In this document: positions 1 to 35,539 of the stretch, one piece after another
How positions within the stretch are numbered: position 1 is the stretch's first letter
How the letters are laid out: each line of letters starts with the position of its first letter
Virus record (IMG/VR): IMGVR_UViG_3300043331_000758
Span: 1 to 35,539 of that record
DNA: 35,539 nucleotides
Direction: 5' to 3' (one strand)
Source: a virus
Notes under the pieces: generated by a model
Databases searched by the model: none
What the model was told of the DNA's origin: nothing
Seen by the model: the letters and a program-made list of their open reading frames with translations, nothing else
Translations under genes and position numbers: made by a program

Positions 1-183
1 GTCTGGGTGGTGGGATGGTGCGGGCTTATCGTGCTGTGGTCGTTCGGCCCTTTGTGGGCTTCTGGCCTTCTGTAAACGCAAACCACGCATGAACCCGCAT
101 GAATCCTAGAGAGTGAAAGAAAAAACCCGCAAATAGCGAGAATCTGATTTGACCGTGTTACTGTCGTGCTGTATCTTGAGGCC
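1..183. other. Left-edge intergenic region with promoter-like signals on both strands
   Basis: No convincing gene is seen here. The first 75 bases are open on the plus strand as 24 hydrophobic residues ending in TAA at 73-75, which could be the tail of a membrane protein cut by the window edge, but there is no other support. From about 76 to 183 the DNA is clearly more AT-rich than the rest. It holds the rightward promoter listed separately and a weaker leftward one (TTGCGG at 127-132 and TAGGAT at 103-108 read on the minus strand, 18-base spacer). If the genome is circular or was cut here, this is where the two transcription units would diverge. Confidence 0.4.
149..177 (+). promoter_or_regulatory. 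Rightward early promoter, probably giving a leaderless mRNA
   Basis: A sigma-70-like promoter is visible: TTGACC at 149-154, a 17-base spacer, and TATCTT at 172-177. The expected start point, about seven bases after the -10 box, falls on or next to the ATG at 184, so the first gene would be translated without a leader. Leaderless mRNAs are common in actinobacteria. It faces the whole rightward gene block and lies in the only AT-rich intergenic stretch upstream of it. Confidence 0.6.
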
Positions 184-474
184 ATGACCTACAAAGACGA
201 CAGGCGTTACGAGACTTACGAGATGCGCGCAGCCTACGATGATCGCTACGTCGTGGACTCCCGCCGCATCACTTCCAAGAAGGCGCGTGAGGCCGCCCTC
301 CGCGAGGCCGATCACTACTACGTGCTGGCCGGGGAGGCACGCGTCGAGGCTCGTAAGCACGAGCGCCACACTTCCGAGTGGGACGCAGCCGTCGCAACCT
401 TCGAGCGGTACACCGAGTTGCGTCGTGAGATTCATGATCGGATCGCGGCATATGATCGGAGCAAAGAGTCCTAG
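184..474 (+). CDS. Small charged protein, unknown function; first gene of the rightward unit
   Basis: A 96-residue protein that I do not recognise. It is rich in Tyr, Arg, Glu and Asp (for example repeated YET/YEM and ARVEARKHERH segments) and looks mostly helical, with no cysteines and no membrane segment. The ATG at 184 was chosen over an upstream in-frame TTG (166) because it sits at the predicted transcription start of the promoter at 149-177 and starts the typical phage pattern MTYKDD. There is no good ribosome binding site beyond a TTGAGG three bases away. As the first early gene it may act on the host, but that is inference. Its DNA is less GC-rich than later genes. Confidence 0.65.
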   Translation: MTYKDDRRYETYEMRAAYDDRYVVDSRRITSKKAREAALREADHYYVLAGEARVEARKHERHTSEWDAAVATFERYTELRREIHDRIAAYDRSKES

Positions 475-507
475 TCATGCAAGCGAACGAGGGAACAGGA
501 GGACACA

Positions 508-1131
508 ATGGGACACACCATCGAGCAGCTACAGGAAATGCTGGAGGCCGCCAGCGCCCGGCTGAAAAGACGGGCGCTCCCGGCTAACTCGCCAATGACT
601 GACGAGTTTCGGGAGCTAATGGAGGAGCCGCCGGGCGGGCCGAATCAGGGCCGCCAGGCATCCAGCGATCCGGCCCACGACGGGCGGCACCTGCCGCTGG
701 GCGTCGAGGAGTCGCAGGCGCGCGAATTTGCGCAGTCCGGCGGCTGGTCGATCGTGACTCACGCGGGCGGTGAGTGGGGACGCTCCGGCGGAACCGACCA
801 CCGCGGTGTGCTCCATCCTGACGAGTACGTCGACCGCGACGCCCTCCTGGGGCTCGTGGAGTCCGAGCTCGGTTTCAGCCTCGATGACGTCCGTGCCGTG
901 TACCGGCAGGGGCGCCTGTCAGACGATCAGCGCGAGTTGCGCGGGCGCATCGACGCCCGGCTGCTCGCGCTTTCGCGTTCCGGGGCGAACATGCTGGAGC
1001 TAGCCCGCATTTTCGGGTTCAGCGTGAACGCCGGGAACGGCGCTGGTGGCGACTCCTGCCGGACGCTGGAACGCGCCATCGCGCGTGCCCGCGCTGCCGA
1101 GCTCGTCGGTCCGACCGAAGGGGGTAACTGA
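508..1131 (+). CDS. Hypothetical protein with C-terminal helix-turn-helix-like segment
   Basis: 207 residues, preceded by a strong AGGAGG at 497-502. The N-terminal 60 residues are helical and charged, and the middle is Gly/Asp-rich with a WSIVTHAGGEWG segment. Residues about 160-205 look like a DNA-binding helix-turn-helix (LELARIFGFS turn followed by a basic helix with RTLERAIARARAAEL), similar in style to sigma-70 region 4 or transposase helices. It ends in TGA overlapping the next ATG (TGATG). A regulatory or DNA-binding role is inferred only from this C-terminal pattern; I do not recognise the family. Confidence 0.6.
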   Translation: MGHTIEQLQEMLEAASARLKRRALPANSPMTDEFRELMEEPPGGPNQGRQASSDPAHDGRHLPLGVEESQAREFAQSGGWSIVTHAGGEWGRSGGTDHRGVLHPDEYVDRDALLGLVESELGFSLDDVRAVYRQGRLSDDQRELRGRIDARLLALSRSGANMLELARIFGFSVNAGNGAGGDSCRTLERAIARARAAELVGPTEGGN

Positions 1132-1268
1132 TGCCCTGGTCCGACGACTACTACCGCGGTAGCTCCGACTACCCGACGGGCCACGAGCCCGAGGATTCCT
1201 ACTTCGACCCCTGGGTCGAGGCGGAGCGCGAGCTCGACCGCCCCACGCGCAGGGACGAGGTCGACTGA
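1131..1268 (+). CDS. Small acidic hypothetical protein (45 aa)
   Basis: A 45-residue acidic, Tyr/Trp-rich protein starting MPWSDDYYRGSS. Its ATG overlaps the stop of the previous gene (TGATG) and its own stop overlaps the next ATG the same way, so it is translationally coupled on both sides. No family is recognised. Its tight packing and codon bias matching the neighbours are the reasons for accepting it as a gene. Confidence 0.5.
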   Translation: MPWSDDYYRGSSDYPTGHEPEDSYFDPWVEAERELDRPTRRDEVD

Positions 1269-1432
1269 TGGGCACCGCCCACTACGTCGACGAAGCCCTG
1301 AGCTCGGGCGCTGACGGCCTCCTGGCCGAAATGGCGGCCGACGCCATCGCTGGCCTGGAGCGCCGCCTGGAGGCCGAGGCGCGCATGGACGAGGTCGACC
1401 GCGCCCGCGCTGCCGAGGGGGTGGAGGAGTGA
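1268..1432 (+). CDS. Small helical hypothetical protein (54 aa)
   Basis: 54 residues starting MGTAHYVDEALSSG, coupled to the previous gene by TGATG. The C-terminal half is an uninterrupted Ala/Glu/Arg-rich helix that could form a coiled coil. The gene ends in GGAGGAGTGA, which also supplies the ribosome binding site and GTG start of the next gene. No known family. Confidence 0.5.
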   Translation: MGTAHYVDEALSSGADGLLAEMAADAIAGLERRLEAEARMDEVDRARAAEGVEE

Positions 1433-1548
1433 ACACCGTAACGCTGCCTGACGGGCGCACCGTTCCGTGGGCCCAGGCGTTCCCCCGCCCCGAGTGGAAC
1501 AACCCCGAGCATTGGGCCGCCGCGCGGCCGGAGGCGGCACGATCGTGA
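1429..1548 (+). CDS. Small hypothetical protein (39 aa)
   Basis: 39 residues from a GTG start inside the GTGA overlap with the previous gene. A GGAGG lies just upstream in the end of the preceding gene. The product has a short strand-like start (VNTVTLPDGRTVPW) and a Trp/Pro-rich middle. It ends in TCGTGA, giving the GTG of the next gene. Its function is unknown and its size makes the call tentative. Confidence 0.4.
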   Translation: MNTVTLPDGRTVPWAQAFPRPEWNNPEHWAAARPEAARS

Positions 1549-1922
1549 ACGCCGAGCTCCTGGACAACGCACCCGCCCGGCTCGTCGCCATGAACGCCGA
1601 GCGCGTGCACGAGCGCCGCGCGGCCGAGAAGGCGGCCGCCTGGGAGTACCTGACGACCGGGGAGACCGAGGGCCCCGCGCCAGACGACGAGCCCTGGAGC
1701 CGCGCCTACGACCCCGTGCCCTGCCGGGAGGCGCTGCTCGACGAGCCGCGCCTGTACGACGGCACCGGCATCGGCGCCCTCTATGGGCTGTCGACTGAGA
1801 CCGTGGCAACCCACTACGACGACGAGGGCCGCGGCTGTGTCATCCGCCGCAGCCTGGTCGCTGATCTGGCGGGCTGGACGCTGCCGGGCAGCGCCCTGAA
1901 CCCCAAGCCGGAGGTCTCCTGA
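1545..1922 (+). CDS. Hypothetical protein with helix-turn-helix-like segment (125 aa)
   Basis: 125 residues from the GTG at 1545 (GTGA overlap with the previous stop). The N-terminal third is helical and basic (NAERVHERRAAEKAAAWEYL), the middle acidic. Near the C-terminus GIGALYGLSTETVATHY reads like a helix-turn-helix recognition unit, as in small phage DNA-binding proteins. An upstream GTG (1467) in the same frame exists but would overlap the previous gene fully. No family is recognised; a DNA-binding role is an inference. Confidence 0.5.
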   Translation: MNAELLDNAPARLVAMNAERVHERRAAEKAAAWEYLTTGETEGPAPDDEPWSRAYDPVPCREALLDEPRLYDGTGIGALYGLSTETVATHYDDEGRGCVIRRSLVADLAGWTLPGSALNPKPEVS

Positions 1923-2158
1923 TGGCTGAGCTAACGACACACTACGACGGCATCACCGGATTCACGATCGACCTGTCGGTCGAGGAGGCCAAGACACTTG
2001 CGGCGCTGATCTACCGACACCTGGGCGGACAGCACCCCACGCGGCAGCCGCTGAACAGGCTCGGTTACGACATCACCGAGGCGCTGGGCCTGCGCCTGGT
2101 CGATCTAGCCCCCGAACGGACGGGACTTTCTCGTCGCACGCGCGGAGGCGACGCATGA
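1922..2158 (+). CDS. Small hypothetical protein (78 aa)
   Basis: 78 residues starting MAELTTHYDGITGF, with the ATG sharing its A with the previous TGA (TGATG). The sequence alternates short strands (GFTIDLSVEEAKTLAALIYRH) with helices and is uncharged at the core, so it is probably a small folded domain. It has no cysteines or membrane segment. It ends in ATGA overlapping the next gene. Its function is unknown. Confidence 0.5.
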   Translation: MAELTTHYDGITGFTIDLSVEEAKTLAALIYRHLGGQHPTRQPLNRLGYDITEALGLRLVDLAPERTGLSRRTRGGDA

Positions 2159-2322
2159 CCGCCCTTCAGCTGCTGTACGCCAAGGCGCGCCTGGAGGACG
2201 GAGGCCGTGGGCACCACGCCGCCCTGCGCGCCGTCGCGGAGGCCACCGGGCTGGATAAGGACACCATCCAGCGCTGCCTGCGCCGGGCCGATCGGGCCGA
2301 CGAGCGGGAGCGGAAGTCGTGA
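2155..2322 (+). CDS. Small helix-turn-helix protein (55 aa)
   Basis: 55 residues starting MTALQLLYAKARLEDGG, overlapping the previous gene by ATGA. The arrangement (ALRAVAEATGLDKDTIQRCLRRA) is that of a helix-turn-helix: a short helix, a GLD turn, then a recognition helix with Thr, Gln and several Arg. It probably binds DNA as a small regulator, which is inference. It ends in the 17-bp sequence that recurs at the end of the next gene. Confidence 0.5.
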   Translation: MTALQLLYAKARLEDGGRGHHAALRAVAEATGLDKDTIQRCLRRADRADERERKS

Positions 2323-2447
2323 GCACCGCCACAGCCGTACTCAGCTACCTGTTGGTGTTCCTTTGGGGCGCCTGGTTAGGGATGCTAGCGGCGCTGATCC
2401 TGGTCGGAGCGCTGAAGGCGGGCGCTGCTGGGGAGCGGAAGTCGTGA
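2306..2447 (+). repeat. 17-bp direct repeat at two consecutive gene junctions
   Basis: The sequence GGGAGCGGAAGTCGTGA occurs at 2306-2322 and again at 2431-2447, 125 bp apart. Each copy encodes the ERKS ending of one gene, carries a GGAG ribosome binding site and contains the GTGA stop/start overlap with the next gene. It looks like a duplicated translational-coupling junction, perhaps left by gene shuffling. Confidence 0.7.
2319..2447 (+). CDS. Single-pass membrane miniprotein (42 aa)
   Basis: 42 residues from a GTG in a GTGA overlap. Almost the whole protein is one hydrophobic helix (LSYLLVFLWGAW followed by LAALILVGAL), ending in the short basic tail GERKS. It is likely an inner-membrane miniprotein. 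The tail-coding DNA is an exact copy of the end of the preceding gene (see repeat). Its neighbour is also a membrane protein. Function unknown. Confidence 0.5.
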   Translation: MSTATAVLSYLLVFLWGAWLGMLAALILVGALKAGAAGERKS

Positions 2448-2623
2448 CGCGGCGTCAGGCATACGCCCGCACGTTCGCTGTCGCTGGCGGGGCGCTGCTT
2501 GCGATGGGCGGTATCAGCGCCGCTGCGGTGTTCTTTTGGCCGTATGGGCTGATTGCGCTAGGAGTTGTCTTTTGCCTGCTTGTCGTCATCGTCCTTGCCG
2601 AGGCGGAGTACGAAAATCAGTGA
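2444..2623 (+). CDS. Two-helix membrane miniprotein (59 aa)
   Basis: 59 residues from the GTG at 2444, inside the repeated GTGA junction. After a basic start (VTRRQAYAR) come two hydrophobic helices (AVAGGALLAMGGISAAAVFFW and GLIALGVVFCLLVVIVL) and a short acidic tail, so both ends probably face the cytoplasm. It could be a holin-like, superinfection-exclusion or host-takeover membrane protein; the location in the early arm argues against a lysis role. No family is recognised. Confidence 0.5.
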   Translation: MTRRQAYARTFAVAGGALLAMGGISAAAVFFWPYGLIALGVVFCLLVVIVLAEAEYENQ

Positions 2624-3081
2624 GCGCTTGCGCCATCTGCGCCCGCGACCTGCGCAGCGTCAACCCCGAGGCCGGGCAGCCGACCTGTGGGCGGGCCAGC
2701 TGTCTGTCGACGCACAACGCGCTCACGGCGCTATGCGGCGGTCCCTACTTGGTGGCGCGCGTGGCTGAGGTCGCGCGCGACATAGCCGCGGCCCACGACC
2801 GCACGCTGGAGGAGGCCGTCGACGTAATCGTTGGCCGCGACCCGGGCGACGAGACACGCGAGGACATTTTGCCAGACCCGCCCGTGCCGCCCCGTCGCGA
2901 GGCCTGCGGCAACGTCGTCGTGGAGTCCCGCCCGTGGGACCACGCCCCGGACGTCTACCACGACCCCGACACGGGCGAGATTTTCGACCCGCCGCTAATG
3001 CGGAATGGGGACTCCATCAGGCTAGTTCCGCGCCCCAGCACCGACACCCCGCGGCCCCGCAGGCCGCACGAGAGGGGCTGA
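2620..3081 (+). CDS. Zinc-ribbon-like hypothetical protein (153 aa)
   Basis: 153 residues from the GTG at 2620 (overlapping the previous TGA). The N-terminus has CAICARD followed by CGRASC, a CX2C...CX4C pattern suggestive of a structural zinc site at residues about 4-29. The middle is a helix rich in Ala/Glu/Val and the C-terminal third is Pro/Asp-rich with YHDPDTGEIFDPP. No enzyme motif is visible. The fold and function are unknown; a zinc-stabilised nucleic-acid or protein-binding role is a guess. Confidence 0.5.
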   Translation: MSACAICARDLRSVNPEAGQPTCGRASCLSTHNALTALCGGPYLVARVAEVARDIAAAHDRTLEEAVDVIVGRDPGDETREDILPDPPVPPRREACGNVVVESRPWDHAPDVYHDPDTGEIFDPPLMRNGDSIRLVPRPSTDTPRPRRPHERG

Positions 3082-3087
3082 CCACTA

Positions 3088-3195
3088 ATGGAGACCCTGA
3101 AAACGGCCCTGCTGTGGCTGGCGCTGTGGGTCGGGTGCATTGCCGCCTGGCTGTACGGCACCAACGGCGTGAACGTTGGGTGGTGGCTGTGGTAG
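3088..3195 (+). CDS. Trp-rich membrane miniprotein (35 aa)
   Basis: 35 residues starting METLKTALLWLALW, one hydrophobic helix with seven tryptophans. The ribosome binding site is weak (GAGGGG about 12 bases upstream). It is followed by another one-helix miniprotein that overlaps it. The size makes the call tentative; codon usage and the neighbouring pattern of membrane miniproteins support it. Confidence 0.4.
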   Translation: METLKTALLWLALWVGCIAAWLYGTNGVNVGWWLW

Positions 3196-3269
3196 TCCAC
3201 GCGCTCATCGCGCTGGCGACCATGGCTTGGATTGCGGACGCTGTTTGGGCGTGGAGGCGAGGGGCTTGA
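3183..3269 (+). CDS. Possible membrane miniprotein (28 aa)
   Basis: A 28-residue open frame, GTG at 3183 or 3189, consisting of one hydrophobic helix (VVVHALIALATMAWIADAVW) and a basic end WRRGA. It overlaps the previous miniprotein and its TGA overlaps the TTG of the next gene. Reality as a gene is uncertain. Confidence 0.3.
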   Translation: MAVVVHALIALATMAWIADAVWAWRRGA

Positions 3270-3499
3270 ACGTCACCGCCGCCATCTGCCGCGTGAACGC
3301 ATTGCGCGCCGCCCAGCAGCACCTGGAGGCCCAGGTCGAGGCCGGGCTGGACACGCCGCACGCAACCCTCCAGGAGGCCCGGGAGGAGCTCGCGCGCATC
3401 GACGCCGAGCTCCGGGACTGGAAACGGGAGCTCCGAGACGAGCCAGACGCCGCCTACCTGTGGCGTCGACGGCGCAGCCGATACGTGGGGAGGAGGTAA
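3266..3499 (+). CDS. Small coiled-coil protein (77 aa)
   Basis: 77 residues, chosen to start at TTG 3266 (TTGA overlap with the previous stop, GGAGG ten bases upstream). From residue 10 on it is one long charged helix (HLEAQVEAGL, TLQEAREELARIDAELRDWKRELRD), a clear coiled-coil candidate, with a very basic C-terminus (WRRRRSRYVGRR) that might contact nucleic acid. The Shine-Dalgarno of the next gene (AGGAGG) lies in its last codons. Function unknown. Confidence 0.5.
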   Translation: MNVTAAICRVNALRAAQQHLEAQVEAGLDTPHATLQEAREELARIDAELRDWKRELRDEPDAAYLWRRRRSRYVGRR

Positions 3500-3504
3500 A
3501 GCAA

Positions 3505-3660
3505 GTGGCATCCACCAAGCAGGCCACGGCCGCCGAGGTCCGCGCATGGGCAGCGGCCAAGGGGCTGGGCGTTGGCACCCGCGGGCGCATTTCCGCGGAG
3601 GTCGCGCAGGCCTTCAATGCCGCGCACCGCGTCGTCGAGTACGCGGGCAGCGGCAAGTAG
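3505..3660 (+). CDS. Lsr2 C-terminal-domain-like DNA-binding protein
   Basis: 51 residues from the GTG at 3505 with AGGAGG at 3491-3496. The sequence VRAWAAAKGLGVGTRGRISAEV fits the DNA-binding half of Lsr2, the actinobacterial nucleoid protein and xenogeneic silencer: a helix with a conserved Trp, a turn, the RGR loop that enters the AT-rich minor groove (residues about 27-29), and a second helix (AEVAQAFNAAHR). Full Lsr2 is about 110 residues and has an N-terminal beta/helix domain for oligomerising; that half is missing here. Phages are known to carry Lsr2-like genes; a lone DNA-binding domain could compete with host Lsr2 for phage DNA. That function is inference. It supports an actinobacterial host. 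Confidence 0.75.
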   Translation: MASTKQATAAEVRAWAAAKGLGVGTRGRISAEVAQAFNAAHRVVEYAGSGK

Positions 3661-3992
3661 CAGCACCGCGCTTAGGAACGGGGCGGGCTCCGCGCTTTGA
3701 ACGCCGCGCGGAGACGAAACGAGGCGGCTTAGTAGCACGCCCGCCCCAACAAGCCCAGCGGGCGCGCGAGGGATTCGACGGCGGGTGAAGGCCCCACGTG
3801 GGACGCCCGCCGGACGTCGGTTCGACTCCGGCCGCGTCCATCAGCGAGCCCTGACGCCACGAGCTCCACCACGCGACGGCCGCTCCCATCGGCGGCCGGG
3901 CGCAGCGCCCGGGTTGGGGTGATGACCCCCCGGTCAGCGCGTGGAGCCGTGGCGTGAGGGTTCGCGACCAAAACCGACGAAAGGAGCCGCCC
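3661..3992. other. Non-coding gap with structured DNA
   Basis: A 332-bp stretch between the Lsr2-like gene and the dNMP kinase in which I see no gene on either strand. It contains a perfect palindrome CCCACGTGGG (3793-3802), a strong hairpin (3801-3839) and two short tmRNA/tRNA-like motifs, GGATTCGACGG (3771-3781) and GGTTCGACTCC (3819-3829). The ribosome binding site of the kinase gene (AAAGGAG) ends the gap. No clear promoter hexamers were found. Candidate roles are a terminator plus promoter region, a small RNA, or a remnant of a tRNA gene. Confidence 0.5.
3801..3839. terminator. Strong 16-bp hairpin, possible U-tract-less terminator or structured RNA
   Basis: Nested inverted repeats form one long stem: GGACGC (3801-3806) with GCGTCC (3834-3839), GCCGGA (3809-3814) with TCCGGC (3827-3832), and GTCG (3816-3819) with CGAC (3823-3826) around a GTT loop; only a CC/C internal loop and one bulged C interrupt it. 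There is no T-run after it, so if it terminates transcription it is of the kind without a U-tract proposed for actinobacteria. It separates the small-gene block from the replication genes. The same bases can be drawn as a tRNA T-arm (see findings). Confidence 0.45.
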
Positions 3993-4622
3993 GTGCTCAT
4001 CGGGTTGAACGGCAAGAAACAGGCCGGGAAGGACACCGCCTACCTGCGCCTGGCGCACCTGTTCGGCGGCGAGCTCGTCGAGCGCCGCAGCTTCGCGGAC
4101 AGGCTTTACAGGAGCGCGGCCTCCGCCCTCGGGGTGACGGTCGAGGAGCTCCAGGAGTGGAAATCAGACCCTGAAATCCAGGTGTGCGTCCGCGCGGTGC
4201 GAGACCTGCGCGACGGCGAGGGGCTGCCGTTCAAGCACCACACCGTCATCGCCCGCGCCAGCGTCCGCGAGTATCTCCAGCGCTACGGCACGGAGGCCCA
4301 CCGCGACGTTTTCGGTGACAGCTTTTGGGTCGAGCAGGTCGACCTGGAGCACGCGGGCCGCATGCTCGTCGTGACGGACGTGCGCTTTCCCAACGAGGCC
4401 GAACGCATCCGCGCGGCCGGAGGCTGGGTCGTCGTCATACGCGGCCCGGCTGACGTCGAACGCGCGGGCGATGACCACGCCAGCGAGGCTCCGCTCCCCG
4501 CCGAGCTCGTCGACGCCACGATCAGCAACGACATCAGGGACGACGGATACCGACACCTGGATGGCCAGCTGCGCACGCTCGTGCGGCTAGCTTCAGGCAA
4601 TCGGCAGCCGCGTTGGTGCTGA
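3993..4622 (+). CDS. Deoxynucleoside monophosphate kinase
   Basis: 209 residues from GTG 3993 with AAAGGAG eight bases upstream. Phosphorylates dNMPs to dNDPs with ATP to feed phage DNA synthesis. The N-terminus has a P-loop, GLNGKKQAGKDT (residues 4-15), and residues 127-136 read VTDVRFPNEA, a signature of the phage T4 gp1-like dNMP kinase family; length fits that family. A basic lid-like region lies at about 55-95. Its stop overlaps the next ATG (TGATG), coupling it to the HD phosphohydrolase; together they form a nucleotide-pool module ahead of the polymerase genes. Substrate range cannot be read from the sequence. Confidence 0.85.
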   Translation: MLIGLNGKKQAGKDTAYLRLAHLFGGELVERRSFADRLYRSAASALGVTVEELQEWKSDPEIQVCVRAVRDLRDGEGLPFKHHTVIARASVREYLQRYGTEAHRDVFGDSFWVEQVDLEHAGRMLVVTDVRFPNEAERIRAAGGWVVVIRGPADVERAGDDHASEAPLPAELVDATISNDIRDDGYRHLDGQLRTLVRLASGNRQPRWC

Positions 4623-5197
4623 TGCGCCCCGTATCGCCCACGTGCATCCTGACTTACTCAGGCGTATACGTCGAGCCGCTCGACCTCGACCCCGCGAGCA
4701 TCCGCATCGAGGACGTGGCCCACAGCCTGGCGGCGCAGGCCCGCTATACCGGGCACACCCGCCGCCCCTACTCGGTGGCCGAGCACAGCGTCCGCTGCAC
4801 GCTCGCCCTGGAGGCCGAGGAGCACGGGCTCGACGTCCTGCGCTGGTGCCTGATGCACGACGCTAGCGAGGCGTACCTGGTCGACATTCCCCGGCCGCTG
4901 AAGCAGGACACCTATTTCGGCAAGGCCTACAGGGGCGCCGAGGCCCGCGCCATGGCCGCCGTCTGTGCCCGCTTTGGGCTCGACCCGCGAACGCCCCCGG
5001 CCGTGGCCGACATCGACGTGCGGCTCCTGGCCACGGAGCGCCGCGACCTCCTACCCGCCACGCCCGGCTGGCGCTGGTCCGTGCTGGACGGAGTCGAGCC
5101 CCTGCCCGACACCATCGAGCCCTGGACGTTTGCCAAGGCCGAGCGCCGCTTCCTGTCCGTGTTCTATCGACTGTTTTCCGAGGAGGAAACTACTTGA
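4622..5197 (+). CDS. HD-domain phosphohydrolase, YfbR-like 5'-nucleotidase
   Basis: 191 residues from ATG 4622 (TGATG overlap). HD-family metal-dependent phosphohydrolase, probably removing phosphate(s) from deoxynucleotides. Metal-binding pattern: His34, His55 in SVAEHS, His79-Asp80 in LMHDASEAYLVDI, and a late Asp near 132 in ADIDVRL. The block HDASEAYLVDIPRPLK is typical of phage and bacterial YfbR-like 5'-deoxynucleotidases, and also of DatZ, the dATP triphosphohydrolase of diaminopurine (Z) phages. No PurZ or MazZ is in the window, so ordinary dNTP-pool control is more likely. The end carries AGGAGG for the next gene. Confidence 0.8.
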   Translation: MRPVSPTCILTYSGVYVEPLDLDPASIRIEDVAHSLAAQARYTGHTRRPYSVAEHSVRCTLALEAEEHGLDVLRWCLMHDASEAYLVDIPRPLKQDTYFGKAYRGAEARAMAAVCARFGLDPRTPPAVADIDVRLLATERRDLLPATPGWRWSVLDGVEPLPDTIEPWTFAKAERRFLSVFYRLFSEEETT

Positions 5198-6033
5198 CCC
5201 AGCCAGCCCAGGCCCGCCGTGGCTCCGGCCGCGACGCACCGCGCACCTACGCGTGGCCGCCGCTGCCGCCCCACGACCTGGAGGTCGTGAGCGTGACGTC
5301 CGCCCTGAAGGCGCTGCCCAAGCCGTTCCTGATCGGCTGGGCCGCCAAGATGACGGCCGAGTGTGCCGTGGATCGGCACGACCTCGTGGGCAAGATGATT
5401 TCCGACGACGGCCCACGGGCGGCAATCGACTACCTGAAGGGCGCCCGCTACCGCGATATGAACGCCAAGGCCGATCGCGGCACGATCGTCCACGCGGCCG
5501 TCGAGGCCTACATGGAGGGCAAGCCGCTGTCTAAGGCGCAGGTACAGGAGGCGCTCCAGGAGGCGCGCGTGCCCCCGAAAATGTGGCGCTCGGCCGCCGG
5601 GATGATCGCGGGCGCGATGGAGTTTCTGTTCGACCACGAGCCCGACGTCCTGTGGTCTGAGGCCACCGTCTACTCGCGCCAGCACGGCTACGCGGGCACG
5701 GCCGACCTGATCGCCCGCATGAACGTGGGCGGCTCCATCCAGCCGGTCGTAATTGACTTCAAGACATCGAAGGCCATTTACGACGAGGTATCCGCCCAGC
5801 TGTGTGCCTACGCGCGGGCCGATTTCGTCGGCCAGGACGACGGCACGGAGGCCGAGCTCGTGCCCGGCCACCCGGGTCCCATTGGGTATGGCGTCTGTAT
5901 CAGGCCGATGGCCAGCGGGCGGTACGAGAAGGTCACGTTTGCGCTGACTGACGACCTGTTCGACCTGTTCCTGGGCTGCCTGACCGTCACCAATCGCCAC
6001 GGAGCGATGGCGTCAGCGAGGCGGCCCGGGTGA
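5194..6033 (+). CDS. PD-(D/E)XK nuclease, Cas4/RecB-like exonuclease
   Basis: 279 residues from TTG 5194 with AGGAGG at 5181-5186. Visible motifs of the RecB/Cas4 nuclease superfamily: GTIVHAAVEAY (His100), Glu156, GYAGTADLI with Asp171, VIDFKTSK with Asp188 and Lys190, and Q202xxxY206. This fits a metal-dependent exonuclease used in phage recombination or DNA end processing; there are no Cas4-type C-terminal iron-sulphur cysteines (only isolated Cys), so it is closer to the PDDEXK exonucleases next to phage replication genes. A recombinase partner (RecT/Erf) was not found beside it. Confidence 0.8.
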   Translation: MTQPAQARRGSGRDAPRTYAWPPLPPHDLEVVSVTSALKALPKPFLIGWAAKMTAECAVDRHDLVGKMISDDGPRAAIDYLKGARYRDMNAKADRGTIVHAAVEAYMEGKPLSKAQVQEALQEARVPPKMWRSAAGMIAGAMEFLFDHEPDVLWSEATVYSRQHGYAGTADLIARMNVGGSIQPVVIDFKTSKAIYDEVSAQLCAYARADFVGQDDGTEAELVPGHPGPIGYGVCIRPMASGRYEKVTFALTDDLFDLFLGCLTVTNRHGAMASARRPG

Positions 6034-6245
6034 GCGCCGAAGTCTCCATCACGATCGAGTTTGACGACCCGAAGCTAGGCCCGCTGAGTGGCCGCTGGGC
6101 CACCGTGAGGGTCGGCGGTCATCGCGTAATGACTGAGCTGGTCTACGACACGAACGCGGACGGGGAGCGGACTGAGGAGCAGGCGCGCGATAACGCGCTG
6201 GCAATCTTCTCCGCCAGGCTGTCCCGGCTGCTGGAGGAGCATTGA
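6030..6245 (+). CDS. Small hypothetical protein (71 aa)
   Basis: 71 residues from GTG 6030 (GTGA overlap with the nuclease). Three or four beta-strands (VSITIEFDD, RWATVRVGG, HRVMTELVYD) are followed by a C-terminal helix. It may be a small beta-sandwich or OB-like fold; no family is recognised. It contains the only GAGCTG hexamer of the window (6133-6138). Confidence 0.5.
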   Translation: MSAEVSITIEFDDPKLGPLSGRWATVRVGGHRVMTELVYDTNADGERTEEQARDNALAIFSARLSRLLEEH

Positions 6246-6460
6246 ATTACCAGCTGCCACACCCGCTGCCGCCCGAGACGCGGCCGCGCCCGGCCACGCT
6301 CGTCGACGGCATCATCATTTTCCCCGGCGGTACGTCACGCCCGGCCACGCGCGCCGAGCTCGCAGCCATGGCGCGCGGTGAGCGCATCACCGCCAACCCC
6401 AGCAGCGGTCGCCGCACGTGGTGCGTTGGGGAGCGCTATGGAGCGCTCGGACAGGGCTAA
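6242..6460 (+). CDS. Small hypothetical protein (72 aa)
   Basis: 72 residues from TTG 6242, which overlaps the previous TGA; a GGAGGAG lies six to twelve bases upstream. The protein is Pro-rich at the start with a short hydrophobic core (LVDGIIIFPGG) and a basic C-terminal half. Unknown family and function. The last 23 bases overlap the start of the next gene. Confidence 0.45.
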   Translation: MNYQLPHPLPPETRPRPATLVDGIIIFPGGTSRPATRAELAAMARGERITANPSSGRRTWCVGERYGALGQG

Positions 6461-6758
6461 CAGCCAGACAGCCGAGCAGGACACGCTGCCCGCCGTCCAC
6501 GTTGCCCGCGTCATCCTGAAGGCGGGGCAGGCGTGGCTGACGGAGCGTGACCTGGAGCTATGCGGCTACGACCCCGCCCTGGGCGACATCGTCCGGGTCG
6601 AGGGCCCGGCTGGCGACACGTATTACGAGCTCGCGGCCCGCATGGTCGCGCACCGGGTCGACCTGCGCAGCGTCACCGGATTGGTGTGGTGGCTCCAGCG
6701 CGTTCGGCCCACGACGGTCGACGTGGAAACGACAGACGACGCGGATGGGAGGGGGTGA
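6438..6758 (+). CDS. Hypothetical protein (106 aa)
   Basis: 106 residues from ATG 6438, with TGGGGAG upstream. The middle holds a compact domain (VARVILKAGQAWLTERDLELCGYDPALGDIVRVEG) and the end is acidic. The pattern of short strands with a Gly-rich turn may be a small beta-barrel, but no family is recognised. An upstream in-frame start (6378) would overlap the previous gene completely and has no better ribosome binding site. Confidence 0.45.
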   Translation: MERSDRANSQTAEQDTLPAVHVARVILKAGQAWLTERDLELCGYDPALGDIVRVEGPAGDTYYELAARMVAHRVDLRSVTGLVWWLQRVRPTTVDVETTDDADGRG

Positions 6759-6762
6759 ACGC

Positions 6763-7116
6763 ATGGCATTTTTCGACGAGTACCAAGACCTGGGTGGCGG
6801 CGGCTGGATGAAGGCCGACGAAAAGCAGGTCCTGATGGAGCAGGGCATTCCGTTCCAGGTCATCGACGTTGTCGACGACCCGACCAACACATACGAGGGG
6901 GCACCGAGCCCGCGGTACGTGGTCGTGGCGCTGGTGCCCAACCCAGAGGACGGAACCGAGGAGGAGCGAAAGCTCGGATTCCCCAAGGGCACCGTCGAGT
7001 CGCGCGACCGCATGCTGGTCCAGCTGGCCGAATACCTCCAGCGTGAGGACGCTGAGCAGGTCATCGTGAAGCTGGAGAAGGTCGGCCGGTCGCACGTGCT
7101 CCGGCAGGCGGACTAG
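6763..7116 (+). CDS. Conserved-looking hypothetical phage replication-region protein (117 aa)
   Basis: 117 residues from ATG 6763 (AGGGGGTG upstream), starting MAFFDEYQDLGGGGWM. The body alternates strands (PFQVIDVVDD, RYVVVALVPN, AEQVIVKLEKVG) with a helix (SRDRMLVQLAEYL). Strand order and its place before the polymerase genes would suit a single-stranded-DNA-binding or OB-fold protein, but the usual SSB motifs are not evident, so this is only a suggestion. Stop TAG overlaps the next GTG. Confidence 0.5.
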   Translation: MAFFDEYQDLGGGGWMKADEKQVLMEQGIPFQVIDVVDDPTNTYEGAPSPRYVVVALVPNPEDGTEEERKLGFPKGTVESRDRMLVQLAEYLQREDAEQVIVKLEKVGRSHVLRQAD

Positions 7117-7376
7117 TGGCCACCACGGGCGGGGGCGTCGACAGCGGCGCCCCCGAGCGGCCCCGGTGCCGCTGCCACGACGAGCCGATGGACCGATCGG
7201 GGCCGCGCTGGCAATGCGCCGTCAAGCGCCGGGCGCGCCAGCTGGCCGCCTACCACGACGACGCCCCAGCGAAAAACTACGCCCGCGTGCGCCGAGCGCT
7301 CCGGGCCCGCATCGCGCGCAAGCGCGAGCGCCTGAACGACCTGGAGGGACAGCTTGCGCAAGAAAACGAAGGCTGA
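7116..7376 (+). CDS. Small basic zinc-knuckle-like protein (86 aa)
   Basis: 86 residues from GTG 7116. RCRCHDEPM followed by WQCAVKRRARQ gives a Cys-X-Cys-His ... Cys cluster at residues about 18-34 that may bind one zinc. The rest is a strongly basic helix (ARVRRALRARIARKRERL). A nucleic-acid-binding role is plausible by composition only. Its end overlaps the next gene by 23 bases. Confidence 0.5.
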   Translation: MATTGGGVDSGAPERPRCRCHDEPMDRSGPRWQCAVKRRARQLAAYHDDAPAKNYARVRRALRARIARKRERLNDLEGQLAQENEG

Positions 7377-7575
7377 AATGCAGCGTGCCCGCGTGGCCAA
7401 GGTCACGCGCACCATCGTCCGCCTGAAGCACAGCCTGGCCGCCGACGAGGAGCTCAATTCCGTGCTCCCCGACACGCTGGCCGAATTCGACGAGGCCGTG
7501 GCCGCCGGGGAGCTCATGGAGCTCCGCGGTTTCCTGGGGCCCGTGCTTGGGATGAACGATGAAGCTGGCGCGTAG
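7354..7575 (+). CDS. Small helical hypothetical protein (73 aa)
   Basis: 73 residues from TTG 7354, with GGAGGG six bases upstream. The first 25 residues are very basic (RKKTKAEMQRARVAKVTR), the remainder helical and acidic. Overlaps the preceding gene by 23 bases and the following exonuclease by 17. No family is recognised. Confidence 0.45.
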   Translation: MRKKTKAEMQRARVAKVTRTIVRLKHSLAADEELNSVLPDTLAEFDEAVAAGELMELRGFLGPVLGMNDEAGA

Positions 7576-8182
7576 CAGCGCGCTGCGCATCCTGGATTTC
7601 GACGTCGAGGTCCGCCCCATGGCCTTCTACGCGGGCGACTACGTCACGAAGCAGCCCACGGCCATTGCCTGGAAATTCATTGGCGAGCGGGGCCGCGTCG
7701 AGGTCGCCCTGGTGGGCGAATCCTACGACACCCGCCGCACGTTCGCGGAGGAGGTCGAAATGCTGGAGCGCTTCCGCGAGGCCTACGACGCGGCCGACAT
7801 CGTCACGGGCCACTACATCAGGGGATTCGACCTCCCCGTCCTGTGTGCCCGCATGATGCGGCACCGGCTACCGCTGCTCGGGGCCAAGGACACCCACGAC
7901 ACCAAGGGCGACCTGGCGCGCGGTCACGGTCTCAGCAAGGCGCAGGAAAACCTGGGCGCCATGTTTGAGCTCGCCCACCCGAAGGTGCCGATGAACACCA
8001 CGCTGTGGGAGCTCGGAAACGCCCTCACGCCCGAGGGCATCGAGGCCACCCGCAAGCGTGTCGTTGGAGACGTGCGGCAGCATATCGAGCTCCGGGCCAC
8101 GATGCTGGAGGACGGGCTCCTAGGCCCGGTCAAGCCGTGGTCCCCCCAGGGCGGTCGAGCGGCGGCGGCCTACGCGCCGTGA
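7559..8182 (+). CDS. Stand-alone DEDD 3'-5' exonuclease domain (RNase H-like)
   Basis: 207 residues from ATG 7559. A DnaQ/family-B-polymerase-like exonuclease fold: Asp15 and Glu17 in LDFDVEVRP (Exo I), HYIRGFDLPVL with Asp91 (Exo II), and VGDVRQHIEL with Asp171 (Exo III). The RGFDLP block resembles the exonuclease half of family B polymerases. It is separate from PolA (10279), which has its own exonuclease domain, so the phage has two. Possible roles are extra proofreading, RNA primer or end trimming, or recombination. It overlaps the PrimPol gene by GTGA, which places it in the replication operon. Confidence 0.75.
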   Translation: MKLARSSALRILDFDVEVRPMAFYAGDYVTKQPTAIAWKFIGERGRVEVALVGESYDTRRTFAEEVEMLERFREAYDAADIVTGHYIRGFDLPVLCARMMRHRLPLLGAKDTHDTKGDLARGHGLSKAQENLGAMFELAHPKVPMNTTLWELGNALTPEGIEATRKRVVGDVRQHIELRATMLEDGLLGPVKPWSPQGGRAAAAYAP

Positions 8183-9777
8183 CGGATTTTCAAGCCGCAG
8201 CCCTGGAGCTCGCAGCCCAGGGCACCGCCGTGTTCCCCGTGGGGGCCGATAAGGCGCCACGGACGCCGCGCGGGTTTCACGACGCCAGCACCAACCCCGA
8301 GACGATCGCTGCCTGGGACTGGAACGGCGGCGGGATGATCGGGGCGGCCATCGCCCCCGGGCGGGTCGTCATCGACGTCGACCCGCGCAACGGCGGAAAC
8401 GAAACGCTGAAGCTGCTGCGCGAGCAGTACGGCAAGCTGCCGCCCACGCGCGTCGTGCGCACCCGCTCGGGCGGGTTTCACTACTACTTCACCATACCGG
8501 AGGACGTCGAGCTCCGCGCCCACTTGGGCGGCGGCATCGACGTCAAGCGCTCCGGGCGTGGGTACGTGGTCGTGCCCCCGAGCCCGGGCTACTACGACCT
8601 GGGAGACCGCGAACCCGCGGAGGCCCCCGCCTGGCTGCTCGACGAGCTCCGGGTGGACACGAGCACGCGCGCGGCCGGTGAGGCGGGCCCGCCGCGGTAC
8701 TTCCCCTGGCAGGACGCCACCGACTACGGCACCGCCGCCCTGGAGCGCGAGCTCGGGCGCCTGGCGACTGCGCGCGAGGGCGGGCGTAACGACGCCCTGA
8801 ACCGGGCCGCGTTCGCGCTGGCGCAGCTGTCGGCAGGCGGGGAGCTCGACGAGGCCCGGGCGCGCGACGAGCTCGCCCTGGCTGCCGAGCGCATGGGCCT
8901 GGAGCCGCGCGAGTCGCGGGCCACCATCGACTCGGGCTGGAGCGCGGGGGAGGCCGAGCCACGGCAGGCGCCGCCTAGGGATGCGCCCGCCCCCACCCCC
9001 TCCGCCACCCCCGCGGGGAACCCCGAGGCGGGGGAGGCCGGGGACAGCGTCCGCTGGGTCGACTGGCGCGTCGACGAGCCCGAGCCGCCCTTCATCCTGC
9101 GCCCGATCCTGCCGCGCAACGCCTACGTGTTGGTGTACGGCGCGACGGAGGCCTCCAAGTCGATGGTCTGGAACGCGCTGGGGGCCCAGGCCTCCCACGA
9201 GGGCTACCGCGTGAGCGTCTACTCGCTGGAGAATCCGCCCGCGACAGACCGCGACCGGCTCAGGCGGCTGGCTCCCAACCCGGCGCGCTTCAGGCTGACC
9301 AACGAGCCCATAGACCTGAACGACGCGCGACAGCTGGCCGAGCTCGTCGAGCGCGAGCGCGCCTGGGAGGACGGGAGCCCCACCGACATCGTCGTCATCG
9401 ATACGTACAGCCACGCTTTCGCTTCGCGGTCCGAGGACGGCAACGCCAAGGCCATTGAATTTGCGCGGCGCATCCGGCACCTAATGCACGAGGTCGGCTG
9501 CTCGGTCGTGCTCATCGACCACACCGGCTATCAGCAGGCGGAGGAGCCGCGCGATGCCAGCGCCAAGCGGCAGCAGGTCGACGTGGGCGTGCTGATGACG
9601 AAGGCGGGCGAGTGGCGCCCGGGACAGCCCGCGCGCTTCACGATGAAATGCACCAAGTCGGCCCGGTTTGGCAACCCGTTCTATCTGACGGGCGAGATTA
9701 GGGACACGGCCAACCGCGGGCTGGAGCTCGGCTGGATGAGCGCCGAGCCGCCGCGGTGGGAGGAGCCCGAGTCGTGA
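8179..9777 (+). CDS. PrimPol (bifunctional primase-polymerase) fused to RecA-like helicase/ATPase
   Basis: 532 residues from GTG 8179 (GTGA overlap). Residues about 1-165 are an archaeo-eukaryotic primase/polymerase domain: FPVGADKAP near 20, VIDVDP with catalytic Asp66 and Asp68, SGGFHYYF near 97-103, and DVKRSGRGYVVVPPS. A middle helical part with a Pro-rich linker (about 240-295) follows. Residues about 310-532 are a RepA/KaiC-like ATPase: Walker A GATEASKS (about 321-328) and Walker B DIVVIDTYSH (about 403-412). The pair would prime and unwind the phage replication fork for the PolA enzyme. This domain order is known in actinophages and plasmids; processivity and partner are not readable here. 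Confidence 0.9.
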   Translation: MTDFQAAALELAAQGTAVFPVGADKAPRTPRGFHDASTNPETIAAWDWNGGGMIGAAIAPGRVVIDVDPRNGGNETLKLLREQYGKLPPTRVVRTRSGGFHYYFTIPEDVELRAHLGGGIDVKRSGRGYVVVPPSPGYYDLGDREPAEAPAWLLDELRVDTSTRAAGEAGPPRYFPWQDATDYGTAALERELGRLATAREGGRNDALNRAAFALAQLSAGGELDEARARDELALAAERMGLEPRESRATIDSGWSAGEAEPRQAPPRDAPAPTPSATPAGNPEAGEAGDSVRWVDWRVDEPEPPFILRPILPRNAYVLVYGATEASKSMVWNALGAQASHEGYRVSVYSLENPPATDRDRLRRLAPNPARFRLTNEPIDLNDARQLAELVERERAWEDGSPTDIVVIDTYSHAFASRSEDGNAKAIEFARRIRHLMHEVGCSVVLIDHTGYQQAEEPRDASAKRQQVDVGVLMTKAGEWRPGQPARFTMKCTKSARFGNPFYLTGEIRDTANRGLELGWMSAEPPRWEEPES

Positions 9778-10112
9778 CCACCCTGGAGCGCAAGGCCGAG
9801 CGCCTGGGCATCCGCGTGCCGACGGCGGCAACGCTCCGCCGGTACGGGCTGACGGCCCTGGCCTGGCTGGAGCTCCTGGCCGCCCAGGGGTGGGCGTGCG
9901 CCATCTGTGGTGAGCGCAGCCGCCTGTGGAACACCGACCACGAGCACGTGCCTGGGTGGAAACACCGGCCGCCCGAGGAGCGGGTGCGGTACGTGCGCGG
10001 GGTGCTGTGCCCCCATTGCAACTACCAAAAGGCTCCGTCGCGTATGACCGTCGAACAGTCGGAGCGCCTGACCGCTTACCTGCGCGCCTACGAGACGAGG
10101 AGGGACGCCTAG
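9774..10112 (+). CDS. Recombination endonuclease VII
   Basis: 112 residues from GTG 9774 (GTGA overlap, GGGAGGAG upstream). Junction-resolving HNH-like nuclease of the T4 endonuclease VII family (His-Me finger). Seen in order: CAICGE (Cys42, Cys45), WNTDHEHVPG with Asp55, His56 and His58, VRGVLCPHCN (Cys79, Cys82, Asn83). The four Cys bind zinc and DHEH...N is the active site. It would resolve branched replication intermediates before packaging. Position between helicase and polymerase fits. Confidence 0.9.
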   Translation: MTTLERKAERLGIRVPTAATLRRYGLTALAWLELLAAQGWACAICGERSRLWNTDHEHVPGWKHRPPEERVRYVRGVLCPHCNYQKAPSRMTVEQSERLTAYLRAYETRRDA

Positions 10113-10282
10113 TGAGCGTTTTCTGTGGTGATGCAGCCGAGGCCGTGTATCGGCTGATGCTGGAGATTGACCGGCACGCTGACCTGGACTACCACCCGCT
10201 GCGCGCGTCGGCGGCCTATGAAGCAGCCAGCGCTGGCCTTGGGTGGAACGTGGATTGGGCCAAGCTGGCTGAGGAGCGATGA
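10112..10282 (+). CDS. Small hypothetical protein (56 aa)
   Basis: 56 residues from GTG 10112 with GAGGAGG at 10097-10103. Mostly helical (AAEAVYRLMLEIDRHADLDY) with a C-terminal WDWAKLAEER-like end. It sits between endonuclease VII and the polymerase with 1- and 4-base overlaps, so it is part of the replication operon. No family is recognised. Confidence 0.5.
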   Translation: MSVFCGDAAEAVYRLMLEIDRHADLDYHPLRASAAYEAASAGLGWNVDWAKLAEER

Positions 10283-12198
10283 GCCCGTACACCGTCCTGG
10301 ACGTAGAGACGACGGGTAACCGCCCCTGGGAGCACGAGCTCGTCTGTGTCGGCATCGGGCGCCAGGTCTACCGCCCCGAGCGCGGCCGCGCGCTTGCCCG
10401 CCTGCTCATGGCGCGGCCTGGCGTCACGATCGTGGCCCACACCAATTACGACCTGCGCTGGCTGATGCTCGACGGGGCCCGCCTGGCCGACGGCGTCGAC
10501 TACCACGACACCAAGGTGATGGCCTGGATGCTCGACGCTTCCCAGGAGCTCGCGCTCGACGCCCTGGCGCAGCGCTACCTGGGCTACACGCCGCCCAAGC
10601 TGATTCGCAAGGTTGGCGGCCGCATCATGTTCACGTGCGCGGACGGTGAGCTCGTGCCCATCGAGCAGGCCCCGTGGGACGAGATGGAGGCCTACAACCG
10701 ATCCGACATCGTCACGACCGGGGAGCTATACGAGCACCTGCGCGCGCGCCTGGTCGAGCAGGGTCTGTGGGACCACTTCCTAGAGGAGGAGGCGCCCTTT
10801 AGCCGCCTGCTCGTCGAAATGGAGACCGAGGGGCTGCCGTTCAACCCCGAGGCCGCACGCGCGATGCAGGAGGAGGTCGACACCCGCCGGGAGCACGCGC
10901 GCACGCTCCTGGTAGACGCCACGCGCGCGCTCGATTTCAACCCGGGCAGCGGTGACCAAGTGGCCGCCTACCTATACGAGGAGATTTGGGAGCAGCCTGT
11001 CCGCTTCAGCATCCCAAAGCTCACCGGCATGAGTCCCGAGGACAAGCGCGCCGCCGTCGAGCGCATCGCCCCCGAGGGCGTGCGCGTGGAGAAGGTCGGC
11101 CGCCTATACGCCTACGGCACCCAGGTGCTCGACGGGCTCGGGCTCCGCGCCCCCAAGATTGAGAAGTGGCGCGACCCCGACGCGCGCCCCACGGTCGGGG
11201 CCAAGCCGCTGACCGTGCTGCACGGTGACCACCCATGGGTGGCCGAGTACCTGCGCTGGAAAAAGGACAGCACGCTCAGCAGCTACCTGACGTCGTGGCT
11301 GGAGCAGGAGCACGACGGGCGCCTACACGGGCGCTTCGATCAGTCCGGCACCGCCACCGGCCGCCTGGCCGGGCGGGAGCCCAACCTTCAGCAGGTTGCG
11401 TCCGCCGGGGACGTCCGGGGCCTGTTCCAGGGCGCGCTCGTCGTGGGCGATTACGCCGGGCTGGAGGCGCGGCTGTCGGCCCACTTCTCGCTGGACCCGC
11501 TCATGCTCGACGTGTACCGCACCGACCGCGACCTGTATGGCGTCCTGGCGTCCAACGCCTGGGGAGGCCCGGCGGACAAGTCGAACGAGGCGCGCGGCCT
11601 GATGAAAGTGGTGATGCTCGCGTCGCAGTACGGCGCCCAGGGCGAGACGCTGGCCGAGCTCCTGGCCTATGCCGGGCTCCGCGGCTACACGGCGCGCAAG
11701 GCCGACGCGCTCCTGGGCGACCTCCGCCGATCGCTGCCGCGGCTGTTTGAGTGGCGCGAGGAGGTCATCGACGAGGCCCGAGCGCTGGGCTACGTCACGA
11801 CGCTGGCGGGGCGCAAGCGCCATCTGCCCGGCATCGGCAGCGCCGTCTGGAAAGACTCGGCCAAGGCCGAGCGCCAGGCGGTCAACAGCAAGGTGCAGGG
11901 AAGCGCCGCGGACGTCGTGCGCCGGGCCATGCTGCGGTGCCGCGAGGCGGTCGACGTCGACGAGGCGCGGCTGGTCCTACAGGTACACGACGAAATGCTG
12001 TGGACGCGGGGGCCAGCGTTCAGCGAGCAGACGTTCGACACGCTCGTGCGCGTCTGTGAGCAGGAGACCGGATTTGACCTGGAGGTCCCGCTCGCGTTTG
12101 AGGCAACGGTGGCCGACAGCTGGGCCGCGAAGGGCGGCAGCGGCGGCCAAGTGAAGGCGGGCGAATACGGCCACGTGGCCGAGCTCGCGGCCGCATAG
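10279..12198 (+). CDS. Family A DNA polymerase with 3'-5' exonuclease domain
   Basis: 639 residues from ATG 10279 (ATGA overlap). Residues 1-190 are the exonuclease: LDVETTG with Asp8 and Glu10, VAHTNYDLRW, and YHDTKVMAWML. The polymerase follows: motif A VGDYAGLEARLS with Asp391, motif B/O-helix from Arg439 through Lys443 to Tyr451 (RGLMKVVMLASQYG), and motif C VLQVHDE with Asp571. There is no 5'-3' exonuclease domain, as usual in phages. The residue at the E. coli Phe762 position is Leu447. This is the replicative polymerase, supplied with primers by the PrimPol-helicase just upstream. Confidence 0.95.
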   Translation: MSPYTVLDVETTGNRPWEHELVCVGIGRQVYRPERGRALARLLMARPGVTIVAHTNYDLRWLMLDGARLADGVDYHDTKVMAWMLDASQELALDALAQRYLGYTPPKLIRKVGGRIMFTCADGELVPIEQAPWDEMEAYNRSDIVTTGELYEHLRARLVEQGLWDHFLEEEAPFSRLLVEMETEGLPFNPEAARAMQEEVDTRREHARTLLVDATRALDFNPGSGDQVAAYLYEEIWEQPVRFSIPKLTGMSPEDKRAAVERIAPEGVRVEKVGRLYAYGTQVLDGLGLRAPKIEKWRDPDARPTVGAKPLTVLHGDHPWVAEYLRWKKDSTLSSYLTSWLEQEHDGRLHGRFDQSGTATGRLAGREPNLQQVASAGDVRGLFQGALVVGDYAGLEARLSAHFSLDPLMLDVYRTDRDLYGVLASNAWGGPADKSNEARGLMKVVMLASQYGAQGETLAELLAYAGLRGYTARKADALLGDLRRSLPRLFEWREEVIDEARALGYVTTLAGRKRHLPGIGSAVWKDSAKAERQAVNSKVQGSAADVVRRAMLRCREAVDVDEARLVLQVHDEMLWTRGPAFSEQTFDTLVRVCEQETGFDLEVPLAFEATVADSWAAKGGSGGQVKAGEYGHVAELAAA

Positions 12199-12209
12199 AC
12201 AGGAGGACG

Positions 12210-12434
12210 ATGAACCCCGAACAGCAGCAGGCGGCCTCGCTGGCCGAGCTCGACCGCGCCGAGCGCAATGCGCGCGCCTTCCTGCGCATGCTGCGCGCAC
12301 GCCGCGCGGCCGGGCGCGTGACGTTCCACGCCCACGCCATCCCCGGCGAGCGCCGCAGCACCGTGACGTCACCGTCTATCAGCCGGAGGCGCAACCGAGC
12401 CGTGCGCCGAGCGGCCGAGCGGGTGGCGTCGTGA
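12210..12434 (+). CDS. Small basic hypothetical protein (74 aa)
   Basis: 74 residues from ATG 12210 with CAGGAGG seven bases upstream. A helix rich in Ala, Glu and Arg (LAELDRAERNARAFLRMLRARR) is followed by a short beta-like part and an Arg-rich C-terminus (SRRRNRAVRRAAERV). Basic enough to bind nucleic acid. No family is recognised. Confidence 0.5.
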   Translation: MNPEQQQAASLAELDRAERNARAFLRMLRARRAAGRVTFHAHAIPGERRSTVTSPSISRRRNRAVRRAAERVAS

Positions 12435-12550
12435 GCGCGGGGGAGGCAGTAGTCCTCGTGCTCGTCGTTGTCGTAACCCTTCTGATGCTCGCAACGGAGG
12501 GTCCGCGGGAGTCAGACGTGCCGCTACCGGATGAGGATGAACGCCAATGA
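12431..12550 (+). CDS. Single-pass membrane miniprotein (39 aa)
   Basis: 39 residues from GTG 12431 (GTGA overlap). One hydrophobic helix (AVVLVLVVVTLLMLA) and an acidic tail (PDEDERQ). Its TGA overlaps the next ATG. Function unknown; it continues the theme of membrane miniproteins in the rightward unit. Confidence 0.4.
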   Translation: MSAGEAVVLVLVVVVTLLMLATEGPRESDVPLPDEDERQ

Positions 12551-12819
12551 TCCGGCTGTGGTGGCGCGCCTATTACGCGTTTTGGAATGCGGTGTCCTCG
12601 ATCCTGTCCCAGGGGGAGGAGCCGCCGGTCGAGCCGTACCCGCCGGAGGAGCCCTACGGCTGCCCGGACACGTGCGGCGGCTGTAGGTGCCTGCGCGACG
12701 GCCTCCTGAAGTGTCCTGATCCTTGGTGTCCTTGCGTGCCCCCGCGCGCTATCGTGGGTGACTCTATCGTGGGTGACTCTATCGTGGGTGACTCTATCGT
12801 GGGTGACTCCGATGCCTGA
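12547..12819 (+). CDS. Cys-rich small protein ending in IVGDS tandem repeats
   Basis: 90 residues from ATG 12547. The N-terminus is an amphipathic, Trp/Tyr-rich helix (WWRAYYAFWNAVSSIL), then a Pro-rich linker, then a Cys-rich segment (CPDTCGGCRC and CPDPWCPC, seven Cys) that may bind zinc. Residues about 69-88 are four IVGDS units encoded by the 15-bp repeats. It overlaps the next gene's start by eight bases. No family is recognised. The repeat tail could be an accident of DNA repeat expansion. Confidence 0.5.
   Translation: MIRLWWRAYYAFWNAVSSILSQGEEPPVEPYPPEEPYGCPDTCGGCRCLRDGLLKCPDPWCPCVPPRAIVGDSIVGDSIVGDSIVGDSDA
12751..12810 (+). repeat. Four tandem copies of a 15-bp repeat
   Basis: The unit ATCGTGGGTGACTCT occurs head to tail at 12751, 12766, 12781 and 12796; only the last base of the fourth copy differs (C for T). 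Being 15 bp, it keeps both overlapping frames open: in one frame it codes IVGDS at the end of the Cys-rich protein, and in the frame of the next gene each copy offers a GTG start. Identity between copies shows recent expansion or selection. Candidate roles are protein-binding iterons or slippage-controlled translation. Confidence 0.95.
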
Positions 12820-13195
12820 CACCTGCCCCTGCCGAGAGGCGCTTGACGACTTGCTCAATCTGCTCGTCACAAACAGGGCCTTCTTGGACGATGAGGAACT
12901 ACAGAAAGCGGCGTTCGCTGGTCGCGAAGCCCTCGCCGCGCCGTGCGGGTGTGAGGAGGCGCTGCAAAGGGCCGTCTACCTTGCCGAGCATCTCTGGCAG
13001 ATGATCCCGCCGGAGGTTTGGCGCGAGCACGGAGCCGAGTATCAGGGCCAGTACGAGGGCGACTACTACGCCGAGAAGGTGCGCGAGGAGCTAGCCCTCC
13101 TCCGCGAGCGGAGCGCCGACCCTTTCGACAGCCAGCGTTGCCGAGCCTCAAAGGGTGAGGATTGCGGACAGCCTGGGTGCTGCGAGCGGAGCTAG
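12812..13195 (+). CDS. Cys-containing hypothetical protein (127 aa); last gene of the rightward unit
   Basis: 127 residues from ATG 12812 (MPDTCPCREALDDLL); in-frame GTG codons in the tandem repeats would lengthen it by five residues per repeat. It is mostly helical with paired Cys at the start (CPC), middle (CGC) and end (CRASKGEDCGQPGCC), possibly a zinc site. DNA is less GC-rich than the replication genes. The TAG shares a CTAG with the stop of the oppositely oriented serine recombinase, so the genes converge with a four-base overlap. Function unknown. Confidence 0.55.
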   Translation: MPDTCPCREALDDLLNLLVTNRAFLDDEELQKAAFAGREALAAPCGCEEALQRAVYLAEHLWQMIPPEVWREHGAEYQGQYEGDYYAEKVREELALLRERSADPFDSQRCRASKGEDCGQPGCCERS

Positions 13196-13596
13196 CCGCT
13201 CGGTAGCGCGACGACGGCCTCCGCCTGAGGACCGCGCTCGGGCGTGCTGATGTCCTCGGGAGCCTCGGGGGCGTACACGTGGCCGCCTGCGTCGTCGAAG
13301 GCGCGGAGGAGGTCATAGGCCTGGGCAGCGTCGCGGCTGAAGCGGTCGATCCAGGCCACGACGATGCCCTGCGACTCGCCCGCCCGCACGCGCTCCAGGG
13401 CGCGCTGGAGGCCCTCGCGCTCGACGGTCCCGCCCGATCGGTCGATGTCGGGCGGCAGCACGATGCCAACGTCGAGCCCGCGCCGTTCGGCGTATGCGCG
13501 CGCCAGCTGCTCCTGCTCCTCGGGGGAGTGGAAACGCTCGTCCTCGCGGCCAGCGCGGCGGCTGACCCTGATGTAGATGTCGACGGGTAGGCTCAT
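13192..13596 (-). CDS. Serine recombinase catalytic domain only (resolvase-like, 134 aa)
   Basis: Starts at ATG 13596 with GAGGAG upstream (an in-frame upstream GTG would lack one). DIYIRVS gives Arg10 and nucleophile Ser12, followed by helix EEQEQLARAYAERRGL, IDRSGG (Arg53) and WIDRFSR with Arg85 and Arg88, the conserved pattern of serine resolvases/invertases and large serine integrases. The protein ends soon after the catalytic fold: it lacks the long E helix and helix-turn-helix of resolvases (about 180 aa) and the recombinase and zinc-ribbon domains of integrases (450+ aa). No continuation is found in other frames downstream. It may be a remnant, a domain working with a host protein, or a regulator of DNA topology. 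It is transcribed apart from the late operon, left of the terminator. Confidence 0.8.
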   Translation of the reverse strand: MSLPVDIYIRVSRRAGREDERFHSPEEQEQLARAYAERRGLDVGIVLPPDIDRSGGTVEREGLQRALERVRAGESQGIVVAWIDRFSRDAAQAYDLLRAFDDAGGHVYAPEAPEDISTPERGPQAEAVVALPSG

Positions 13597-13615
13597 GGTG
13601 CTGCTCCTCGTTATA

Positions 13616-13657
13616 GCAACCGTGGGCGTAACCGCCCCCACCACTTGTGCCGGTTGC
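13616..13657. promoter_or_regulatory. Inverted repeat upstream of the serine recombinase gene
   Basis: GCAACCG (13616-13622) and CGGTTGC (13651-13657) form 7-bp arms around a 28-bp centre that itself contains an imperfect dyad (TGGGCG/CGCCCCCA). It lies 20 bp before the recombinase ATG, in an otherwise non-coding stretch, with a TATAAC on the minus strand at 13610-13615. It may be an operator, promoter region or recombination half-sites for the recombinase; no direct proof. Confidence 0.4.
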
Positions 13658-13704
13658 GTTTAGCCCTAGACGCGCGATGACCCGCCGCCCTTCCCGGCCC
13701 ACGA

Positions 13705-13730
13705 AAAAGCCCCCGTCTCCGGGGGCTTTT
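13705..13730. terminator. Bidirectional rho-independent terminator at the end of the late operon
   Basis: A perfect 11-bp stem (AAAAGCCCCCG with CGGGGGCTTTT) and a TCTC loop, giving a T-run in both directions. It lies 21 bp after the holin-like gene's stop, so it ends leftward late transcription before the recombinase gene; in the other direction it would stop any rightward read-through from the early unit. Confidence 0.9.
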
Positions 13731-13750
13731 GCTTTCGGGTGTCGCGGGGT

Positions 13751-13921
13751 CTAGGCCTCGTCGGCCGGGGGCTCCGGCAGCGGGACGAAACCGAGCGCGA
13801 ACACGACGATGGTGACGGCGGCCGCAGCGAGCTCGGCCGGGACGTCGACGCCGAACGCGGCCGCGATCGTTACGGCCAGCGTGACGAGGGCCCCCGCGAG
13901 GGCCTTGCGATAGGCGGACAT
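13751..13921 (-). CDS. Putative holin, two membrane helices (56 aa)
   Basis: 56 residues from ATG 13921, with GAGGAGGAG upstream. A basic start (MSAYRKALAG) leads into one hydrophobic helix (ALVTLAVTIAAAF), a short GVDVPAEL turn, a second helix (AAAAVTIVVFALGF) and a Pro/Glu tail. Size, topology and position as the last gene of the lysis cassette match actinophage holins/phage holin-like proteins that open the membrane to release lysins. No specific family can be named. Confidence 0.65.
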   Translation of the reverse strand: MSAYRKALAGALVTLAVTIAAAFGVDVPAELAAAAVTIVVFALGFVPLPEPPADEA

Positions 13922-13931
13922 TCTCCTCCTC

Positions 13932-14198
13932 CTAGAGGTAGTGCTGGGCTGCGACGAGCGCCGCAGCGACGATGGCGTTGGCGGCCGCGACCAGGCGGAT
14001 GACGCGCGAAGTGAGGTCCTCCAGGCGGCCGCCGTTTGCAGTCACGGTCTCTTTCAGGTCGTCGAATTCTCGGCGGCTGACTTTGTCGTCCAGCTTGGCG
14101 TCGATCGAATCCAGCTTTTCGTCGATGCGCTGGAATAGCTCCTTGGCTGTGTACCTGACCACGGGGGCGGACGCTTCGCTGGGCGTGTTCTCCGTCAC
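13932..14198 (-). CDS. XhlA-like lysis membrane protein (coiled coil plus C-terminal TM)
   Basis: 88 residues from GTG 14198 (GTGA overlap with the amidase stop). The middle is a heptad coiled coil (IDEKLDSIDAKLDDKVSRREF) and the last 25 residues a hydrophobic helix (LVAAANAIVAAALVAAQHYL). This order is that of XhlA/haemolysin-like and similar phage lysis proteins that sit beside a holin. It probably associates with the membrane and helps holin or lysin release. The assignment rests on architecture and neighbours. Confidence 0.6.
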   Translation of the reverse strand: MTENTPSEASAPVVRYTAKELFQRIDEKLDSIDAKLDDKVSRREFDDLKETVTANGGRLEDLTSRVIRLVAAANAIVAAALVAAQHYL

Positions 14199-14926
14199 AG
14201 GGCCCGGCGCCTTTTGATCGTGTCCAGGGCCGCACCCGCCTTCTCGCGGAGCGCCTGCTTGGCGCGGGTGATGCGCCCATCGCCCTCGCGGACGGCTCCC
14301 GTGCGCGCCAGCACCCGCCCAGCGGAGTTGTAGGCCGTGTAGATGAAGTAGCGCCAGCGGTAGCGCCGCACGCGCGTCAAATACCAATCCCAGGGGAAGT
14401 GTGGGCCGGGGTCGTGGTGCGAGCTCATGCCAAACGCCTGGGAGACATCGACGTGGCCAGCGAACCCGCGGGCGCCAGCCCGCAGCTGCGCCACAGACAG
14501 CTTCCGCACGGGGATGCCATACTGCGCCGACCACTTGGCCGTCACTTTGGCCGAGTTGCGCAGCGTCTTGCGCCCGTGCTTGCGGTCGAGCCATTGGGCC
14601 CGCGTCTGCTTGGCGAAACCGTCGTGCTCGATGCCAAGGCTCCGGCTGTTCGGGGGAGCGTGCCAGGCAATGTCGCGGTCCCGGACGCACCGCACGGTCG
14701 AGTCTGAATCGGCACAGACGTGCGCCGAGCTCCCGCCGGAGCTCACCGTCGAGCGTTTCACCGAGGAGCCGCTGGCCCGATTCTTGGGCTGATTGTGGAA
14801 AAAGGCAGCGACCCGCTCGGCGCTGTCTGAGCCCTCGGGGAATTCCTCGTCATGAATGACGATGACGTCGATGTCGCCACGGCCGCGACTCGCGCGCGAG
14901 TAGTTGGCGGCCTCGATGAACAGCAC
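14195..14926 (-). CDS. Endolysin: N-acetylmuramoyl-L-alanine amidase (Amidase_2 type)
   Basis: 243 residues from GTG 14926 with AAGGAGG nine bases upstream. It cuts the bond between MurNAc and L-Ala in peptidoglycan. Seen: strand VIVIHDEEF with zinc ligand His25, SSAHVCADSDSTVRCV, IAWHAPPNSRSLGIEHDG, and the C-terminal zinc motif SSHHDPGPHFPWDWY (His170/171 and DPG). The last 60 residues are a basic extension (RVRRYRWRYFIYTAYN and AKQALREKAGAALDTIKRRRAL) that may bind the cell wall. It lacks a signal peptide, so it needs the holin. A second lysin lies just upstream. Confidence 0.88.
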   Translation of the reverse strand: MLFIEAANYSRASRGRGDIDVIVIHDEEFPEGSDSAERVAAFFHNQPKNRASGSSVKRSTVSSGGSSAHVCADSDSTVRCVRDRDIAWHAPPNSRSLGIEHDGFAKQTRAQWLDRKHGRKTLRNSAKVTAKWSAQYGIPVRKLSVAQLRAGARGFAGHVDVSQAFGMSSHHDPGPHFPWDWYLTRVRRYRWRYFIYTAYNSAGRVLARTGAVREGDGRITRAKQALREKAGAALDTIKRRRAL

Positions 14927-14945
14927 GATGGTGTCCCTCCTTCCG

Positions 14946-15377
14946 TCAGACGACGGCTACGTGTAGATGGTCGTAGTGGCCCGGCGCTCGCCAAATGAGC
15001 TCGACGACGCGGTCCCACCCGCGCAGGCGCGCATTCAGGCGGTCCAGGTGTCGCGGCTCGGTCGCGCGGTTGGGCCAGTTGACGTCGATGGCGCACGTAC
15101 ACGGCGCGTAGTGGTAGCTGCCATCCGCGTGCACGGGGTGAACGCCGCCGAACGCCGGGTGCTCCGCAACGAGGTAGCCCTGGCGCTGGAGCTCGCGCCC
15201 CAGGCGGACGACCACGGGGAGCCGCAGCGAGCGGCGCAGGGTGTGAACGCGGCGCTCCTGCTTGCGCGCCTTCCGGGCCTGATTCAGGGCCCGATCGCGC
15301 CAGGCCTCGATGCGCTGCTCCAGCGTATCGACGCGGCGCTCCAGTAGGTTGACGTGGTCAGCGAGCGCTTCCGACAT
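14946..15377 (-). CDS. Second lysin: M15-like peptidase with N-terminal coiled coil
   Basis: 143 residues if started at ATG 15377. Residues 5-50 are a coiled coil (LLERRVDTLEQRIEAW). The C-terminal half matches M15/VanY-type peptidases: GVHPVHADGSYHY with His89, CAIDVN with Asp98, a catalytic-type Glu126 in VVELIW, and HYDHLHV with His139. Such domains cleave peptide bonds in the wall stem peptide. The ATG has no good ribosome binding site; the frame is open upstream for another 34 codons to the previous gene's TAA and codes a hydrophobic stretch (ITFPAIIAAVVVLF), so the real protein may have a signal anchor. Confidence 0.75.
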   Translation of the reverse strand: MSEALADHVNLLERRVDTLEQRIEAWRDRALNQARKARKQERRVHTLRRSLRLPVVVRLGRELQRQGYLVAEHPAFGGVHPVHADGSYHYAPCTCAIDVNWPNRATEPRHLDRLNARLRGWDRVVELIWRAPGHYDHLHVAVV

Positions 15378-15482
15378 CGACTCGCTGGCGGGTGCTTCAG
15401 TAACGGGGCCGCCGCTGCCATTGAACAGGACGACGACCGCCGCGATGATCGCGGGGAAGGTGATGCTATGCGCCCCTCGGGG

Positions 15483-15848
15483 TTAGGACCAGCTAGGGGT
15501 CTGTCTGCTGCCGCCGGTCGTCCAGCGCTCGACTCCATAGGAGCCGTCGGACAGGCGGCCGATGCGGACGCGCACGCCCCAGCCGCGGCCGATGTCCGTG
15601 CGGGGGCCGTGGTAGGAGACCGAGCGTCCGCGGCGGCGTAGGTTGCGCTGCCGCTTGGTGGGGGACGGTGCTGATGCTCCGCCGCCACCGCCCGACGACG
15701 AGCCGCCGGACGAGTGGTAGTAGTACGTGGGGGTGAAACCCGAGCTAGCGGAAACGGAGCTCCGGCTCGTCTGGCTCGACTGAGACCGCCGGATGCGGCT
15801 GGCGGTTGTCTTGTAATCCTGCTGGCTGCCGCTGACGGCCAGGCCCAT
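15483..15848 (-). CDS. Gly/Ser-rich low-complexity structural-region protein (121 aa)
   Basis: 121 residues from ATG 15848. Ser/Thr-rich N-terminal half, a poly-Gly/Ser linker (SSGGSSSGGGGGASA), then a basic patch (KRQRNLRRRGR) and a short beta-rich C-terminus (GVRVRIGRLSDGSYGVERW). It lies between a minor tail gene and the lysins and may be a small tail-tip component; no family is recognised. Its reading frame is the same as that of the following lysin. Confidence 0.5.
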   Translation of the reverse strand: MGLAVSGSQQDYKTTASRIRRSQSSQTSRSSVSASSGFTPTYYYHSSGGSSSGGGGGASAPSPTKRQRNLRRRGRSVSYHGPRTDIGRGWGVRVRIGRLSDGSYGVERWTTGGSRQTPSWS

Positions 15849-15851
15849 GGT

Positions 15852-16973
15852 CTAATCCTCGGTCTCGGCGTACAGACTCGTCACCGACTCGACGCCGTCG
15901 TCGTCGACCGCGAGCTCAAAGCCAGCCACGCGCACGTAGTCGCTGAACCCGCCACGGAACGACGCGCCCACGTACAGCGGCAGGCGGTCGCCCAGGTTGA
16001 AGTCGTCCCACGGCATGGGTCCCTTGCCCGCCAGCGGCGTGACCACGAAGCGTTCGCGGGCGCCGCGGGCGCGCACGAGCTCGTTTGTGGCCAGGCGGTC
16101 CAGGGCGGTGTCGTCGACCTCACCAAAGTCGACCGAGACCTCATGGCGGCGGTACGACGCAATGCCGGGCGCATACGTCTTGACGGCGTCGGCCTCGTCC
16201 TCGCTGCCCTCCTCGGAGGAGGCCTGCCCCCACAGGACGTTCGCATACTGCTCCATATCGACCATCCGCGACAGCACGGCCACGTTGTTGGGCGGGGCCA
16301 GGTAGCCAAGCGGGGCGTTCACGCGGGTGGCGCCTTTTTGCGGCGCGTAGGTGTCGAACCGGACCAGCTTGCCGAGTGTGTCGTCAATCGGCGTGAGCTC
16401 ATACTCGTAAGTGGTGTAGCCCGCCGCGAGCTCGCCCAGGGCGGGGCCCAGCTGCTGGTCGGGGGCGGCCACGTAGGCCTGGGACGCCGCGCTCCCCGTC
16501 TCGGTGCCGCCCGAGTCGATGCCGGTCTCGCCCACCGCGTTCACGAGGTCGATCAGGTCGCGGGCCGTGTCGGTGACCGGCTGGGAGGCGTATTCGTGCT
16601 CGGTGATGTCGTCGTTGGCCTCCAGGCCCAGGAAACGCTTGGACGCCAGCTGGAGGGGGTCGAAACACGTTACGGCGCTAAAGCTGTGGTCGATGTCGCC
16701 GCCGTCCTCGATTTGCCATACGTACCCATTGAAACGGAGCACGTATTCCTGGGTGCCGTCGGCCTGGTCCTCCAGGCGATAGGCCCTGATCGTTCGGCGC
16801 CCGGCGTCGAGCCTCGGGAACCCGTCGGTGTGTAGGCCGCCCACGGTCGTATCGTCCGCGGGGACCACGAAGCTGCACGAGGCCGGGCGGAACAGGCCAT
16901 AGGCAAACGTCCGGGCGAAGGCCACAGACGTCAGGTTGGAAATGACATTGCCCTGGAGGTCAGCCAGGAGCAA
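15852..16973 (-). CDS. Minor tail protein (Gp37-like/baseplate hub type)
   Basis: 373 residues from TTG 16973; the frame is open for six more codons upstream (LASWRL precedes), and proteins of this kind in actinophages often begin with a WRLLL-type segment, so the true start could be slightly earlier. LLADLQGNVISNLT, FNRP-like FRPASCSFVVP, RFNGYVWQIED and a C-terminal DDFNLGDRLPLYV block are typical of siphovirus tail proteins that follow the distal tail protein and form the tail tip hub. Acts in the virion at the tail end. Confidence 0.65.
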   Translation of the reverse strand: MLLADLQGNVISNLTSVAFARTFAYGLFRPASCSFVVPADDTTVGGLHTDGFPRLDAGRRTIRAYRLEDQADGTQEYVLRFNGYVWQIEDGGDIDHSFSAVTCFDPLQLASKRFLGLEANDDITEHEYASQPVTDTARDLIDLVNAVGETGIDSGGTETGSAASQAYVAAPDQQLGPALGELAAGYTTYEYELTPIDDTLGKLVRFDTYAPQKGATRVNAPLGYLAPPNNVAVLSRMVDMEQYANVLWGQASSEEGSEDEADAVKTYAPGIASYRRHEVSVDFGEVDDTALDRLATNELVRARGARERFVVTPLAGKGPMPWDDFNLGDRLPLYVGASFRGGFSDYVRVAGFELAVDDDGVESVTSLYAETED

Positions 16974-16992
16974 GCGCCAGGAGGCCAGCGGT

Positions 16993-18093
16993 CTAGACTA
17001 TCTGTAGCCGCGCCAGCTTGGTCCTAAAGGACAGGCTGGCGTTAGACGTAGAGTGAGTTATCGTTACCTCCAGGAGGACGTCTGCACTCGTGTCTACTGC
17101 CGGGTTGCTTTCAGCGCTGGAAAAAACGCTGTTCACCGTGAGCGACGCTGCATTCATATCCCCCAACCCGGCCACGCCCCCGGTGCTAGGGCTCCCCATG
17201 AAAAAGGCCCCGCTTAGGTGCTGGATGGCGTCATCATCGATGTTGCCCAGGTCCAGGTCCAGCCTCCAGGGACGCCTAGTTGCGTTTGCCGGAATGCTGA
17301 CTGATGTATCACCGAACAGCACCGTGCCGCCCAGCTTGACCTGGAGCACAAAGGTGCGATTCGCGCCGGAGTTGTTTAGGTAGTCACCCGCCATGAACAG
17401 GCGTAGGGTCCTGTCCGTTCCGAGGTCACCGCCACGGATCAGTTTTTGGTATGCGGCTACCTCAGACGCGGTGCTTACAATGTCGGATTCCGTATGCTCG
17501 ATGTCGTACAGGCTTGGACCGCGCACGGCCCCGTCAATACGGGCTCGTGGGCGCGCCAGGGTGTCGATTTCTGCATCCGTGATGGTCGTAGCCGCTGCCC
17601 CAACGAGGACGTTTGCCAGCAGCACAGCATTGTCCGGGACAGCTGCCGCGCCGTCCAGGTTGTCCAGGTCGGCCCCGGTCGTTGCGGTGCCGCCCACCAC
17701 TTTGAACACGACGTCATAGGCGCCGCCCGCGTCCACGTTTGAATCGCGGATTACGGCCACGACGCGGTCGATGCGCGGGTCCGCTGGGTCGGCGGTGCCA
17801 AAGGTGGCGGTCCATCCGTCGGACGTGTTGGGAGCCCCCGGGGTGCCAGAATTGGATACGTCTGCCAGCGTGAAGCGACGCACTCCCCCGTAGGGCGTGT
17901 CCATTTTGACGTAACCGCTACCGGCGGCTACGTCGACGCTCATATTTGCCCCGGCAGCCTTTTGGGAGACAGCCAAATCCGTCGGGTCCACGACGCCCTC
18001 GCTAAACAGGTCGTCAAGCAGCCGATATACAGTCTCGGCGCCGTAGTCGACGTCGGATTTTTGGATGGGGAAGGGGTTGCCGGGTGCAGCCAT
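16993..18093 (-). CDS. Putative tail fibre/receptor-binding protein
   Basis: 366 residues from ATG 18093 with AGGAGGAGCTC upstream. The N-terminal 150 residues (VSQKAAGANMSVDVAAGSGYV, YDVVFKVVGG) resemble the attachment domain of phage tail-tip appendages; residues about 230-366 are a beta-rich, Asn/Ser/Thr-rich domain (TFVLQVKLGGTVLFGD, LDLDLGNIDDDAIQHLSG, VLLEVTITHSTSN) of jelly-roll character. Base and codon use is visibly more AT-rich than its neighbours, as often seen in exchangeable receptor-binding genes. Function is by position and shape, not by a named family. Confidence 0.55.
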   Translation of the reverse strand: MAAPGNPFPIQKSDVDYGAETVYRLLDDLFSEGVVDPTDLAVSQKAAGANMSVDVAAGSGYVKMDTPYGGVRRFTLADVSNSGTPGAPNTSDGWTATFGTADPADPRIDRVVAVIRDSNVDAGGAYDVVFKVVGGTATTGADLDNLDGAAAVPDNAVLLANVLVGAAATTITDAEIDTLARPRARIDGAVRGPSLYDIEHTESDIVSTASEVAAYQKLIRGGDLGTDRTLRLFMAGDYLNNSGANRTFVLQVKLGGTVLFGDTSVSIPANATRRPWRLDLDLGNIDDDAIQHLSGAFFMGSPSTGGVAGLGDMNAASLTVNSVFSSAESNPAVDTSADVLLEVTITHSTSNASLSFRTKLARLQIV

Positions 18094-18111
18094 GGTGGTG
18101 GTGAGCTCCTC

Positions 18112-19056
18112 CTACGCGTAGGCGTCGCGCCAGGTAATCGTTGCGAAAGTCTCAGCGGCGTCGAACGAGGCGGCCGCGAGGCGGATGGAATTGGTGCCGG
18201 GGACGAGGGGCCAGAATTCGGACGTGGCAATGTCCAGCTTGTCGATCTGGCTGGAGTCGGGGTCACCGTTCAGGCGCACGGTCTCGTCCAGCATGCGGAT
18301 TTCGATATGGTCGCCCGACGACAGGCTGAGACCCGACAGCGACACGACCTTGCCGGTAGTGACGTTGTGCAGGGTGGGGCTCACGATGGGCCCCGTGATG
18401 TCCACGACGGGGTACGCGTCGACGGTGCCGCCGTTCACGAGCGTGGCGCTACCGCCGCTCGTGAATTCCCCGAACGAGAAGGGGAACCCCCAGGCGTCCT
18501 CCCCGCCCTCGTCCACAGCCTGGCCGAACGCGAGGCCGCCGCCCTGGCCGCCCAGCGACAGGGCGCTGGTGGTGTCCTCCTGCTCGGTCGACGAGTAGAC
18601 CGTGGGGTCCCCAGCGACGAGCGCAAGCTGGAACGCGGCCGGGGTGTCGTGGCTGATCTGAAGGGCCTCTAGGCAGCGCACCGTCAGCTGGCGTTCATCG
18701 TGGCCGTTGGGCGTCCACTTCAGCGTGCCGTCGGCGCGCAGGATCGAGTTGCAGGCCAGGGCCAGCAGGTGCCGGAGGTAGTGCTCCTCCGTCGAGCTCC
18801 CGGCCACGATAACGCCCTGGAGCACGGGGAACCGAGGCCCGAACAGGAAGTCAAACACGATGGTGCCGTCGCGCCCGGGGCGGTCCTGCGTGGGGTTGCG
18901 GATGGACGCAGCCACCAGGCCGTCGATGTCGGTGAGGTAGAAACCGTCACCGTATGCGGGCGAGCTCGCGTAGACACCCGCGGTGTGGTCGCCCGTGTTG
19001 AACACGACCGACCCGCCGGGCGTCTCCAGCGTCATCAGGAGCGGGAGGCTAGCCAC
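18112..19056 (-). CDS. Distal tail-like protein (Dit, siphovirus tail component)
   Basis: 314 residues from GTG 19056, chosen because GGAGG lies about nine bases upstream and it overlaps the tape-measure stop by only eight bases; an in-frame TTG (19077) is less likely. The N-terminal domain has GFYLTDIDGLV, RPGRDGTIVFDFLFGPRFPV and HYLRHLLALACN, typical of Dit-like tail proteins that join the tube to the tip. The C-terminal part is a beta-sandwich (ATLVNGGTVDAYPVVDITGP) that resembles the second domain of such proteins. Position directly after the tape measure supports the call. Confidence 0.75.
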   Translation of the reverse strand: MASLPLLMTLETPGGSVVFNTGDHTAGVYASSPAYGDGFYLTDIDGLVAASIRNPTQDRPGRDGTIVFDFLFGPRFPVLQGVIVAGSSTEEHYLRHLLALACNSILRADGTLKWTPNGHDERQLTVRCLEALQISHDTPAAFQLALVAGDPTVYSSTEQEDTTSALSLGGQGGGLAFGQAVDEGGEDAWGFPFSFGEFTSGGSATLVNGGTVDAYPVVDITGPIVSPTLHNVTTGKVVSLSGLSLSSGDHIEIRMLDETVRLNGDPDSSQIDKLDIATSEFWPLVPGTNSIRLAAASFDAAETFATITWRDAYA

Positions 19057-20770
19057 CGTAGACAGCCTCCGCGGCAAACTGAGACTTGCGCAGCCAGGGG
19101 AATGGGTCGTCCGGCGGCTCGGTGAAATACTGATTCACGACGACGTTGCGCCGGGGGCCCCGCCCGCTGCGCGGGAGGACCTCCTCACCAGCCTCCAGGA
19201 GCGTCAGGACCTCCTGACCGGGCACGCCGGGGACCATGCCGCCGCTGTGCAGCGTCGGGATATTGGGGAAGTCGATGCCGCCCCAATGGATGGTCGGCCC
19301 CAGCTTGCCCAGCGGGTCGACGGAAAACCCGGGGACGCGCAGCCGGTTCCACAGTCCGATCAGGCCGTTTAGCGCGCGGCGCATGAGGTCGCGCAGGGCC
19401 CCGACGATCCCCGAGGCCGCGCCGATCAGGCCGTCCCGGATGCCGCGGCCGATGGCCTTGGCCTTAGACTTGGCCGCGCCCAGCAGCTTGCTAAGCGCGC
19501 CGGTCAGCTTCGACCGGATGCCGAATGCGTCGGTGGCCAGGAGCACGAGCGGGGCGAAGGGGCCGCTGATGAAAACCGCAATCTTTTTCCAGTTGCGCCG
19601 CACCCACCCAAGCACGCTGTTGAAGGCCGCCGGGAGTGTCTTGGTAAAGAAATTGGTGAACGCGAGCACGGACGCCTTTACGGCGTTCCAGACTCCCGTG
19701 ACGATCGCGCGAAACGTCTCAGACTTTTTCCACAGCATCACGAGCGCGGCCGCAATCAGGATGATGGCCCCGACGATCGTGAGCGCCATTAGCGCGCGCT
19801 GGGCAATCAGCGTGGCGTTAGTGGCCGTCGTGAAAATGGCCGCCAGCTTTTGGATACCCACGTACAGCGCCATGGCGCCGCGGGCCACCAGGATGGCGGA
19901 CGCCAGCGCGACGATGACCCCCGTGGCGACCTGCACGCCCTTGGTGTGCTCGCCCATGAACCCGGTAACCGTGAGCAGGATGCGCTGGAGCACCTGGTAT
20001 GCGGGCAGCAGGCCCTTGCCCAGCTTGGCGTTTAGGTCCTCGGTGTTGGCCGCCTGGCGGCGCTCCGTGTTGGCAGCGCTGTCCATCGTCCGTTTCCAGT
20101 CGCCCGCCGCCGGGCCCAGCCCCTTCATAATCAGCGCCTGTGCCGCCAGCGTCTTGTTTTGCGGGCTGAGCGCTTCCTTGGTGTTTTTTATGAGGCCCTG
20201 GCGCATTGCCTCCTGGCGCAGCGCGGCGTCGTTCAGCAGGATGCCGTATTTGCGCAGGGGCTCGACCTCACCCGCCAGGCCAGACCGGAGGTCCTCCAGC
20301 GCCTGGTCGATGGGGACGTCGTGGAACGACGCCATATCGTTGGCGGCGTCGATCAGGTCCTTGGAGAATCCGTTTAGGTCGTCGCCCGCGAGACCGGCAG
20401 CCTTGCCGAACGTGCCGAATTGCTTTGCGGCGCCGAGAAACTGCGCCTGACTCATGGCGTCGTCGGTGGCCTTCGACCACTCAATCATCTGATCGGCCGA
20501 TTTGCCAAACGTGACGGTGACGGCAGACTGCGCCTCGTTCAGCGTGGACGCCAAGTCGACTACCTTTCCGGCCCCGAACGCAACGAGCGCGAGCGCGGCA
20601 ACCGCGGGCTTGGTGGCCTTGCGGATGCCGCCCGCCATGGCGGTGCTGAATTTCCGGCCAGTAGACTGGCCTGCGCCCTCGGCCTGCGATTTGGCCGCCG
20701 CAAGGTCACGCTGAAGCGGGCGAGTATCGCCCTCGATTTCTAGCGACGCGGTGCCTAGATTCTCAGCCAA
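19049..20770 (-). CDS. Tape measure protein
   Basis: 573 residues from TTG 20770 (AAGGA upstream, overlapping the chaperone stop). Start LGTASLEIEGDTRPLQRDL is the usual opening of tape measure proteins; residues 50-270 are a TP901-type helical region (LNEAQSAVTVTFGKSADQM, RSGLAGEVEPLRKYGI). Hydrophobic membrane segments follow between about 280 and 420 (VATGVIVALASAILVARG, IVGAIILIAAALVMLW), and a C-terminal part (GGIDFPNIPTLHSGGMVPG ... AGEEVLPRSG). At about 1.5 angstrom per residue the tail would be roughly 85 nm. Short for the class but complete. Confidence 0.95.
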   Translation of the reverse strand: MAENLGTASLEIEGDTRPLQRDLAAAKSQAEGAGQSTGRKFSTAMAGGIRKATKPAVAALALVAFGAGKVVDLASTLNEAQSAVTVTFGKSADQMIEWSKATDDAMSQAQFLGAAKQFGTFGKAAGLAGDDLNGFSKDLIDAANDMASFHDVPIDQALEDLRSGLAGEVEPLRKYGILLNDAALRQEAMRQGLIKNTKEALSPQNKTLAAQALIMKGLGPAAGDWKRTMDSAANTERRQAANTEDLNAKLGKGLLPAYQVLQRILLTVTGFMGEHTKGVQVATGVIVALASAILVARGAMALYVGIQKLAAIFTTATNATLIAQRALMALTIVGAIILIAAALVMLWKKSETFRAIVTGVWNAVKASVLAFTNFFTKTLPAAFNSVLGWVRRNWKKIAVFISGPFAPLVLLATDAFGIRSKLTGALSKLLGAAKSKAKAIGRGIRDGLIGAASGIVGALRDLMRRALNGLIGLWNRLRVPGFSVDPLGKLGPTIHWGGIDFPNIPTLHSGGMVPGVPGQEVLTLLEAGEEVLPRSGRGPRRNVVVNQYFTEPPDDPFPWLRKSQFAAEAVYGG

Positions 20771-21107
20771 CAGGGTCCTTTTGTATGTGCTTGACGCGGA
20801 TGCCGATGGCAGCCAGGTTGGTAGGGGTGGCGGGGCGCGCGGGTTGGCGCGGAGTCGCCAGGCGCTCCAGGCCGCGCAGGTAGTCGCGGCGGGCGCCGTC
20901 CTTCATTGCCCCGGTGCCAGCCGCCAGGGCGGTGACGAGCCGGAGCTCCTCCTCCGCCTGGAGCCTCGGGAGATTGGCCGCGTATGTCTCCAGGAGCGCG
21001 GGGTGCAGGTTCGGCCAGCTGGCCGGGTCCCCGCCGTAGAAACGCTGGAGGCGGGCGACTACTCCTCCGAATCCTCCGGGAGCAGCGGGAGCAGCTTCAT
21101 TGCCAGC
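20763..21107 (-). CDS. Tail assembly chaperone, frameshifted extension (T part)
   Basis: Codes the 114-residue C-terminal part of a G-T fusion reached by a -1 frameshift from the upstream gene at 21107-21113. In this frame there is no stop from the slippery site to TGA 20763, whereas no well-placed start with ribosome binding site exists inside it. Product text: RLQRFYGGDPASWPNLHPAL, LLETYAANLPRLQAEEELRL, KDGARRDYLRGLERL. It ends overlapping the tape measure start. With the upstream part (122 codons) the fusion would be about 236 residues. Confidence 0.8.
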   Translation of the reverse strand, partial: AGNEAAPAAPGGFGGVVARLQRFYGGDPASWPNLHPALLETYAANLPRLQAEEELRLVTALAAGTGAMKDGARRDYLRGLERLATPRQPARPATPTNLAAIGIRVKHIQKDPVG

Positions 21108-21472
21108 GGGCCCATCCGCTCCAGCATGCCGTCGCCCAGCTGCACGAAAAAACGCATCACGAGCGCCCGTTTGGTGGAGAAGGGCAGCGCAGCAACGTCC
21201 TCGGCCGGAGCCTCGATCAGGAGGCGTCCAACGAGCTCGTTGGTGAGCGTCGTGATGCGCTTGTCCTCCGCCGGGGTCAGGGCCTCGTCGGAGCTCAGGA
21301 GCGTTTCGGCCTCGGCGTACTTGTTGCCGAGCTCGCGCAGGTCGACCGGTCCAAAATCCTCGGGCTGGGCGAGCTCGTACAGCGTCCCGTCGGGGTTGCC
21401 CTCGGTGCGGAGTCGCGCCTTGGGGCGGACGGGCGCTAGTGCGCTCAGGTCTAGTGTCTCATCGTGCTGCAC
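21059..21472 (-). CDS. Tail assembly chaperone (G protein)
   Basis: 137 residues from GTG 21472, with CAGGAGG upstream; the GTG shares its G with the previous TAG. Counterpart of phage lambda gpG: it binds the tape measure during tail assembly and is absent from the virion. Sequence includes DFGPVDLRELGNKYAEAE, LLIEAPAEDVAALPFSTKR and VMRFFVQLGDGMLERMGPL. The slippery site sits within MGPL near the end. Two-frame architecture directly before the tape measure is the main evidence. Confidence 0.85.
   Translation of the reverse strand: MQHDETLDLSALAPVRPKARLRTEGNPDGTLYELAQPEDFGPVDLRELGNKYAEAETLLSSDEALTPAEDKRITTLTNELVGRLLIEAPAEDVAALPFSTKRALVMRFFVQLGDGMLERMGPLAMKLLPLLPEDSEE
21107..21113 (-). promoter_or_regulatory. 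Programmed -1 frameshift slippery site GGGCCCG
   Basis: Read on the minus strand, the frame is G GGC CCG, a canonical X XXY YYZ heptamer: both tRNAs (Gly and Pro) can re-pair one base back as GGG and CCC. After the slip the frame reads A-G-N-E-A-A and continues into the T part. It lies 46 bases before the stop of the G frame, the standard arrangement in siphovirus tail chaperone genes. Confidence 0.8.
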
Positions 21473-21672
21473 TATGGCCTCCTGGCCTGTGTGGTCGTCA
21501 GCGTGATTCCCAGCGCCGCGCAGGCGCGTTGGAGCTCCTCCATCGATCGGCGGAGCTCGCGCGCCTGGCGGCGGCTGGCGGCCTCGGCGCGCTTGGCTGC
21601 GCGCGCCTGGCCGTCTAGGCGGTCGTACAGCGCCTGTGCCGCCTTCACGGCTGTGGCGCTCGGAAGTGGCAT
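21472..21672 (-). CDS. Small coiled-coil protein between tail tube and chaperone genes (66 aa)
   Basis: 66 residues from ATG 21672. A basic Ala/Arg-rich helix for most of its length (YDRLDGQARAAKRAEAASRR) ending ALGITLTTTQARRP. It overlaps the chaperone start by one base. It could be a minor tail assembly helper; no family is recognised. Confidence 0.5.
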   Translation of the reverse strand: MPLPSATAVKAAQALYDRLDGQARAAKRAEAASRRQARELRRSMEELQRACAALGITLTTTQARRP

Positions 21673-21676
21673 CAGC

Positions 21677-22261
21677 CTACGATGCGGCGTCCGTCTGGAT
21701 GACGAGCGTGCCGAAACCGGCGCTGTCGTCCTCCAGGGCTGCGAACGAGACCGCGAGACCGGCCGGGGTGCCCTTCACGTATACCGGGGCGGGCTCCCCC
21801 GCCTGGTAGACGCGCGGGACCTCATACTGCGCAGCCAGCGTGTTGTCCGCGGGGGACACGCCGCGCGCCAGGAGCGCAAACTCCTGGACGTCGAGCCCGC
21901 GCTGGGTGCTGAATTCGTCCGTGCCGGGGACACCGGACGACGGGTTGGTGTGGGTGACGGTCGCGTCGTCCAGCACCTTGGCGTAGTGCGCTGCGTCGAG
22001 GTCGACCAGGACGGCCTCGATGACCAGCGACTCCTCCGTGCGGAAGGCCTTGCGCGCGCCCGTTCCGCCCGCGGGGCGCCACTCCTCGACCGACTGGCCG
22101 TGGGTGACGGTTACGCCCTCGTCCCCGTAGTTTTTCGTGCCACTCGTGCCCAGGAGCTCCCAGGTCACGGCGGGCGTCGCGTCGACGAGCGGGAACGCGG
22201 TGCCCACGGGGGCCAGGTAAATGGCCAGCGGGGCGGCCACGATTTCTTGCGGTGCAGCCAT
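21677..22261 (-). CDS. Major tail protein (tail tube)
   Basis: 194 residues from ATG 22261. A beta-rich protein with start PQEIVAAPLAIYLAPVGTAF, EGVTVTHGQSVEEWR, EESLVIEAVLVDLDAAHYA and C-terminal GLAVSFAALEDDSAGFGTL. These features, the size, and the place between the tail terminator and the chaperones match siphovirus tail tube subunits, which polymerise into hexameric rings around the tape measure. Confidence 0.85.
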   Translation of the reverse strand: MAAPQEIVAAPLAIYLAPVGTAFPLVDATPAVTWELLGTSGTKNYGDEGVTVTHGQSVEEWRPAGGTGARKAFRTEESLVIEAVLVDLDAAHYAKVLDDATVTHTNPSSGVPGTDEFSTQRGLDVQEFALLARGVSPADNTLAAQYEVPRVYQAGEPAPVYVKGTPAGLAVSFAALEDDSAGFGTLVIQTDAAS

Positions 22262-22264
22262 TGG

Positions 22265-22519
22265 CTACTCCTCCTCGTTGCTGTTGTGCCCCTCGCCAGC
22301 CACGGCCTCGGGCTCATTGTCGAGCTCAGAAATGGGCTCGTTGTACCTCCGCCGCTTGCGCCGGGGCGCGGGCGGGAGAATGTCGATCCAGACGTGTAGG
22401 CTGTCGGCCATGTAGGCCGCGTCGGCCTCGGGGACGTCTGCCTCCTGGCCGCGCTCGACGCGCTCACCGTTCGACAGCACGACCACGTGGCCGGGACCCA
22501 GGTAGCGAATTCGTCGCAT
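22265..22519 (-). CDS. Small basic/acidic hypothetical protein (84 aa)
   Basis: 84 residues from ATG 22519 with GGAGG eight bases upstream. The N-terminus is a small beta-barrel-like part (RRIRYLGPGHVVVLSNGERV, GQEADVPEADAAYMAD), the C-terminus a charged tail (RRKRRRYNEPISELDNEPEAVA). Such small proteins are common between tail terminator and tube genes; function unknown. Confidence 0.55.
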   Translation of the reverse strand: MRRIRYLGPGHVVVLSNGERVERGQEADVPEADAAYMADSLHVWIDILPPAPRRKRRRYNEPISELDNEPEAVAGEGHNSNEEE

Positions 22520-22521
22520 GG

Positions 22522-22941
22522 TCAGACCTCCGTTTCGTGCGTCAGGACCTGCCAGGACGACATCGTCACCGGCCAATCGGTGTCGGGGTCGCGCGCGGTG
22601 ATGCCGCGTCCCGACGGGGTGGCCGACCGGAGCATCACGCTGGTCCACTCCTCGTGACTCAGCTGCTTCAGGGCAGCGTTGGCCGCCAGGTACAGCATCC
22701 AGCCGTCGCGCGGGGTGGCTCCCCAGCAATCGACGTCGACGCGTATGTCCCCGTACTCCTGGTCGCGGATGCCCAGCAGGCCTCCGCCTGCCGGTTTCAC
22801 GACGACAGCGGCGCGCGGCATGTTGTCGACCTCCGAGCGTGGGAGCTCGGCGCCGAACACGCGGGTGCCCGCGATCGCTGACACTCCGGCGTCTGCCTTC
22901 AGGAAGGCCACCAGGGCCTCGATGGGGTCAGCGACGGTCAC
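22522..22941 (-). CDS. Tail terminator-like protein
   Basis: 139 residues from GTG 22941 (GTGA overlap). DPIEALVAFLKADAGVSAI with the strand RVFGAELP, then MPRAAVVVKPAGGG, YGDIRVDVDCWG and a late helix match the tail terminator/completion fold that caps the tail tube and joins it to the head. Position between head-closure and tail tube genes agrees. Confidence 0.75.
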   Translation of the reverse strand: MTVADPIEALVAFLKADAGVSAIAGTRVFGAELPRSEVDNMPRAAVVVKPAGGGLLGIRDQEYGDIRVDVDCWGATPRDGWMLYLAANAALKQLSHEEWTSVMLRSATPSGRGITARDPDTDWPVTMSSWQVLTHETEV

Positions 22942-23261
22942 AGCTTGCCCCTGATGCGCGCGGCCAGCGAGGGAAACACGGCGTCAGCCGCGGGGCGCAG
23001 GAATGGGTTGCGGCGCTCCAGGAACAGGCCATAGAAACCGAGCCCCTGGGTCGTGCCGAATTTGCCCACCAGGCGCCCGGCGCGGCGCTCGGCCTTCTCG
23101 CTGACGATCCGGCTGTCGAGCATCCCCGTCCTGTTGCGCCACCAATGGGAGGCCCCCGCGGCGCGGGCTGCGTCCTCGGTCGTCTCGTCGATGGCGGCGG
23201 CGGTGGCGTCCTGAACCTTGGCCAGGACCTTGGCGCCGTTCCAGCGGATGCGCGTGCTCAT
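22938..23261 (-). CDS. HK97 gp10-like head-tail connector/tail joining protein
   Basis: 107 residues from ATG 23261. IRWNGAKVLAKVQDATAAAI helix, WRNRTGMLDSRIV, GKFGTTQGLGFYGLFLERR and NPFLRPAADAVFP are the usual blocks of the HK97 gp10-like family (minor structural, head-tail joining). Overlaps neighbours by four bases each side. Confidence 0.8.
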   Translation of the reverse strand: MSTRIRWNGAKVLAKVQDATAAAIDETTEDAARAAGASHWWRNRTGMLDSRIVSEKAERRAGRLVGKFGTTQGLGFYGLFLERRNPFLRPAADAVFPSLAARIRGKL

Positions 23262-23614
23262 CTGAGGCGGCGGAGCGCGAGCTCCAGGTGGGTACGGCGG
23301 CGGAGCACGGCCTCGACGCCCAGGGGCCCGTCGACGTAGTCGGCCCCGCGCTCCTGAATTTCGCTGATGCGGTCGTCCTCGGTGACGTCCGTGTCGAGCG
23401 GGACGAGGAGCCGCATATCGACGAGCACGACCGTGCGGTCCGAGTCGACGGGCTCGCGCCCGGCGTCGACGACGACGCGGCAGGGGACGTCCGTGGAATT
23501 GTCCTGCCAGTCAGGAGTCTGCGGGTTGCCCCACCCGTCGTCGGTGGCAGCGTTGGCGTCGCGCTGGATGGTGCAGCGGTGCCGGAAGCCGATGCGGCTC
23601 GACAGCAGGCTCAT
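23258..23614 (-). CDS. Head closure (stopper) protein
   Basis: 118 residues from ATG 23614. A small beta-barrel: RHRCTIQRDANAATDDGWG, VPCRVVVDAGRE, VVLVDMRLLVPLDTDVTEDD, RISEIQERG. The strand pattern starting with a short helix matches SPP1 gp16/HK97-type stoppers that close the connector after packaging. Gene order adaptor-stopper-gp10-terminator is complete here. Confidence 0.8.
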   Translation of the reverse strand: MSLLSSRIGFRHRCTIQRDANAATDDGWGNPQTPDWQDNSTDVPCRVVVDAGREPVDSDRTVVLVDMRLLVPLDTDVTEDDRISEIQERGADYVDGPLGVEAVLRRRTHLELALRRLR

Positions 23615-24168
23615 CGGAGCCTCATCGAGCCCTGACCGCGGCGGACGATGCGGTCGAGCGTGCGGAGCTCAGCGTCCGTGGGCAGCAGGCCGTTACCCGC
23701 CGGGTACGTGACCTGTTCGGAGCCGTAGCCCTCCTGCTGGACGCTGCCGGGGTTGACCCACACCCGCGCGACCATTTCCAGACATACGCCCTTCACGCCC
23801 GCCGGGACGGTGGCCCAGCCGTGGTCGTAGTCGACGACCAGGACGGCCTCGGGCCCGCCCCAGGTGCCAGACACGCGGACGAGCTCGTCCCCAACCTGAT
23901 ACCACTCGTCGGTCTCGGCCAGGGCCGTGCCGTCGAGCGTGACGCTGTTTACGTCCGTGACCGGGCGCTCCGGCAGGCGGATGCGGTTGTCCCAGGAGCC
24001 GGGCCGCGTCAGCGTGTCGCTGGCCACAGCGTCGATCGTCTGGCCGGTATCGCTGCGGATGATGTCGGACGCGAGCTCCAGGAGCGTGTCGGCGTCCGTC
24101 GTCTCGCCCGCCGTGAGCGTGATTCCGAGTCGAGTTGCCAGGTCAGCCGCGGCTGCGAAAGCTGCCAA
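23611..24168 (-). CDS. Head-tail adaptor (gp6/gp15-like)
   Basis: 185 residues from TTG 24168. AADLATRLGITLTAG, TLLELASDIIRSDTGQ, LPERPVTDVNSVTLDG, VDYDHGWATVPAGVKGVCL and VVARVW are the recurrent blocks of the helical head-tail adaptor that rings the portal. Downstream overlap of four bases with the stopper gene. Confidence 0.82.
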   Translation of the reverse strand: MAAFAAAADLATRLGITLTAGETTDADTLLELASDIIRSDTGQTIDAVASDTLTRPGSWDNRIRLPERPVTDVNSVTLDGTALAETDEWYQVGDELVRVSGTWGGPEAVLVVDYDHGWATVPAGVKGVCLEMVARVWVNPGSVQQEGYGSEQVTYPAGNGLLPTDAELRTLDRIVRRGQGSMRLR

Positions 24169-24173
24169 TGGTC

Positions 24174-25976
24174 CTACCTTCCTAGTCCGGCGCTGCCGCG
24201 CGTTTTGGGGTTGGTCGCCGGGGTGTCGTGTACGCCGCCGCCAGGAGCTCCGCGCGTGGCTGGCGAGCTCGCGGGAGTGGTCAGGCGCCCGGAGCCCGCG
24301 AATGCCCGCGTGGGGCCGCCGGGGCTCGTAATCTCAAAGCTGGCCGCCGTGCCGGTGATGATGAAGGCGCCGAGCTCGGCCAGGAGCGTGCGGTCAACCT
24401 GCGTGCCCACCGGAGCGCCCGCCGTGACGATCGCGCCGGGGTCGGCATGGAGCACGCGCCCGGCCGCGACGACCGCTGAGCGCCCGGTGATGGCGTAGGC
24501 GCCGGGAGCGGCGTCGATGAGTCGGGCGGCCAGGAGGCCCGCGGGGGCACCCGCGACGCTATACGCGCCCGGGGCGGCCTGGAGCACGCGCCCGGCCGCG
24601 ACTCCGGCCTGCGACCCGGTGACGGCGTAGGAGCCTGGGGCGGCCTCGATCAGACGATCAGCCACGGCCCCGAGCGCTGCGCCCGACACCGCGAAGGCGC
24701 CAGGGTCCGCCAGGAGCGCGTAATCGCCCGCGCCCGGGATGGTGACGACCAGGTCGACCTCGACCCCGGTGACGGCGTAGGAGCCTGGGGAGGCTGCCAG
24801 CACGCGATCGGCCAGCAGGGACACGGCCGCGCCCGAGACATCGTAGGCGCCTGGAGCTCCGACAAGCACGCGGTCGGCCAGCGTGCCAGCCTCGGAACCC
24901 GTCAGCGCGAATGCGCCAGGGGCTGCGTCCAGCAAGCGGTCGGCCAGCGCCGCCACGGGCTGCCCGCTGACGCTGTAGGCGCCGGGGGAGGCCAGGGCAA
25001 CACGGTCGGCCAGGGCTCCGGCCTCCGCCCCGGTCAGCACGTAGGTGCCGGGGGCGGCGTCCATGAAGTAGCCACGGGCAGCGATGGCGTCTGCACCGCT
25101 GACGTCGAACGCGCCGGGGGCGGCGTTCAGGAGGCGGTCGGCCAGCGCCGCGAGCTCGACGCCCGTGACGACGTAGGAGCCTGGAGCGGCTGCCACCACG
25201 CGCCCGGCTGGCACGCCAGCGTCGGCGCCCGTGACGGCGTAGGCGCCGGGGGAGGCGCTGAGGGCGCGATCCGCTAGTGCTCCGACGGACGTTCCAGAGA
25301 TGGCGCAGGAGCCGGGCGAGGCGTCGAGCGTGTACGAGGCGGCCGCGGATGCCGGACGCAACGCGCCCAGCTTGGCGCACCACGGGCGGTTACCATACGT
25401 CGCCGTTCTTGTGCCCGATGCGCCGTGCGATGCCAACGTCTCGGACGCAATCTCCAGTGAGTCCCGACTCGCGCCGGATCCCGTCGTGGAGGCCTCGGCC
25501 TCCTCGTTCATGCCGCTGGGCGGAGTCCACCCCTCGTTACGACGCGCGTATCCGAAGAAGACGAGAGCGGCGCCGTCGGTGGTCGTCGTTATAGAGGGCG
25601 CCTGCGGGGCAGCGCTGCTCCCCGTCTGCGGCGTGGGCATGGCTGCGTCGATCGGCGTCGAGTTGTCGACGCCGCGCGCCACGATCAGGCCCGCGCCCGC
25701 GGCCACGCTTAGGCCGGAGTCGAACGTGTACGTAGAGGGCTCGCTGGCCGCCGACGCGACGACCTTATACCACTCGTTTGTGGCCAGGATGGTCTGCGCG
25801 TCGTTGGGCTGGCCGAACGCCGTGAATCCCGACGCAGGTGCCCAGCTGGGCGAATTGCCCAGCGCCACCATGCTGACCACCACGACGTCCCCGTCCTGGA
25901 GGCCCGCCGGTTTGTTGAAGGTTACGGATCCTCCGGCATCCTGCGCCGTGGCAGGGTCGGAGAATGTTATGGCCAC
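24174..25976 (-). CDS. Virion protein with about fifteen 22-residue repeats
   Basis: 600 residues from GTG 25976. Residues 1-210 form an immunoglobulin/jelly-roll-like domain (GSVTFNKPAGLQDGDVVVVS, STYTFDSGLSVAAGAGLIV, DGAALVFFGYARR) of the type found at the N-terminus of phage surface fibres. Residues about 214-550 are fifteen tandem units of consensus ADRxLxAAPGAYxVTGxxAGAL, 22 residues each with one six-residue insertion in the ninth; period and Gly/Ala/Tyr pattern suggest a beta-helix or solenoid rod. The C-terminus is Gly/Pro/Thr-rich and disordered. It lies between head-tail adaptor and small head genes, so a head fibre or decoration is more likely than a tail fibre; not proven. Confidence 0.75.
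   Translation of the reverse strand: MAITFSDPATAQDAGGSVTFNKPAGLQDGDVVVVSMVALGNSPSWAPASGFTAFGQPNDAQTILATNEWYKVVASAASEPSTYTFDSGLSVAAGAGLIVARGVDNSTPIDAAMPTPQTGSSAAPQAPSITTTTDGAALVFFGYARRNEGWTPPSGMNEEAEASTTGSGASRDSLEIASETLASHGASGTRTATYGNRPWCAKLGALRPASAAASYTLDASPGSCAISGTSVGALADRALSASPGAYAVTGADAGVPAGRVVAAAPGSYVVTGVELAALADRLLNAAPGAFDVSGADAIAARGYFMDAAPGTYVLTGAEAGALADRVALASPGAYSVSGQPVAALADRLLDAAPGAFALTGSEAGTLADRVLVGAPGAYDVSGAAVSLLADRVLAASPGSYAVTGVEVDLVVTIPGAGDYALLADPGAFAVSGAALGAVADRLIEAAPGSYAVTGSQAGVAAGRVLQAAPGAYSVAGAPAGLLAARLIDAAPGAYAITGRSAVVAAGRVLHADPGAIVTAGAPVGTQVDRTLLAELGAFIITGTAASFEITSPGGPTRAFAGSGRLTTPASSPATRGAPGGGVHDTPATNPKTRGSAGLGR
24327..25337 (-). repeat. Array of about fifteen 66-bp coding repeats
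   Basis: The DNA behind the 22-residue repeats. Copies keep the period exactly (66 bp) and share the core for PGAY/PGSY-x-VTG but differ at the third codon positions and in the variable residues, so the array is old and diverged compared with the identical 15-bp repeats at 12751. Some pairs are more alike, for example units with ASPGSYAVTGVE and AAPGSYVVTGVE. Confidence 0.85.
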
Positions 25977-25984
25977 CTAAGGGC

Positions 25985-26152
25985 CTAGAGGGATGCGCCC
26001 GTGAGCCCTACGACGATGGGGTCGAGCTCGACCTCAATATGCCGCCGGTCGCACTCGGGACAACGCCGGACGATGATTTCGGGGCGCTCGGGGTCGCGTG
26101 GCTCCTCGACGAGCGTTCCCGCAGCGGTGTTGGCCTCACAGCAGGCGTACAC
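25985..26152 (-). CDS. Small zinc-knuckle protein (55 aa)
   Basis: 55 residues from GTG 26152, sharing one base with the previous stop. CC near the start and CPEC with a following basic stretch (RRCPECDRRHIEVE) resemble the small CxxC proteins common in actinophage head regions, with a conserved GLTGASL end. Too short to appear as an obvious gene, but the intergenic space is otherwise unexplained and the Cys pattern is distinctive. Function unknown. Confidence 0.6.
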   Translation of the reverse strand: MYACCEANTAAGTLVEEPRDPERPEIIVRRCPECDRRHIEVELDPIVVGLTGASL

Positions 26153-26586
26153 TACGCCACCGTGAGAATGTCGCCGGTCGTGTCCGAGCTATCGAATTTG
26201 ATGCTGAACGTCTCACCCTCGTTCAGGTCGAGCGCGGCGCCGTAGTCCCACCACCCAATCAGGGGGTCGAGCGGAGACGTGGGCGTCGTGTTCTGGAGGA
26301 CGACGTACCTAAACTGCGCGATGGGTCCGCCGGACGCCGTGATGACGACCTTGGTGCCGGTCAGCGTGTACGTACCCGAGGCCTCGGCGCCCGTATTCTG
26401 CGTGTCCTGGGGGCCGGTGTAGCCGTTGCCGGTGGCGATTTCCGCCAGGTCGGCCTTCACAGCGTCGCCGGACGCGCTCGGGGTCGCGTTGCTGAGGTAA
26501 ATTTCGATCTGATCCGCCGACAGGTCGTGGACGCCCTCGCAAAGGTCCTCCACGAAATTCTCAAACTTGTTGAACGACTGTGCCAA
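26152..26586 (-). CDS. Small virion structural protein (144 aa)
   Basis: 144 residues from TTG 26586 with AGGAG upstream. Sequence includes FNKFENFVEDLCEGVHDLSA, IEIYLSNATPSASGDAVKAD, EIATGNGYTG and FRYVVLQNTTP, ending in GETFSIKFDSSDTTGDILTV. This is a widespread small phage structural protein of unknown exact place, often near capsid genes; a beta-sandwich fold and capsid decoration are likely. Confidence 0.65.
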   Translation of the reverse strand: MAQSFNKFENFVEDLCEGVHDLSADQIEIYLSNATPSASGDAVKADLAEIATGNGYTGPQDTQNTGAEASGTYTLTGTKVVITASGGPIAQFRYVVLQNTTPTSPLDPLIGWWDYGAALDLNEGETFSIKFDSSDTTGDILTVA

Positions 26587-26587
26587 G

Positions 26588-27100
26588 TCAAACGCTCCTA
26601 GTGTTGTCCCACCATGCGCCCCACTCGGCGTATGGGTCTGGCTGCTGTTGCTGCTCCTCGGGCGCGAAGGCCTCGATCCCCGCGGCCTCGCGGCGCTTCA
26701 GCGGACGGGCTGGGTTGCCCACCCAGGTCTCGCCCGCGGGTACATCGTGGGTGACGACGGCCCCGGCTCCGATGCGAGCTCCGGCTCCGACCCGCTTGCG
26801 GGGGAGCACGAGCGCGCCGATGCCACACTTGACGCCGGGCCCGAGCTCGGCGTAGCCGCCGATGACCGTGCCGGGGGCGAGCTCGCACCCGTCCCCAATC
26901 GTGGCGTCGTGGCCCACGTGTACGCGCTTCATCAGCCAGGCGCGCGGGCCGATTCTCGTCGGCCGCTCGATACCGGCGTCCACCGTGACGAGCGCCTCGA
27001 TGACGGCGTCAGGGGCCACCAGCGGCGTGATGCCAGCGATGACGTGGCGGTACTCGCGCGACTCGGGCGGCTGGCCGATGACGGCCGTGGGGTGGATCAT
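26588..27100 (-). CDS. Hexapeptide-repeat acyltransferase (left-handed beta-helix)
   Basis: 170 residues from ATG 27100 (ATGA overlap with the glycosyltransferase). Hexapeptide steps with I/V/L and Gly run through residues about 45-140 (VHVGHDATIGDGCELAPGTV, GAGARIGAGAVVTHDVPAGE), including the loop VGNPARPLKRRE that marks acetyltransferases of the sugar/LpxA-WbbJ class. A conserved catalytic His is probable at VGHD. The C-terminus is charged and Gln-rich (EEQQQQPDPY). Such enzymes move an acyl group from acyl-CoA to a sugar or amino sugar. With the coupled glycosyltransferase it suggests a glycan modification made by the phage. Confidence 0.8.
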   Translation of the reverse strand: MIHPTAVIGQPPESREYRHVIAGITPLVAPDAVIEALVTVDAGIERPTRIGPRAWLMKRVHVGHDATIGDGCELAPGTVIGGYAELGPGVKCGIGALVLPRKRVGAGARIGAGAVVTHDVPAGETWVGNPARPLKRREAAGIEAFAPEEQQQQPDPYAEWGAWWDNTRSV

Positions 27101-27873
27101 CGGGCGAGCTCCTTATGGGTACGGCGCGCCAGGTCGACCAGGTGCGCCGGATACCTACGGGCCAGGAGGTCCCAGGGCGGGACGATCGGGCCATAGCCCA
27201 GGTTGCTGACGAGGCCCGGGAACGGGGTGATGTTGACGTCAGACTTGAAGTCGACCCGGCAGACATCGTGGGGGTCGTGGAACACCCACGAGGGCGGCGG
27301 CCGGAGGCCGAGCGCCATGCTGCCGTCGATGCCGCGCTGTTTCTCCTCGCCCACCGGGCGGCCGCGCGAATGCTGGAGCGCATTTTCGGGGACGATCCAC
27401 GGGATGACTCCCGTGCGCCCGCGAGCTCGACAGCGGCGGGCCTGTCCGCCGATCAGGTCGACGATCAGGATTTCGCGCCCGGTGACGACCTCAGGGCCGG
27501 GGCGCCAGACGACCGGGCGCCCGGGGGTGGGCTGGGGCTCGGGCGCCTTACGCGCCGGGAGCCGGTCGAACAGGTCGGCGTGCACCCAATCGTCGCTGCC
27601 CAGGGTGACGACGTAGTCAGCACCGTGGCGCATGGCGTACTCGATGCCGTCATTGACCTTGCGGCCCACAAAACGGTTGTCGCGCTCGACGGTGTGGAAC
27701 CCGTGCCCGCGCGCGATGTCCAGGTTGTCGTCGTCAGCGACGACAACGCAATGCGCCTCCAGCCCGCGGGCGGCTAGCTCGGTCACCAGGTGTGCCCGCT
27801 GCGCGAGCGCCAACCGGGTGACAGCGAAACGCCGCCACGCGGGGGAGACTAGCCAGACAGTCGGCGGAGCCAA
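27097..27873 (-). CDS. Glycosyltransferase, GT-A/family 2-like
   Basis: 258 residues from TTG 27873. N-terminal Rossmann-like fold (PTVWLVSPAWRRFAVTRLAL), then a nucleotide-sugar site: HCVVVADDDNLDIARG (Asp47-Asp49), NDGIEYAMRHGADYVVTLGS with Asp94-Asp95 at LGSDDW. The C-terminal part has Trp/Pro-rich acceptor-type segments (VIPWIVPENALQ, SWVFHDPHDVCRVD). It lies between capsid and small virion proteins in the head cluster and is coupled to an acyltransferase, so the acceptor is probably a phage surface protein or a host wall sugar. No acceptor can be read from the sequence. Confidence 0.75.
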   Translation of the reverse strand: MAPPTVWLVSPAWRRFAVTRLALAQRAHLVTELAARGLEAHCVVVADDDNLDIARGHGFHTVERDNRFVGRKVNDGIEYAMRHGADYVVTLGSDDWVHADLFDRLPARKAPEPQPTPGRPVVWRPGPEVVTGREILIVDLIGGQARRCRARGRTGVIPWIVPENALQHSRGRPVGEEKQRGIDGSMALGLRPPPSWVFHDPHDVCRVDFKSDVNITPFPGLVSNLGYGPIVPPWDLLARRYPAHLVDLARRTHKELAR

Positions 27874-27888
27874 CAGCCTGGCGACGGT

Positions 27889-28734
27889 CTACGAGACCGT
27901 GACGCTCGCCATGGCGAGCAGGGTGGGGCGGATGACCTTGCCGCCGTACAGCTGGAGGCCGCGGATGCCGTCTCCAAACTGATTCTCCAGGCGGAGGGCC
28001 TCGACCTCACGGATTTGATCCGCGAAGGTCATTGCCCAGGGGTGCCCGGCGATGACGTGATAGGTCGATGCCGTCGGCTCCGGCACCGTGTTCGACTCGT
28101 AGATGTCGAACCCGGCCGCGCGGCCCACGAAGCCCTCGCGGAGCCCCTCGGCCGATCCCGCGGCGTCGGCCCGGATGAACCGGTCGTCCTTCAGGAGGTC
28201 GGCGTAGACCTCGGGCGGGACGACGACCCAGCGGCCCGGCATGGGACACTTGTCGCGCGACAGCGTCGTGCGGAGCGGGACGAGCAGGTCGTCATACGCC
28301 CGGACGGACGAGCCGTCGATGGCAACCGCGCCCAGGTCGTTCGCACCGCTGTCGGCGGCGGTGACCATGAGGCCCGACACGAAGGTGTCGATTTCGGCCG
28401 CCATGTTGTACGCGGCACCCCGGGACGACTCCTCGACAAAGCCGCCCATTGCCTGGCGCCGGTCGACGTCGTCAACCGTGAAGGCAAAGTAATCGGCCTG
28501 GTCGACAAGCAGCGACTGCTGCGAGTCGGTGAGCAGGGCCCAGGTGATGTTGGTGTTTTTGGTGTATGAGGTAACCGACGGGTCGGTGAACGACGTGATG
28601 CGCACCGTGTCCCCGGCCTGCGCGATGTCGCCCTCATAGTCACGGTTGCACAGGGCACCGTAAATGAGAGCGTCGTGCAGGTTGCCGAGAATTTCCGCCG
28701 CCCAAACCTCAGGCTGGAAATTGCTGATGGCCAT
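27889..28734 (-). CDS. Major capsid protein
   Basis: 281 residues from ATG 28734. NFQPEVWAAEILGNLHDALIYG at the start, DYEGDIAQAGDTVRITSFTDP, QADYFAFTVDDVDRRQAMGGFV, PGRWVVVPPEVYADLLKDDRFI, and SNTVPEPTASTYHVIAGHPWAMTF are blocks of the P22-coat/HK97-fold capsid proteins of actinophages. No separate protease; the upstream scaffold fits assembly without maturation cleavage. Highest expression expected. Confidence 0.92.
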   Translation of the reverse strand: MAISNFQPEVWAAEILGNLHDALIYGALCNRDYEGDIAQAGDTVRITSFTDPSVTSYTKNTNITWALLTDSQQSLLVDQADYFAFTVDDVDRRQAMGGFVEESSRGAAYNMAAEIDTFVSGLMVTAADSGANDLGAVAIDGSSVRAYDDLLVPLRTTLSRDKCPMPGRWVVVPPEVYADLLKDDRFIRADAAGSAEGLREGFVGRAAGFDIYESNTVPEPTASTYHVIAGHPWAMTFADQIREVEALRLENQFGDGIRGLQLYGGKVIRPTLLAMASVTVS

Positions 28735-28754
28735 TTAGGCTGTTTCTCCTCGCG

Positions 28755-29438
28755 TTACTTGCCCCCGGTGAGGAGGGTTTGGAGGCGCCCTTCCTTGCGC
28801 GCCTGCCTAATCTCCGCGGGGGACATTCCCTTTAGCGCCTCCGAGGACAGCTGCTTTACGCCGCCGCCCCTGGCGCCCTGATCGGCCGCGCCCGGATCGG
28901 GCGTTGCCTTGCCGACGAGCTCCGGGTTTTCCGCGAGGAGCGCCTCCAGCGCTTCCGTCACTCCGGTGACCTGGCCGTCGTCGCCAATGGCCACCGCTTC
29001 CGTGTCAATCAGCTTGCGCAGGAGCCCGGGGTTACGAGCTCCCAGCTTCGCGCCCTCCGCGACGACAGCAGCGTCGATGAGCGTGCTGTTCGCGCGCGCA
29101 GTAGCGTCGGCTGCCGCCTGTTCGGCCTTCTCGGCGCGGGCGATAGCCTTATCGAGCTCCGAGCGTTGGGCCTCCTCGACCTCGTCATACGCCGCGGCCT
29201 TGCGCTTTAGCTCGTCGTACCCCTCGTACTTCTTGCGCTCGCGCGCGATCCGGTCCTGGACGATTTTGTCGAGCTCGGCCTGGGTGAACGACCGCGGCTC
29301 GTTGCCGCCGCCCTCGCCCTCGCCGCCCTCAGCCTCTCCGCCCTCGGAGCCGGAGCCGCCGCCCTCGCCCTCGCCGCCGTCCTCGTGGAACAGGCGGGCG
29401 TCGTGCCAGGGGTCGATAACGCGGTGGTGCAGGTGCAT
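28755..29438 (-). CDS. Scaffolding protein
   Basis: 227 residues from ATG 29438. A disordered acidic/Gly-rich N-terminus (EGEGGGSGSEGGEAEGGEGE) is followed by a long charged helix (RIARERKKYEGYDELKRKAA, ELDKAIARAEKAEQAAADAT) and a C-terminal basic helix with AEIRQARKEGRLQTLL that likely docks the capsid. Position directly before the capsid gene is classic. Related to DUF4355-type scaffolds. Confidence 0.85.
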   Translation of the reverse strand: MHLHHRVIDPWHDARLFHEDGGEGEGGGSGSEGGEAEGGEGEGGGNEPRSFTQAELDKIVQDRIARERKKYEGYDELKRKAAAYDEVEEAQRSELDKAIARAEKAEQAAADATARANSTLIDAAVVAEGAKLGARNPGLLRKLIDTEAVAIGDDGQVTGVTEALEALLAENPELVGKATPDPGAADQGARGGGVKQLSSEALKGMSPAEIRQARKEGRLQTLLTGGK

Positions 29439-29483
29439 TAGGGGTGTCCTCCTGTGGGAGTGGTCCGGCGGAGCGTCCGCCGT

Positions 29484-30152
29484 CTACGCGGCCCAGCCGT
29501 CTGCGAGGAGCCGGGGGCCAATCTCGGGGTCGTTGGTGACGCGGACGGCCTCGTCAGGAACGCTGAGGCCTCCGGGGTGCTCACCAATCAGGGGCGCCAC
29601 CGTACAGTGGCAATTCTCGTGGATGGGCATGAGGTCGGCGCGGTAGTAGATGCGCGTCGACGCCGCGCTGCACAGCGGGCAGTTGTGTGACCCGCCCAGC
29701 ACGCGCCGGTAGCCAAACACGCGATCGTCGTCCGCCATCCACTCGCGCGCGGCGTGCGTCTGCGCCAGCTGGAGGTCGGTTCCGGCCAGCTTGGACACGG
29801 ACGCCTGCGCCGAGCTCAGCGCTGTGCTGAATTCGGCGCCGCCCGCCAGCTGGGCGCCCAGGGCACCATACGGGCGGTCGTAGACCTCGGCCGCCGGGAG
29901 CCCGCGCAGGGCCTCGACGGTGAATCGGCCAGCGGGTAGCCCCTTGGGGTCACCGCCGACCTTCAGCGCCATGTAGGCGTCGACGAGCTCGACGGTACGG
30001 GCCTGCCCGGCGTGGACGACCTGGAGCGCTGCCTCGATGGCCGCGTCGCGGTTGTGCCGCTCGCGCATCCAGGCGCGCACCGTGGCGCCCTGGACGATCC
30101 CCGCCAGCTTCAGGCGCTGACCGCGGAATGCGGCGTCCAGGCGGGCGCTCAT
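29484..30152 (-). CDS. MuF-like minor head protein
   Basis: 222 residues from ATG 30152. Helical N-terminal two-thirds, then a C-terminal MuF-type zinc segment: CPLCSAASTRIYYR followed by MPIHENCHCTVAPL. MuF/gp7-like proteins bind the portal inside the head and are sometimes fused to toxins; none is seen here. It follows the portal with a 70-base gap containing a GGAGGGGGG ribosome binding site. Confidence 0.85.
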   Translation of the reverse strand: MSARLDAAFRGQRLKLAGIVQGATVRAWMRERHNRDAAIEAALQVVHAGQARTVELVDAYMALKVGGDPKGLPAGRFTVEALRGLPAAEVYDRPYGALGAQLAGGAEFSTALSSAQASVSKLAGTDLQLAQTHAAREWMADDDRVFGYRRVLGGSHNCPLCSAASTRIYYRADLMPIHENCHCTVAPLIGEHPGGLSVPDEAVRVTNDPEIGPRLLADGWAA

Positions 30153-30222
30153 TTAGGTGCCCCCCTCCGCAACGCGGGTTCTGCTGACGCCCCGTGGGGC
30201 CGCATAAAGGGGGCCCGTAGCG

Positions 30223-31689
30223 TCACGCCGATTCAGGCGCGGGTGGCTCCTCGGGCTCCTGCTCCTCCGGGGGAGCGGGCGCGTTCAGCGCGCGCACGAG
30301 CTCGTCCCGGGCGAACATGGACAGGAAACGCGCAATCTGAGTCTGGCTGTAGCCCAGGTCCTCCAGCGCGGCCTCGTGGGGGATGAGCCCGGCACCGAAT
30401 TTCTTGATAACGGCGTCCGTGAGCTCGCCCTCCGTCTGCGTCTCGGGGTCGGCCCAAACGATTTCGGAGTCGACCGGCGTATCCTCGGCGCCAGCGAAGC
30501 GACGCGCCAGGCGGAGCGCCTCCTCCAGGCCCTCACCGAACGGGCGGTGCTTGCGACGCACCTTGGCGACGAGCCCCGACTCCGCCGAGCGGATGGCGTC
30601 ACCCGACGGTGACTGGCCCTCCTGAATCAGGTAGTGCCGTGGCGTCCGCGTCGTGACAGCAATATGCAGGACCTTTTGCTCAATGGCCCTGATGTAGCCG
30701 TCCAGGTCGGTGGCGCTGAATTCACCGAATTTGACCTCCGGGTCCTCGGCCTGCCACAGCTTGTCGATGGCGACGTCGAAGGGCTCGACCGGCCGACCGT
30801 CGCTGTCCTCCATGATGCGGAGGCCGACGGCCCAGCGCTGCCGGTGGGCACCGAAATAGCCCGCGAGCGCGAGCAGGAACAGGAACCCGTTTATGGAGGC
30901 CTGAACGCGGTATACGTCCGCGAGCTCCGACTCCCCCTCCATCAGGATGCGGGGGCGGTTGCGGAGCGGGATGATGGGCACGACACCCAGCGGGTTGGCC
31001 ACGAAGTCGTTGCCATCGTCGAGCGGGACCCAGCGCACGGTCGACCCGGCGCTGTGGCCGGGGTTGGGCGTCGTATCCTCGTGCGGCCAGGTCGTCGCGG
31101 GCCTGATGCCCGCGCTCGGGGCGGCGGCGCGAAACTTGTAAATGCCCTCGGGGAGGTAGACGTTCGCGCGGCGCTCGCCCGTCCACTCGTCGTCCCACAG
31201 CTTCAGGGCGGCGGCGCGGCGGCGGAAGTTGCTACCGGCCTCATACGCCACGATCGTCTGGAGCGGGTCCTCGACAGCGATTGTGGGGTACTCGTCGCCC
31301 GCCCACACCGACAGGTAGGACACGCCCTTTATGAGCGCCTCCAGAAACGCGGCCTGTGACTCCTGGTCCATGCTGTTGGCCTGCCAAATGTCCCAGGTGG
31401 CCTTATCGGAAGTCGCGTCCGAGCTCGCGCTCAGCCGGAACCCGTCGACGCGCATGCGCTCCTCCGTCGCGTCGACGACCAGGCGCATGAAGTTGCTCCG
31501 GGAGTCGTCGAGCAGCTGGCGGAATTCGCTGCGCATTTTCGCGTTGTGGGCCTCGGTAACGAAGGGCAGCGGGTGGTCGCCCGAGTAGTAGTCGGACATC
31601 AGCTGCATTCGCTCCTGGCGAGCGAACAGCTGCGCCGACATACGGCGGAGCCACCACTCGGGGGAGCCGGGGCGGGCGGATTCGGCCAT
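30223..31689 (-). CDS. Portal protein
   Basis: 488 residues from ATG 31689 (sharing a base with the terminase stop). Start SPEWWLRRMSAQLFARQERM; DYYSGDHPLPFVTEAHN, SNFMRLVVDATEERM, LEDLGYSQTQIARFLSMF are SPP1 gp6/phage portal family blocks; the clip-stem-wing region lies in about 200-420. A twelve-fold ring at one capsid vertex for DNA entry and exit. Length typical. Confidence 0.93.
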   Translation of the reverse strand: MAESARPGSPEWWLRRMSAQLFARQERMQLMSDYYSGDHPLPFVTEAHNAKMRSEFRQLLDDSRSNFMRLVVDATEERMRVDGFRLSASSDATSDKATWDIWQANSMDQESQAAFLEALIKGVSYLSVWAGDEYPTIAVEDPLQTIVAYEAGSNFRRRAAALKLWDDEWTGERRANVYLPEGIYKFRAAAPSAGIRPATTWPHEDTTPNPGHSAGSTVRWVPLDDGNDFVANPLGVVPIIPLRNRPRILMEGESELADVYRVQASINGFLFLLALAGYFGAHRQRWAVGLRIMEDSDGRPVEPFDVAIDKLWQAEDPEVKFGEFSATDLDGYIRAIEQKVLHIAVTTRTPRHYLIQEGQSPSGDAIRSAESGLVAKVRRKHRPFGEGLEEALRLARRFAGAEDTPVDSEIVWADPETQTEGELTDAVIKKFGAGLIPHEAALEDLGYSQTQIARFLSMFARDELVRALNAPAPPEEQEPEEPPAPESA

Positions 31690-33284
31690 TAGTGGAACCC
31701 AGCGACGCGGCCGGGGCGCTTCGGTTTGGCGTCGGCCGCGACGGCGTCTCCGCGGGCCTCGTATGCCAGCACAGCCGCCATCGCCGCGTCAATCTTGCGC
31801 GGGGAGTCGTGCCGATCCTTGCTGAGGGTGAACATCTGACGATGCTCGTCGTCGTAGACCGACAGCTTGCGCCTCCTCGCGTTTTTCAGGTGTCTGGCGA
31901 ATGTCTCGTCGCCCGAATGGGTTGCGTCGCCCGCCGTCAGCGCGTCGGTGTACCGGCGCACCGCCCACGCAATCTGCCGGGGGCGGTTTGTGTGCCAGGG
32001 CAGCACGCGCTTGGAGCTCCAGCGCCCCTGCCAGCGGTCGACCAAGTGGTCGATCCATTGGGGGTCGCAGTAGACGCGCCAGACGCTGTAACGGTCGAAG
32101 GCCTCGACCATCGCGCCGTCGACATCGTCCGCCGGGTGCTCGTAAGCGTCGGGGGCGTGCTCGGGGCGCTCCCAAATGCCGATCGGCCATTGGTGGCCGG
32201 TTTCGACCTCCGTGGCCACGATGGCCAGGGCGTCAGCGAAGCGGGCCCCGTCAACTCCGATGACCACTAGGGCACCGTCGGGGACAACGCGCTCCGCCGC
32301 GCGCGCGTCGACGAGCTCGGGCGCGAATGCCGCGTCCTCCCCCGCCTGCTTGTGGTTCAGAAAAAATCGCTCAGCCTGGGCGGCCTCGCCGCGGGCCAGC
32401 AGGGCCTCGATTTCGGCGTCGATGCGGTCGGGGTCGACCCACCACGAGTCACCGTAGACCTTGCGCATGGCGCGGCGCCGCTCCTGCTTGTTGCGGATGC
32501 TGCCGCCGCCGGGCTCGACGTCGTCGAGCAATACGCCGGGCTCCCCCGACTCGGACGTGCGCTGGGCCACGCTGTCCTCGCGCGGGTCCCAGGCGTTGGT
32601 CGTCTCCAGGAAGCGCCCGCCCATGCCCGCCAGGTTTCGACGCTGTGTGTCGGCCAGGCGCAGGCCGCCGTTAGCCGCCACCCAGCTGTGGGTTTCGTCC
32701 TGGGGCGCGAACGTCAGCCGCTGACCCAGGCGCGAGCGGGCCGCGGCCGTCACGGGCTCGATGACGCCGCCGCTGGGCAGGTTGATTCGGGTTAGCCCGG
32801 TATCCCAGGCGGCCCCGCCGACGGTGCCGCGCTCGATCATCGGGAGCAGCGAGCGCCAAACGTTGTCGGTCTGATCCTCGGACGCGGCCGTAACCTGAAT
32901 CCAGGGCGTGGCCCACGGCTTGCCTACCGGCTGGCCCTGGGCGTCCCAGCCGTCGGGGAGCACCGGACCCTCGGCCTCGGCGCAAATGATCGACGACAGG
33001 AATGGGCCTTTGCCCCATTTCTGAGGGCGGACAAGCTGCCCGCCGCGGCCGTAGTAGAAACGGCCGCTGTCCGGCCGTACCCGGTAATACCGGAGCAGGA
33101 ACCGGAGCATTTCGTCCGTGAGGAGGTAGGGCTCGCCCGCGTGCTCACCGTCGGGGATGACGCATCGAGCCTCGATCCACTCGGCTACGTCGTAGCCAAG
33201 CGTGGGAAACACGCGGCACGCCGGGCAGCGCCCGTCCTCGTTCCAGGCGTCACCGTTGCACTCGCGGCACCGCGGCGCCGCCAC
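31689..33284 (-). CDS. Terminase large subunit with N-terminal zinc ribbon
   Basis: 531 residues from GTG 33284. Two CxxC pairs (Cys6, Cys9, Cys20, Cys23) precede the motor. ATPase: unusual Walker A VRPQKWGKG (about 85-92, Gly in place of Ser/Thr) and Walker B/catalytic Glu197 in LTFAPQDETH. Nuclease: Asp345 in VIGVDG, Asp407 in YCDPQWID and Asp499 in RKIDAAM, an RNase H-like metal site. It packages DNA into the portal and cuts it. Terminase-type proteins of actinophages often have such variant P-loops. Confidence 0.92.
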   Translation of the reverse strand: MAAPRCRECNGDAWNEDGRCPACRVFPTLGYDVAEWIEARCVIPDGEHAGEPYLLTDEMLRFLLRYYRVRPDSGRFYYGRGGQLVRPQKWGKGPFLSSIICAEAEGPVLPDGWDAQGQPVGKPWATPWIQVTAASEDQTDNVWRSLLPMIERGTVGGAAWDTGLTRINLPSGGVIEPVTAAARSRLGQRLTFAPQDETHSWVAANGGLRLADTQRRNLAGMGGRFLETTNAWDPREDSVAQRTSESGEPGVLLDDVEPGGGSIRNKQERRRAMRKVYGDSWWVDPDRIDAEIEALLARGEAAQAERFFLNHKQAGEDAAFAPELVDARAAERVVPDGALVVIGVDGARFADALAIVATEVETGHQWPIGIWERPEHAPDAYEHPADDVDGAMVEAFDRYSVWRVYCDPQWIDHLVDRWQGRWSSKRVLPWHTNRPRQIAWAVRRYTDALTAGDATHSGDETFARHLKNARRRKLSVYDDEHRQMFTLSKDRHDSPRKIDAAMAAVLAYEARGDAVAADAKPKRPGRVAGFH

Positions 33285-33287
33285 GGT

Positions 33288-33686
33288 CTAGACCGCGCGG
33301 AGTCGCGCGGGTCGGGGAGCCGGGGCGGGCGCGGCCTCGTCCGCGGGGGCCTCGACGACGCGCCAGCGGTTGTCGCGCTTGCCCTTTTGCGTCAGTCCCA
33401 GGCTGTCCATCCGCAGCCGGATTTCGCTGGCGTGGGCCGCCGGGTTAGAGGCGTGCAGGCGCAGGGTGTCGAACGCGAAAGCGCGATCGGACGAGGTCCA
33501 CAGCGCCGTCACCGGGTCGGCGCGCCAGCCCTCGTACATTTCGACCGACGCGGCCGGGAAGGGGTGCTCCTCGGGGAGCTCCGGCAGGACCGGGTCAGCC
33601 AGCGGCGCCAGGTCGACCCACTCGCCCCGCGTGGGGGCGTTGCGGCGTCGTCGGTTGGTGCTGGGTGCTGGGCCGTGCCCGGCCAT
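33288..33686 (-). CDS. Terminase small subunit-like protein
   Basis: 132 residues from ATG 33686 with CGGAGG upstream. The Arg-rich start (GHGPAPSTNRRRRN) and compact body (WVDLAPLADPVLPELPEEHP, YEGWRADPVTALWTSSDRAF, LRMDSLGLTQKGKRDNRWR) match small terminase-like proteins beside TerL in actinophages. It recognises the packaging site and regulates TerL. A 186-bp gap upstream could contain the cos/pac site. Confidence 0.75.
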   Translation of the reverse strand: MAGHGPAPSTNRRRRNAPTRGEWVDLAPLADPVLPELPEEHPFPAASVEMYEGWRADPVTALWTSSDRAFAFDTLRLHASNPAAHASEIRLRMDSLGLTQKGKRDNRWRVVEAPADEAAPAPAPRPARLRAV

Positions 33687-33872
33687 GGTGTCCTCCGTCG
33701 GAGTGGTCCGCCTTGCGGCGTGGGTTGGGGTGGGGGCGGCCGGGAGCTACCCATACGCCGCCCCGCCCTGGGTGTGATTGCCGAGCCCGGGCCGCGGCCG
33801 CGGTTGTCCGAGCTCGGGGTGGGAGGTCCGCCGCCCACCACGGCAGCCGCGGCAGCCAGCCGCGGCAGTTAC
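33687..33872. other. Non-coding gap before the small terminase gene
   Basis: 186 bp without a credible gene. It is very GC-rich, has GCCGCGGCAG repeated twice close together (about 33845-33870) with a partial inverted copy, and two CGG-rich palindromic stretches near 33793-33802. Lying directly before the terminase genes, it is a plausible place for a packaging (cos/pac) site, but nothing in the sequence proves it. Confidence 0.3.
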
Positions 33873-34724
33873 TCAGTCGGCGTCGAAGCCGATTACGATG
33901 TCCGCCCCCGGCTGGGCGAGCGCCTCCAGGTCCCCGGCCTCGGTGTGGTCCTCGACACCGGCCAGGAAGTGGAAACCCTGCTCGCGCAGGAAGCGGTGAA
34001 TCTCGTGCGGCGGGCAGAAAAAGCCGATATGCGTGACCGCGTCGGCATTGAACATCGTGCCGTTCACGCGGATGCGCGAAGGCACGCCCATGAGCTCCAA
34101 GGTCTCGCCCAGGAACACGGCCCCGCCGCTGTTGCCGAAAATGGACGGCGCGCTCGTCTGCCAGTAGGGGAAGTAGTCGATCTGGACGTCCTTACCCGTG
34201 AGCATGCCGTGGGTGGGGAATGGCGGCTGACCCATCCCGCAGCCGACGACGTACAGGGCGTCGAAAATATGGACGTCCTTGGCCTTCTCGCGCGGCAGCA
34301 GCTGGGCCACGTGGTCGAATCGCTGATTGGTGCGCAGGCGGAGCAGCGCCAGGTCGCGCTTTTCGTGGTACGCCATGATTTCGGCGTCGGCCGTCGTCCG
34401 CGCGGTGATGGTCGACCGATTCTTGTAGCTGAAGGCCTCGATCTGTACGAGCTCGCGGTAGTCGCGCGTGACGTCCTTGCCCTGGGTCGGGTCGTACTTC
34501 TTTTCGACCCGGATGGCGTCGCTGATGACGTGGTGATTCGTCAGCGCGTAGGTGCTGAACCCGAGCTCACCGTCCTCGTCGGGCTCGGTGCGCTCCTGAC
34601 AGTAGATGATCGTGCCGGAGCCCGTCGCGCGCCCTGACTTCACCCGGATGGTCGGGTATAGGCAGCGCTGGTGGAGGAGCGTGTTTTCAGCGTCCCAGGC
34701 TGCGGGGTCCACAACGGGGCTCAC
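33873..34724 (-). CDS. Trypsin-like serine protease
   Basis: 283 residues from GTG 34724 (coupled by GTGA to the preceding small gene). Chymotrypsin fold with all three catalytic residues: His65 in YALTNHHVI, Asp124 in EKRDLALLRL, and Ser199 in IFGNSGGAVF. Two insertions (residues 42-56 and 75-110) are acidic or basic. No signal peptide or PDZ domain. Trypsin-like proteases are unusual in tailed phages; cleaving a capsid or tail protein, or a host defence or regulatory protein, are both possible. Its place next to the terminase genes does not decide. Confidence 0.88.
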   Translation of the reverse strand: MSPVVDPAAWDAENTLLHQRCLYPTIRVKSGRATGSGTIIYCQERTEPDEDGELGFSTYALTNHHVISDAIRVEKKYDPTQGKDVTRDYRELVQIEAFSYKNRSTITARTTADAEIMAYHEKRDLALLRLRTNQRFDHVAQLLPREKAKDVHIFDALYVVGCGMGQPPFPTHGMLTGKDVQIDYFPYWQTSAPSIFGNSGGAVFLGETLELMGVPSRIRVNGTMFNADAVTHIGFFCPPHEIHRFLREQGFHFLAGVEDHTEAGDLEALAQPGADIVIGFDAD

Positions 34725-34921
34725 CAGGTCCTCCTCACCGTGTAGTGGGGGTCGAGGTCGAAGCGGCCGGGGCCCGCGGGGACGACGTCCGACTGACGCT
34801 CACCGATGGGGGACGGCTCCAGGCGGATGATCCAGCCGCCATCGGTCACAGTCACGGAAACGCCGCGCGTGAGCACCTGCTCGGCGGCGGCGGCCAGGGC
34901 GGAAACGAGCGGGTCGTTCAT
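34721..34921 (-). CDS. Small hypothetical protein (66 aa)
   Basis: 66 residues from ATG 34921. A helical start (DPLVSALAAAAEQVLTRG) is followed by strands (VSVTVTDGGWIIRLEPSP). The end overlaps the protease start, so the two are probably translated together; it might be a protease partner or inhibitor, but this is speculation. No family is recognised. Confidence 0.5.
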   Translation of the reverse strand: MNDPLVSALAAAAEQVLTRGVSVTVTDGGWIIRLEPSPIGERQSDVVPAGPGRFDLDPHYTVRRTW

Positions 34922-35091
34922 GGTCGTGCCTCCTCGTCGTGCTGGTCGCTGATCCGATTGAGCTCGGCTAGGAGCTCGGCCATCGTGCGGTCGACGTGGT
35001 CACGGAGCAGCACGAGCCCGCGCTCCAGGCGGGCTATTCGGGCCTCGTGCGTGAGCTCGGCGGGGTGCCGGGGGCTCGTATCAGGCGCCAC
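34918..35091 (-). CDS. Small helical hypothetical protein (57 aa)
   Basis: 57 residues from GTG 35091, preferred because a GAGG lies about nine bases upstream; an in-frame GTG at 35118 would give 66 residues. The second half is a coiled-coil-like helix (RIARLERGLVLLRDHVDRTM). ATGA overlap with the next gene. Function unknown. Confidence 0.45.
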   Translation of the reverse strand: MAPDTSPRHPAELTHEARIARLERGLVLLRDHVDRTMAELLAELNRISDQHDEEARP

Positions 35092-35187
35092 AGCGGGGCG
35101 CCTCAGTCTCGTACACACCCGTAGCGACTGACCACCGCGGGCCTAGGCCACCCCGGCTAGTGGTCCTACCCCACCCCCTGGGCGCCG

Positions 35188-35538
35188 TCATCGGCTGCCT
35201 GGCTGGGTGGGCGTGGCGCTGGCGCGAGCTCGCTGCGCTTCCGCCGCTGTCTTGCGGCGGTGGCAGGGCTCCGGGTGTATCGGCCGCATGTTGTCCTCGT
35301 GGTCGGCGCCGCCCTCAGCTAGCGGGACGACGTGGTCGGCCACGGTTGCGCCAGGCTGGCAGCAGACGTGGCACACACCGTCGTGCCGACGGAGCACGCG
35401 CCGAGCCCGAGCCTGCCGGGCCCAGCCGCTGACCCCGGTACTCCGGGTGCGATCCCTCCCGGGCCATGCTCGGGTGTGGGTGGTGCAGTACGATCCTCGG
35501 TCGGTGAGCTCGGGGCAGCCGGGCTCAGCGCAAACCTT
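35188..35538 (-). CDS. HNH endonuclease (5' end beyond the window)
   Basis: The frame is open from TGA 35188 to the right edge, giving 116 residues; the start lies outside. Seen: a zinc-binding N-terminal segment KVCAEPGCPELTDRGSYC, then a second CHVCCQPG and the HNH core VADHVVPLAEGGADHEDNM with HPEPCHRRK. Together with TerS and TerL downstream it matches the HNH gene found next to terminases of cos phages, where it nicks or cuts concatemers with TerL. A GTG at 35397 would cut the domain, so it is not the start. Confidence 0.85.
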   Translation of the reverse strand, partial: KVCAEPGCPELTDRGSYCTTHTRAWPGRDRTRSTGVSGWARQARARRVLRRHDGVCHVCCQPGATVADHVVPLAEGGADHEDNMRPIHPEPCHRRKTAAEAQRARASATPTQPGSR

Positions 35539-35539
35539 C

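Follow-up and report, generated by a model that had tools for sequence, protein, structure and literature searches.

The window, which is the whole stretch of DNA analysed here (35,539 bases), corresponds to an entire IMG/VR record and may itself possibly be a genome fragment. Judged by its large terminase, whose best match among cultured phages is that of Streptomyces phage Kromp (43%), the window phage groups with the actinobacteriophages. The locus under study comprises a protease gene, two coupled small open reading frames (ORFs) and an HNH endonuclease gene (Table 1). Downstream of the protease follow, in this order, the genes for the small terminase, the large terminase, the portal, a MuF-like protein, the scaffold and the major capsid protein. 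In relatives of this phage, the usual neighbour of the HNH endonuclease is the small terminase.

Table 1. Positions of the features discussed in the text; coordinates without a prefix are those of the window
Feature	Position	Strand	Remarks
Predicted PDZ-less HtrA/trypsin_2-type serine endoprotease	33873..34724	(-)	283 aa; triad H65/D124/S199
Small gene, candidate partner	34721..34921	(-)	66 aa; stop overlaps the protease GTG by 4 nt
Third coupled small ORF	34918..35118	(-)	66 aa; 4-nt overlap with the candidate partner gene
HNH endonuclease	35188..35538	(-)	Truncated at its 5' end by the end of the contig; borders the insertion on the upstream side
Terminase small subunit	33288..33686	(-)	Downstream boundary of the insertion
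Large terminase	31689-33284		Downstream of the small terminase
Amidase endolysin	14195-14926		19 kb from the protease
Intein-bearing protease	L030:6010-7437	(-)	The three lie in separate family branches
Intein-bearing protease	L045:4018-5913	(+)
Intein-bearing protease	L077:4964-6433	(+)

The protease starts with a GTG codon, just 5' of which lies the Shine-Dalgarno sequence AGGAGG, and the coupling to a small gene that a first-pass annotation had described was confirmed by the overlap of this start with the preceding ORF. The codon score per codon of the protease is on the level of those of the terminase and portal genes, dN/dS against close homologues ranged from 0.14 to 0.40, and the catalytic triad was complete in 68 of 68 full-length family members of a second, independent sample. 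These results indicate that the protease is more than a chance ORF, namely a real gene under strong purifying selection. An ORF of 498 aa on the other strand (33141-34637, (+)), which covers the protease DNA, was discarded as an antisense ORF that arises artefactually from the G+C content of 69%. Promoter and terminator scans gave uninformative output.

Several other genes of the window were noted by the way. A 600-aa protein of the structural block (24174-25976, (-)) contains numerous copies of a ~22-aa repeat (..APGAYxVTGxxAGxLADRxL..) and may be a fibre or decoration protein. By eye, two genes directly after the major capsid gene were recognised as resembling a hexapeptide-repeat acyltransferase (26588-27100, (-)) and a glycosyltransferase-like protein (27097-27873, (-)), a pair for which a role in virion or host-surface glycosylation is possible. 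Between the lysis and replication genes lies a short, apparently truncated serine-recombinase-like ORF (13192-13644, (-); IRVSRRAGREDERFHSPEEQ...).

Enzyme class and active site

The protease matched the Pfam family Trypsin_2 (PF13365) with an E-value of 1.4e-13 and 52.2 bits versus a gathering cut-off of 27.6. His65, Asp124 and Ser199 (GNSGG), which the first-pass annotation had named as the triad, were found exactly so in the translation of the gene, in the contexts ALTNHHV, KRDLALL and FGNSGG, respectively. An AlphaFold2 model computed with 40 family sequences (pLDDT 91.4, pTM 0.90) has an N-terminal helix and, after the second barrel, two short helices and a disordered acidic C-terminal tail. 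Its best PDB matches in Foldseek were bacterial DegQ, DegP and DegS (E ~1e-12; TM up to 0.8 when normalised to DegS-deltaPDZ), and a profile search of PDB sequences agreed in preferring HtrA. From sequence and model, the product is predicted to be a chymotrypsin-fold enzyme (clan PA, S1) with a double beta-barrel of the trypsin/HtrA type. No PDZ domain was detected by Pfam or in the model, and a hydropathy scan found neither a signal peptide nor a hydrophobic segment in the proteases of the window clade.

The two-barrel fold, the GNSGG sequence and the triad are common to the window protease and the HtrA/Deg enzymes (MEROPS S1C; DegS, DegQ, DegP). However, the window protease has only about 18% identity to them, scores 28.9 bits with the NCBIfam DegP/HtrA model (TIGR02037), far below the cut-off of 416.2, is devoid of PDZ domain, signal peptide and membrane anchor, and carries a signature of its own, Hxx..LYPx[VI]R[VI]..GSGT..TYxLTNHHV. 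Although the best single-sequence phmmer matches were glutamyl endopeptidases (V8-like, S1B; E=0.003), the profile search prefers HtrA, and the window protease lacks a propeptide and is not a secreted protein. The chymotrypsin fold had at first been regarded as unexpected in a tailed phage; the fold assignment stands, but the surprise was overstated, as scattered trypsin-like phage proteases are already on record (PHROG 9683), among them those annotated in T4-like cluster N phages (PMC10783043). Such scattered proteases (phrog_9683/phrog_11383; SUAG_00063 of Sulfitobacter phage pCB2047-A; Microcystis phage Mae-JY35; jumbo phage LR756511) have the same Pfam domain, and that of LR756511 shares the motif LHQQCLYPTI with the window protease, but their identity is 24-33% and none is accompanied by the coupled small gene of the window. 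The three that were read, from pCB2047-A, Mae-JY35 and LR756511, start with a signal-peptide-like N-terminus, unlike the window protease.

Homologues lacking the triad, which would have spoken against a functional enzyme, were not encountered in the second sample, whose search patterns did not demand that His and Ser be present together. In the first sample, the Asp was present in 54/54 and the nucleophile Ser in 51/54 members. A change of this Ser to Cys in the remaining three was considered and rejected, as these proteins (L030, L045 and L077) carry an intein exactly before the catalytic Ser (FGN-C...HN-SGG); counting them, the triad is present in 54/54. The Pfam family Intein_splicing matches all three, L077 just below the curated cut-off; L030 and L077 hold mini-inteins, and L045 has a LAGLIDADG domain. 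Since the +1 extein residue of the intein is the nucleophile itself, these proteases are presumably active only after splicing, which makes the inteins a candidate for a natural on-switch.

A further residue, His232 (T-H-[MLI]-G, in the strand before the C-terminal helix), was nearly invariant in both samples (45/49 and 58/68), members of the second sample without its equivalent having Trp or Phe instead. It is possibly a residue of the substrate pocket.

A mobile cassette of protease and small gene

Four close homologues of the protease were found in IMG/VR, with identities of 78% (L002, matched part), 65% (L003), 71% (L007) and 85% (L004, partial gene). When the reading frames of the window were compared with these four contigs, the protease and its small ORF were the sole strong match (63-84% protein identity); the other matches were a DNA polymerase of 28% in L007 and an exonuclease of 39% in L004. 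The surroundings differ as well: the protease adjoins ribonucleotide reductase/thioredoxin genes in L003 and lies in a portal-exonuclease region in L004, and in these related cassettes it is not beside the terminase. Conversely, none of 53 loci that encode a related large terminase (44-73%) has a protease near this gene; in about 20 of them, the sequence extends for at least 2.5 kb on its upstream side. The protease was likewise missing from 18 relative contigs (15-62 kb) that were searched whole. The gap between the HNH and small terminase genes measures 174-371 bp in four of the relatives versus ~1.5 kb in the window. The site being closed up without the cassette, the cassette has been either inserted here in the window or lost elsewhere. 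Since the protease and the small gene are essentially the only DNA common to four otherwise unrelated phage contigs, they form a mobile accessory ('moron') cassette that moves between unrelated phages. The third coupled ORF, whose product is charged, coiled-coil-like and without a family match, possibly belongs to the inserted cassette too, because it is not found in the terminase relatives.

A small ORF of 54-69 aa lies immediately 5' of the protease, overlapping or abutting it, in the window and in all four close homologues (5/5). In leave-one-out profile searches among 12,518 fragments, the small ORFs of the window, L002 and L004 proved homologous (E 3e-7 to 3e-9); the homology of that of L007 is marginal (E 0.005, still the best remaining match), and that of L003 corresponds by position only. 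AlphaFold2 predicted for the 66-aa product of the window (pLDDT 69) a helix (4-19), a beta hairpin (21-34) and a disordered tail, and no known domain was recognised in it with Pfam, PHROGs, NCBIfam or PADLOC. The dN/dS of the small gene was 0.3-1.2, several pairs being near saturation. In all five loci, the protein ends in R-x-W. The Arg codon is CGG or CGA, and not the Shine-Dalgarno-like AGG, in L002 and L003, and the Trp codon lies outside the protease start codon in L004 and L007; as these codons are not dictated by the translation signals there, selection on the tail at the protein level is plausible. Nucleotide constraint may explain part of the conservation, because the protease's own ribosome-binding site and start codon lie in the same stretch. 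The proposal that the small protein is a partner of the enzyme thus gains from its upstream position in 5/5 loci and from homology in three of them plus one marginal case; by co-occurrence and coupling, it is a natural candidate for that role.

Size and distribution of the wider family

When IMG/VR was scanned with a degenerate DNA pattern that encodes TYxLTNHHV, 67 stretches were retrieved, and every ORF obtained from them was a homologue of the window protease (E 5e-16 or better). A profile-guided scan of the same collection yielded 358 loci with relatives confirmed by tblastn, the best 80 of which were kept and examined. A slightly longer signature pattern that matches 66 of the 67 loci did not occur in any of 84,980 bacterial and archaeal genomes, where as an exact pattern it reaches the narrow family and leaves remote cellular relatives, such as HtrA itself, outside. 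A bacterial origin was rejected after scans of genome contigs gave no relative. Collections of cultured phages and plasmids contained no close homologue and at most distant trypsin-like genes with 24-33% identity, and a search of the open literature returned no paper describing the protease family. By these sequence searches, the family in the narrow sense is virus-restricted and has hardly any members in cultured phages.

About half of the wider family have an N-terminal hydrophobic signal segment. On a tree for which the inteins had been removed from the aligned proteins (for this purpose only), the label exported or cytosolic needs five changes, at least three of them forced by well-supported branches; the window clade is recovered with a support of 100/100 on a long stem. 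Exported and cytosolic forms would suit targets in different host compartments.

The genes around family members are diverse and include terminase, tail fibre, endolysin, DNA repair exonuclease and DNA polymerase genes. A comparison of recurrent neighbour families across the loci found no conserved partner gene outside the window clade. A general association with the terminase was dismissed as well: large-terminase genes occur near some members, but their position is not conserved. Small membrane genes were enriched directly beside the protease (18/72 vs 25/322, p=1e-4), as determined with a simple gene caller and a hydropathy threshold, which makes these and the following numbers approximate. 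For exported members the difference was significant (16/63 vs 9/127, p=0.001), and for cytosolic members, the window type, it was not (12/79 vs 16/195, p=0.12). In two cultured phages, the trypsin-like gene stands close to lysis genes: in Sulfitobacter phage pCB2047-A, an exported form directly follows the endolysin, the holin and two more membrane-protein genes, and in Microcystis phage Mae-JY35 the gene comes after a lysozyme gene and several small genes.

Possible roles of the protease

The gene precedes terminase and portal in the same strand order, which would suit an enzyme of virion maturation with a capsid, scaffold, tail or ejected protein as its substrate. Tailed-phage prohead proteases (S78/U35, S14-like, S77) are likewise serine proteases encoded near packaging genes, and nothing else in the head region of the window was identified as a prohead protease; phrog_1522 ('head maturation protease') matched the 222-aa MuF-like protein with merely positions 64-236 of its 591. 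However, the major capsid protein of the window starts with MAISNFQPEVW, directly with the fold and without a delta domain, next to a separate scaffold. Among relatives whose capsid gene was readable, those without the protease have capsid proteins of the same uncleaved type that start alike (VAISNFIPEVW in L083, MAISQFVPELW in L082) and share the scaffold. As the protease is missing from relatives that share the terminase, portal, scaffold and type of capsid protein, the head module evidently works without it, and the related cassettes hold the enzyme away from the terminase. A prohead protease was therefore rejected on the closed sites in relatives and the N-termini of the capsid proteins; the fold of the window enzyme also differs from those of the prohead proteases. 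Virion-protein processing, which the first-pass annotation had offered among three hypotheses, is improbable.

A lysis-stage enzyme that, upon holin opening or just afterwards, attacks host proteins associated with the envelope or controls lysis proteins seems unlikely for the window, although part of the family fits it. The L007 cassette comes after two endolysin-like genes (peptidoglycan-binding part) and a gene for an 85-aa membrane protein, L002 has a weak Rz-like spanin match directly downstream (E=6e-4), and both the enrichment of small membrane genes and the gene order in the Sulfitobacter phage point the same way. By contrast, the amidase endolysin of the window is remote from the protease, the cassettes of L003 and L004 stand in the other surroundings given above, and the window clade is devoid of a signal peptide. 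For the exported branch, a lysis-stage role at the envelope is attractive. It is distinctly improbable that the enzyme serves counter-defence or superinfection control, in which it would destroy one specific defence protein of the host, or else a protein of competing phages, while the small protein silences it in its own cell. A coupled small gene and a patchy distribution that is confined to phages and spreads horizontally would agree with such a function, but no specific observation suggests a defence target, and a comparison with anti-phage defence proteases in PADLOC gave weak matches generic to the trypsin domain and no strong system match.

The explanation that we prefer, and hold to be reasonably probable, is that the mobile cassette encodes a cytosolic, PDZ-less HtrA-type endoprotease with a coupled cofactor for late, host-directed proteolysis. 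A host-directed accessory protease is suggested because the enzyme is dispensable to the head module, mobile, catalytically conserved and able to switch compartment in the course of evolution. Host-directed action, there as the destruction of a defence protein, had been another of the three initial hypotheses, and it is the one best supported by the patchy and mobile distribution and by the absence of the gene from phages with the same head genes. Patchily distributed peptidases of jumbo phages have likewise been argued to be host-directed (PMC7824862).

In this host-directed scheme, the protease would be expressed late, together with the packaging and structural operon, and would probably be active as made, because HtrA-type domains need no zymogen cleavage. 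It would cut host proteins related to defence, cell takeover or the envelope and lysis, and thereby improve phage yield; for the cytosolic window clade, the simplest reading is a cytosolic host target. The small alpha-beta-beta protein would bind the protease, most probably by way of its R-x-W tail, and either restrain it as an inhibitor or chaperone or activate it. C-terminal peptides switch DegS, and the small protein may be comparable to these in logic, not in homology. More tentatively, and with clearly less confidence, we consider that the virus-restricted HtrA branch as a whole could be a mobile weapon of numerous unrelated, uncultivated phages that has repeatedly switched between cytosolic and exported forms, and in which the small protein of the window clade replaces the PDZ domain as regulator via R-x-W.

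Phage proteases beyond those of maturation have been poorly explored. What appears to be new here is the size and virus restriction of the family, the transfer of the protease and the small protein as a cassette, and the inteins at the catalytic serine. A large, coherent family that is easy to express, has a fully conserved active site and moves with a candidate regulator makes it testable which host proteins are destroyed by phage proteolysis late in infection, and how the enzyme is kept safe beforehand.

Two further genes were observed on L002, the phage contig with one of the close cassettes. One (5970-7601, (+)) encodes a fusion of NUDIX and ADP-ribosyltransferase (PF03496) domains, and the other (2550-3278, (+)), near the cassette, a secreted-looking DUF1996 protein.
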